Positions 1 through 64,000 of a stretch of 64,000 nt of DNA are shown here, piece by piece. The stretch covers positions 124,001 to 188,000 of the forward strand of contig JADNRY010000080.1 of the NCBI GenBank assembly GCA_015501585.1, given 5' to 3'. Each line of letters begins with the position of its first letter. Position 1 is the first letter of the stretch. The position numbers were made by a program, and so were the translations under genes. The notes beneath the pieces are model-generated. The model searched no databases. It saw only the letters and a list, made by a program, of their open reading frames with translations, and was not told the origin of the DNA. The stretch comes from Rhodocollybia butyracea. Its lineage: Eukaryota; Basidiomycota; Agaricomycetes; Agaricales; Omphalotaceae.

Positions 1-1138
1 GTGGCATCATTTGCATGTGGGCGGAGGAAGGGAAAGAATGGGAGAAGGGTAGCAGTGGAGGTTTCAAAGCAGCGCAAGTCATATGCATAGAGGTCTGGAG
101 GCCAGAGGTACAAGAACATGAGAGGGATGTAGCAGAAGAGAGGCTTCCGAAAAAGCCCCAAGTCGTTTGTACAGGCCAGTGACGAGGAAGGAAGAGATCG
201 ATGGACGGCTCGCACAAACGTACTTGTCCCCCAGTCTAATCTAGATCCCTACTCCATTCCCAACAACCGCGAAATTCTTATTCCTAAACAACACGGGGTG
301 CAAACACCTCCGCTGCTCCTACTCTTTTTTCTGCGTTTGCTCGGACGGAAGTGGGCAGTGACTTGGCCACTTAACATTCCGCACAGTCCTATCCATCCCT
401 TATCTAAGTTATCTTTGATCATGTCCCTCGTGTGTTTGTCGGAGAGAAGCTCCGATAGTGTATTATACCGATCAATCTGTTTGAAGCTTTAGAGAGCGCA
501 ACGAAGTTAACAGAAGTGGGAAGAGATGAGGGCAGAAGCAGATACAGGGAATGAACGTTGGCCAACAATTTGCACGTTGAACGTCTAGCGTATTGACGTT
601 CTGCGTTGTACCAGGAACTCGATCAAGCGGCGCTGAAGAACCTCGAATTGTTGAGAGTGGAGATTGCGGTGCGCAAGCTGTTGTCACGGGTAAGAGTAAT
701 CGCTTGAAGTAAAGATTTAAGAATCAGTGGTTTGGAGGATGAAAATCGCTACGAACTCCGAAGGTGGGATCCAGAAGAGTGAGTTTCCACTCTACTTCTT
801 CTCATTATCTCCGCGACCTTGAGGTCCTCCCAGTATATGATGTTTTCCAAGAAAGAGAGCTGCAGAAACCGTGCGTGTTTACATGCCTGGAACAACGAAT
901 GCTGGATGAACGAGGTCAATGATGGGTCCCTTGTAAGAAAAAAGAGAATACTGTATTTGTAATAGATAAGTGCTGAATAGAATGTTTTGAAGATAGAAGG
1001 AAATGAACGTATGTATTGCAAAGGCTTTGAAACGCCATCATATTACTTTGAACTCAACACACAAAAAGCAGTCAGGTTTTTGAACAGATGTCAATTAGTC
1101 GAAGAAAGTGCAGTTGGACTATGTGAGATGGGTCTCTA
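1..1138. other. No gene recognised
   Basis: I see no reading frame with recognisable domains or a convincing chain of splice sites. Only short frames broken by stops are present on both strands. It may hold the distal end of a neighbouring transcript. Confidence 0.5.
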
Positions 1139-1890
1139 CTATCTTTTTCGGATCCATTGAAGCTGTCCCATCTTCACTTCATCCGTGAAGACAACTTCTT
1201 TTGCACGGCGTATATACTCCTCGTTTTTCCATGCATTGAGGTCCCCCGCATCATAATTACTCGTAAGATAGACGATATAATGGGGTTTTCCATCTTCAAG
1301 CAAATTGGTGTAACCAGGACGCAGTGCGAACCCACTGTGAAATGGATAACACGGTAAGCAGTAGCAATTAGTCAATTGTAGGTACTGTGATGTTAACATA
1401 CCTCTCTGTTACAAAGACGCCGGCATACTTTCTCCATGGTTCAATGACACGAGCTTGCCAGAAATTGGAGAGGGAAGTTCCGTGATAATCTGGATATGCC
1501 TTGTGGACTTTATCAATATCTATAGTCCAGCCTAGAAAATAATGCGGTGCTGGATGCAGGCAGGGAGGCGTAATTACACCCTTTGGTTCTGGTGGTTTGT
1601 CGAGTGGTAGACGTTTGAGATGAGGACATTTTCTGTGAGATTGTCAAGCTGGGCATGATTTTGAACGGATTACTTACGTCTGGATCTGCGTGGTCATTGT
1701 TAAGAAAGGAAGTGCAGCGAAATTGTTGCGCTGATCCTCATCTGTCACTGCGAGAGCACGTGAGTCACGACCCACTAATGATAATATAATAGACACGCTT
1801 ACGATTATATTCCAGACACGACACTACGACGCCACACTTCAAGAAACATAAAGAGAACAAAAATGGATTCACGGAAACATTAACAAGCAT
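1139..1890 (-). CDS. Spliced hypothetical protein, about 190 aa
   Basis: Four exons on the minus strand join in frame: 1890-1803, 1747-1678, 1632-1402 and 1334-1139. The introns of 45-67 bp carry GT/AG ends (GTAAGC, GTAAGT and GTATGT donors). The C-terminal two thirds is rich in Trp, Tyr and charged residues, including the stretches WTIDIDKVHKAYPDYHG and LRPGYTNLLEDGKPHYIVYL. It has no obvious signal peptide, although the proposed first exon is hydrophobic. I do not recognise the family. The continuous frame across three introns is the main evidence that it is real. The start is uncertain: the ATG at 1890 is the first suitable one, and an extra upstream exon is possible. Confidence 0.5.
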
Positions 1891-3501
1891 TCCTAGTATC
1901 CTACTTAAACACAGATGGTGGCCTAAGGGCCTATGATCGCACTGAATGGGATCAAGTGAAGCAGCGACTAGTGTCCTTGGATCGCGCCAAGCTCGCATCG
2001 AAGGACATATACATAAGTAGTGCGAACAGCAAGCGATTTTGACGGCACATTTTATAGCATCTCGTTTCGTGCTTGGTCTGGGCCGAGGCAACAGCCAACG
2101 CGACAGCGTGAAACAGAGCAGAAGATAACAGAGTACGTTGATCCCGGTGACCTTGATGTGGAGGACAGAGACATAAGTATATCGCAACAAGCCGGTTGTA
2201 GGATCTTCCAATCGCTCAATTTCAATGCTTCGGAGGCTGGACTAAAGGCCGGGTCAGAAAGAGAATGCGTCCACACGAAGTGTAAAAGCACCATCATTGT
2301 GTATCACGATGTAGATAGGTCTCAGAGGCTGCCAAGTTATTGGAAAAAGGATAGTGCGACTAAGCGGGGTGAGAAGTTGACCTGTCCATATATCCAATCG
2401 GACTAGGTGAGGAAAGTCTTTTTTAATTCGAGGTTCCACCTAAATATAAAGCAAACTACGCGTTTACACTTTGTGAAAGGAACAGTGATTGGTTTGTCGA
2501 GTTGGATATCCGCCGTGTATAGTAGTATCCACGGAAGAGGCCTAGGACAGATTACGCCTAAGACGACAACCTCGAGTACAATCTCGACATTTACACGAGA
2601 ACCGGTGCCCACGGCGCCTGCATCCTGGCATCCGTGCTCTATATTCTGTATCAGAACTTGGGGCAACTGGCGTTCTGAGCCACCTGCGTCGTAGGATATT
2701 TTCGAGAGGGGAAAACATTGAGTGTATTTGTTGGAAACCAACGATAAATTGACGATGAAAAGAGGGATATTAATGTCTCAATCGGTATCGTCCGATTCCA
2801 CGATAGACTGAACTCACGTCGGGATCGTAGTAGCAGCAGTGAATTAGATGAAGAGCGGAGGATCTACAGCCATGAGAATTATCAGATTATATGCAACTAT
2901 GGTATAAAAGCTGGAGCCCTGGAGCTTGGGTAGACGTACTTCAAATAAACGGCCTCGCCTCTACTTTCCTTCGCCAGCTTCGATCGCATAGGTCAATATT
3001 CATTGATATCCCGGTGTTCCACTGTTCGAGTTTGTAATGGCTTTGTCGATAGAGTCGGTCCACAATGGGGCATACTGTGATATCAATATATTATTCTCAG
3101 CAGAGAAGCATGGTCGACGTTCACATTCAAGAAACCGGAAGAAACCGTAATTACGGACCGGAAAAGATCTTCGAAATAGCGCCAGGTAAGCGCTCACACT
3201 AGTTCTCTTCCTGACACGTATACAATATTTCTCTCAATCAGCGATACTGAAGCGCTGAACGCAGCGGTGTGAGAGCGCAACTGTATGAACACCGTCTTCA
3301 ACGGTATTCTTGACTCAGCAAGCTAGTAACGTCAGTTTTGGCACTTGACTTATATATGAACCAACAGCTAGCGTCTAGCTGAATCGATACACATGTAAGT
3401 TATCCCTCCTTCGCTTCCCATCTCAAATCTACTCATTCACTGACTTAAATCCCCTCCTCCACTACTTAGCTATCGAATATCGAATATCCAAGTATCCAAT
3501 C
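1891..3501. other. No confident gene
   Basis: Several overlapping 80-130 codon frames occur on both strands between 2,020 and 2,740. None has a recognisable domain or clear splice structure, and opposite-strand frames overlap each other. 3,350-3,500 is the likely promoter and 5' leader of the methyltransferase gene at 3,502; a TATA-like TATATA lies near 3,351. Confidence 0.4.
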
Positions 3502-4363
3502 ATGAAGCTCTCCGCCGCCTTTGCCCTATTCACCGACCTCAGCGCCGCAATACGCGTCGCATTCTTCCCTACCTTGATCGACATCTATCAAAACCCATCT
3601 CTTGTACTCAACACTTCCCGTACATTCATGTCGCACGTATGGGCTTCATTCGCTGGTCCCACAGATGAAAACGGCCGGCCTGTTAAACAAGACCTCTTAT
3701 TTCCGCATGCCACTGGAACTGTCTTGGATCTCGGAGCAGGTGAGTTTACTTTTTTCTCAAGTACACGATTGGTATCAATAATGAAATCTTACACGCATAG
3801 GTTTCGGACATGTTATCCAATATCTCGACCGTTCAAAGGTCACCAAATACGTCGGTCTGGAACCCAACACCCGAATGCACCCTCTTCTCCGCGAAACAGC
3901 CGAGGCCGCAGGATTTCGTGAATCCGATGGCACACTAATTATTCTCGCCTACGGCGCGGAAGATACTATGCAGATCCTCGAGGCATTGGGTGGACCTCAT
4001 CCCGTGGACACGATCACCTCCGTCCTTACTCTCTGCTCCATCCCCTCCGCAAATCGCGTTATGACAACCCTTGTAAGAGATGTCCTCAAACCTGGCGGCC
4101 AGGTTCTTTTCTACGAACATGTATTGAGCCCGCGCGCGGACGTGGCGTGGTGGCAGCGCTTCTGGACGCCTCTGTGGGGGGTCTTTCTGGATGGATGTAG
4201 GCTTGATTGCCCGACTCATTTGGATATTAGTGAGATGAAGGACGTTGGGACTGGGGGAGAAGCGGTTGGGATGTGGGAGAGAGGAGAGACGTGGGGAAAG
4301 CCAGGTGAGGAAGAGGAGAATCTGTGGTGGCATCAGGCTGGACGATTCGTCAAGCATGTATAA
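3502..4363 (+). CDS. Class I SAM-dependent methyltransferase, METTL7/TMT1-like
   Basis: Two exons (3502-3739 and 3801-4363) join across a 61-bp GT-AG intron to give a 266-residue protein. Splicing restores the SAM-binding motif I, VLDLGAGFGHVIQYL, from about residue 74. Motif II with the acidic residue lies in VGLEPN. Later motifs are a DTITSVLTLCSI strand and LKPGGQVLFYEHVLS. The C-terminal WWQRFWTPLW...DGCRLD segment is typical of METTL7-like proteins. A hydrophobic N-terminus could anchor it to ER or lipid-droplet membranes, as for animal homologues, which are thiol S-methyltransferases. The substrate here cannot be told from sequence. The gene looks intact. It stands alone, head to head with nothing close and converging on the NACHT gene with about 200 bp between stop codons. 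Confidence 0.85.
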
Positions 4364-4569
4364 GTATTGTCATTTGTACCGATTTTAAAGCACCAATTTC
4401 GCGTCGCTTGGTTATCTGACAGGATTCTAGTGCTGCTCGTGTTACAAGTTTATCATACTCGCCGCATCAATTGAACCTCCTAGAATAAAAGCAACAACTT
4501 GACCGATAAATAAAATTCTAACTGGATTTCTGGGCCTCCACTGCCTACTTCATATTTATCTTACAAGAC

Positions 4570-7500
4570 CTAACAGAAGGTATAACAAATGGTAATCTCC
4601 GCCGCTTGCACATTGTTGATCCATCCCGGATATCGTGCCCTGGGGAGCATCCAAATCTCGTCTTCGACACAGATAGACATCATCCAAAGATACATCTCAC
4701 TATTCCTGTCAGCTCTCACCACATTCCAAATATTCTTATGAGTACGACTTTGGCGGGTAGCTTGAACATTCGCTTGGATGAACCTCCGATCACCTACCTG
4801 CTCTCCTTGCCGCATGATGGCAGCCTCAAACCAGGTGTGCGACTCCTGATAGGTCCCTTTAGTGTGCTCAGGCTCTCCACTATAGCCTAAGTATGGAATG
4901 TTTCAGGAATGTGCTTATTATAATCAGCGAGTAAACTCACCTTGGTCATGCGAGGAAGTGATGAAAGTAATTGAGCGAAGATTACCATTGGGCATCGCGA
5001 GTTGAAGGTATGGAATTTCTTTCGAGTATTGACTGAAAGTAGCCCTTTCGTTCCGGGAGACTCTGACATTGGCCCACTGTTCCGCCAAATCCATGACAAG
5101 CATCGCAACATTTGGTGGAAGGCCTAGGGTGAGCACTAGAAGGTCACGAATGTTTTGTAGCTCTTCCACAAGGTAGGAAACTTTTTTGGAGCTGGTAGGC
5201 CCATTAAGGCACTGTGAGTACCACTGGTAACTTGACGCCCAATCGAGCTGGTCGGGCGAAACAAATAGAGGAACCTCCTCTAGAGATGCACCTGCTCTGA
5301 CAAGAACATCGATGACTCCTGCGGTCCTCAGCTCAAACGCGGCCTGCAAGGTACTCTTCCCAGAGCTATGGTCTACGGCGTTCGGATCGCATCCCGCATC
5401 CAAAAGAGTTTGAACGATCCGGGTATTGCCAGTACGCACAGCCGTGACGATGATCTCGGATCGCTCGCGGGGTTGCAACTGGCTGACAGGACATTTCTCA
5501 AAAAGTAAGGGCATGAACTCGTCTTGGACACGATAAACCGCAGCCTTCAACTCCGCAAACGATACTTTGGCGCCTCTACGAAGTAAGAGCTTCACTCCTT
5601 CCCTTGACGATATATGTCCAAAAGCCGCCTCCAGAGGGCTGATCCGTTTTGGTCCACGAAAGCCCCTAATGCCCGTGAGCGACTTTTTGTCGATATCGGC
5701 ACCACTGTCAAGGATTATTTCTGCGATATCATAACGCTCGCTGTAAAGCGCCCAATGTAGCGGAGTGCCGCAGAACCAGGTAGAACTCACTGCTTCGGCG
5801 TCCAGCCAGTCAGGCCGCTCTTGGAGAAGCCGCTGGGCAATCCACCCTGTACGGCACCACACGATGAACCAAGGAGGATTTATTCTAAAATGGATATAAG
5901 AATCGTCTCTGCGGAGGACATTGTAAGTCCGTGAGTCATCTCCAATGCTAGTCATAAAATGCTCAGTTTGGGAGAAGGAGTTGAAACTGTTTAATGTGGG
6001 ATCAAGAAGGAGTCGAGATACTAGAGAGTAGATTTCGGGGTCGTTCTGTGGAGCGGATGATAGATGGTCGGGTAATTGTATGGTTGCACAGGGGAGGAAT
6101 GGATATTCTTCGAGGCGTTGAGCGTAGGCTTCTTTGGAACTAGAAGGACCTAGCTTGAACTCATCTAACAACAAGTAGGTGAGGCAGCGAATACTCAAAT
6201 CGCGATGCACAATACTGTTGACCATAGTGTAATGGCCGAGATTGAGATCCGCGAGTGTTTCCTGGGCAAGAAATTCCTACCAAACCGAAATTGTCAAAAA
6301 AAAAGTCTCAGCAAATGTTATTCAAAGGGTTTGTACTACCTTGACGGTAAAATGAGATAGTGATACTATTCCTGAATGACACATCACCAGACTTTTGCAG
6401 ATGCTCAATACCTCTTCGTCATCAAAGAGGCATAGATCTTCGTTGAGCTTAGGTTGGCCTACCTCGATTTGAAGTGCAGAGTTGATCTCCATCAAAGTTA
6501 TAGGGCGAGCGGAAGATCCGATAATCCACTGAAGGATCTGTCGCGCTGTGCGAGCCTCTGCGGGACCCTTTGCGTCGATTGAGTAAAGAATACGTTCATA
6601 GGTTTCGTAAAGTGTTTTTGGAAGATTCAAAAGAGCTTCCTTCACCGCACTGGCGGTTCTGCAATACACCAGGCTATCGAGCTGGCACTGAACCCAGCGG
6701 AACCTAGCAGTAGGAAAGGAAGGATGTGGTAAGAACCCTTTATGAGACTATGGTATCCAAAGAGGGCCTACATGCCATCAGCCTTCTGTGTTAATGTTCT
6801 GGTGATGTCTGCTTTCAATGAGGAAGGCAAACGAGAGAGTTTTTGGCGATCTTTAAGCTCACGAGCAATATGGATTGTGATATCGGCTGATACACTCGCT
6901 TCTTCATCGGCCAAGGATATGATTGACTGGTCACGGAGGAGATCATGAATATCTCTTTCTTGACGGCTGGACACCAACAAGGATACTTTCGGAATCGACG
7001 CCAACCGAAGGAGACAGGGGATCAAGAGCTCAAAGTCTTCGCACTCGTCCAAAGCATCGACTACGATATACTGTTGCTTGTTTCGGGAAGATAGATCATC
7101 GATCATACAATCTACAACCTTATCGATGCTTGAAAGAAGTCCTGAAATGTTGACCTTTGAGTCGGTCAGTTTCTTGCTCCATTGCTCGGAGTTTTGTTTA
7201 ACAAGTTGGACAAGCAGAGAGTGAAATATCGTCTTGACGTTGGTAGTGTGTTGGTCACGAAAGTCGCAGTAGTGATAGATTACTTGCGTGACGGTGTTAC
7301 TTTGAAGGTCCTCAATCACAGAGGAGCTATTGCCAAGTTTCCGACTCGTGAGTCTTCAGAGCGATAATGCAAATAGGTATACGGACCATAGCACAGATTT
7401 TCCGGAACCAGCTGTCATTGAGAATATTAGTATCTTGACAACGAAGGATCTATCATAGCATACGTCGACCGAAAAGACACAAGATGCGCTCTTGTGAAGC

Positions 7501-8545
7501 TAACCAAGACATGTAACGGGAATGGCTCGACAGCCAGGTGCAGGTCCCATCTTGCTTTTGCTCAAAGAGGCTGTGGTGTTTCGTCTCGTTGTCAACGGGA
7601 TGGAGCCTTGCGATGAAATTTTGCAATTTTTTATCTAGGAATCAACGTGAGAAATCGGAAAAAAATAACGACGAGTTACTGAGTAGTAATGACCATCTTT
7701 TTCCCTCTGTGACTGTTGTTCTAGAGAACCAAGCTGGTCTCGAATTTGCCCCAGTCCTATTAGATCCTATTAGTTTAACATCAGTCTGATTTTGATTTAA
7801 CCACCTTCATCCAATTTGGCCAATATTCCTACGAACAACGAGGTATGTACAGATTGAGCAGCCAATGTCAATAGTGAGCTCACGTTGTTGGTATAGGTCA
7901 AGATGCTGCTCGACCGTTTCGCTCATCTTTGCAAGTTGTTCTCTAATTCCAAAACAACCTAGATCAGACTGTACGTTGAACTTCTGAGATCAATCTTGTG
8001 ACATACGCAGAGTATGCTGACAAGGCGATTTGAGCCATCTGGCACATCCTCTGGACTCGTGCTAGCAAGTCTACCATCTCACTCTTCCCTATTAGGGCCC
8101 AAATTGACATAACTTTGATTTTCCGGGCTCCCGACACAACCTTCCTTGTTAAGGATTGATTTGGGCGAGTAACAGATGGGGCGACCTGGAATAACGTTCC
8201 AGCCTGAGGAGTCCCAATACTTTGAGTAAGCATTCGAGCGTAAATTTTGTCATCGGGAATATTAAGTTTCAAAGCAATGTTTCGCAAGGTTTGTCCAAGA
8301 ATCGCATTGTCTTGAAATAGATCAAGTTTCTGGAGTGCTTCTATCCAAGGGTCGAGAGGGGGAGACTGTGACTTGGACTCAACAAGAAGCTTCAGGCGAG
8401 ATAGAATCTCTGCGAGGGCTTCCAACTCGCTCAGAAAGAGGTCCCGCTCTTTACTGTATTCCAGCATATCTGTTGCATAGGCTACGATTGCTTTGACTAA
8501 TTGGCCAATGGCGAAGTATGCAAGGACGGTTGCTCCTGCATCCAT
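4570..8545 (-). CDS. NACHT-ankyrin STAND protein (NLR-like)
   Basis: A chain of about ten exons on the minus strand encodes roughly 1,000 residues. The N-terminal helical domain (exon 8545-8007) is of the kind found at the front of fungal STAND proteins. A segment containing the GTCTWL motif precedes the NACHT domain. The Walker A motif GRPGSGKS is assembled by splicing near 7,410-7,480, and the Walker B region reads VVDALDECED (exon 7326-6772). Winged-helix-like exons follow (6703-6340), then about four ankyrin repeats (e.g. TPLHWALYSERYDIAEIILDSG) in exon 6276-4941. A C-terminal beta-rich domain reading SHDQGYSGEPEHTKGTY...YPGWINNVQAAEI spans the last intron into exon 4886-4570. No frameshift was found. 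Boundaries of the small exons between 7,884 and 7,480 are the least certain. The likely role is incompatibility or innate-immunity-type signalling, inferred from the family. Confidence 0.85.
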
Positions 8546-9789
8546 GAATCGATCAAGGACTCGATATTGATTTTGGGGTCAAAACTATGTACCAAAGTAC
8601 GACTTTGCACCAACCGATGAAGTATTGAGTGTAGTGACTCACCCCAACAGTGTTTCTGGTCTTATGACTCTCAAGTCAGGAGGGAAAATGGACAAGTGGT
8701 ATCCTTGTAGCCTGTATTTATATGTCTTTAGCGCCACTGTCAGGAACGAATGAAGTCTACACATGGCCAGACCATATGTAGAAACACCGAGTCCAACATA
8801 GATTACTTTGTATGTACGTATATATAAGTTCTAAAGCAACGTAGATCAGGCACTGCCAGACCAACTGCAGCTCCTTTTAGAAGTTTTACCATCTTTAGAG
8901 AAGCAGGTTCTTTATGGTCGACGCGGCCTGGCCTGCCACCTGGGGACAGTGATTTACAAACTTTTGTGATCTTGAAGACCCGATACGTAACTGCCTCATA
9001 GCTTTACAAATCCGATAGGGATTTGTACTACTGGGCTTTGGCGATGAGTGACGTGATGAAACTCCTCATGGTCAAGCAGGAGGACCGACACGACTTCACA
9101 GCCATACAAATCCAGCAGTTCAATTGTAGTCCAGGGTATACTCCGAGTCCAGAATGCTGATCGGAATTATCCGCAAGATAAATTTCTGGATCGACGTAAG
9201 CAAGCTCGAATGAGAAGGCGTGGTGGTTGAACACATTGGGAGTAAAAATCCCAACAAGAAAAGTTCTTCCGGATGCATCCCGTGAAATGAAAGAACTGAC
9301 TTGGACGCGTGTTGATTAAAACTTCATTGACAGTCCCCAGCACAAACCCCACGTTGACAGCTTCGATGACTAGCAGTCTTGACAGGATTAAATTCTTCAA
9401 TACGCTACGAAAGCCTCGCCCATCTGTCATACATCTAGATAGATAGTGAGCTCAATCTATCTCCCTTCCAAATCAAGTTCATTTTTTGCGATATATAGGA
9501 GTGCCGTGCGCGCCTACTTAGCTGTGTCATTAGCTGTTATATTCTCCCCTCGTTCCTTTATTGTTTCTCTCAATGCTGCTGACACGATGACTCTCCTAGA
9601 GCAATATGCTCTTCCATAACTCATGATGCTACATTCTGAAGAGCTCGGCCGGCGGAAATAGGATGAATCGAAATTGAATGAGGCCTGTTAGTATACGTGA
9701 AGTTATAAGGCGAAGGGGGCGCATACTTCTGTCTTGTCTCAAAGATATATAGTTCCAAACTGGCACAAAAGTTGGCAAACAAACAACAA
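8546..9789. other. Intergenic, no confident gene
   Basis: The first part is the promoter side of the NACHT-ankyrin gene. Between 9,030 and 9,430 the minus strand has two overlapping frames with a hydrophobic run (RLLVIEAVNVGFVLGTV). They could be a remnant of a membrane protein, but I could not join them in frame or match them to a family. Confidence 0.35.
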
Positions 9790-9970
9790 TTGCTCGCAGC
9801 TACACGTTACACACTCAAGAGCCTACGACTGTCGCCATGTATCACATATTACTAAGTATACCCGCGCATACAAGTTCTACAGTACGTTCATCTGCTATTC
9901 TCAAACACTTCGTTCTAACGATCTACATGACTAGCACTCTCTCCACCCATATCTACGCATATTGTGTATT
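9790..9970. repeat. Relic copy of the monooxygenase 3' end (matches 11,470-11,620)
   Basis: The stretch around 9,825-9,965 is a diverged direct copy of 11,475-11,615. Both contain the same ordered blocks: TGTCGCCA, then a CGCGCATACA block, then an ACACTTCGTT block, then CTAGCACT followed by TCTCC. The 11.5-kb copy includes the last codons of the monooxygenase gene on the minus strand. The 9.8-kb copy is therefore probably a decayed duplicate of that gene's 3' end. The rest of the gene is not found here. Confidence 0.6.
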
Positions 9971-10321
9971 CATCATTTGTTTTTCGAGATATGCATTGCC
10001 CTGTTTTTCGACGCATAAGTATAGATCCCCCTTGGTTAACTTGGCAACAACTGAATCGCCACAATGCCTTGCGGAGAATACCAATGGTCTACTTACGGTG
10101 TTGGTGGGTTGGCATGGTTCTTCGACAATCTGGTCATCAGGCTTTAGGAACTTTGAGTTCCCGAGCACTTCGGATACACCTGGGTACACACTTTGTATTT
10201 CCGCTTGGGATGGTACATGCTCTGCGGGGCCTGGTCAATATACTACTTTGCACCGTTTAGTGGTGATACATGGGCTTTTGCGCACTCAAGTATCGGAGTA
10301 TCTATTTTTAGATGCCACGCA

Positions 10322-10338
10322 AGAGCAATATAAATACT
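10322..10338 (+). promoter_or_regulatory. TATA-like element of the secreted protein gene
   Basis: The sequence AATATAAATAC lies about 70 bp upstream of the ATG at 10,401. It is followed by a pyrimidine-rich stretch (TCTCTCCGTCTCTC) of the kind that precedes fungal transcription starts. 9,971-10,320 otherwise shows nothing recognisable. Confidence 0.5.
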
Positions 10339-10400
10339 ATCTCTCCGTCTCTCGAGTCAGTCAGTTCACCAGCTCAGATTACTTGTGCTCATAGAAAAAA

Positions 10401-11305
10401 ATGTCTTTGAAATTCATTGCTCAACTCACCCTTGTATCCGCTGCTCTTCTGGTTTCCGGTCAGTCTACCCTCATACAATTCATACAATTGCGCATCCATT
10501 ACTCGATACTTATGCGTTCCTCCTACTTAGCGAACACTATCGCACCCTGTCCCACAACACCAGTGATAATCAGCAACGAGACCGTAACCATTAATGGTCA
10601 GGATATCGTTTTCACCAAATCCCACTGTGAGTCAAGGGTGACTCCCCGCAGCAACAGTCGTATCCTTCCTCGGTCCACGTTGGGGGCTGCGTCCACAGTT
10701 GACTTCTGTGGAACTGCGTGCACCGCTCGTAAGTGGTTATATCCTGCCCACCAGTTAGCATTGTATTGATTGACCGAGAAAGAATGCCCCACATTGCTAC
10801 ACTCTAATGTCCCCATCACCGCTTCTGATTGTACAATACTGGCAGACGCAATTGCCTTCAGAAATAGTGAGTAGACATCCCTTCGACTTCTTTGGGTAAA
10901 TATCCAGCCTCGCTGACGTTCACTACTCATCAACCCAGGCACTTGGACTGTGGACTCTGGCGATGAGATGGTTGCGGTTTTCAACACCTGCGGAGCCAAT
11001 TTTGTCAACTTTGATCAAGTGAACATACTAGAGTACTGCGATGCCAGCTGGGTATGTTTCGCGTCGATGCTGTTCAGCGTTCATTGAGCTCTCTAATCTT
11101 TAACCTCAGGCTTCTAACATCGTTGCAATCAATGCTGCTTGTATCACACCCAGCAACCCTATCCAAACAGGCTTTTGCCAAGTACTGGCAACCCCTCTGA
11201 CTGTAGAATGGGAAATTGAGTATGTCGCTCTTGCTTCCTTGAAATTCTTCACCGGGAGCTGATATGTCGGTATTTTTCAGTGTCGCGCAGGCTATGGCAG
11301 TGTAA
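10401..11305 (+). CDS. Small secreted cysteine-rich protein
   Basis: Six exons join in frame across short GT-AG introns: 10401-10458, then an exon from about 10531, then further exons ending at 11305. The predicted protein is about 195 residues. The N-terminus MSLKFIAQLTLVSAALLVSA is a clear signal peptide with a likely cut after the SA. The mature part has about ten cysteines in a spaced pattern (PCP, HCE, FCG, ACTAQCP, DCT, TCG, EYC, ACI, FCQ) and N-glycosylation sequons. Agaricomycetes make many such effector-like or cell-surface proteins; I do not recognise a named family. The gene starts 70 bp after a TATA-like box and has no frame breaks. It lies between the two copies of the 9.8/11.5-kb direct repeat. 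Confidence 0.75.
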
Positions 11306-11571
11306 GCACGAAAGGCTGCCGTCAAAGGTTGTAGAGAATATGTACTTAAAAGTGTATTGTCTATGTATGATTTTCGGTTTTTCTGTTTTGAAGTGGAGCC
11401 CAAGTTCTTGAATGAACACCGACAACTTTCGTGTTCACATATCTTTACAAACATCTGGTTGAGTTGTACAAGCCACGAATGTCGCCAGGTAACACATCAT
11501 ATCAGAATACGCGCGCATACAGGTTGTACAGCATGTTCATGTACTATTCTCGAACACTTCGTTTGAATAAT

Positions 11572-12382
11572 TTACTTGGCTAGCACTTTCTCCGCCTTTT
11601 CCATGTTTGCGTGCGACATATCAAACACCCCAATCGCCGAAAACTCTTTAACGATTGCTGCATAAGGCTCCTCCTTGACTGTGTCATAATGGTGCTACGC
11701 AGGAAGAGTCGTACAAGCTCAGATCCAAGAAAAAAAACGGATTCAAGGGTGGACTTACTTTAGTCGATGACCATCCAACGATATTAAGAATCATGCCCTC
11801 TTCCACACTGATCGCCGATGGGTGACCATTATCATCCCAAACATCGCGCAACCTTAATGCCGTCTCTTTCAGAGTGTCAAACGACACACCATCTTTGGGA
11901 GTGATAATGACGAATTCAGTGTTCTCTGACGCTAACCCGACCGATGGATCGCCTTTGAGTACAGTGAATCGGTGTCGACAAGCTTCTCCGGAGCAATGTT
12001 GTCGTTCATGGACCTATAAAATTGTGCAAGCTTTGGATTTGTCGCGGCGCTCTCCCTGAACTTCTCTCGGTGCTCGATTGATTCCCAGACTGATAGGTAC
12101 ATCGTTGGATCGTTAGTCGTCTTCCGCTTGCTTGATCTGATTGTTTTAACATACCGGTGATGAAGTAACGGTTCTTCGAGCCTTCTTCTTTGACTTGTAA
12201 TCCGGAGAATGAGCTAGTGAGTCGACGTTCATGAATTTTCGCTCTCGAGATATATTCAGCAATTCAAATTTGCACCTGATGTGTCCCTCTGCAGTGGTCA
12301 ATGCTATAAGAGCTTCTGTGAAGGGCGAGCGGTCCTCGGGAAGTTCGGAATCAGGAAACACTGTGTACTGCACGATTGACAT
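11572..12382 (-). CDS. Dimeric alpha-beta-barrel monooxygenase-like protein, one frame break
   Basis: Minus-strand exons start at 12,382 (MSIVQYTVFPDSELPED) and continue after short GT-AG introns through GLQVKEEGSKNRYFITVWESIEHREKF. The last part reads GWSSTK joined to HHYDTVKEEPYAAIVKEF and ends at the stop at 11,572. Two barrel repeats of the form 'W-E-s-x-E-H...kF' and 'GW-s...HYDtVKeEPy' identify the antibiotic-biosynthesis-monooxygenase-like family common in Agaricomycetes. The middle does not read through. The frame used up to about 12,000 ends at a TAG, whereas homologous sequence (FTVLKGDPSVGLASENTEF) continues in another frame, so a single-base indel lies near 11,970-12,010. The gene is either broken or misread. 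Substrate unknown. Confidence 0.6.
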
Positions 12383-12599
12383 TGTTGTTTGGAGAGTGAG
12401 ATGTTCTAAGGAATGGGGCCTTATATCGGTTCATGTCATGGGAATTTGGGAAAGCATTAACCCCGGTGCGATTCATAGGAATAATGATATTCCGCACTTT
12501 CTTTCTTCCTTTTCGTTGACATGAGAAATATTTTCACATCTGCTAAGCTGGAGTTTTCAGCGTCAGAGATAGTCATCTGATAGAAAACGTCAAGCAAGG

Positions 12600-12960
12600 A
12601 GATAGTCACATCACCATGTACCCTTCGCCTTCACGTTGAATTTAAGCTCTAGGTCAATATCCCCAACCTCTCCTGCCAAACCAATCGCCCACCCCACTGA
12701 CAGCCTCGACTACCCCTCGTAGGACCTCATTGATGCCTTCGCTAACTAAGCTTGAGTTTTCCACCGTCTGAAAACCTACAATGACATATCTGATTCTGAC
12801 GACGATATAGGGTCCATTTGATTGCCTGCATTATTTCTATATCGTCTATGACAGATGGACGCGGCATCCGTCACCGACAGCGATGCTGAGTAGAGGGAGA
12901 ACGAAGATTCGGCCATAAGAGAAGTCTCATTCAAGTCCCGAGGGTGCGTTTGGAAATAGC
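12600..12960 (-). pseudogene. Decayed copy of the 45-kb small Gly/Val-repeat gene (copy A)
   Basis: The plus strand at 12,600-12,720 matches 45,070-45,180 closely, including the blocks for the C-terminal 'LELKVxxxxDLTISLL' region. The frame is destroyed by indels and stops, and the Gly-Val-rich middle is almost gone. The start region near 12,915-12,960 keeps a trace of the initiation region seen at 45,490. I find no reading frame that could give the full product. Confidence 0.65.
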
Positions 12961-14085
12961 GCGCTCGAGAATGTTAATGAATGATAATCGATTCGGCAAG
13001 TGAGTTCTCCACCGCGTATCCAACCATGCGTCTGGCGTGTGTCCGATGTGTATCCGGTGAGTATCCAAAAGACTTTAGACAAGGGAAACGAATGCGACAC
13101 GCGTAAAGAAGAGATGGAGGCAGAGGTAGAACCAATGGCAGGGGAAAGAATGCCAGATGTGATGAAAACACATCGGCGTACGACTTTTCGTGCGATACAA
13201 CCAGGAACGCCAACCTCAACATTTCGAAATTTCAACTCTGAAGATCTAGTTCACTTGTTCGAAAAACGAATGATAAATATTTGAATATAATCGATAATCG
13301 ATAATCGGTCGATTCCAACGAAGGGTTCTGTGGGTTCCGTGAAGAGGAGTGCCAGCTATAACAAAATTACATCAGTCAAAGGACAGCGAGCTTGTAGAAA
13401 AACACACGCACATAACATACTAGTTTCAAACGCTCAAACATTCAACTCTCTTTAGATTTCCCTTTCTGTGGCGCCAGCTCATACGCATTCTTGGAAGAAT
13501 CCACACATTCGATATGTTCAATGATAGCACCGTGAACCTGGGCTCGATGGTCGTTACGACTCTGCGTGTGTGCATGATGAGAGTTATACTAATAATCCTC
13601 GTCGGAACTATTTTCTTCGTCCGGGCTGGGCTTTTTGGACTCGTCTCCGCTCTTCTCGCTTGGAGGGGCTGTGGTGATCGTGAGAGTTCGAGAACCATTG
13701 CTGGGGATAGATGCGAAGAGCAGTTCAGTTGTAGTTGGACGTGGATGGCATGAAGCTTGAAATTTTTGAAATTTGAAAGCTTGAAGGTTGAACGTTGACT
13801 ATGAAATTAATTGAGCGACCTGGCTTTGCTTTGTTTTTCCGGTCCGGAATTCCGTTCCGTTTTAACCGCCAACCTTCAAGTTCATGGTCACACACTGGCC
13901 GAGTAGCTAGTTCGTTCATTGTGGACTGACTGCGCTGACGCGCTCCTATGAGATTGTAGCTGGTGAAGGAAAGTTAAGTAATATAGACAAGGTACGTCCG
14001 TTTGAGCTCGAGCTTCTATACTATAGTTCTAATAATCCCCATCGCTATAGGTCTTGTGGGACGACACATATCATGAAATAATTCC
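12600..14085. repeat. Dispersed duplication block, copy A
   Basis: This block recurs at 16,200-18,125 (B) and 28,320-30,360 (C), with a short piece at 19,560-19,870. Shared landmarks in order are: the antisense remnant of the small gene that is intact at 45,064-45,492; a promoter-like segment with TCAAGTGAGTTCTCCACCGCG; a segment AACATACTAGTT(T/C)(C/A)AAA; a conserved minus-strand stretch whose best frame is Thr/Pro/Ser/Glu-rich; and TAGCTGGTGAAGGAAA near the right end. No terminal inverted repeats, transposase or reverse transcriptase were seen. It therefore looks like a segmental duplication carrying two small genes rather than a classical transposon. Confidence 0.7.
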
Positions 14086-14885
14086 TCATTCACTCCTCAA
14101 TTGATAGCTATCGAATTTGCATGTACGCTCAACAAGTAAAGGAGCTTGAACCTCAGAGACCAGGGTTCTAATAATTATTAGCAAGCGCCAGCGCTGCTTT
14201 CTTGTCCTCGGCGCATCAACTACATCTAATCCAGGAGTCCACGCGCACTTCCAATCGGCGTATAGCCGCTTCCACTGCACTGGGTGTTGCCAAAAGGGTA
14301 AAGGAGGGGCGACGAGCTATTATCTTGCAATACTGTCAGCGAGGTACTTCAATCACTGTAATACTATCTCACCCATTGACCAAGTGTTCTCCTTCAGCTC
14401 CACCCCATCACATTTCTCCCGTCTTCCAACTATGTATACCCAACATGACACCGTCAGCCTAAATGCAAGCTATCAATTTATCTACCATACATATGTGGAT
14501 TGAGTCAACGAGTACGATCCAGAAAATAGTCGTCCTCTTTTGGCCTCGCCGTAACTGTAGCTGTTCGCACCTTATAACCAGACTCCAGAACCTCCGGAGT
14601 TGAAATATTTTCCACCAGAAAAAGCACTCTTCACTAGGCTTAACAGAAAAGAAATTGGAATTAGACTCATGTTAACTTCCCAAGTCCTCCTTCATTTCTT
14701 CTAAACCTCACATCTGCTTTTTGCATACATATCTGTGTTTCTGTTTCAGGCCTTTGCTTGCTGTACTCAATCAATGACGTCCATGATACGATGTCATGGC
14801 AGATACGATGGTTCTATAAACTCTATCGCGATTCACGAAAATCTGCTATTCCTGGGTTCTGACCATATAATAGCAGCACATGTTG
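14086..14885. other. No gene seen
   Basis: Only short frames without domain signals occur. A few pyrimidine-rich stretches are present. Nothing here is shared with the neighbouring repeat blocks beyond its left edge. Confidence 0.45.
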
Positions 14886-14890
14886 ATTAG

Positions 14891-14982
14891 AACTGTCAGT
14901 CCCTAGAAGGGAACAATGTTGAACAAATGAAAGAAAACTGCCACTCCCTGGAGGGGAACAATGTTGCACAAATGAAAGAGCA
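14891..14982. repeat. Two-copy 46-bp direct repeat upstream of the membrane protein gene
   Basis: Two adjacent, slightly diverged copies each carry (C/A)CTCCCT-G-A-GGGAACAATGTTG followed by ACAAATGAAAGA. The pair ends about 80 bp before the ATG at 15,060. It is not present before the second gene copy at 18,388. Confidence 0.7.
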
Positions 14983-15059
14983 ATGCTCAGCGCTCAGTAT
15001 TCAATATTTAATGTTCAATCTCCAGTCTATAAATCCAGACCCCCTTTTAATCGAACACC

Positions 15060-16042
15060 ATGGCTACCGCTGGCGACTCTCCATTCCCTTGCCCTCCAGC
15101 GTCGTCTTTTCAAACTCTGGTGGATGACAATGACCCGCGTATCACATATTCAGATGGCTGGCTTGTCGAAGGAGCCCCTGGGTTTGAATGTGAAGCAACA
15201 GCACATGGCGCCAATGGTGTGAGTGTCACAGCTACTTTGGATTTTAACGGTGCGTACAGCAGGTCAGCTAGCCCAGATTGCTGCTATTTAACGTTGTTCA
15301 TATCTCAGGCGTTGGTGTTCAAGTGTTCGGAACAGTTGGGGTTGGTGATGGATCTCCATCATCTACATATCAGCTTGACAATCTCCCAGCATCTACGTTT
15401 GTTTTCACCGAAAACGGCCAACAAAACTATCGAGTACCATTTTACGCCTCACCTCTGCTGAATGCGGGAAACCACACACTTGTCATAACGTCTCTTGGGA
15501 CCAATAATTCTCGCATTTGGCTTGATTATATCTTATATTATCCTGCTACCAATGAGCTAGTCTCAAATTCTTCAGAAACATCTATTCCGTTGACCTCCAC
15601 CTCACCGACATCTGCATCAAGTTCCGCAACAAGTTCCGCAACAAGTATGACCCACGGGGCATCCACAAATACTGTTGCAATTGTGGGTGGGGTGCTTGGA
15701 AGCGTTGTGGGAATTATCCTGGCCATAATCTTCACCTCTATCATACTTCAGTGGAGGCGTAAGCATGCTGACCAGACTGTCACGGTTACACCACACGATG
15801 GACTTGTTAATAAAACCGGTAAGCAAAGCACCCACAATCACAGATTTTACGTCCCCAGTCCTTAAATTATTTCAGCTATTCCGACTCATTCTGTTTCGGC
15901 CTCAACCGCATCAATGCCTAGGACCTGGGCCAATCCAATTTCTCCGGTAACCACTACCTCAGCGAGCCAATCCTATCCTGCTTATGCTCGGGAGGCACCA
16001 ACGATATCAGAATATTGGAGTCCACCCACATATGAGCCTTAG
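15060..16042 (+). CDS. Single-pass membrane protein with N-terminal jelly-roll-like ectodomain (copy 1)
   Basis: Three exons (15060-15249, 15309-15818, 15876-16042) join in frame across 59- and 57-bp introns. The product is about 288 residues. Residues about 20-150 form a domain with VDDNDPRITYSDGW, GVGVQVFGTVG, STYQLDNLP and LVITSLGTNNSRIWLDYILY, a pattern common in Agaricomycete cell-surface proteins. A Ser/Thr-rich linker follows, then a transmembrane helix (TNTVAIVGGVLGSVVGIILA), a basic stop-transfer RRK and a cytosolic tail ending PPTYEP. No classical signal peptide precedes the ectodomain. A TATA-like TCTATAAAT lies about 30 bp upstream. The family is probably a receptor or wall sensor, but the function is unknown. 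The second copy at 18,388 is very similar but broken. Confidence 0.8.
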
Positions 16043-16199
16043 TTGCATGAACTCTACACTTGCACATGCCTAGACACTCACTTTGGTACTTAATCTGTTT
16101 ATTTTTAATTCTTTATTTGGACACGTAGGGACAGCTTTGACATATTGTAGGTACATCATGTATGATTTCTCAAGTACCCGCGGGAGCCAACGATCTTCC

Positions 16200-18125
16200 C
16201 AGAAATTAATCATTCAACTGCATTCAAGTTAGACTCTTGCATAGATATTGCATGTGTGGCTGAACTTGATGCCAAGTGCTTGCAGCCGACAACAGTGAGC
16301 AAGGAACAGTAATTCATTTGTTGGTCAAAACTCGAACGAACGTTTCCGGCCATAGGAAAGGCTCCATCAAGTTCCAAGGGCAAATTATTATTTGTAAATG
16401 GTGCGCTCGAGAATGAATCTCGATTTGTCAAGTGAGTTTTTCACCGCGTATCCAACCGTATGAGTCCGATGTGTATCGGCGGGTATTTGGAAAGTGACAG
16501 CAATGAAAGACAAGGGAAACGAATGCGGAAAAGCATTAAGTACTAATGGCGGGGGAAAGAATGCCGGATGTGATGAAAACGCGTTGGCGTACAACCTTTC
16601 CGTGCGATACACCCAGGAACGACAACCTCAACTCTGAAGATCTGATTGTTGATGCAAACGGGACCGTCGACACTCACAGCGAGTGGAACCGCGACGACGT
16701 GGTGGTCAAAGGACAGGTACGATTAGATTAGGTAATGTACGTAAGTAGCGAAACTACCGAGCAACAGCATGTGCTCTAACACTGATCCTCGAGTACACAA
16801 ACACAGTCCTGCGCCTATGCTTGGTGCTCTGCGTTCTGTACCCAGATCTCGAGTAACCGGTGTCCTGTGCTGATACTGCCAGTGGCCAGCATGAAAAGTT
16901 TTCGAGGGAGAGGTCGTGAAAAGCGTCAGGTTTGCGCGTTCATTTGTCGGAAAAACGAACGATGAAGCTGGAAGAAACAACGTGTTTCAATGAAGGGATT
17001 TGTGAGGTCCGCGGACAGGAGTGCCAGCTATGATAAAATTACATCGGTCAGAGGACAACGAGCTTGGGGGTAGAAAAACACACACACACATAGTATACTA
17101 GTTCCAAACACTCTAACATTCAACTTTCTTTATATAAGTTTTCGCGGCGCTAATTCATACGCATTTCCGCATGTTCGATATATATGTTAAGTGTAGCACC
17201 GTGAACCTGAGCTCGATGGTTGTTACGACTCTGCATGGTGAGAGCTAAAAGAGGAGTCCGAATCCTCGGCGGAACTATTGTCTTTGTCCAAAGATTCATC
17301 GAAAGCCTTCTGTTTATGACAGATACAGCAAATCAACAAAAAAGAATCAGCTTCTTTATGGAGCTGAAGCCTGAAGCTGAAGGGAGGAACACATTACTTT
17401 TTGAAGACTCCTTCCCAGCACCCTCATTATCTACAATATCCTCTCTCCATAAAACACTTTCGCGGGGTTTCTTAAGTTTGTAGAAGCGGGCGTTCCACTG
17501 GGGCCAGGCTCTTTGGACTCGTCTTCGCTTAGAGGGGCTGTGGTAATCGTGAGAGTTCAAGAACTATTGCTGGATGCGAAGAGCAGTTTGGTTGTAGTGA
17601 CGTGGATGGCAGTTGAACGTTGATCGATGATCATGAAGCGTGGATGGCAGTTGATCGATAATCATGAAGCGTGGATGGCAGATCGATGATCATGATCATG
17701 AAGGTTGACCATGAATTTTAACTGAGCGCTTGTTTTTCCGGTCCGGTTCGTAATTCCGTTCCGTTTCAACCGCCAACCATGCATGCATCACACACTCAGA
17801 CTGGCCGAGTAGCTAGTTCCTTCTATCTGGATACATCAAGATCACAACGCCCCCATTATGGACTGACTGCGCTGACAGCACCACCACAAACTTGAAGACC
17901 CATTCAATGCCCATTCGATGAAGCCGACTTAGTACTGCTCCTACTACGCAATTGTAGCTGGTGAAGGAAAATTAATTAATTAACTCAACGTTTTCTAAAA
18001 CAAGGGCCTTCTCCTTCAAAGATCTTGACATGCAGTCCAGAACCCCAGTCTCTCTGAGGAGGCTGTAGCCGAGGTTGTCATGCTAGGTCCATCCTAGGAT
18101 GTATACTTAGCTGTATCACACAAAA
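16200..18125. repeat. Dispersed duplication block, copy B
   Basis: This is the copy of the 12.6-kb block that lies between the two membrane protein genes. Its left edge is a junction. The small-gene remnant starts (minus strand, MAGNVRSSFDQ near 16,360) but after about eleven codons runs into the 3' flank of the membrane protein gene. The conserved minus-strand Thr/Pro-rich segment lies near 17,340-17,580 and is broken by stops. The right part near 18,010-18,125 matches 30,260-30,380 of block C. Confidence 0.65.
17610..17705. repeat. Short minisatellite, about 31-bp unit
   Basis: About three imperfect units contain GATCATGAAGCGTGGATGGCAG alternating with TTGATCGATAATCATG-like sequence. It lies inside block B and is not expanded in blocks A or C. 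Confidence 0.7.
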
Positions 18126-18387
18126 AAAGATTTCACAAAGTCTTCTGATCATCACAACCTTGTTGTCCAGCTAAAATACTGCTAAGGATAGGATGTTGCA
18201 ACGGTGTCTACTTACTGCATCCAAGTCTACCAACTTCAATCAAGGCCCGCATCAAAGATTCGGAGGCTCGTGTACTAGCCAAGACTTGAGCCAAAAGTCT
18301 GGCCAAAAGCCATCTGCGGCGTACGCTGATGGTGTGCCCGACTCAGATGCCGGTCTATAAATACAGACTCCTTCTCAATCGAACACC

Positions 18388-19348
18388 ATGACTACTGCTG
18401 GCGACTCTCCATTCCCCTGCCCTCCAGCGTCGTCTTTTCAATCCCTGATGACAATGACCCGCGTATCACATATTCAGGTAGCTGGATTGCCAGTGGAAGC
18501 CCTGAGCTTGAATGTGAAGGAACGGCACATGGCGCTAATGGTACAAGCGTCACAGCTACTTTGAATTTTAACGGTGCGTACAGCAGGTTAGCTAGCTCAG
18601 ATTGCTGCTAATTAACATTGTTCATATCTTAGGCATTGGTGTTCAAGTGTTCGGAACAATTGGGGCTCCTGATGGATCTCCATCATCTACATACCAGGTT
18701 GACAATCTCCCAGCATCTACGTTCGTTTTCACCAATAACGGCCAACAAAACTATCGAATACCATTTTACGCCTCACCTCCGCTGAACGCGGGAAACCACA
18801 CACTTGTCATAACGTCTCTTGGGAGCAATAATGCTCGCATCTGGCTTGATTATATCTTATACTATCCTACTACCAATGAACTTGTCTCGAATTCTTCAGA
18901 AACATCTATGCCATCGACGTCCACCTCACCAGCATCTGTATCAAGTTCCGTGACAAGTATGACCCACGGGGCATCCACAAATACTGTTGCGATCGTGGGT
19001 GGGGTGCTTGGAAGCATGGTGGGAATGATCCTCGCTATAATACTCGCATATATCATACTTCGGTGGAGGCGTAAGCATGCCGACCACTGGAGTGTCACGG
19101 CTACACCATACGATGGACATGTTAATAAAACCAGTGAGCAAAGCATCCGCAATTGCATGCCCAGTCCTTAAATTATTTTAGCTATTCCGACTCATTCTGT
19201 TTTGGCCTCGACTGCGTCAATGCCTAGGACCTTGACCAATCCAATCTTTCCTGTAACCACTACCTCAGCGAGCCAACCCTATCCTACCTATGCTCAGAAG
19301 GCACCAACGATATCAGAATACCAGAGTCCACCCACATATGAGCCTTAG
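18388..19348 (+). pseudogene. Membrane protein copy 2, frameshifted by a 4-nt deletion
   Basis: This is a tandem copy of the gene at 15,060 with the same three-exon layout (introns 18574-18632 and 19134-19181) and nearly the same ectodomain, transmembrane helix and PPTYEP tail. Compared with copy 1, exon 1 lacks four bases just after the SSFQ codons (about 18,443-18,450). The frame is lost before the conserved DDNDPRITYS motif and no in-frame ATG can restore it. Exons 2 and 3 are open (18,633 onward), so decay is recent, or the copy makes a different short product. A TATA-like GTCTATAAATAC lies about 35 bp upstream. Flanking DNA on both sides is duplicated too. Confidence 0.75.
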
Positions 19349-20108
19349 TTGCATGAGCTCTACACTCAGTCGCACATGCCTGGACACTCACTTTGGTACT
19401 TAATCTGTTTATTTTTTAATTCTTTATTTGGACACGTAGGGACAGCTTTGACATATTGTAGGTACATCATATATGATTGCTCAAGTACCCGCGGGAGCCA
19501 ACGATCTTCCCAGAAATTAATTATTCAAATGCATTCAAAGATTCTTGCATAGATATCACATGTGTGGCTGAACTTGATGCCAACCGCTTGCAGAGAGGTT
19601 GTAGTCGTCGACAATAATTAGCAAGGAACAGGAACTTATTTATTGGTCAAAACTCGAACGAACATTCCCGGCCATAAGAAAGTCTCCATCAAGTTCCAAG
19701 GGCAAATTATTATTTGTGAAATTGTAAATGGCGCGCTTGAGAATGAATGTCGAATCTCGATTTGTCAAGTAAGTTCTCCACCGCATATCCAACCGTACAT
19801 CTGGTAAGTATGTGTCCGATGTGTATCCGTATTTGGCAAGCGACAGCAATGTTTAGAGAACATCTGCAAAACCTGGATTTTGATTGGAGCAGTTCCATTC
19901 AGTTGCTATCCAGTCGATAGCTTCAAACCGCTTCAAACACAAGGGATTACAGATTGATTACAAAATCAAGGAATGCCAATCAATGAGTAACTGTGGAGAT
20001 AACTTCTAATGGATAACTAATCTGTGCAGTTCCAACCTAGATGTGGGAGTTGACTCAGATCTTGAAGAGATCAGCACGTTGGTACATGCAGTGCTCTCTT
20101 CCCTCCAG
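19349..20108. other. 3' flank of copy 2 plus partial block (D); no gene
   Basis: 19,349-19,740 repeats the 3' flank of copy 1 (16,043-16,435), including the truncated small-gene start (MAGNVRSSFDQ on the minus strand near 19,680). Similarity to the dispersed block ends around 19,860. The remaining 250 bp has nothing recognisable. Confidence 0.6.
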
Positions 20109-20809
20109 TCAGAGCCGGGGGATGTCTTTCTGTGGTCTCGCGGCGTCAACGTAGGACATGTGATCTGCCTGATTCCTTTCAACCTCTCGGTATATTTTGG
20201 TCCAGTCTCTACACACAGTGTCATAGTTTCGAATTGATATCGCCTCCTCTCTGGTGGACTCGAGTCGTAGATTAGGGCGGCAGAGGATCGTCTGACGCAG
20301 GTAGTTCATGCAATGCCGAGTCAAGCCAGAGACAGACCCTCGTTCAGTGCTGGAAGTCGTAATGGGGGTGATGTATTCTAGCCGAATAATGTCAAGGCAC
20401 TTGAGCTGATGTAAAAGCGTCACGGTATGAGTCTCATTCTTCTGGGCGGATGAGGCAACATGAACTGTGTGTCCTGCTGGCGGTATCAGTGCAGACCACT
20501 CCTCGTTAGCCTGGTTCGAGGCTAGATCATAATGGGAGCCCGATATGATTCGCATAGCAACTAGATCATTGTCCCCAAATTCGACATGGAACGAGGACCC
20601 GGGTCCTGGAGAGATATACAGAGTGAATTTCAGAGCGGAGACCAGAAAATTTACATGCCTTCAGCGGTGAACACGTCAGGTATGATATGCAACGCTTTTT
20701 TCTTAGCGTGAAGAAGCGTCATGAACACAATCAGAAGGACAAGGAGAGAAGTCCCCATAGCAGCGAGCTTGGGCCATTGATATGACCTGTGAAGACGTTG
20801 TGAACTCAT
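20109..20809 (-). CDS. UstYa-like (DUF3328) protein with altered HxxHC motifs
   Basis: Two exons (20809-20659 and 20605-20109) encode about 215 residues. The intron starts with GCATGT and ends with AG, so it is a GC-AG intron; only this choice keeps the frame. The topology is type II: a short basic N-terminus (MSSQRLHRSYQWPKLAAMG), one transmembrane helix (TSLLVLLIVFMTLL), then a lumenal domain. UstYa-family oxidases carry two HxxHC motifs, and here both have lost one His: HQLKC (then LDIIR) and LTRHC (then MNYLRQ). A CRDW motif near the C-terminus is kept. The family crosslinks or oxidises fungal ribosomal peptides in the secretory pathway. The altered motifs suggest a non-catalytic partner or a changed active site. 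The gene sits in the same region as the repeat precursor at 27,476 and a second UstYa-like gene. Confidence 0.85.
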
Positions 20810-21484
20810 GAAGACTCGAGAGGTTACGAGGTAATGTGTCGATTTCAGGAAAATAGATTTTGGATAATGTAGGGAGATAAAAAAGGTCTGTCACACACAC
20901 TCCATGACCAAACCCCCAATTTTGCCATAAGTATCCATGGATAATTATCTTTGGCAGAGGTATGACTGCAAATGAACGATTCTCAATGAAAGCGCCCATT
21001 TTGATAACAGCGGGAGATGTTCATCATTTGATGTTAAGGAGTGAGTGTTAGAACTTAGTAAAAGGTGTTAAATTGTGTTAACGTAAAGGAACAGGCGGAG
21101 CTAGGAAGTTGACTCCGCATGATTCAATCCGTCATTTGACATCCCGTCCCTGTCAGAGTCCGATTGCATTCATTCAGAGTGATTAGCAAACGATAAACGC
21201 GATCTTTAACAGACACGGATGACTGGAATCAGTTGGGATCAGTTGGGATCCCGCTACCAGAGTCATAAATGGATGAATAGAAGGTAGATGTAAAGTCGGG
21301 GAATGCGGGGAGTTGAAACTTAAGTATGTTCATAATGGCATTTTTTACACGGAATTTTTGAATTAAACAAACGGCTCAGAAAGCATAATCATTGCTGATA
21401 GGTTTCCCGAGTAGTGAGCACATAGCACCCTTCCTCTTCCTTCGTTTACTAGTCACTACTTATTACTATTAAACAATTTTAATT
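20810..21484. other. Intergenic
   Basis: This is promoter side for the UstYa-like gene at 20,809. A short direct repeat, AATCAGTTGGGATCAGTTGGGATC, occurs near 21,230. I see no gene. Confidence 0.5.
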
Positions 21485-22757
21485 CTATACAGTTGTCTTG
21501 ATAGAGGTGGCAGAGATTCCTGGTAACTCCTTCATGGGACCATATATTGGGACCGACTCATCCTGTTGCCTTTCGGAGAAGAGAGACCGACCTGGATACT
21601 CCGACCTGGTAGCCGTAGACAGCACATTAGTATTGGTGTCATTGGCTGTCCTGCGGCTTGTTCCGAATCTCAACGTGGAAATATGTTCAGCGGCGGTATG
21701 TGAGTTCCAAGCGCGCTGATCTGCTACCCTCATTATAATAAGCATAGGAGCCAGGACCTATTTCATCAAAATTTCAGAGGAAGAAACAGTTTTCGATAAA
21801 ATCTCGCATACCTGAGCTTGAATTAAAACAGGCAGGAACAAATGGGATGCAGCACTGTTTAATGCATACGGGATAATGAAACATAATGATCCCACTGCAT
21901 ATACTGACGAGCTTTCTATCAGCATGGCCGCAATGCTCACATAGGGTAAGTTGCTAGCTGTCCCAAGGGATTTCTTTAGCCTATTCCGATAGTACATGAG
22001 GCGCAGTGAAATTGCCAATGTGACCATGATATTTAGGGACACAGAAAGGGAGTAGTAGGGTATTCCAAAATTGACGGTGACTTTTGTCCATAAAGTAGCA
22101 TTGGGTCGTGACGATTGGAACAGGAGGACGACTCCCAATGCTATATAACAGTTGAGGTTAAAATCTCAGAACGTTTGCGCGACTCACGTATCGTAGCCAC
22201 GTAGATCAAGGTTGGTAGAATAACAACATATAGATTTTGTCTAAATATGAGTAGACATCGATATACCTAGTTCACGCTTGTCAGTCAAACGAGAGGGAAC
22301 CGATACTTACTATAACCAATATACACACCAAAAAAGCGTCGGCAAACCATTCGGCAACTATGAAGGTGGAATTGGCAAAGACCACAAATACGCTGCTGTA
22401 CTGAGAGGCTGAGTAGGCTATAGGACCTCCAGGAACATCACGGTGATCAATGAACATCAACTCAAGAGTATGAAGGTCCATTCCGATGAAGATAGTTGCC
22501 AGGCCAAAGGTAATCCATGCGTATGCAATCAGTATCCAGTTTCGTTTCTTCCCCGAAAAGCGATGCGGAACCATGTACAGGAAATATGCAGCTTGCAAGA
22601 ACACAACGAACAAGATACCTTTGTAAAGAACATATGAGATATAGCTAAGACGATGGTACAAGGACATGCCATAAATGAAGGTTGACAGCACGATACCCAC
22701 AAGGGTACACCGCTCTTGATCCAGTGTGGAGTTTGGGAGGTTTGGACGGCCAGACAT
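21485..22757 (-). CDS. Seven-transmembrane protein of the basidiomycete multi-pass family
   Basis: At least four exons join in frame: 22757-22311, 22266-22188, 22140-21812 and 21757-21485. The product is about 375 residues with some seven hydrophobic helices. These include one with TLVGIVLSTFIYGMSLY at the N-terminus, ILFVVFLQAAYFLYMV, ITFGLATIFIG and AEWFADAFLVCILVI. YVVILPTLIYVATI and two more follow. The soluble C-tail is Ser/Thr/Arg-rich (ATRSEYPGRSLF) and ends with a KTTV. Agaricomycete genomes contain many such 7-TM proteins of unknown function, sometimes regarded as receptor-like. Its position between two UstYa-like genes may be chance, or it could be a transporter or sensor for the locus. 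No frame break was found. Confidence 0.75.
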
Positions 22758-23200
22758 TGCACAAGGAAAAAGGAGCCACTACTAGCAGCTCAAAATCGAC
22801 GGGCAGTCCTCCCGGTGACATGTTTTTATAGAACTAATACTAAGTTTCTATGTTGTATGACTGCATACTAAATTGCCTTCCGGGTTGCTTCCGGGATCTT
22901 ACTTCTAAGTTCTTGCATATCCAGGTTTTGAATACAAACAGATAATAGATGTATATATGCTCCCATGCTGCAGCAAACTTTCCTGGGGGTGACATCGTTC
23001 AAAAACGTCGGCGCATGACAGATTTGTACTATTATGTACATATGTCATAACGGCAACTTGAACTGTGTGACCAACTGATGAACTTAGGATCAATTGTATC
23101 GGTCCCGGACGCCCCAAGTCCCAAACCCCTGGGGCCACCATATGAGTAGGTGTGCAAATCGCCAAAGTCCTGGTTATCTCCCGTTGTCCATCGCTTCTAA
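22758..23200. other. Divergent intergenic region
   Basis: This is a 440-bp region between the 7-TM gene (-) and the hydrolase gene (+), likely a shared promoter region. No open frame with a domain was seen. Confidence 0.45.
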
Positions 23201-24164
23201 ATGCCTTCACCATTACTGTCAGTCACAGAAGGAAAGATCTGCTTCATAGTGGATGGCGAGAGCTTCGAGACCTACTACAAACTCGCAGGCGATCTCACTT
23301 CGCCAGGCCAAGTCCTATAGTCGTCCTACATGGCGGTCCAGGAGTTGCGCATAACTACATGTCTCCGCTCCTTGATTTAGGAAAAGGGAACCAGTCCGTG
23401 ATTCTTTACGACCAGCTAGGACAAGGAAATTCCACACACCTTCAATCCAAACCTATATCATTTTGGACAATCGACCTCTTCATAATCGAACTTGAGAACC
23501 TTTTAACTCATTTTTCTATCTCTGGATCTTTTCATCTTATCGGCCACTCATGGGGTGCTACACTCGCCTCCGAATTTGTTGTACGGAAACAGCCCCCCGG
23601 ACTGAAACGTCTGGTTCTTTCAAATGGTCTTGCCAGTGCGCGGCTTCGTAATGAAGCTATTGCCATCCGGCGAAAATCGCTTCCAGTAGATGTGCAGGAG
23701 GTTCTCAAAACACACGAAGAAGCGGGAACCACACAGAGCCCAGAATATAATGCGGCAATGATGGTGTTCCATCAAGCTTTTACCTGCAGAACAATACGTC
23801 CCTTGCCCGAGGACGTGCTCTTTTCGATAAAGCAGAACCAGTTAGATCCAACTGTGATCAATGCAATGCAAGTTACTTTAAATCATTTATGACCTGCTAA
23901 TCTTACTGTGTACTTTCTTGTAGGAGAAATGGCAGTGCCGGATTGAAAGATTCATGGGAAATCACTGACCGAGTTCATCTCATCCGTGTCCCAACTCTTG
24001 TCATAAATGGTGAATATGACTACATGATGGACTCGGTTTGCGCCCCATTCTGTAGTGGCATCCCCGACGTGAAATGGGTCAAATTCGCAGAATCTGGTCA
24101 CTTCCCTCATTGGGATGAACGTGAAAGGTACATGGAAACTGTGCTGGAGTTCCTGCAACAATGA
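23201..24164 (+). CDS. Prolyl aminopeptidase-like alpha/beta hydrolase (S33), N-terminal frame break
   Basis: The start at 23,201 gives MPSPLLSVTEGKICFIVDG...ETYYKLAGDL, the usual N-terminal strands of basidiomycete proline iminopeptidases. The core follows: HGGPG oxyanion motif, GHSWGA nucleophile elbow, catalytic Asp region VINGEYDYMMD and catalytic His region SGHFPHWDE. All triad positions are present. Near 23,306 one base appears to be missing between LAGDLTSPG and the strand PIVVLHGGPG; without it the first frame stops at once. The second intron (23868-23923) begins GCAAGT and ends AG, and keeps the frame (INAM to RNGSAGLKDSWEI). No signal peptide is seen. It could trim peptides made by this locus, but S33 hydrolases are common and its role is an inference. 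Confidence 0.7.
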
Positions 24165-24571
24165 TAGATTGAGTTTGGATGGACCGTTATATGTGTATTA
24201 TGCATACTTAGGGGTGTTTCAAGTGGCCCACTGGGGCTATACGCGATAAGTTGTGGATACCATCTTGATGATTTGTTCGACAAAAGAGTTGAATGGAGTG
24301 CTAGGTACCCATGGATTGATGTTCTGAAGCGTCTGTATTGACCGGCCGCATGCTTCACTTTTTTATATAGACACTCGATTGACTTCGGTAACCGATCAGC
24401 AGGGTGTCTTTGGAAAAAGTATCGTTTCTGAAAGTATCGCCGAGTATGAATGGTCATTCGAGCTGTTGGCTGGGCGCTCGAGAAAATGCAAAAAACGTTA
24501 TGCTGTAAAGTTGGTTCTCATCAAATGCTTTTAATCTCAAACAAGCGAGTCACAACTTCCATCATCCTGAG
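24165..24571. other. Intergenic
   Basis: 3' flank of the hydrolase gene and promoter of the next gene. Nothing else was recognised. Confidence 0.45.
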
Positions 24572-25514
24572 ATGTACAGATTGCTACGTACTTCAAGTCC
24601 CTACTCCAGTGATGAAGAGTGCGTCGAGCAGCCGTCACGCGTCCGTCGTCAACTGTGGTCAATGGCTGCCCCGATCTGCTTGTGTATTTGCCTGCTCCTT
24701 ACCGCTATCAATTTCGCACTGCTTCGCCAGTCTGGATTACAGAGAATCTCTACTATTACTCTTCGGAGAGAGGACTTGCACACTCTTCGACGGCCTTCTC
24801 AATTTATGTATTTCGACGAGATTCCCAGGCCCAATCCCCCCTCCCCCGGAAGTTCAACAATTTCCCTACTCTCATTGCTCAAGTTGACCAAATGCAGAAG
24901 GGAAAAGTATTTGAAACAGATGTCCGGCGACATATGGAAAGTTTTGGGACCATTTCTATTGAAGAATTCAAGGTTGTTATTGATGAATCTGTAAGTGTAT
25001 AAGTTGCAGAACTTGTCCCACATACTAACAGTTGAAGGACTCAGATATCGTCTGTCTTTCAGTTTCGAGCAATGGACTATGGCATGCGCAAATGTGAACT
25101 CCGTCTCTCCCTTCCACCTATACTAGATCAATCCGAGTCTACATTATTTGGAGACTCGTTCCCTCTCTCACTTTACCGACTCAACGCAACAGCTCCGCTG
25201 AATCCCAGGAAGCTTAACTATCTCACTCGTCCACAGCGCATGTTCAAACTTTCAGACCTTCCAGTGCAGAGTAGTCATGGAAATAAAAACGGCAGCATAC
25301 TTTGGACGCGAAGCTTCTCGTGTGGTGAAGAAGAGGTCATGACCTTCGAACTTGCCTGCTCTGGACTCGAAGAGACAGGATGCAGTACAATTGAATGGTG
25401 GCAAAATAAACAATCTTTTCAACCAGGTAAGAAGTTCTCTTTGAGCTAAACGGACTAATATACCGGTTTTGACTTTGCATAGCATTTTACATGACTCAAT
25501 ACTCGACGGTGTGA
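24572..25514 (+). CDS. Type II membrane protein of unknown function (basidiomycete family), one frame break
   Basis: Exons 24572-24990, 25045-25426 and 25483-25514 join with GT-AG introns. A cytosolic N-terminus with Ser/Arg clusters is followed by a transmembrane helix (APICLCICLLLTAINFALL). A lumenal domain begins LRRPSQFMYFDEI and continues with FNNFPTLIAQVDQ, FQFRAMDYGMRKCELR, LYRLNATAPLNPRKL and FELACSGLEETGCSTIEWWQ. It ends with FYMTQYSTV. This conserved layout matches a family of Agaricomycete proteins whose members I know only as hypothetical. Near 24,836-24,847 (C6-T-C5) one C seems to be missing, because the conserved sequence moves to another frame there. The gene is flanked by the peptidase-like gene and a UstYa-like gene. 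Its type II membrane topology resembles that of UstYa proteins, so it could be an extra tailoring or scaffold protein of the locus. Confidence 0.6.
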
Positions 25515-26006
25515 TTTTACAGTTTATCTGGAGGCCCAATTTGAAGGGAGGATATCTGATGTGTACTATCCTTTCTTGATCAAGTTTCGGGGCCATACTA
25601 TATGTAAATACTTGTTCCATCACTGCGCTGTCCTTAGAACTTTTATACTCTAGTCTCAGAGGACAGCGGAGGGCCAGATTAGGGTCAATAATAGTATATG
25701 AAACCTGTATACAGTATGAAACTTTTTAAGTGTGGAGGTTTGGAAAGTTGGAAGTTGGGAGAAGTACTTTTTCAACACTGTCTGAATCAAGTTGAAGCAC
25801 TCCACTTATCATGTAGGATCATCATTTTGTTATCTGAACAATAGCGACTCATACGGTGTCATACTCAAAGAGTAAATAAATAGCAGTAGATATTCAACTA
25901 GGTGATACAACTAGTACTTAGTTACTAGTAAGTACCTAAGTACTAGTACCTGTAAAATTATCATACTTAAGTGAAGAGTCAACTAAGTCAGTTTTGAACA
26001 TCAAGG
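25515..26006. other. Convergent 3' region
   Basis: Between two converging genes. It contains an AT-rich stretch near 25,910-25,955 with repeated (T)ACTAGTA(C/A) units. No gene is seen. Confidence 0.5.
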
Positions 26007-26704
26007 TTAAGTCCTTTTCCATTCTAACCACTGCCCGTAATTCTCCTCCATAGCATCGTATACCCTTTCCCAGTCATGGCAAGCTAGATCGTCGACAGGC
26101 CCACGGTATTTTTCGTGACTGTCGTAATCCTGTGACATAAAGTCTCCCTGCTCTGTTCCTTCTATAGCTTCACATAAAAATGTCTGTCTCAAATAATTGA
26201 GACAGTGCTTGATATGCCCGGATGTGCCCAGTGGATTGTCACGATCTAGCAAAGCCATCTGAATTCGACGAAGGCAATGTAACTGGTGTGAGACTGCGAC
26301 AACAAAGACACGATTCTCCGGGCCCATCCGTACACGGCCGACGTTGTCTGGCTTCGACACACTGATCTCCCATTCATCATCTGCAAGTTTGTACTCTGTG
26401 TCTAAGACTGAAGATGTATTGGGAAGGAGTGAGAAATGTGTAGAGTCATAAAGTGCCATTGATGCAGGTCCAACTTCATCGACAGGGAAGAACAAAGGGT
26501 AGTCTTCACCAATATACGAATACTCCCTTGCTGAGTTGTGGATAAATAAGGTGGTTGTTTCGATACACACATAAAAAATCAAGGAAACTTACATCCTAGG
26601 GATGACCTTGAAGAGAGAAAAGCTGGGATACTCAGCCATAGACTAGTGCCCACATTGATGAAAGCCACGGCCCAGAGACTGCAGGTAACAAGCTTGGATG
26701 GCAT
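26007..26704 (-). CDS. UstYa-like (DUF3328) oxidase with intact HxxHC motifs
   Basis: Two exons (26704-26593 and 26530-26007) join across a 62-bp GT-AG intron, giving about 211 residues. The start at 26,704 gives a short N-tail and a transmembrane helix (LWAVAFINVGTSLWLSI), a type II arrangement placing the rest in the ER/Golgi lumen. Both family motifs are complete: HQLHC (then LRRIQ) and HIKHC (then LNYLRQTFLC). A DDLACHDWERVY segment lies near the C-terminus. UstYa-family proteins oxidise and cyclise ribosomally made peptides in ustiloxin, phomopsin, asperipin and victorin pathways. Here the gene is divergently transcribed from the repeat precursor at 27,476, with about 770 bp between the start codons. 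An in-frame upstream ATG exists, but the chosen start fits the topology better. Confidence 0.9.
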
Positions 26705-27475
26705 GAGGTTTATCGAGTCCTGTTTCAATGCGTATTGTAGTAGAAACGTTATATTCGGCTCATCCCACAAGGTGAATTATACACAGGAAAGGAGGTGACA
26801 TTGTGAATCACAACGACATGTGCTGCGCTGATCCAAGTTCACGTACTTGGTACTTAGGTCCGAGGCATAATGCTGTAGACACCCTCTTTCGGTTTTGTCC
26901 TTCGATAAAGGCTCTGTAGAATCGAAGTTCATCCAAAAAATTCATCAACTTCTCCCGTCGTTTGAGTTGGTCTTTAAATCATACACCATACTGGTTCTCG
27001 TCATTTGTAGAAATCTGTCAAGTACGTTAGACAGATGGAGATGGAGATAAGAGTGCACATCGGGTAATTAAGAGAGATCATTTAATTCAGTTATCTATCG
27101 GGTCCGACGGGTCGTTGTTAAGTCCTGAGAGTTGTTTATTCGCGTACCCTCAAGTTGTATGTACAAATCTCGAGTTTTGATTCGTCAGGCTCGAGATTCC
27201 ACAAGTATGAATCAAAGATACTTGCCTAATATCCTAATATCGACCTGTTTTTGTGCTTATTGTGATGCTCCTATGTCCGCAGCGAGCGCTGTTATTCAAT
27301 TGATTCAACCCGGAAGCCCAAGTGGTTGACTTCTCGAGCCTCATCTGTCTTCGTGAGCTTGGAATCCTTGATCTGAACATGGATACCTGCATCGCTTATA
27401 CAGCATATAGTAGTATATAATATGGATATATGAGACCCAGATAGTATCCTACTCACAATAGTAGTTCCATAAACC
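26705..27475. promoter_or_regulatory. Divergent promoter region between UstYa-like gene and precursor
   Basis: The region lies between start codons at 26,704 (-) and 27,476 (+). On the precursor side a TATA-like TAGTATATAATATGGATATA sits at about 27,409-27,428, roughly 50-65 bp before the ATG. Shared control of the two genes is plausible from the layout. I could not identify a transcription-factor site. Confidence 0.5.
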
Positions 27476-28140
27476 ATGCGTGCTACCCTCTTTGCTAGTG
27501 CAATCATTGCGTCCGTGGCTATCTTTGGTAGCAAAGCTATAGCTATTCCTACTGGTAAACGCTTTCCTCTCATTTTCTTACCACCTACTGACTGACATCA
27601 TATTCTCTCTATATGATAGCCTCTCCAGTCGTTACTCCCGAAAACCGGGATGCTGAGGATGGCAGCGAGAGCCTGACCTCTCTCGTCGATTTTCGCCGCC
27701 GTAGCGCTGAGAATGATGAACGCATGACTTCTCTCGACGATTTTCGCCGCAGTGACGCTGAGGACGGTGAAACCCTGACCTCTCTCGTCGATTTTCGCCG
27801 CCGTAGCGCTGAGAATGATGAACGCCGGACTTCTCTAGACGATTTTCGTCGTCACAGCGTTGAGGACAGTGAAACTCTGACCTCTCTCGGTGATTTTCGC
27901 CGCAGCGACGCTGAAGACGGTGAAACTCTGACCTCTCTCTTTGATTTTCGCCGCAGCGACGCTGAGGATGGTGAAACCCTGACCTCTCTCGGTGATTTTC
28001 GCCGTCACAGCACTGAGGACAGTGAAACCCTGACCTCCCTCGGCGATTTTCGCCGTAGCAGCGCTGAGGATGGTCAACGCCTGACCTCCCTCGATGACTT
28101 TCGCCGTCACAACAGTGAGGAGGATCCACTGGTAACATAA
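27476..28140 (+). CDS. Kex2-processed repeat precursor, candidate dikaritin-type RiPP precursor
   Basis: Two exons (27476-27554 and 27620-28140) encode 199 residues. Exon 1 is a signal peptide (MRATLFASAIIASVAIFGSK). After a short leader (SPVVTPENR) come nine tandem 17-residue repeats, each ending in D-F-R-R, then a 10-residue tail. The repeat consensus is an acidic spacer (S-A-E-D-G-E-T) followed by L-T-S-L-x-D-F and the dibasic R-R, a Kex2-type site. The six residues T-S-L-x-D-F before each site are invariant except x (V, D, V, D, G, F, G, G, D). This is the architecture of UstA-like precursors: signal peptide, repeats, conserved core next to a Kex2 site. No Tyr is present; Phe is the only aromatic residue of the repeats. 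A UstYa-like oxidase gene is divergent next to it. Alternatives are a wall-associated repetitive or repellent-type secreted protein. Confidence 0.8.
27649..28107 (+). repeat. Nine 51-bp coding repeats in the precursor
   Basis: Each unit is exactly 51 bp (459 bp in all). Units 1-2 and 3-4 form a duplicated 102-bp pair (V-type then D-type), while units 5-9 are mainly G-type with one F-type. The segment coding for T-S-L-x-D-F-R-R is the best-conserved part. The period keeps long frames open on the opposite strand as well; these are shadows. Confidence 0.95.
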
Positions 28141-28319
28141 AACGAGTTGATGTTATTGTCATTCATGCTAAGATAAATCGCGTAGTTACTACAGACCGGA
28201 GTATAAAGATGAAAGATAACATACGTACGCGCATGCGCATGTAGGATATGTAGTAAATTTGACAGGGTTTGGACTGCGTCGACACGTTGTCAAGGTCTTC
28301 TAACATCTACTCAAACCAG

Positions 28320-30360
28320 AAAGATAGTCACGTCTGAATCTGTTGCAAAAAAAACACCTTGTATCCTCGCCTTCAACTCCACGGCTACATTGGTTAAGCT
28401 CTAGTGCAATATCCCCAAACAAACTCTCCGGGAAAACCATCGACCACCCCACCGGCAGCCTCAACTACAACCACTCCATGAGCCGTCCCAAGGACAGTAT
28501 TGCCAGCAGTATTTCCTGCCCCTCGTACGGTATCGAGGACACTACTGGTAAATTTGCTGACTCTAGGAAGCTCGAAGTTTTTCGCCGTCTCGAGAGCTGC
28601 ATATCTTACCCTGACGACGATAATGGGTCGGTTGACTTGTATTATCTCCTATATCATTGAAGACGGATGGACTCGGCATCCGTCGCCTAGAGCGATGTTG
28701 AGTAGAAGAAGAACGGACGTTCTCGACCATAAGAAAAGTCTCGATCGACTCCGGAGAGCGCATTATGGTTTGTAAATAGCGCTCGAGAATGAATGATAAT
28801 CGATTCATCAAGTGAGTTCTCCACCGCGTATCCGAACGTGCATCTGGCGTGTGTCCAATGTTAATGAGTATTCAGCAAGTGACAACAACGAAAGACAAGG
28901 GAAAAGCGGCATGAAGAGACGGAGACAGAATGCCGGATGTGAGAGATAGCGTGTTAGCGTACAATCCTTTCGTGTAATACAAGCACAACGACCTGAACCC
29001 TAAGAAGATCTGATCATCGTGTACACCCAAATGCATCCCTGCGCCTGTGCTCCGTGCTCTGTGTTTTTACCCAGATCTCGAGTAACCGGCGTTCTGTGCT
29101 AGTACTATAGCACCAGTGGCCAGCATAGGATGTTTCCGAGGGAGAGCGTTGGAGGATGTAAAAAACGTTGAGATTGCGGGTCCCTTTGGCAGAAAAACGA
29201 AGGAAGAAACGGTGAGTTCTGTGTTCCACGGTGATGAGAGCTAGCTATAATAAACTTACATCGGTCAAACTTGTGGGTAGAAAGACACGTATATAACATA
29301 CTAGTTCCAAATGCTCGAGAATTTTTAATATTTGACGTTCAACTCTCTTTATGTTTCCCTTTCGGCAGCGTTAGCTCATACGCGTTCTTGGAAGAATCCG
29401 CATATTCGAAAGTAAACCATGAGCCTGCAGCTGGGTTCGATGATTGTCACGACCCTGCGCATGCGCAGAATGAGAACTAAAAGAGGAGTCCAGATCCTTG
29501 TCGGAACTTCATCCGAAGATTCATCGAAAGCCTTCGGTTGATGATAGATACAGCAAACTGTCGAAATCAAGCAAAAAAAGAATTAGCTAGTTTATAGAGC
29601 TGAAGGAAGAAACATAGATATTACTTTTCGAAGACTTCTTCCCAGCACCCTCATTATCTACAACATCTTCTCTCCATAAAACACTTTTGCGAGGTTTCTT
29701 TGTAAAGGCGTGTTCCGCTGGGGCTGTGCTCTTTGGACTCGTCTTCGGTTGGAGGGGTTGTGGTGATCGTGAGAGTTCGAGAGCCATTGCTGGGCGCAGA
29801 TGCATCTGGGAAGCGGAGAGCAGTTCGGTTGTAGTTTGACTAAAGAGTGAAATTTTGAAACGTTGACTGAAACTTAATTGAGCGCTCACCCGGCGCTATC
29901 GTGTTTCCGGTCCGTAAGTCCGTTTCAAATGATCACGCACTTGGTCGACACAGCATGGCTGGTGGCTAGTTACTCGTATCTGGAGACATCAAGATTACAA
30001 CGCCCCATTGTGCACTGACCGCGCTGGCAACACCACTACAAACCTCGACGCTCATTCAATGAAGCAGACCTACGCGATTGTAGCTGGTGAAGGAAAGTTA
30101 GTAAATGCGAGGTAGTTTATACGACGTACGTCCGTTTGAGCTCAAACTCCCATACCCTAGTTCTGATAATCCCCATCGCAATAGGTCTTCTGGGACGAAC
30201 ATGATATCTCATTCGTTTTTCCGACGAATAAACCCACAAAACTTATTTAACGTTTGCTACAACAACGGCCTTCTCCCTCAAAAATCATCCCATGCAGCAC
30301 AGAACGCCGGTTTCTCGGGGGAGGCTGTAACCGTGGTTGTCGTCCTAGGTGTATTTTGTC
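28320..30360. repeat. Dispersed duplication block, copy C
   Basis: This is the longest of the three copies, containing every landmark described for copy A. The minus-strand Thr/Pro/Glu-rich second gene remnant ends in a conserved codon run for N-A-Y-E-L near 29,375, with its stop at 29,339. The right end (30,110-30,360) matches both the right part of A (13,990-14,085) and that of B (18,010-18,125). It begins directly downstream of the precursor gene. Confidence 0.7.
28330..28790 (-). pseudogene. Decayed copy of the 45-kb small gene (copy C)
   Basis: The minus-strand frame keeps a good N-terminal match to the intact gene: STQHRSRRRMPS...FNDIGDN...YRRQGK against STQHRSRRRTSR...TNDIGDN...YRRRGQK. 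The C-terminal region (near 28,350-28,400) also matches at DNA level. The Gly-Val repeat region is shortened and the frame is lost between the two ends. Confidence 0.7.
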
Positions 30361-32674
30361 CAGAGTGTACAACTGTATCACGCCCGAAAGTTTGCTCTTC
30401 CAAGATTACTATCACATCCGGCATTCGTTCTTTTCCCTGCCTCTGCCTCTTCCAAAGCATCAAGATCGTTCCGCTTCAAACATCGGAAGTTAAAGTACAG
30501 CTTGGACATCTACCGGTACCTTTAGTAACAGAACCAAAGTCGATGAAGCAAATAAAATCGTCACCGCTTTTAGCAATTAGGAAAGACACTATTGCATTTG
30601 CAAGCAACGCGGCGATTATGTGCGAATCTAAACTAACGGTCTGCCAGTAAAACACTGTGTACCTCTATTGACTATACTCACAGGTCCGTAGGTATGCGAC
30701 AGTAGAATCAAGTTCCGGAGGACCTTCAATCATTTCAATCCCCAAGTCGTTCCTTCAAAATACGATGCTAAGACTTTTCGGTTTGTATTCAATATCAAAA
30801 CTATGTTGAACGCATTTTCTGGCTCGCCATAGCAACTCATAGCAACTCCTCAAAGCACTATCTCTTCACATCCTACCGATGAGCGTCTAACAACATATCT
30901 TGTCAGTGTTGTCAGTGAGAAAAAGTTGACGAAAGTTGACGCTACAGAAAAAAACAAGCACAGCTCATCGAAGACGTGATCAAAAATATATTCGCAGGTT
31001 CTAAACGTATCCTCTTCGCTCTCAATAGTTCCCTCGAAAACCGAAAATCATCATGTTCTTCTGACAGGATCTACGGTTAACATGTATGCAATCACTTGCA
31101 GGACTCGTTCCCTGTGATTCTGTGGCGGAGAGTCTATCCACTCAATCAGTCGTCGAAGGTAACCATCTCTTGACTGACACCGCATCGGCTGATAAAGGTC
31201 TGCATGTTGCGCTCGCGCACTCGCCGAGACCAAGTATGTTTATTGCCGCCAGGGGTATCTAACAGAACAAATCTCCCGAGGTCTCGCCACCTTGATTTTA
31301 TCGCTACCTTGTCTTAGGATCCGGCGTTCAATTCTTGGACCAAATGCCGTGTGATAGACTCCTCCTTCCTTTCTTCCTTCCTTTCTTCCTCCCTTTCTTC
31401 CTTCCGTAGTCGTCTTTCTCCTGGAAGCTAACCCGAAATTCGACCACAGTTGAACGTGAATATATTCACAATTCATGAGTCTCGACCTTTTGGCTATCAT
31501 CTCGAGTCACGCATCAAGACTCCGTGCATATCGTCCTTGCTCGTGCATCCCATCATTGGTACAACATCTGCTTTCTTCCTATCTCTATCATCGCTTTCAT
31601 CTTATCTTGGGAGATACCAAAAAGGTGATAGATATCTCGAGGAAGGCAAGGATACAGCTACCGCAATCGGGAGTGGCTATAGCGAAGACCAAGTATCTCG
31701 TGTATCCCATGACTCCTCGCCTGACTCGTGTCCCAAATATATGCTCAAGGCGGCGTAAAAATGCCAATCGCTTCTATTTGGCTCAAGTAAGTTTATGACT
31801 AGTTTGCTGCGGTACTCCCGTGAATAGTGCCTTAGGCACCCATTCTGGTGAAATCCAGCTGTCCATCCAACGGACGTCTGGTCCCGATGCTTGAACATTG
31901 TAGCTACCGCTTTTCAGGACACCGCATCTCTACCCCAACGCGGGGAAGGAAGGAGTGGATTATTCGGCATGGTCCGAGGTCAAAATGCCGGGGCAGGGTA
32001 AGCTCTCATAGTGCGGCAAACTCCATCCTTGGTCAATCAGTTAACCGGTTACAATAATACGAAGCAGAATACGATACAGTGCACGCTCGTAAGTATGAGA
32101 GAACCCTCTTTGTTACAATCCATGCTTTACTTTAGTTCCTTTCAAGTGGCAGTTAGTTTCAGAGCTACAAAGTGCACTGTCCCCTTTCGCAATTCTTGTG
32201 AGTCGCTGTGATTCAGAATGGAGCCGGTATTTGATCTTCTATTTTCAGCGGGCTGTAAAGGTGTCTTGCGGTGAATGAAAGCCCATCCAGTGATACTGAA
32301 CATACCGATTGACAACGTCATGAAAGAGCACTTGATTACTCTTTACAGCGAATTCGGCCAGGCCGTCGATCTGATAGAAGGTATGAAACTTATGGATATT
32401 CACAGCGATATTCACAGCTCTTACGGGTCGTCTAAGGCCTTGTTCTTTTTAGGTACACAAAAGCTTATTTGTTCTTTTGTTCAAAGATCTGAGTATGCCT
32501 AGGCAACTTTTGTCTAGCCTTCTTTAACCGGGCTATGAGGGGCACTGTACGGTTACGGCTCAAGTACAATGGTGAATGGTGAACGGTCCTACTACCGAGT
32601 CATAGCTCTCACGCTCTGCTGTCTCAAGTCTTGCACTGCCGCCTCATTATAGCCGTCGGCTCACTAAGGATGAT
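30361..32674. other. No confident gene; one CTTC-type microsatellite
   Basis: Several 60-180 codon frames exist on both strands, but none shows domains or a linked splice pattern. The frame at 30,105-30,650 starts inside block C and reads into unique DNA, so it is probably chance. A pyrimidine microsatellite (TTCC/TTTC units) occupies about 31,361-31,408. The AT/GC balance and lack of frames suggest gene-poor or eroded DNA. Confidence 0.45.
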
Positions 32675-32761
32675 TTGAACCAGTGGAGTGGCAGTGCATT
32701 GCGGTGCTTTAAGTATTCTCATATAAGAGTCGAAGCCACTACTTCCGGATCTTATTTTCGC

Positions 32762-34631
32762 ATGAAGCATCACCTAATGAAAGGCCTTACTATACGTATC
32801 CCAAATGCTCCTCTTACAGCATTCGCAGATCGGGATATAAACATTACACCGCTACTGGAACACTCTTCTGTGAATCCTTCGGATTTCACCACTCCCATAA
32901 CTCCTGTATCGGCCTTTGGAGAAGAGGTGAAAAGTGTTGATGGGCTGGTCCGCTCTAGGCTACAGGTATCCAGGAGGAATATAAACTCGCAGGCCCGAGT
33001 TTCTCCCAAAACTTCGTCCTTGCATTCACCTCATATTCGCACCCCAGTTGACACTCTTCAAACTCCTCGGGCCCTTCGAGCTCCCTTGGGTGCTAGTCCA
33101 CTCTCAGCCAGTGGCTGGCGCCGCTTGCCTGTTGAGATTCTGACCGAGATATTTACTCACTGTTTACCCTCAAAGCACATACCGCCATCCTCTCTGATTA
33201 TGGAAGCACCTCTTGTGCTCCTATCTGTCTGCCGAGAGTGGCGGACGGTTGCGCTTAGCACACCACGACTATGGTGCTCACCTCGTATTCGTCTTCCATC
33301 CTCCGGTCACTTGACCGATGCAAAACTGAAGCCGCACCACACTGGCATAGAACAATGGCTGGACCGGTCCGGGTCGCTGCCCTTGTTCTTATCACTCATG
33401 ATTCATCGTGGGCCACAGTCAGAATCAGCGGAGCTCGGAAACGATACTCTTGAACTCATTGCGTCGTTGATGCAATGTAGTCATCGTCTTGTAGACCTTA
33501 CAATTTTTTTCCTCGTCGACAATGTATGACTTTTTACAGTCCACAGTCATCTTAGAGACAGAATTTCCTGCGCTCAAGTCGATGACCGTCGTGCACTCAA
33601 CTGCTGGGAGGCACCCCACGGAAGACAGCACACTTTCTAGCCTCATGTCAATCTCCAAAAAGTCGATGCCGAAACTTGAGAAATTCTGTCTCTGTGGTTT
33701 TAATTCGGCAGTTATTGGACATCTCACTCGCACTCATAGCTGGTCTCCTAACATTAAACACCTTGTATTATGTTCTTCCTCCGGCATGTCGGTACTTGAT
33801 GGTTGGCGGCTTGGACCTGCAGACATACTGTCCATATTGTCGCAAAATCCACAGCTTTCCTCGTTCCATGCAGCGGTGACTCTCAACAGCGACTATCGTA
33901 TTTATGGTTTATTGCAGCTCTCCGACTCCGTGTTCAATCTCCCTTCTCTTCTACACCTTAATCTCCAGTTCATGGTTCCCCCAAATGACGCTTTGCATGC
34001 CCATCCTGACCCCGACATGCATCATCTATTCAAATGCATATCATGTCCTTCCCTGAAGACTCTCTCGGTTGCTTACGCCGGAGTTCCGTCTCTAACTGAG
34101 GTTCCATTCCTCCCGTGGCTATCGGATCCCAAAGTATCCCGAATTGACAAGCTGCGGGAACTGAACCTCAGTATATCCATGACCCCGACAGCTCTAACGG
34201 AGTGCCTCATTCTCCTTCCTTCCAGTCTTCGTGTTCTCGAAATTGTCGATCTCGGTCAAATCGATGTCGATAGCACAGGCACAATGTTTGGACATACAGT
34301 GCGGGATTCCCATTTAGACCTCTTAACGCGAAACGACTCCCAGGACAATTCTCACCTCGATGTTTGTCCCAATCTGAAAATATTCCGGCTCATTATCTCC
34401 AGGTTTCTGGTATCAACTTGTTTGACTCCTCGTGCTTCCGATTCCGATGTGTCTGAAACTCAACTGAAACGGAAGAAGAACATGGGTGTATCTCGCGCAG
34501 TCCTACAGAGGTTTATCGACAGTAGGACTCAAAGCACAGGTAATGGTACTCGAAAGGCGCGGACAATACGGGAGTGTGAAGTGTTGCTATCTCCAACTTC
34601 ATCTACGTATTATAAGCTTGATTCTCCGTAG
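32762..34631 (+). CDS. F-box protein with LRR-like C-terminal part, one frame break
   Basis: The start at 32,762 precedes a 110-residue Ser/Pro-rich N-terminus. The F-box follows (WRRLPVEILTEIFTHCLP...VCREWRTVALSTPRLW) and then a long C-terminal part with leucine-rich strands (FPALKSMTV, LRELNLSIS, LRVLEIVDL). The total is near 620 residues. F-box proteins of this type are SCF ubiquitin-ligase adaptors and are greatly expanded in Agaricomycetes. The first frame ends just after the run of seven T at 33,504-33,510 and the second begins there. Removing one T joins them into a continuous protein with no need for an intron. So this is one gene with a homopolymer frameshift, real or artefactual. 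Confidence 0.75.
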
Positions 34632-34735
34632 TCCTCGGATAAATACTCTATTTGTTTGTTATAGTAGGATTAGCAGGACTACAGCTGCTGTACATGTTGT
34701 GCTCTACTTTAGATCATGAAGAGAGGAAATTGAAT

Positions 34736-34823
34736 CAAAGTGAGGGACTTGAACCCACTCCATCTCACGATGAGGAAGTCGTCAGACTTGAGTCACACCC
34801 CATAACCGCATCGCCCCGCTTGC
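34736..34823 (-). tRNA. tRNA-Leu-like element, probably degenerate
   Basis: On the minus strand a B-box GGTTCAAGTCC sits in a near-complete T arm. It is preceded by a long variable arm with ATCGTGAGAT, a CTCAAG resembling the Leu(CAA) anticodon loop, and an A-box-like GGCGATGCGGTTATGG. The spacing matches eukaryotic tRNA-Leu. However, I can pair only about three of seven acceptor-stem bases, the anticodon stem does not pair well, and the T stem has a mismatch. No T-run terminator follows. It is therefore likely a decayed copy. Confidence 0.3.
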
Positions 34824-35157
34824 CATGTTATGGATAGCCTCCTGTAGTAAAGTCCGAATACACGCATTGGGAACGTGGGCTTGGAAGGTATCGGTCCACC
34901 ACAGTTCATGGCTGCCACATACTTAGGTCTTGCTGGCTCTTGCACTAGTCTGGTTCATGCTTTTTCCTGGCTCTTGATGCAGCTTATCCTGCAACAAGCT
35001 CCGGGCCTGCCCTTAAGTGCAGTCCAGGACCTGTCTTAAATCAAGGCGAGCCAATGCAAACGATCATGAGCAAGTTCAAGAGCGATTAGTGATACCAGCT
35101 TGACACTGCAGATGATATGATGCTGACGCTACAGTATTTATTCGTATTTCTCGACTA

Positions 35158-37558
<2,401 letters not shown>

Positions 37559-38504
37559 CGGTCGCAAATGAGAGGGGTGCCGAAGCAAGAATAGTTATAG
37601 TGCTTCCACTTTTTCAAGAAGCTTTTTAGACAGCTGGAAATTCGACGCGTGGACGCGTAGAGTTGTTGTACGTTCATGTGCTCTGCGTAGTACGTAACAT
37701 TTACAGTCAGACGACGTGTATGCAGGTGGTAAGCCGTGCTTGCGTTCGCAAAACTTCTCTCCCACGACTCCTCGGACTCCGTACTCCAAGGCCTTCAAGC
37801 TCAAGCTTCAAGCTTTGTAACCCGAGCCCATGCTTCGAAATAGACCTTTCCAGAACCAGCCAATAGTTACATTTAGTGAGCTTATAGAAATGGCAGAAAA
37901 TTCTACTTGTATGTGTATACAGAAGCGTTAGTAGGAAGTAAGTAGGTCCATTCGGGTCACGGTGCAAGCTATTAGGTGCAAAGTTTTGAATTCAAGTGTT
38001 GATTTAAATGTGGATTCAAAACGTTTGAATCTAACGCTTGGTCTAATCGATCGAGCAAGCCTATAATTGGTGTAGTTATTTACCTGTAGAACTAATAAGT
38101 ACGATCTACGTGTATAAGCGTAAGTACTAAATAAACAGGTATATAAATAAACAGACTTACCCTCAGAAGTGTACACTGTACAAACGACTGAGGAATAAAA
38201 GGACAGCGTGTACTGTATATAAGTAAGAACTCGAAACTGCCCAAGTCAAACCTAGGCACTCAGATAATCGAATAGGTAGGGAGGGATAAATAGTAAAGAA
38301 AAACTACCGGCCCCCTTTGAGGGTAAACTTATTCTGTAACGAAACATGTCCCATGCCCTTTGGAGGTGAATTGCGCGGGGCGGGACTCCTTGGCATGAAA
38401 CCTTTGTCTTCAACATAGTCACTTTTTATTGTTATGTGTTTGAAGCCCTTTGAGCTATCAGAGGTAAAACCATCATAATCGAAATGGATAGTGGAGAAGT
38501 TGTC
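37559..38504. other. Intergenic between aminopeptidase and NB-ARC/TPR genes
   Basis: AT-rich sequence with many TATA-like stretches (for example near 38,140 and 38,215). No supported gene is seen. The left 200 bp is the aminopeptidase promoter and the right 100 bp the 3' flank of the TPR gene. Confidence 0.5.
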
Positions 38505-41333
38505 TCAGCTGTGTCTGAAGGGAGCCTTTAACAGTTTGGATGCTCGTTTGAACATTACTGATGTTAGTTGTCTGTATTGATTTTTTTTGATCGCAATGGT
38601 ATCTGGATGGGTAGATCCAAGGACATTAGACATAACAGGTAGAGCTTTGCGTCGAAGCTTCCTTGCATCCTCATACTGTTCCAGCTCATGGTAACTGCAT
38701 GCAAGGGTTGCCATGGTGTGCAATGTGTCTGGATGCTTCTCACCCAGGAGTTCTGATTGCAGCTTCAGCATGTCAAGTTCAAGGTTCTTTGCCTTCTCAT
38801 ACTGTTGCAGGTTGTGATAGCTGCATGCAAGGTATACCATGGTGTGCAATGTGTCCGGATGCTTCTTGCCTAGGAGCCTTGTTTGCAGGTTTAGCACTTG
38901 TACTTCAAGATCCATGGCACTTTTATACTCTCCAAGTTCACCACAGATGCATGCAAGATTTGCCATGGAGACCAGCGTGTCTGGATGCTCCCTGCCCAGA
39001 ATCTCCGATTGTAGTCTTAGCACTTCTTCCCCCAGCATTTTTGCATTCTCATGATCTCCCTGATAACCATAGATCCACGCAAGATTTGCCATGGAATGTA
39101 ATGTCTCTGGATGCCGTTCTCCCAGAAGCTGTACTCGGAGTCGCAGTACTTCTTCCCCAAGGCCCTTCGCACTCTCATGCTCTTCAAGTGCACCATAAGT
39201 GCATGCAAGGTTTGCCATGGAGATTAGCGTGTCTGGATGCTGCTTACCCAGAAGCTTTTTTCGTAGATCTGACACTTTCACCTCAAGCTTCTTTGTTTCC
39301 TCATATTGTCCAAGACTGCTATGAGTACCTGCAAGATTTGCCATGGAGCGCAATGTGTCTGGATGCGCTTCTCCCAGAAGCTTTAATCTTAGTCTCAAAA
39401 CTTCCATCTCTAGTTCCTTTGCCTTCTCATACTGTCCGAGGTCCCGGTAGGTGCACGCAAGGTCTGCCATAGAGAACAGTGTATCTAAATGTTCCTTGCC
39501 AAAATCCTTTGACTTGGATTGCAGTTCCCACGCTTCGAGCTGTAGCTTTCTTGCTTTTTCATACTCTCCCTTTTTGCTGTAAGTGCATGCAAGGTTCACC
39601 ATGGAGCGCAATGTTTCAGGATGCTCCATTTTCAAAATTTGTAATCGCTGTTCCATTACTTCCTTCCCATATTTCTCTGCTTCATCATATTTTCCACGAT
39701 CACGATAAGTCTCTGCCAGGTTTGCTATGGAGGATAAGGTGTCTAAATGTCTCCTGCCTTGAAATCTTGTTCTTTCTGCTGATATCTGATTACACAGGAC
39801 ATATTCTTTTTCGAACAATCCAAGCTCGTGCCATATTTGCCTTAGTTTCTCCTGGATATACACTGTTCCCGATATGCCTTCTTCCCACATGGCATCTGCA
39901 TGAGAATGGACAGCCAAGCGGAACTGGTGATCTTTTTGGGAATCACCCGTGGGAATTGCCCGAGAAAATATATCTACCATCATAGCAGAGGGAAAACTGG
40001 TATTCTCCCGCATGTCTTTCATACATTGATGAAAAAGAGGATGGAATCTCAGTGACTGTGTCCCTTCACGTTGTATTGACACTAGAGAGTAACCTGTTAT
40101 CTCCGTTAACAGCTCCTGAAACTTAGATGAGTTCCAACTACCTTCAGTAAGGTACTGCCTCAAGAAATTCCATGCAGACTGTGCAGTGTGTGGTACTCTC
40201 TCCTCCTCATCTGGAAGTAGAGTTTCATGCTCAAAATTTTCACCAGCGTCTGAAAATATCTCAATTGGGATATTAGCCCAATGTAAGGAGGAGCAGAGTT
40301 TCAAAAACAGCTGCGCATTGCCACTGAGCCTGAAGTAGCTCATCTGAAATATGGACCAAACTGTCTTATTATATCCTCCCACCTGAGATGGTTTCTGGTT
40401 AACAATCTCTGTCCAATTTTTCTCAAGTCGATCCAAATAAACTTTCAGTGTGCAATCGGACTGTAAGATATAGCTGCCCGCAGTTGAAACAGCAAGAGCC
40501 AGATATCCCAGTTTCTCTACAACATCTTGCGCAGATAAAAGGTTACTCTCAGTCTTTTCCAAATGTGAAGTCTCTATGAGAAGCTTGATAGCCTCTTGCG
40601 CTTCTAATTCTCCTATTTGGTAGAAACCCCTTGGAACTAAAGTGCGGAGACGAGAATTCTGGCTTGTAATGAGAACACTGCCTTGAGCGCGATTCTGTGG
40701 AATATAATTTTCTAATCCCAATGCCGAGTCATCTGCATTGTCGAATATAAGAAGCCATTGGGCTTCATGAGAGCAACTTGAAAGCCAATTCTTCAGGCCT
40801 TGAACTGTTCCTCCAATCCTAAGATGTTGTGCAATAGATTTCATGATACTTTCCAGTCCTTCCTTGGTGCTAGCATCAAGAAAAAATTTGTGGCAAAAGC
40901 TGAAAATTGAAAAGGAGCTCAGCTCTCAAGTCCACTAACTTATAGCGGTATTTGCAAAAACATACTTTGACTCCCCTGAAGTGATTTCAGCAATTGTCTT
41001 CAAAGCAATCTGTGTTTTTCCAGACCCTCCTGGACCTATCAGAGCAATGATTTCCCCCATTTTCAACACTTTTCTTTTTCAGTTCCCGAACAAGATCTTC
41101 ACGACCAGTGAAAGTACTACTGGGGGAAGGAACAGTCCATGTAACAGCAGCCCCATTCCCAATTGAAGGAGTTCCTTCTGCCAGATGATCTAGATAATCC
41201 CTCTCTATTACAGATTGTTGGTTCCATAACTAATACATAACTCACCTTGAGGATAGTTATGAATGTGTAGATCCCTTCCTACAGCATAAAGTTTTGATTC
41301 GTATATTTCAAAGTCGGAAGCGTTTTCGAACAT
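38505..41333 (-). CDS. NB-ARC STAND protein with kinesin-light-chain-type TPRs, one frame break
   Basis: The N-terminal exon (start 41,333) reads MFENASDFEIYESKLYAVGR, a leader common in Agaricomycete STAND proteins. Next come FTGREDLVREL and the Walker A motif GPGGSGKTQIAL (near 41,020), then WLLIFDNADD (Walker B) and a winged-helix region. From about 39,770 to 38,560 there are about nine TPR units of 42 residues with the signature 'L-G-x-x-HPDTL-x-SMANLACTY'. Expected length is about 900 residues. Between FTGREDLVRELKKKS and the Walker A strand the frame shifts by one base within A/G runs at 41,052-41,085 (plus strand T and C runs). Such proteins are NLR-like sensors; the near-identical repeats suggest ligand recognition under change. 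Confidence 0.85.
38560..39770 (-). repeat. Tandem 126-bp TPR-coding repeats
   Basis: About nine units plus a partial tenth, each 126 bp and very similar at DNA level (recurring CTTGCATGCA and GCCATGG(A/T) landmarks on the plus strand). They keep long open frames on the opposite strand, which I do not regard as genes. Confidence 0.9.
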
Positions 41334-42584
41334 GGCTACAACACGAAATAAGTAAGTTGCAGGTACACTTTGCACAGAGTACTATGTAATAAGTCTCGTA
41401 CGAGGATACGAAATTCGTCCTTTAAGTATCTCGCTCTGGGTTTGAGGTAAAGCTGCTCAGGCTAGAGGACCTATAAGAATAGTTCTGATGGGGATCAAAG
41501 TGGCACGATGCGAGAGTGCTATTTTATGTCCGCAGCGTGAGAACAAGTACCCTCGCGGTCACTTGTGCACCGCACAAATAGCGCCATTTGAATGGAAAGC
41601 AGATCACAAACTAGGAATAATTACGTCCGCAGGTAGTAAGCACAGAGCCCGACTGAAGAACCTGCGACTCGGACGTGGAATCTGGCTGTGTTGTTCGACC
41701 CAGTGGCACGTAAATTTGTGAATTTGATCATACTGAAAAAAGTGAATTTTTTGTATGTCTTTCCGTTGCATGATTCTAAGCTATTATGATACATACTAGG
41801 TTCTCAGAATTTTTCATCTTCTTCTTGGAAGTCGCACGAGCTTCAAGCTTGTTGTAGTTTGTAGAAAGTTCCCCAAGTCTCCAGCTCCGACCTTGCGAAA
41901 ACTTCGAATCTCACTTCGTGATACTTAGCTGCCGCGTCAATGAACCTCTGCCCATGAACGATCAGGGGCGCACTAGTCGATTGATTCACTCTTGTTGATA
42001 GCTATATTCCTGTTCTAATCGTTGAGATCTCAGAGTAATTTTCTTTCTTTCCTTCCTTCCTTCCTTCCTTCCTTCTTGGGAAGAAGGGAAAGACGGAAGG
42101 AGCAAGCACCACGAACTCGATCGGCTAAAACACGAGGGTTTCTCACTCGAGATCTCAACTCTCCATGAGGCCAGGATCGATTAAGAAAATTTTGCTCCTT
42201 CCGGATACAATCCGGATAGGGATTAATCGATGGAACTCAACGAGAAGTTGAACGATAGCATCCATCTAAAGACGATCATCAGGGCTAAGTATAGATGGCT
42301 GGTATCTGAAGAATATGTATAAATTCACGACGTTAGACCGACTCCCAGCTCTGAAAAGAGTATATCTCTGTTAATCGAGCCTCTTGGGGATCAATAGCCA
42401 AAAAAACACTGCGACAGCAACTTGAATCCAAGTTTCTATGGGCGATCACCAGAATTCCACCACTGTTGTCTGCGAATTCACCCAGGGAGAGAATACGTCT
42501 CGTTGGCAAAAGACCAAGTATCACGTTGGACCATTCAGTACTATCACCGATGACCATAATTCTCCCTCTGTTATCTCGGAAGAA
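41334..42584. other. Intergenic with TTCC microsatellite
   Basis: No gene is recognised. A TTCC microsatellite lies at about 42,043-42,076. Between 42,430 and 42,580 there are diverged copies of the 'GATCACCAGAATTC' and 'CTCCCTCTGTTATCTCG' type segments that recur just downstream, suggesting local tandem duplication. Confidence 0.5.
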
Positions 42585-42672
42585 TTCGTAGCTGAGGGAG
42601 AGAATGGGGAAAGTTACAAAATCACGATCATCACGGTGAATTACAATTGACCTTGTTCTTTCATTGCTGTTG
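42585..42672 (+). pseudogene. Duplicated, inactive copy of MINDY exon 1
   Basis: The sequence GAGAATGGGGAAAG...CCTTGTTCTTTCATTGCTGTT aligns with exon 1 of the gene that follows (GAGAATAGGAAAAA...CCTTGTTCTTTTATTGCTATT). The Gly codon before Pro-Cys has become TGA, so the catalytic-Cys motif GPCSF reads stop-P-C-S-F. It is a partial tandem duplication. Confidence 0.75.
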
Positions 42673-42700
42673 ACGATCACCAGAGGTCTACCTCTAATAT

Positions 42701-44422
42701 ATGGCATTTAAAGAGTATAGTATTCGGAGAGGAGAGAATAGGAAAAATTCCAAAATCATCATGGAGAATGACAGTGGACCTTGTTCTTTTATTGCTATTT
42801 GTACGCGGGTTACTGCTTGTGATTATTGGAGCTGACACTATACCGGCAACACAGGCAATATCTTCATACTTCGAGGCGAGATAGAGATTCCAGCTGTATA
42901 CACGTCCGTCTCATACGAATACCTCTCGGAACTTGTGGCCAAACTGACCTCGAGAGAGGTGTCATGTCTCTCGCGTGCGAAATAATGCCTCTTACACAGG
43001 GTAAGTGCAAGATATCAAAACCTAACCTCATATTTCGGTTTTTGCTAATCGGGACCGAAGACGCTGTGTATTTACATCCAGAATTCGCTGACGCCAGGTC
43101 ATTCAATGTCGACGAGGGTGATGGCGAGCTCAAACGTCTACTTAATCAGCTGGGAATCGAACTAGTACATGGATGGGTTGTCGATCCAGGAAGTCCTGAA
43201 AAAGAAACTTTTGCCATAGTGAAAGATAGTAATAATGCGGTTACTATGCTAGCTCGAGCACTCGTCGAGTCTCAGTTCTCCGAGGACCCCCCGAGGAAAC
43301 ATTAAAAATTGGTATATTTCCACCATTCTTCATTGATACGTTTTTTCCTTACCTCCACTTAGCTGATACCATACTGAAATTCTTCTCCAACACCCCGTCT
43401 CAGCTAACGCGTTATGGTCTCACTCACCTTGCATCCACTACCAAACCCGGTACCCTCATTGCGCTCTTCCGCGACTTTCATTTATCAGTTCTCTATAAAC
43501 GAGATGCACCCGACGATCCAGGTTTCTACTCGCTGGTCACCGACCATAGCTTGCTGAAAGAACCTTCTGTCGTTTGGGAGCGAATGGAAGATATCGACGG
43601 AGGCTCGCCAACCTTTGTTGACTCTTGGTTTGTCAAATCAAGTCCCGCTGTGGAGTATGTGGTGACCAACAGCTTCCTTGGAGTGTTTAATTGACTCAAG
43701 TTCTTTACTTGTAGCCTGGCCTGCGTGCAAAACTTTCGAGCAGAGCAGCAACTTCGAGCGGAGGACATTCGGGGGAGGAAATTTCAAGAGGAGACAGAAT
43801 CTCAACAGCGGCAATGGACGAAGAAGAAGAACGTCGAGCGGAAGAAAAACGTCGAGCGGAAGAACAATGTCGAGCGGAAGAAAAACGTCGAGCGAAAGAA
43901 GAACTTTGGAGAAGGGTGGACGAGGAATGTCTGGCGCAGATCGCAGAGTGGCGACAAAAGAGGAAACAACTTCGAGCGGAGAGGCAGCAGGCGGAGCAAC
44001 AGCCTCGAGCGTTGCAACGGCTATCACAGGACCATCATAGTCACGCTGTGCGGCTTGAAGCGCAGCAGCAACTCGCAGCCCGCTTTGATCGTGCTGAACT
44101 TGGGGTGGAGGACATAATGGTGACGCGAGAAGCCTCACTCTATCGCATCACGTTTTACGCTAGGTCTAGGCAGAGCCAACAACCAACACAACAGCAGGGG
44201 TACATTGTCCCGACATCAGAGTTCTTCGATCGTGCGGAACTTGAAGCGGAGGACATTGACATAACAGTATCACGAGAAGTCCAGGAAATCATGGCAGTCG
44301 AATCGTATCAAGCTCGGCCTCGGCTGAAGCAATCTCAGCGGAAGAAAGACGATATGTCAGACGTGTCGAAACCGTCATTGTGGCAGAGCATCACAGGAGC
44401 GTTGAGGCGTCAAACTCATTAA
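42701..44422 (+). CDS. MINDY-type deubiquitinase, several frame breaks
   Basis: Exon 1 (42701-42800) carries the catalytic-Cys motif NDSGPCSFIAIC, completed by splicing to NIFILRGEIEIPAVYTSVS at 42,855. Later conserved parts are EIMPLTQ, GELKRLLNQLGIELVHGWVVDP, NTPSQLTRYGLTHLAST, TLIALFRDFHLSVLYK and VTDHSLLKEPSVVWERMEDIDGG. The last reaches the STFVDS-like end of the domain. A Glu/Arg/Gln-rich coiled-coil tail with an 18-bp coding repeat (RRAEEK) follows. MINDY enzymes cleave Lys48-linked polyubiquitin. One base seems to be missing near 42,950, one in the C6 run at 43,287-43,292, and the frame changes again near 43,810. The gene is either decaying or affected by sequence errors. Gene limits are approximate. 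Confidence 0.65.
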
Positions 44423-45063
44423 CCATTTTCGATAGGCGTAAATGACTCGTTCTAGTTGTAGTCTCCCTAGGCAATGCTCGACTCTGGCTAACACCTTCGT
44501 TAGATTCTAGTAGACGGTGCTGTGACACAATTTACAAATTTTCTGAAAAGCATTTGAGTCGTTTCGTTCTTCCTGGTATTGTCTAGTGCGCGCGGCTACT
44601 TGCCATGAGACTGGAGAGATACATCCAAGCAATGAGATAATATCGTTCGCCAGCATCGTGTAGTCAGAAGGTTTGGACCATCGGAGTGGGGCATGTAAGG
44701 CACTCTTTCTTTACGCCAAGTAGCACGTAAAACGTATATGTAACCATTTACGAGGGGTAATTAAAAAACATTGAAGGAGCCAGAAAACGTGTCGATAAGG
44801 ATGCTGCGCCGGAATCCACTTTACAATGGTATGTAAGTATGTGTCAGTTTCTTTCGACAAGAAGGTGAACCACCTCCGAATTTCAAACAAACAACTTATC
44901 GATTATCAGCTGGCCTGTTGAGTCGTCACTACTGCCCATGATACCATCTTTGCCAACTCACACTTGAATTCGGTCAACTATACTTCCATTAGGTTCACTA
45001 TCGTCTATGTAACAGATGATTTCATTCAGTACTAGCATTTCATGCACAAAAGAGCTCAAGCGC
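44423..45063. other. Intergenic
   Basis: 3' flanks of two converging genes. Nothing recognised. Confidence 0.5.
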
Positions 45064-45492
45064 TTACAGTAAGGAGATCGTCAAATCACCATGTACCCTC
45101 GCCTTCAACTCCACCGCTACATCAAGATTAAGCTCTAGCTGAAGTTTCAAAGGCTTGTCCCCGACCACTCCTGCCAAACCATCGACTACACCACCAACAG
45201 CGTCGACTGCCCCACCGACCGCCCCGCCGACAGTATCAACAGTGCCGCCAACGGTATCGCCAACAGTATTTCCTACCCCTCCTACAGTGTCGAGAACATT
45301 ATCTGTGACTTCGCTGACCCCAGGAAGACCGATTCCTCCACGAGTTTTAGATTTCTGACCCCGACGACGATATCCGGATCCGGTCGCTTGAGAGCCTGAG
45401 TTATCTCCTATATCGTTTGTGATACTCCGGGTCCGCGAAGTGCGCCGCCGAGAACGATGCTGAGTAGAAGGCGAGCGAGTGTCCCCGGCCAT
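45064..45492 (-). CDS. Small Gly/Val-repeat protein, intact founder-like copy
   Basis: A single exon codes for 142 residues starting at 45,492 (MAGDTRSPSTQHRSRRR). The N-terminal third is basic and Ser/Arg-rich. The middle has repeats of the type V-G-G-x-V-(D/G)-x-V-G-G-(T/A)-V. The C-terminus is a conserved amphipathic block, LQLELNLDVAVELKARVHGD, followed by LTISLL. This C-terminal signature occurs in many Agaricomycete proteins of unknown function. The earlier in-frame ATG at 45,576 is less likely because the decayed copies show conservation only from the later one. Two decayed copies and two truncated starts of this gene lie at 12.6, 28.3, 16.4 and 19.7 kb, so this locus looks like a source or survivor of the dispersed block. 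Confidence 0.7.
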   Translation of the reverse strand: MAGDTRSPSTQHRSRRRTSRTRSITNDIGDNSGSQATGSGYRRRGQKSKTRGGIGLPGVSEVTDNVLDTVGGVGNTVGDTVGGTVDTVGGAVGGAVDAVGGVVDGLAGVVGDKPLKLQLELNLDVAVELKARVHGDLTISLL

Positions 45493-45732
45493 ACGAAGGA
45501 ACCGAAACTCGGGAGTCGCAAGGAACTTATATAGCGCTCGGAAATGTGACGTCAGAATTCGGACTGAAATAATCATGTGATGTGAACGTCCTTCTTTAAA
45601 AGGATTCGATCTGTAATCAGGCGCTAATCTCTAATAACTCTATCGCTATCTTCCATCATCCGGACCCGGATCCGAGCTAACGACTTGACGAAAAGCCGCC
45701 TTTTTTTTCTTCCCCAATCCCAGTTCAAATAC

Positions 45733-48172
45733 ATGGCTCTTCAAATTCTCGATGTGCGTGTTTTTCACCACTCATAACAGTTGAAGGTTTTCGAAGGTTT
45801 ACTGGACAGGTGGCGGCCCCTGGAATAGCCTATATATGTGGGTCCTTTTATGCTTATCTCAATTCTGACACTCAACGACAGGCTTCAATTATCAGGCTTA
45901 GGAGGGTAATTTGCTTCTGAATTAACTTATTAATTCATGGCCTTGATTTATTCTCTTTACAGATTCATAGTCGTATTCTCTTTCTTCTCCGTCTTCATGA
46001 AGGAAAAAAAGGTCCATCTATCCATCGCTTATCCTCCACCGATTTCTCACCTACTTCCAGATATACCTGAACGAAGTCGTCCTTGGAACAGCCTTCGGAA
46101 TCATCATCGGACCACACGCAGCGAACATACTTGATCCTCGTTCTTGGAGCTCGTCCTTAGAAGACCAAAATAATATCACACTAGAAGTCATGCGCATCAT
46201 ACTGGGTGTCGGCCTATTCATCATCGGCGTAGAACTCCCCAAAAATTACATGTGGAAGCATGGTCGTTCTCTGCTTGCGATGGTCATTCCCACTATGGCA
46301 TTCGGCTGGCTTCTTGTAGGAGGTCTGTACTCTCTTCATCTCCTATAGCTGGTCATCTCACTCTACCCGTAGGAATACTAAAACTTCTATTCCCAAGCTT
46401 GACGTTCGTTTCCTGCCTCGTTATTGCCGCTTGTCTTACACCGACAGATCCAATCATATGCTCTGCAATTGTCGGTATGTCATGTTTACGTTCGATTCAA
46501 TTCAACCGTCACACCACCTTGACACCAGGCGGTAAATTTGCAAAGGAACACGTTCACATCAAGCTCCGCCAAATCCTATCTGCAGAATCTGCAGCAAATG
46601 ACGGTTTAGCATACCCCTTTTTGAGTATCTCGATTTACCTCACCGTCGAGTCTTCTAAACGCGTCGCCTTTGGCAAATGGTTCCTGATTGGATGGTTGTG
46701 TAAGTCTTTCGTTTGTGCAGAGGGTAACATTATTATTACTTTATTGACCCGACAACAGATCAAGTCATTCTCGGTGTCGTATTGGGAGCGATTATGGGTC
46801 TGTTTAGTTCTAACTCGGGGGGCGACCAGTGCTAACTTCGGCTGTTATAGGTTGTCTTTTCTCTTACTTTTTCCAGTTCCTGGAACGTGGCAAACGCCAT
46901 GTTGACCGCGAATCTTATGTTGCTCAGTACGTGTATTACTAGTATACTAAGATTGTATTACTCAAACACTTCAAGGTATATCGCTATGGCTCTATTCACT
47001 GTCGGCTTGGCTCACACAATTGGGAGCGACGATCTGCTAGCGGCCTTCGCTGCAGGTATTCAATTTGCTTTGATTTCTCCTTCGTCCATTAAATCACTTC
47101 CCTCAGGCACTGCGCTGTCGTGGGACGGACATTTTACCAAGAGAACCAACGACAAACAAATTGACGATAAATATGCCAACGGCGACAAACAATTCGAAGA
47201 AGCCGAAAAAGAAACTTTCGTCTCTGTAATTGAACTTGTCCTCAATTGTAACTTCGTCCTTCAGCGGTAATAACACGTCACTGACTCTCTTTAGGCGCTG
47301 GATTTATTTATATCGGTCCGTCCATTAAACCTGTTTCAAACTCTCCTCCTTAACCGCTGCAGGCACCTGGTTACCATTCCAGAGCTTCAACACGCCTGAT
47401 CTAGGGATCGTGCCCTGGAAATTGGTTGTTCTATGCATTTGTACCCTATTACTCAGAAGGATCCCCCCTTTGATGCTTCTCTCTTATTGCGTTCCAGAAA
47501 TTGGCACATGGAAGAAGGCTCTCTTCTCCGGTCATTTTGGTATGAGGTCTAGATTAATTGTTTTCTGCCGTTCGAAACTGAGAGCTTTTTCTCATAGGGC
47601 CCGTAAGTTCTTCTCTCCTCTGGTACATGAAATGTATTCCGATTTTGCACTAGATGGGAGTGGGGGCAGTGTATATCTCGACGTTAGCACTGACTGAACT
47701 CTCCACTCCTCATGATCCACCCCAAAATCAAGAGGAACTCTTAGCACTCTATATTCAACCCGTCGTAGCATTCCTTGTGCTGGGATCGATCATCATTCGT
47801 TCGTACCTAAGGTACCTCATAACGCTCACATGGTTCGCTCACATCTTTCTCCAGATGGTCTTTCCATTCCGGCCTACTCTCTATGGAGCCAGTTTCTCAT
47901 ACCTTTTCTCCGAAAATTCACCGGTTCGACACGGACCTTGCTCACTAAAGAATCAACTATTGACACTATCGCTGTTCCCCTTGCTGACGTTGAAAGAGCC
48001 CTTAGTAAATTCCCCACCAATAACTCTGCGGTTACTTATCATCGGAACAACTCTACCACTGCAGCGCACCGCCAGCGAAGTGATGATTCTGTGAGTGCTG
48101 CCCACAACTTTTGCATCCGTATCTATGCTAAACTTCTTGTTTTCTCGGCAGATTCAAGAGACGAATGCATAG
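45733..48172 (+). CDS. Plasma-membrane Na+(K+)/H+ antiporter, Nha1/Sod2 type
   Basis: About ten or more exons with short introns join into a protein of about 580 residues. Recognisable parts in order are LGGFIVVFSFFSVFMKEK, LGTAFGIIIGPHAANILDPR, GVGLFIIGVELP, CLTPTDPIICSAIVGGKFAK, ESAANDGLAYPFL, IGSDDLLAAFAAGTALSW and GPMGVGAVYISTLAL. The conserved TPTDP and ANDG motifs carry the cation-binding Asp residues of the CPA1 family. A hydrophilic C-tail of about 80 residues follows and ends at the stop at 48,172. It exports Na+ or K+ in exchange for protons. No frame break was found. The first exon (ATG at 45,733, MALQILD) and the following intron are the least certain parts. Confidence 0.9.
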
Positions 48173-48482
48173 AGAGAGCAGCGGATTTCCATTTTTCTAC
48201 ACCTATAGATTTTGACATGTTAGATTCAAGCGCGATGGCGCCTATGTTCTTCGGGTATAACTTCTAGATAGTCGTTCAATGATTTATGTGATCGTGCTAG
48301 CTTCCTGTGGATCGACGCACAATCCTCTCAAGTGAATTGAATATGACTACAAGAGTCAGAAGATAATCCATGGTCATGGGTCTACTAGCGGATACATGGG
48401 GCAACACGAGCAATACGCACAGCGGTCACTATATCAGTACCAGAGCAGACAAGCTTCTCGGAGCAGTGTTACTGAATTATCG
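48173..48482. other. Convergent 3' region
   Basis: Between the antiporter (+) and the Ser/Pro-rich gene (-). Nothing else is recognised. Confidence 0.5.
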
Positions 48483-50192
48483 CTATATTATAGGTTTTAC
48501 CTTATCAACTATAACCCAGGCTTCCGACTGCTCCGCCTGCCCAGAATGCCCTTTCTTAGTGGTTCTACTGGTCTTGGTCGGGCTCTTCAGCTTTCCGAGT
48601 ACAAATCCAATGCTCGGGCGAGATGTCGGTGTCTGTGGCCGAGATATAGATGGAGATGGAGATCGCTGAGATCCCCGAGCCTCAAAAATCTCAGAGACTT
48701 CGGAGTCGACAACGGTGTCGAGAGAAGAAGCAGAAGCAAGGCCGAGTTCATCATCACTAGAGTCCGCAGGCATGGCCACGACAGTATCCGCGGAGCTGGG
48801 AGACATGGAGCGAGGAATTTTGCGGCGACTGTGACTAGAGCCAAAACTGAATCCACGCCTCAGAGATGATGTTGGCGATGATTGGACATGGGTGTTTTCT
48901 GAATGTCGAGTGCGACTAGACGAAGAAGATGGGGTGTACGTAGCAGTAGCAGGCGATGCTGATGTCGAGCTGTACAATCGCGACCGAGAAAAGAGCTTCG
49001 AACTCGAAGGGGAAAGCCGGGAAGTTTTTGAAGTTTGTGAACGCGTGGAGGGTACCCGTGCAGGCAGAATGGTGTTTATGGCGTTGTTATGACCATTTAT
49101 CTCGCGATCGGGAGGTCTGAATGGAGTGAGCTGGAAAGGCTCGGAGATCTCGGGGCGTTGGTTAGGCGATGGCGGCCTGTACGATGATGGCATGGTGTAC
49201 CCGACTGAAAATATCTGAGGCACCCACGCAGGATGCATATCTCCAGGAATTAACTGGTCCTGTGGCGACAAGTTGGAATTGGAATGATGATTAAAGCTAT
49301 CAAAGCTTTGTTGTTGTTGTTGGTCTTCTTCACCGAAATCCACCTCGATATAGTTTGAGGTCGATGTGGTGGTAGTGGAAAAACGAGATGGCTGTCGAAA
49401 TTATAAACTTGGCAAAAACGTTGTGGCGGAGAGGAAGTATACACACCAGGTGCGGTTCGCAATCGGGATGTCCCGAGCCATACAGCGCAGATCTTCCTTC
49501 GTTTTCCATCCATTGTCTGCCCGCGACATTATCACCATCGCCGTCGCCGTCCATGTCGTCGTCTATGCCTAGCATTCCAGGTGAACGTTCCTGTCCAATG
49601 AGTTGATTGCCTGAGAATGTCGAAATGCCATGATCCGGATCCCAAATCGCAGCAAAGGTCAGAGTTGATTTTGGGGTGATGCTTGGGCTGAGGGCACTAG
49701 TAGGCTTCAAGTGGGACGTGTAGATGATACAAGCGCTGTCTTGTGAGTATATAGAGTCCTTCACGATCATTAAGAATTAGATATAAACTTTTAGAAACCC
49801 CGCAGCGCTGAAAGACCCACCTGGTCTGACAGATCTGATAGCGAGGCCTCGGAAAGCGGTGGGAGATAAATTCGATTCTGGGGTTGATGTACCTGGCCAA
49901 AGTAATCTAATATCATGAACGATGAAAGCATCTAGTTAGAATATGAGAACGTCGAGAAGGGTGTTTTCGGACATACTTGTTTTATGGCCCATGAATACAT
50001 CTTCAGTATCGTTGAATGTTTTCTTTGTACCAAACATAAACTGTGCGCTGTCTTCTGGAGTCAAAGGAGAGCTGATCGTTGGTATTCTCTGAAAATGGCT
50101 GTTGAGCGATGAAAGTATAACGTATGATAATCCTTTACATTCTCATATGAGGTCCATACACCAAGAGTCGGGCGTACATTTCGTCGTGGCAT
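48483..50192 (-). CDS. Ser/Thr/Pro-rich hypothetical protein, paralogue 1
   Basis: Several exons on the minus strand run from the likely start at 50,192 (MPRRNVRPTLGVWTSYEN) to 48,483. Parts include RIPTISSPLTPEDSAQFMFG, SITPKSTLTFAAIWDPDHG, an Asp/Gly run, a Gln run (QQQQQ) and a long Ser/Thr/Pro/Arg-rich C-terminal third with RGFSFGSSHSRRKIPRSMSP. It ends SEAWVIVDKVKPII. The protein is mostly low complexity and probably disordered or a phospho-regulated scaffold. The neighbour at 50,961-52,404 shares the motif 'PK-(S/T)-x-L-x-FA-x-IW', so the two are diverged tandem paralogues. I do not recognise a characterised family. Middle exon limits are approximate. Confidence 0.6.
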
Positions 50193-50960
50193 GGCAAACG
50201 ATACGATCCCAGAGAACAAAGGACAAAGAGGAGGGATAAGTTTGCGTAGCGCTGTAACGTTAAGCCTCGATGAGTAACCAGAATCAAAAGGTGAATTAGG
50301 TTAAAAGGATATTCGTAAAGTGCTTTTAAGACTCCGTGAACCAGCAGGAGGAGAGAACGAAAGAAGGAAAGAAAATAGAGAACTCGTCATCTAATTCATT
50401 TTATCGGTATCTATACCACCTATACATACTAACTATAGTATCTATATAATATTAATAATCCTAAATCTTTCCCGTCGCCAGGCAGAGACTTGGCAAAAGC
50501 GCGCTAGCAACGAGCCAAATATATGTAACTTTTGAGCAAGTAATTTAGAGAACCTTTTCTCTCGCGTTCAGTCGCGTTCAGTCAATATGAGCTTGAAAGG
50601 AGCGTGTCGAAATCCTTCCCACCCACGTAAGTAAACGGACTACTCTTCGCAAACCTTAGATAGGTGCAGACAACGGCTGCATTCCTCGTGGTGTGTTGTG
50701 AAGCACGCCCAATAAGTTTCTGGAAGAGTGAAGCAAGAAACATAGTGATACAGTACCGTTTAATACACGCATGAAGAGGAATAAACTATTAACGAACGTT
50801 AGTACGTAGTACGTAGAAAAGATACGGAGGGTGAAAGGAAGGAAGGGAAAGCGAGGCTCGCATGCCTGAAGTTCGGTCAAAGTATAATATGTATAGGATA
50901 GGATATGAACATATTATACTTATCTTACCTGAAAAAACACACATGCGAAACAAACGTTGC
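50193..50960. other. Intergenic
   Basis: Promoter of paralogue 1 and 3' flank of paralogue 2. AT-rich; it contains a short CGTTCAGTCGCGTTCAGTC direct repeat near 50,563-50,582. No gene is seen. Confidence 0.45.
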
Positions 50961-52404
50961 CTACTCGAAGCGTTGCCTGAATTGTCTCATCTCATGACTA
51001 ACCTCGATGCAAATCCATTGATCTCGAAGACCCTCCGCAGCCTTTTTCCGCGACAAGAAAGTCTGACTAGCTAATTTCGCCATCGCTAACGGGGTTTTTG
51101 CCTTCGTCTTTGAATTGGAATTCTGTACGGTGACATTCGTGCCTGGGAGTCCATGTTCGAATCTATCTTTGGGATTCGGATTCGAATTAGGATGAGCAAC
51201 GTGAGTGCGTGGCGGTGGTGGTGGTGACAACGAGACTTGGTGGCTGAAAACCCCGCGCTGGAGGACTTCAGAGGGCGGCGCTGGCATACCCTCCGGACGT
51301 GGTTTAGTGAGTCGTCTTTTGAGCGGAGGACTTTGGTCTCTGGATGTGAATGTGGTATACGTGTAGGATGGGGACTCGGGAGGTTCAATAGTAGACCAGA
51401 TCTCGGACGCGTCATCGTTTGTGTTTGGGTTCGAGATGGATATAAAGGCTCCGGTGGTTAAAGTTTCCGTGCTCCGGTGATGCTATGAGGTAGGATAAGT
51501 CTAGTAAGCAAATTGGCCTGGAGTGAACGAGTGATAAAGTTCTACCCTCATAGCGGTCTGTCTCGGTGCAAGTTGAACTTCATAGAACCCTTCATCTGTC
51601 ACCATATCGATATCACCGTCTTCTTCTTCTTCCTTTGAGTCTTTCTCAGCGCCAGCACCACAACGCGTGTAATACTCTTTCGCAAACGGCGTCCTGGGAT
51701 CAAATTCAAACTCGCCGTCCAAATTCCGAAAGCAAGACTCGTAGCGGTTATGCTGAAAACGATGGGTTTGTGCTAGTAATGGCCCGCGTAGATATACGTC
51801 CAATCCGTCCAGTGTCGACGACGCTTGGGTACGTGCCCAGAATGCGCGTAATTTGGATTTGGATCTGCGAGTGTCGGGTCCGGAACCGGTACTGGTAGGT
51901 GGAGGCGAGTAATTGCCGTCCAGGAAGACGGAATCTCCAATGTTTTCGCGAAAGTATGATAGCATAGTCGTTGAAGCTGACTGTTTATCGATATCGTTAT
52001 CGGGTAGAGGCATCGTCCGGTAGTCAGATTGCCCGAATGAGAGGACCTGAGAGTAAGCATCGGATGGAGAAGGAGAGAGTGGGCTGGAGTTAAAGAATAG
52101 CTCGTCTTCTGTGCGTGAATCTGAGTTTTCGAGCTCGATGGGGGAGAATGCTACAAGATCAGAGTCGGAGTTCCAGATAACCGCAAATTTGAGGGCAGTT
52201 TTGGGAGGAATAACGTCGGACCAGCGGTGTTCACTAGCACTGGGATCCGGATCTGGAGTGGTGGGGGTGGTACAATGAGACTCGTAACTCTGTGAGATGC
52301 TGCCTCAGTTGGAATAGTAAAGCCGGTTTGGCGAGACGTACCTCTTGGCTGAACAAAGGCGATTCCTGGGGACTTGACTCGATGGGAGACCGCGTAGACT
52401 GCAT
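50961..52404 (-). CDS. Ser/Pro/Asp-rich hypothetical protein, paralogue 2
   Basis: The start at 52,404 gives MQSTRSPIESSPQESPLFSQ. After one short intron the protein continues with VIPPKTALKFAVIWNSDSDL, SPLSPSPSDAYSQVLSFG, YFRENIGDSVFLDGNYSPPP, FDPRTPFAKEYYTRCG and an acidic EEEEDGDIDM stretch. A last intron near 51,455-51,545 leads to a Pro-rich end with SLSPPPPPRTHVAHP and a final helix AMAKLASQTFLSRKKAAE before the stop at 50,961. It shares the 'PK-x-x-L-x-FA-x-IW' motif with the gene at 48,483. Function unknown. The last intron is uncertain. Confidence 0.6.
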
Positions 52405-53511
52405 GCCTTAAGCTCTAGTTCACAAGATTAGCGGCGCTGCTTATCTCTATGCGCATAAAAGTCAGGAGAGGTGATATTGGTAAAAACAAGGTGGATGTCC
52501 GTGCGTGCGTTCATAATCAAGTTTTTTTCTGTACTGTGTGATGAAAGGCAAAAAAAAGCATGTAACGTCATCATCTTGACAGATTCTGAATAGCGTGTTT
52601 AAATTACTTGTATTGCAGGACCTTCATCAGATGGTAGTCATAAGTACACGCTACTCTATGCTTTCATTGTACAACGTGCGCACTGTGCACCTGTACTGGC
52701 TACTTGCACCTCAGTGATGCATATACTCCAGTCCTTCAGACTCCTTTGATCAACATTCTTAAATGTTTATATACCTGTACTAGTCATAGAACAGATTCCT
52801 AGTCAAGCGGATAATCATTCACCACTTCTTCCATTCTCCAGACCCGCTCGATGTAGTATTAGTTCAGACACTGGTTGGCGTAGTGCAATCTGCTCTTCAT
52901 GACCACCAATTGCTTAATCAAAGGCTTCCCGGGTAGTCTGGAGCTCCTCCCCTGCCTCCATCTGCAGACACTCAACTTGCCTGTCGTGGATTGCTTGCTG
53001 ATGTCAAAAGAATCTCGTTTTGATCTCGTCAGAGAATGCATCGAACAGCTGCCAAATTCCGAGACGCTGTACTTGGCCGGTGCGAAGAGGGGGAAGCCAA
53101 AGCCTGCGCGCACGTAGACAGGGACGGCTGGAAGTGCTTGCTTGTAGGAAAAGAGGGACGAGGGGGGATCGGAGGAATAAGAAAAGAGGAAGGTAATGTG
53201 AATGAAGAGGAAGTGAAAGAGGGAAGAGACAACCAAAGGAGGTCCCAAGCAATATTTAAAAACGTCACGACAAGCTTACTAAAAATGACCTCTGCTTCAA
53301 ATTTTTGGCAACATTGAAAGAGTAGAATGAGTAAGTACTGCATACTTATATCCATCTTTGAAAACATGCTTTTTTCAATAAATTTTCAGCTTTCGGTTCT
53401 TGTGAATCCAGCAAGCTGTATGAGAGCTTGATTTTTATTCGAATTATTTAAAAGTGTGCATCACGTGGCCGTATTTAACACTTTGACCTTTTCTTTGATT
53501 CTTGAACCGCC
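52405..53511. other. Intergenic; possible remnant of an F-box/LRR gene
   Basis: Between 52,899 and 53,117 the plus strand has a 72-codon frame with leucine-rich spacing (LELLPCLHLQTLNLPVVDCL...LPNSETLYLAGA). It may be the 3' remnant of an LRR-type gene, but I could not extend it. The rest holds nothing clear. Confidence 0.4.
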
Positions 53512-55772
53512 ATGGATCCGCATTCTCTCGAAGAGGTGAACAAGACCATCTACTTAAGAAGTAGGTGGCCAGAGCTGCGACCTTATGAAAACCTGGAGTA
53601 CGATGCTCAAATGTATAGTCGTCGTCGGCTTCCCGAGTCCGAACGTGAAGAACTGGTACCAGTTACTCTTGAAGACAATCTCGATGAAGACAAGGGCAGA
53701 TACGAAGAAGATCCAGACTACTTTCGCGTCTTTCATTACTTTCGATTCTTTACGGTTATTGAGGGCTTCCTGAAGGTGCGGGCTCGACTATTCTTTTGAT
53801 TTCGTCTCTCTGATTCTCTTTGACAGGGCAACCTTGATCTCACAGGTCGACATGAAACGAGGCTCAACGAGCTCAAGCCTATCTGGGAACGCTTCTTTAC
53901 AGATTTTGCGCGCCTCAATAACTCTGCTTGCGCCTCATTAGTTCATGAAGAAGAAGAAAAAGCTTGCCATTTGCAATCTACGCTTTCCTACGAGGTTCCA
54001 AAGGAGGAGTGGAAGGAATTTCGTTTGAAATGGAAGATCCCGCGGAGAATTGAGCTTAATCAGGCTGTTAGGCATACAGGTTCGTCCTACTGTTGACATC
54101 TTGGGTTGATTTCCTTCATTGTAGGTCTATTTCGCAGAATGGATCCGCCAATTATACGTCCTACATCCAGATGGGCCGAAAATCCAGAAAATGTGCCTTT
54201 TAGACCTACCCACAGAGGTTCTGGACTTGATGCTTTCCACAGCCTCTCTAAAAGACGCACGACGTCTTTCAGCAACAAACAAACGACTTTATCAGCTTGG
54301 GCGTCAACACACATTCAAGGCAAGTCCTGTTTGCTCCTTCCATCTCGTTCCAGGTGTTAATCTGTTGTTTTTCTACTCCAGAGCCTTTCTCTTGGGCTCA
54401 AATATTACCATTTCCCTCCAAACTAACTGAAGATCGGGAATCGCTAATCTTGAAGGCTAGGGCTCGTTTCCTTGAATATTCTGACTTTGTGCAATCACAG
54501 CCAGATATTATGGTGAGGGTAAACACATTAAGGTTCCAGAATTTTGCGCGGCTCCTCTCGGAAACTCTTGACGGTTCTTTTACGCCTCACGTTCTCGATA
54601 GCAAAACATTTTTCCCTCCCATAACTTCTTCTTTGAACAAAACTATCTCTCTCGCACACAACGTCGGTGTTCTGAATCTTACGCACCTGGACATAACACG
54701 CGACTTGATGCAAACTCTTGTCCAACTCGTTCATTTGCACTCCATTAGACTGAGTTACTCCATGCAGGATGATGATCTGACTCATGCGATCATAGGGAAT
54801 GAGTTGCCACTGTGTGGCAAGGTGCAGTTCCTCGAATTATCTTCCTATTCTGTTGATTTTCGGCACCCATCCGACGAAAACACCTGGCTCCTTCTTCTCC
54901 TTTTCCCAAATATTCTTACCTTCGACTACCTGAGCCCGCCTCGTAACGCCATTTGGAGCCCTCCGATTCCGTCTCTTCTCAGTGAAGATTCTGCTCCGTC
55001 TCTTGCCACTTTCAAGAGTTTGCAAAAACTATTTTTATCCCACTACATTGACGTTCCGTTTGTCGCAAACTCGTTTCGGAAGCTCTCCGCCATCAACAGC
55101 GCCTCATTCCCTCTTACACATCTCAAACTCCACTCCTGCTTCGGTTACTTTGACAGTGTCATCATTGACTTGCTGGAGGCCCTTCATTCTGGATCAGCTT
55201 CATTAGAAGTTCTCATTCTCATAGGTCTGCAGGATGCAGATCTTGTGTTATTCGAGCGTATCACCGAGTTTTTCCCCGATATCCTTGAACTATCCCTTGA
55301 CCGAAGAACAGGAAATCGTCAAACTCCACCAGTGCAATGGCCCCATCCGACCTGGGAATACGCACGGTATTTCGCGCGGTTCACCAGGCTGCGTCACTTC
55401 AGCTGGAACCTGCTCTTTCTAACTACCAACCTCCCAAGACCAATGTTGGTTTTCGAGCGACAGGCAGAGATCGAGCATCAGCTGAGTATTATTCACACTC
55501 CTCCTCTTAGCCGGGCCGAGTTGGAAGAGGCTTTCGAAGATGATGCAGAGCTTTTGCGATTGTTTAAAAAAGCAGAGAAGGACACGTATGATTGTTTTGG
55601 ATGGAACACGGCACGACTGTTTAGTGTTCATTGTCCGACGTTAGAGACATTCTGGGATGGGTGTCGGTCATGGTTTGAAGTGCGGATTTCTGGACAACGG
55701 TTAAAGGATGAGTTTCCGTCACCTCGGTGGGATCCTATGATTCCGTATAGGTACGATTATTCTAGAGTATGA
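53512..55772 (+). CDS. F-box protein with long LRR-like C-terminus
   Basis: The start at 53,512 reads MDPHSLEEVNKTIYLRSRWP. After two GT-AG introns the frame gives EWIRQLYVLHPDG and the F-box MCLLDLPTEVLDLMLSTASL...ARRLSATNKRLYQLGRQ. A further intron (donor GTCCTG near 54,323) joins to KPFSWAQILPFPSKLTEDRE and the long last exon of about 450 residues. That exon contains repeated leucine-rich strands such as LTHLDITRDLMQTLVQLVHL and LEVLILIGLQDADLVLFERI. It is about 630 residues and unbroken with this splicing. F-box proteins recruit targets to SCF ubiquitin ligases. An extra N-terminal segment of about 200 residues before the F-box is unusual. Confidence 0.8.
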
Positions 55773-56842
<1,070 letters not shown>

Positions 56843-57276
56843 CTTGTTTACTTTTGTAGTAACTGGACAAAGGCTGCACATGTCTGCACTTGAAAATGGT
56901 GGTTCTTTTACAGGATATCAAAGTACAGTTCGTTCTCGGCATGGTAAACTCGATGGATGGTGACTTGCTCAGCACCTGGCGTACTGTAGTCTACTGTAGT
57001 CGAGTGTCACCGTTGGTGAACGGCCCATACGAACTTGTGCGCCAAGAGTCTGACAGGGAAAGGTCTGTGCAAATTGCAATCAAATCACATACATACATAC
57101 GCAAGCGTCGGATGACTTCCGGTAAGTAGGGATGGCCAGTCGTGGCTGGCGAGCAATTTAATGAATCAAATTGCCAATTGACGCGTTCATACTGCCATAC
57201 ATAAAATCGCTGTAGCTCCTTGTTCAACGCGTTCATCGGCCCTCGTTCCTCCTCGTTCGCGCTCTATTGTCACGCA

Positions 57277-59438
57277 ATGACTTCAACTCAGTGCGAATCC
57301 GACGTTGACCAAACCTTGTCTGTTCACTCTCGAACTATCGATGATACGAAGGCACCAGTTCCTCAACTTCCAGAAAGCACAGTGGTGACAGGCAAGAAAC
57401 TCGTAGTCATCTTCGTAGCAATGTTAGTCGAATTCTCAATTTTGTCGAGGCAGAAATTGATCTTTTTAAACAGGTTGTTGTCCCTTCTGTTGATTGCACT
57501 GGACCAAACCATTTTAGGCGTGTATATATGTAGATCAAGCTTGGATTGGTTTAGACTGACCCTTGTTTTTCGTTAGCAACTGCCCTTCCTCGTATAGCTT
57601 CCGATTTTGACTCGTTCTCACTACAAGGATGGGTTGCTTCCTCTTTCGTTCTAACACAAACTGTGTTCCTGTTACTCTATGGTCAGCTCCTGCGGATCTT
57701 TCCTGCCAAGTGGACTTTGATTTCTGCCATCGCTATCTTCGAGACCGGGTCGTTAGTGTGTGGGGTAGCACAGAATGTCGACCAGTTAATTGCAGGTCGA
57801 GCAGTTTCCGGTGTTGGAGCAGCAGGAATCTGTATGTTCTGTATTTTCTCTGTTTACCCATCTAATTAACTCCATATAGTTGTTGCCATGCTTCAAGTAA
57901 TATCTCAAGCTACCAGACTCGAGGACCGACCCCGGTTGTTCGGCATGTTTGCTGCTGTCTTTGGTCTCTCATCTATCATCGGGCCTCTTATCGGTGGAGC
58001 ATTCACTGACCACGTAGGGCGTTGGTTTACCTCCACAGTTTTTTATTGAGCTAACGTTACAGGTTACATGGCGATGGTGTTTCTTTATTAACCTTCCAAT
58101 TGGAGGTGTCTCTTTACTCGCCGTGACTTTCCTCCTGAAAGCTTCGGCTCCTCTGGGATCCGACCCCACAAAACGATCGTTCAACGACCTATTCTGCCAG
58201 ATCCTTCAAGTTGATTATATCGGTGCTACCTTGGTTGCCGCCGCCGTAACGTGCATAGTACTCGCTCTTCAATGGGGCGGAAATACCAAGCCATGGAATG
58301 ACAAGGCTGTCATCATCGTTAGTTTATCTTTGATAGCCGTTAGTACTTATGGCCTGACCGTTCCTCCTTCAGTGTTTTGTATTCTCGGGAGTTTGCGCCG
58401 TCGCGTTTATTGCATGGGAGATTTACTATGGCGACAAGGCCATGGTTCCAACTCAAATTTTCAAGTCTCGTTCAGTGTGAGCTTTGACTTGTTACCAAAT
58501 ATCCTCCTTCCGCTAAGATGATTTGTTAAGATACGCCATTATTATATACAGCTTCCTCACTCGTTTTTCTCTCTTACTGTTCTCATATGCAAGTATTTTC
58601 CCATTTATATGCGGAGATATGGCACTTATCGACACGATCTTCACAGTATATTCCTATATTTTACCAGGCCGTGAGACACAGAACGGCCACCGAGTCAGGC
58701 ATTGATCTCCTTCCGTTCATGCTCAGTGTCGTACTCAGCGGCATTGTTGCTGGCCAACTCGTCGGAAAGTTTGGGTACTAGTGCGTTTCCCTTTTTTTCT
58801 CTCTTTAACCGTCAATTCACTTCGAGAAATCCAGTTGGCCATTCCTGGTCTGGTCCCCAGTTTTCCTCGCTGTCGGTTCCGGACTTCTTTACACAGTCAC
58901 CACGTCAACATCATCTGCTAGCCTCATTGGCTTTCAAATCCTCGCTGGTGTTAGCACCGGTATGGCTATGCAAAATTCACTCCTGGCAATTCAGTGTGTC
59001 CTTTTTTTCTCGAGCCTTCTTGCAAAAATTTAATCTCTCTACAGAGTCGAGTTCAAAGAGACACCAAAATTTCTCGGGCAAGCGACGAGTATGGCTTCCT
59101 TCGGTCAGTTCCTCGGCGGTACCCTCGGACTCGGCGTCGCGGAACCTGTTTTCGCTTCGGAGCTCTCCAAGTATCTTCTCATCTATGCGCCAGAAGCTCC
59201 TGCGATGATAGTGAAGGAGTCACCCACCGCTATCTACACGGAACTCCCTGGCTCAATGATTCCAGGTGTTGTGCAAGCGTACACACTTTCGTTACGGATA
59301 GTGTTTGTTGTCGGCGTGCCCGTTGCAGGGCTTGCGTTGATCATGGCCATGTTCATCAAGAACATCAAAATTGCGAAGACTGCACCTCCTACACCCCCAG
59401 CTGTGGCGAAAGATAATGACTTGGAAAAGGGCCAGTAG
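57277..59438 (+). CDS. MFS transporter, DHA2 (14-TM drug:H+ antiporter) type
   Basis: About ten exons join to a protein of about 560 residues from [12 protein letters not shown] to DLEKGQ. Conserved family parts are [20 protein letters not shown] (motif D1), [34 protein letters not shown] (motif C) and [16 protein letters not shown]. Later helices include [20 protein letters not shown] and [20 protein letters not shown]. The second intron (57518-57576) begins with GC (GCGTGT) and ends AG, the only reading that rebuilds the ALDQTILATALP motif. DHA2 proteins export toxic compounds or secondary metabolites using the proton gradient. No frame break was found in the parts I joined. It lies far (about 29 kb) from the candidate RiPP precursor. 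Confidence 0.88.
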
Positions 59439-59714
59439 CGGTAAAGAATTTTATCTTTATGTGCTATATGATGAACGCTGAGGCAAGGTTGTGGGCTCTT
59501 GATATGGAATTACTAGGCGACTCTTGTACATTTTACAGAAGTATTCCCAGCTGGAATTCGGCTTACTACAACTACTATAACTACTCAACTAAATGAACAT
59601 ACGTACTCAGTCGACGAATTATTCACTGTGCTGACTTCTTGAATTCCGTCGTAGCCACGCAGGCTTATACTCTGACTCGCCCTCTCTGGTTCTCCCGTTT
59701 ATATGGTTGTGGTT

Positions 59715-59975
59715 CAGGTAGATGTAGATCTTGTCCATGTAGAGTGAGGCGAGGGTGAGCGATGCTGAGGCCAGTGACGGCCCACGTAGGCGAGGTGGTT
59801 GGATGGGGGTGTATGTTCACTGTTTAGGAAGGGATGGTGTAGAGGAAAAACAACGTACCGATACTTCTGAGTAGTAGTGGCCCGTGGGATCAAGTCGCAC
59901 TGGAGGTAGAGATCGAGTTTGACGCAGAACCTAGTAGTAGGTATGTACGGTCCTCTCAAAGAATATCCTCCGCTG
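59715..59975. repeat. Direct repeat with 62,655-62,900
   Basis: Shared ordered segments include GGCGAGGGTGAG, GGAGGTAGAG followed by GTTTGA(C/T)GCAGAACC(T/C)AGTAGTAG, and GGTCCTCTCAA. It lies upstream of the first FunK1 gene and again between the two FunK1 genes. It probably belongs to the duplicated unit that produced them. Confidence 0.65.
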
Positions 59976-60323
59976 TCAAGAGTCTGAACTTGACGGAGGA
60001 GAGATGAACTTCCTCATTAACGCCTACAAGCACACAATACTCCGGCTCACCTGCGCCGTCTTGCTTCAGCTTCAAACGACTATGTATTATATGGATTAGA
60101 GGATTCGGCAAGCTTCTACGCACCTGACATTACTAGAACCTTAGTTATCAGTGTGCGTCAATACGAGTGTTCGTATAATTGAAGAGGGTATGCTAAAACG
60201 AAGCAACAGTTGGATGGATGGAAAAAAAAGGGTCCGGTTCCGGTCCGCCACAAAGTCGTTCGAATTCGAACATTCATTGTCTTCTTGAAGTTCTTCTCTT
60301 CGATTCATGGCCATAACAGTTCT

Positions 60324-62415
60324 ATGGGTGCCACTTCTTTGCCTTTCTCATCCGGTGGACGCTTTATCGAAGCTGCTTTCGTGGAGGCTGCTCACGAGTT
60401 AAAAGGCAAATTTGCCGTCGTCTCTACGCGAAATTTCTTGGAAAAGTATCTTCCCGATGAACCCACTCCAATGCCGGAATTTAGAAGTAATTTATTCAAA
60501 GAAGTAGCTGATCAGAGAGCTGAGAATAATATGTATGAACCTATGGTGTGCTTCGTTTTATTACTTGCTCTGGAATACGGTCCTGACGTTCGCAGATCGC
60601 GGCATTGAACCCATATCTGAAAAAAGGCTGGACTTTGGTTAATACATCTGCCTCACCGGACCCCGACTCTGGATTCTATCACGGCCACAAGATCAAAACC
60701 TGATATCACTCTTTACTCTGACAAAAAACCTTCTAATAGCAATATCTGTCGCTCGTGCGACATGGAGACCTTCATTGAGCTAAAGTTTGATGAGGATGAG
60801 GATGGTTTTGACAGCGATATTGAAGAGCTTGAAAGCTTCTCTGCTGTTGCTCGCGACACGCGTGGCCAGCTCATAACTTATCTAAATGCCATGCAGGCTT
60901 CTCAGTACCGCACCCATGGCTTCGGCGTCCTTGTTACTGGGAAAACATGCCGCCTTCTCCGTCATACGCACTCCGGCATTGAGGTAACTACGCGATTCAA
61001 CCACACATCCCGTTCCTATCTCGCCACCTTCTTCTGGCGTCTCTCTCATGCTTCACCCGCTATTCGCGGCATCGACGGCACCTTCGAGCCTGCTACTAGC
61101 GACAAGGCTAGTGCGATTCTCAATGCTGTCGGAAAAGCCCCTCTGGAAGGTACGCGTAAATGGTCGTTCTTTCTATGTTTCTGTGGAATTCACGCATAGC
61201 CATCACTATCCTGTTGGTCGTGGTACACGCTGTTTTGTGGCAGTAGACTGTGAGACATGGCAGAAATGTGTACTTAAAGATACTTGGCGGGTTATAGGCT
61301 ACCATCGCGAGGGCGAAGTTTACAAGAGACTTCATGATAATTCTGTCCGAAACATTCCCACCATTCTTGCTGAGGCTGACGTCGCTGGTGCCTGTCATTG
61401 TTGTGGCGCCTTGGGTCCCGCTTGGTATTTTCCTAGCGTTGGCTATGCGGCTCGTCAGCACCAGCATTACCGTATTGTTCTCGGCGTTGTTGGAGAACCA
61501 ATGTCTGAATTCCAATCGACCTGGGAGCTTAATAAAGTTGTACTTCACGCCTTGCAAGGTAAGATGCTTTTCACTGTAATGATTCATTAATATTTATCGC
61601 ATCCTACAGCACACCATGATGCTGTCGTCAAAGCAAAGGTAGATCATCGCGATGTTTCAGCTGGAAATATAATCATTGTTCGCTCTGAATATGGTAAGCC
61701 TGGCGCTGGCATGCTCATCGATTGGAAGTTTCCAAATACCACGAAGAGAAAGAGGTGAGAGTCTATGAAAAGGCTGTACGTATGCGTTCCACCACACTTT
61801 ACTCTATTGTTCACGCTTCCTCTCCTAGGGCACTCTACAATTCACCGCTGCCGGCTTTTGAAAGAGCAGCCAGAGATCCGAACGTTTGCTGACGATTTGG
61901 AATCATTCGTGCTCGTCTACCTCTGGTGTGCAGCTCGTTATGCGCCCAATAACATGACCCCGCTTTCGCGCGGACAGGCGTTGCAGAGGTTCGACAGCCA
62001 GAATATATTCACGAGAATAACATTGTTAGTGGTTGGTCGCGCAACAGCCTACCAGTACAAACTCTCTTCCCAGTATCTGTACCACGTTCTCTGGAAGATA
62101 CTGGACCGCTATAAATATCGCTATTCAGCTCCTTCCGGTGACCCAGAGGAAGATCGAGAGGCGCAAAGGATCAAGGATGAGATTGAGAAGCATGATTGGC
62201 TGGAAAATGCTCTGAGCGAGGCATCAGGGAACAAGAATTGGGAAGCTATTCTTGATCGTTCAGTGGATCAGGAAATTAGGCTGGAGAACAATGAGAGTGC
62301 AAGACATAGGAAGTCACATTATACAGAGTATCGAATGATATTTGAGCGTAGAATGGAGCAACTGGATGAGCAGGGACCAGTTCCGATGGAGGATGACAGT
62401 GATGATGCTGTGTAG
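60324..62415 (+). CDS. FunK1-type fungal protein kinase, copy 1, four frame breaks
   Basis: The start at 60,324 gives MGATSLPFSSGGRF. Further parts are YLKKGWTLVNTSASP, HGFGVLVTGKTCRLLRHTHS, NGRSFYVSVEFTHSHHYP, KCVLKDTWRVIGYHREGEVY (ATP-site Lys), VDHRDVSAGNIIIV (catalytic HRD and Asn) and MLIDW, the family's replacement for DFG. The C-terminal lobe has IRTFADDLESFVLVYLWCAA. Frame changes occur at the A4 run 60,695-60,698 and the A4 run 61,133-61,136. Two more follow: GG at 61,724 (copy 2 has GGG) and CC at 61,851 (copy 2 has CCC). Each is one base. FunK1 kinases are expanded in mushroom-forming fungi; roles are poorly known. Confidence 0.75.
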
Positions 62416-62654
62416 AGTCGTTAACATCCTAAATATTGTCACTGAGAATTTGTGGATTCTCTAAACATATACATTAAACTATTATTTCTCCGCGTTCGAA
62501 AGCCTGACCATTGTGTTTGCCACTCAATCACACAAGGGGACTCAACGCCAACTTTTGCAAACCAACATGGTTTTCACACTCGGGACACGGAAAGCTTGAT
62601 AATGTATGATTTTCTTGTTTTAATTCTTGAGGTAGCATATATCTTGTCTATGTA

Positions 62655-62900
62655 GCCGTTGACCTTTGGGCTGAGAGGCGAGGGTGAGTTTGTTGCCGAG
62701 GCTGATGTAGTTGAGGCCGGCTGGATGGGGATGGCCCGATGGGCATCTAGGAAGAATGGAGTGGTCGAAAACGGTACGTGGGGTCGTGGCGCGTTGGAGG
62801 TAGAGGTTAGGTTTGATGCAGAACCCAGTAGTAGTAGTAACCACACGGCCACTAGTGTGACGTTCGGTCCTCTCAATGCCACCAAAGAATGAGTCCTATT
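62655..62900. repeat. Second copy of the 59.7-kb direct repeat
   Basis: See 59,715-59,975 for the matching segments. It fills most of the spacer between the two converging FunK1 genes. The open plus-strand frame through it is probably chance. Confidence 0.6.
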
Positions 62901-63057
62901 ATTAAGCTTCCACGTCCCAAGTGCGATGCTCCGTGAAAATCGCCTTGGTCTGCGACGTTTATCGTTGAGAGTCTCAAGGAGCAGGGCGACAGTGAGCTTG
63001 TGTTTAGAGAATCCACATATGTATACATTACATTCTACGACACGGGTATTAACAACT

Positions 63058-64000
63058 CTACATACCATCCGAATCGTTGTCTTCCTCCTGCGGAATTGGC
63101 CCCCGCTCACCCCGTTGCTTCATTCTACGCTCAGAAACAGCAGTATACTCTGAAACCATTGCCTTCCTCTTTCTTGAACTCGGCTCATCCTTCTTCCCCA
63201 GCTCAATTTCCTGATCCACTGAAGGATCAAGAATATCCTCCCACTCCTTTTCCCCGATGCTTTACTCAGAGCATTTTCCATCCAATCATGCTTCTCAATC
63301 TCATCCTTGATCCGTTGCGCCTTTTCATCTTCCTCGGGGTCACCGGAAGGTATATAATAACGAAATTTATAGTGATCCAGTATATCCCTGAGAATCTGGT
63401 ACAGATAAAGGGAAGAGAGTCCGTACTGGTAGGCTGTTGCACGACCAGCAAGTAACATTGCTTTTCTCGCGCTTGAATCTTGGGAATCAAACTGCCGTAA
63501 TATCATGCTGCGAAAATGCGGAGTCATCTTATTGGGCGCGTAACGAGCTGCACACCAAAGGTAGACGAGCAAGAACGATTCCAGGTCATCAGCAAACGTT
63601 CGTATCTCTGGCTGTTCTTCCAAAAGTCGGGCAGCGGTGAATTGTAGAGTACCCTAGGGGAAGGAAGCGTGAATGATAGAGTAATGTGTGGGATAGGTAT
63701 ACGCACAGTCTTTTCATATACTCTCGCCTCGTTCTCTTCGTGGTACTTGGAAAGTTCCCAATCGATGAGCATACCCGTAGCAGGCTGACTGTATCCATGG
63801 CGAACGATAATAATATTTCCGACAGAAACATCGCGATGATCTACCTTTGCTTTGCCGACAGCGTCATGGTGTGCTGTATGTGAGTAATGAAGATCAATGA
63901 ATCATTACAGCGAGAAGCATCCTTACATTGCAGGGCATGAAGCACGACGTTATTGAGCTCCCAGGTCGATTGGAATACAGTCATTGGTTCTCCAACAACG
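63058..64000 (-). CDS. FunK1-type kinase, copy 2, C-terminal half, cut by the window edge
   Basis: The minus strand from 64,000 reads VVGEPMTVFQSTWELNNVVL, then after an intron VDHRDVSVGNIIIV (catalytic loop) and MLIDWELSKYHEENEARVY. A second intron leads to GTLQFTAARLLEEQPEIRTF and the C-lobe. It is inverted relative to copy 1 and very similar to it. One base is missing in the T4 run at 63,248-63,251 (plus strand); beyond it the conserved frame continues to a stop at 63,058, matching the acidic end of copy 1. Here the positions broken in copy 1 (GGG, CCC) are intact. The N-terminal half lies outside the window. Confidence 0.8.

What the first reader, a model, noticed from the sequence alone, without database searches (positions are those of the whole stretch)
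20109..28140. Candidate dikaritin-type RiPP locus in a basidiomycete
Within 8 kb lie a secreted precursor with nine Kex2-bounded repeats, two UstYa-like (DUF3328) type II membrane proteins, a prolyl-aminopeptidase-like hydrolase, an unknown type II membrane protein and a 7-TM protein. Seen directly: signal peptide, repeats ending D-F-R-R, HxxHC motifs. Established: in ustiloxin, phomopsin, asperipin and victorin pathways of ascomycetes, UstYa-family oxidases act on cores cut out of such precursors by Kex2-type proteases. Inference: this is a basidiomycete version with a Tyr-free core T-S-L-x-D-F.
Basis: partly seen in the sequence, partly recalled or inferred. Interest (0 to 1): 0.92.

Follow-up and report, generated by a model that had tools for sequence, protein, structure and literature searches.

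The report
Mushroom repeat-peptide locus with UstYa enzymes
A woodland mushroom carries a gene for a secreted protein that looks built to be cut into nine near-identical small peptides, beside two oxidase-like genes of a kind that modify such peptides in moulds; the pairing recurs at other places in its genome, and at three places a receptor-like membrane protein sits next to the oxidase-like gene.

Summary
Observation confirmed. The window is from Rhodocollybia butyracea. The 8-kb locus holds a signal-peptide precursor with nine 17-residue units ending TSLxDF-RR, two UstYa (PF11807) proteins, an alpha/beta hydrolase, a type II membrane protein and a 7-TM protein. Among repeats the core is constrained (pN 0, pS 0.35), the spacer loose (pN/pS 0.69).

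Basidiomycete precursor-UstYa pairs are already in print (103 of 1680; PMC7329392), so this is a variant of a known kind. Against: UstYa-1 lacks two motif histidines, two flanking genes are frame-broken, and product, expression and synteny in other species are untested.

The parts
27476..28140 (+). Repeat precursor (KEP) gene: exon 1 27476-27554 (signal peptide MRATLFASAIIASVAIFGSKAIA...), intron 27555-27619 (GT-AG), exon 2 27620-28140
   Evidence: sequence; repeats; matches in this genome only here and on haplotig C921
27649..28107 (+). Nine 17-aa units, each ending T-S-L-x-D-F-R-R (x = V,D,V,D,G,F,G,G,D)
   Evidence: exact 17-aa spacing; core without x pN 0.0, pS 0.351; first nine codons pN/pS 0.693
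20109..20809 (-). UstYa-1 (U1), 215 aa, type II membrane protein with degenerate motifs HQLKC and LTRHC; intron 20606-20658 with a GC donor in my model
   Evidence: PF11807, 43.8 bits; haplotypes differ by 1 synonymous and 0 nonsynonymous codons
26007..26704 (-). UstYa-2 (U2), 211 aa, type II membrane protein with two intact HxxHC motifs (HQLHC, HIKHC)
   Evidence: 43 bits; P0001, 100% identical over 211 aa; haplotypes 11 synonymous, 3 nonsynonymous codons
21485..22757 (-). 7-TM protein; paralogs beside UstYa genes on C517 and C827
   Evidence: (P0025)
23201..24164 (+). Alpha/beta hydrolase of prolyl-aminopeptidase look (HGGPG); reading frame interrupted once in this copy
   Evidence: one paralog at C670:12075, 44% identity
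24572..25514 (+). Type II membrane protein 'D' of unknown family; frame changes near 24.85 kb without a clear intron
   Evidence: paralog on C827; weaker hit on C427

Best explanation
This is one of six candidate dikaritin-type RiPP loci in Rhodocollybia butyracea. The precursor enters the secretory pathway, Kex2 cuts it after each R-R, and each unit yields a 14-15-mer with an acidic, variable N-terminal half and a conserved T-S-L-x-D-F end. The membrane-anchored UstYa-2, probably with the motif-poor UstYa-1 as partner, oxidises the core in the secretory lumen; the likeliest product is a side-chain ring between Leu and the C-terminal Phe, as victorin joins an internal Leu to its C-terminal Phe. 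A further peptidase removes the acidic half and the peptide is secreted. Shown: gene content, nine constrained repeats, UstYa family membership, recurrence of precursor-UstYa pairs in this genome. Inferred: cutting, trimming, oxidation, ring, secretion.
For: PF11807 over cut-off in both proteins. Core constrained, spacer loose. Between haplotypes the precursor codons compared show 4 synonymous and 2 nonsynonymous changes, the latter outside TSLxDF. Repeat precursors near 6 of 8 UstYa loci: window; C517 (SPDIFAKKAWEA-EKR); C427/C509 (KR-DRKGYDIT); C431 (KR-SSDVDDAFPGWN); C1160/C305 (GPSDQTWN-KR); C14 (GPDTFWG, GPDSWWG). Fixed scan: 5 of 8 loci against 1 of 11 comparison stretches. The repeated units at all six loci contain Phe, Tyr or Trp. 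A Tyr-free core is no bar: 65.6% of repeated sequences in KEPs with DUF3328 neighbours hold Tyr, so about a third do not (PMC7329392, passages), and victorin is closed between Phe and Leu (PMC9233826, passages).
Against: UstYa-1 lacks two of the six motif His/Cys residues. Two flanking genes are frame-broken in the window. No tyrosinase on these contigs (two matches, C805 and C179), though asperipin is recalled to need none. The KEP peptides detected in four agarics in PMC9769878 are linear or minimally modified, and PMC7329392 suggests that cyclisation might hardly occur in Basidiomycota. The precursor gave no match in the protein search. Two of 8 UstYa loci (C223, C827) showed no precursor. 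No expression, peptide or other-species synteny data.
Confidence: 0.68

Rival explanations
1. Peptide-signalling locus: the modified peptide is a hormone or pheromone-like signal, and the neighbouring 7-TM protein is its receptor, so that ligand, modifying enzymes and receptor are inherited together. Compatible with the best explanation; it differs in what the peptide is for.
Confidence: 0.2
2. Linear KEP peptides: Kex2 releases linear acidic peptides and the UstYa neighbours act on another substrate or no longer act.
For: Linear or minimally modified KEP peptides were the ones found in C. cinerea, L. edodes and two Pleurotus species (PMC9769878: abstract, first third of Results, passages). 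UstYa-1 motifs are degenerate.
Against: Precursor-UstYa pairing at 6 of 8 UstYa loci; UstYa-2 has both motifs and 11 synonymous to 3 nonsynonymous codon differences between haplotypes.
Confidence: 0.2
3. Decaying cluster: the frame breaks in hydrolase and type II gene are real and the pathway is dying.
For: Frame breaks in the window; on C921 the precursor itself is broken by one-base differences.
Against: One-base differences are scattered over the compared stretch, as assembly errors would be; the two contigs break different genes (hydrolase in the window, precursor on C921); UstYa-1 differs by one silent change only.
Confidence: 0.1
4. Wall-bound or fibril-forming repeat protein of Rep1 kind.
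For: Secreted repeats with dibasic sites also occur in Rep1 of U. maydis, whose peptides form fibrils (PMC9769878, introduction passage).
Against: UstYa neighbours; short charged units, unlike the amphipathic Rep1 peptides (recalled).
Confidence: 0.04

Closest known systems
Dikaritins (ustiloxin, phomopsin, asperipin, victorin) of Ascomycota
   Same: Signal peptide, dibasic-bounded repeats, UstYa-family genes adjacent; C-terminal Phe and internal Leu in the core as in victorin's ring (PMC9233826, passages). The sibling core on C427 (GYDIT) has the Tyr-x-Ile of ustiloxin/phomopsin (EDYXI, PMC6339444, passage).
   Different: Basidiomycete; Tyr-free core; one UstYa with degenerate motifs; 7-TM and type II membrane neighbours; no tyrosinase match on these contigs; sibling precursors have introns between repeats.
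Kex2-processed repeat proteins (KEPs) of Agaricomycetes
   Same: Same precursor design; 103 of 1680 basidiomycete KEPs have DUF3328 within 15 genes (PMC7329392, passages).
   Different: Those detected as peptides in PMC9769878 are linear or minimally modified; several carry STE13 motifs, which most window units lack.
Alpha-factor/Ste2 pheromone system of Ascomycota
   Same: Kex2-cut repeat precursor; the linked 7-TM protein is nearest in fold to Ste2.
   Different: No STE13 dipeptide in 6 of 8 units; no sequence relation to STE2 seen; STE2 receptors are reported only from Ascomycota (PMC12842992, passages).

Membership tests
Dikaritin RiPP | Secreted precursor with repeats bounded by Kex2 sites | tested here: met
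   signal peptide judged by eye, no SignalP run
Dikaritin RiPP | DUF3328/UstYa gene beside the precursor | tested here: met
   both over Pfam cut-off; UstYa-2 lies 0.77 kb from the precursor
Dikaritin RiPP | Two HXXHC motifs in the UstYa protein (PMC12048977, passages) | tested here: inconclusive
   UstYa-2 has both; UstYa-1 has HQLKC and LTRHC
Dikaritin RiPP | Oxidised, cyclic product | not testable with these tools
   needs LC-MS
Dikaritin RiPP | Kex2 cutting in vivo | not testable with these tools
   needs peptidomics or a kex2 mutant
Alpha-type pheromone precursor (STE13-type KEP) | XA/XP dipeptide directly after the dibasic site in the repeats | tested here: not met
   2 of 8 units released between dibasic sites begin with SA, the other 6 with neither XA nor XP
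STE2 receptor (7-TM neighbour) | Pfam STE2 match | tested here: not met
   0 of 9 family members at E up to 1
STE2 receptor (7-TM neighbour) | Class D GPCR fold | tested here: inconclusive
DUF6534 7-TM family (proposed new GPCR class, PMC12842992) | Pfam DUF6534 match | tested here: not met
   no match in 9 members; of 48 listed matches (a lower bound) none on the contigs of the seven family places

The most novel reading that the evidence does not exclude
Agaricomycetes carry compact cassettes in which a Kex2-cut repeat precursor, UstYa-type modifying oxidases and a Ste2-fold 7-TM receptor are linked: an alpha-factor-like signalling system whose ligand is a modified, possibly cyclic peptide, in a phylum reported to lack STE2 receptors. 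Introns between repeats would have kept many such precursors out of gene-model surveys.
Probability: 0.17. Interest if true: 0.88.

Novelty: new variant of a known kind. Interest (0 to 1): 0.62.

Why it matters
No basidiomycete dikaritin product turned up in the papers listed, and PMC7329392 left open whether basidiomycete KEPs are cyclised at all. This genome gives six candidate precursor-UstYa pairs with predicted cores, one with the Tyr-x-Ile signature, so the question can be put to LC-MS directly. Introns between repeats suggest why surveys on annotated proteins may undercount. The recurrent 7-TM neighbour gives the question of which receptors sense KEP peptides in Basidiomycota, raised in PMC6339444, a concrete candidate.

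Tried and rejected
Precursor search in 5.8 billion proteins: nothing at E up to 10, not even itself, so it is probably not annotated there, and the search (capped at the 7996 best-sharing candidates) says little about relatives. A precursor at C827 or C223: none found in the stretches held; C827:841833 has a signal-like start but no repeats. UstYa fold: model too weak (pLDDT 58.5), Foldseek gave 12 matches at E 5.6 or worse; PDB sequence search empty. STE2 family in the genome: nothing, but no control genome rang either, so no conclusion. Prolyl aminopeptidase acting on the core: the repeat units hold no Pro, so unlikely. DUF6534 membership of the 7-TM: rejected. Frames with several TM stretches at C223 near UstYa were not hit by the profile of the window 7-TM family and are not counted.

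Limits of the counts. The scan settings were fixed after the window precursor was known. Of the 11 comparison stretches, 4 are arbitrary picks (L037-L040), 4 surround 7-TM paralogs (L033-L036), 1 lies between the two UstYa genes of C827 (L028) and 2 are the rest of the window. The one positive (L033) is a repeat frame that looks like a TPR array by eye; no family scan was run on it. C14 was found by a signal-peptide scan and by eye, which I did not apply to the comparison stretches, so '6 of 8 against 0 of 11' is lopsided and the p-values (0.024 automatic, 0.001 curated) are descriptive. A looser scan also gave pairs of similar sites at C506 and C605. Pfam UstYa matches are a lower bound. Spliced models rest on GT-AG rules and a reward for the repeat unit, not on transcripts; three inner units of C427, the third of C1160 and the last of C14 are uncertain; a first version with a stricter acceptor rule gave poorer models.
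Full report
What is there. The window lies on contig C1161 of a 95.6-Mb, 1381-contig assembly. UstYa-2 is identical over 211 aa to BDP27DRAFT_1267990 of Rhodocollybia butyracea, an Agaricales mushroom of the Omphalotaceae. In order the locus holds UstYa-1 (-), 7-TM (-), hydrolase (+), type II membrane protein D (+), UstYa-2 (-), precursor (+). Both UstYa proteins pass Pfam's cut-off. The precursor has nine units of exactly 17 aa ending TSLxDFRR.

More than chance. Among the nine units the seven residues TSL-DF-RR never change although their silent sites do (pS 0.351, pN 0.0), whereas the first nine codons of the unit are far looser (pN/pS 0.693). A second haplotype contig, C921, covers 17714-37365 at 98-99.5% identity over all but the last 89 bases, which are identical. 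Between the two, the precursor codons compared differ by four silent and two replacement changes, the latter outside the core; UstYa-1 by one silent, UstYa-2 by eleven silent and three replacement codons. One-base differences break the precursor on C921 and the hydrolase in the window; such differences are scattered over the whole stretch and look like assembly errors, but I cannot tell. D changes frame in both copies.

The same genome repeats the pattern. Pfam UstYa gives 18 exon-level matches (a lower bound), which reduce to 8 loci when haplotype pairs are merged (window/C921; C427/C509 at 96.5% over 8.5 kb and C1160/C305 at 99.5%). An intron-tolerant scan for similar stretches beside dibasic sites, repeated with fixed settings, gives groups of four or more sites at 5 of 8 loci and at 1 of 11 comparison stretches, the latter a repeat frame that looks like a TPR array. 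A sixth precursor, at C14, was found through a signal-peptide scan and by eye; that inspection was not made on the comparison stretches. All six begin with a signal-like peptide. Spliced models put introns between repeats at C431 (unit KRSSDVDDAFPGWN), C427/C509 (GGDVEKRDRKGYDIT, 13 units in each haplotype, some run together in the model), C517 (EKRDNSPISSIPALVSPDIFAKKAWEA), C1160 (GADFDEAAGPSDQTWNKR) and, between its first units, C14; the window precursor has uninterrupted repeats. C223 and C827 showed none. Introns and exons are not mentioned in the text of PMC7329392 or PMC6339444. PMC9769878 has one mention, cDNA used to get intron-less KEP sequences of C. cinerea, and PMC9233826 says that intron density makes basidiomycete RiPP clusters hard to identify without transcripts. 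Searches listed no paper that I recognised as describing introns between such repeats; most listed papers were not opened.

Neighbours. The 7-TM family has seven places in the genome, found alike from two queries: window, C517, C827, C1349, C883, C506, C605. The first three lie within about 1 kb of a UstYa gene (675 bp in the window; for the others); the other four showed no UstYa-like match and no precursor in 9.5-9.7 kb. Leaving out the window, two of six is improbable under uniform placement (2e-6 to 8e-6), with the caveat that C827 also has relatives of UstYa-1, UstYa-2 and D and may be an old copy of this cluster, spread over about 26 kb. D has a relative at C827 and a weak one at C427 (E 0.013), both on UstYa stretches. 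UstYa-1 and its C827 relative share the loss of the second His of motif 1 and the first His of motif 2, while the seven other UstYa genes seen (C517, C427, C431, C1160, C14, C223, C827a) and UstYa-2 keep both motifs: a canonical plus a motif-poor UstYa at two loci suggests a working pair (inference).

How it most likely works. Signal peptide, Kex2 cutting at R-R, UstYa oxidation, trimming, secretion, as in ascomycete dikaritins. The conserved Leu and C-terminal Phe resemble victorin, closed between an internal Leu and the C-terminal Phe (PMC9233826, passages). Each step after gene content is inferred. Kex2 alone leaves the acidic half on, so a further peptidase is needed; the hydrolase is a weak candidate since the units hold no Pro.

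Known or new. Basidiomycete KEP-DUF3328 pairs were counted in 2020 (PMC7329392, passages): 103 of 1680, with the remark that cyclisation might hardly occur in Basidiomycota. Pleurotus UstYa-like genes were linked to dikaritins in 2022 (PMC8893723, passages). KEP peptides shown in mushrooms are linear or minimally modified (PMC9769878: abstract, first third of Results, passages). This is therefore a new variant of a known kind; what I did not meet in those papers are six such pairs laid out in one mushroom, introns between repeats, a UstYa pair with one degenerate member, and the recurrent 7-TM neighbour.

Noticed in passing
C427:8294-6830 and C509:8141-6676: Intron-split precursor with 13 units of the GGDVEKRDRKGYDIT kind beside a UstYa gene; the core Tyr-Asp-Ile matches the Tyr-x-Ile of ustiloxin and phomopsin, and the two haplotypes differ in the make-up of the units.
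   Followed up: partly
window 56648-56842: A run of 195 T in a row, possibly an assembly artefact.
   Followed up: no
window 4927-7355 and 38508-40925: NPHP3/NACHT piece and ankyrin repeats, and a large TPR-repeat frame, of the NLR-like kind recalled as common in mushrooms.
   Followed up: no
L015 (C223), contig positions 428.6-430.1 kb: Frames with several transmembrane stretches next to another UstYa gene; not matched by the profile of the window 7-TM family.
   Followed up: partly
C827:816.5-842.4 kb: Relatives of 7-TM, UstYa-2, D and UstYa-1 lie in two groups about 20 kb apart with no precursor found: possibly a split copy of the window cluster.
   Followed up: partly
window 23201-24164 and 24572-25514: Frame interruptions in the hydrolase (window copy) and type II gene (both copies); errors or decay not decided.
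   Followed up: partly
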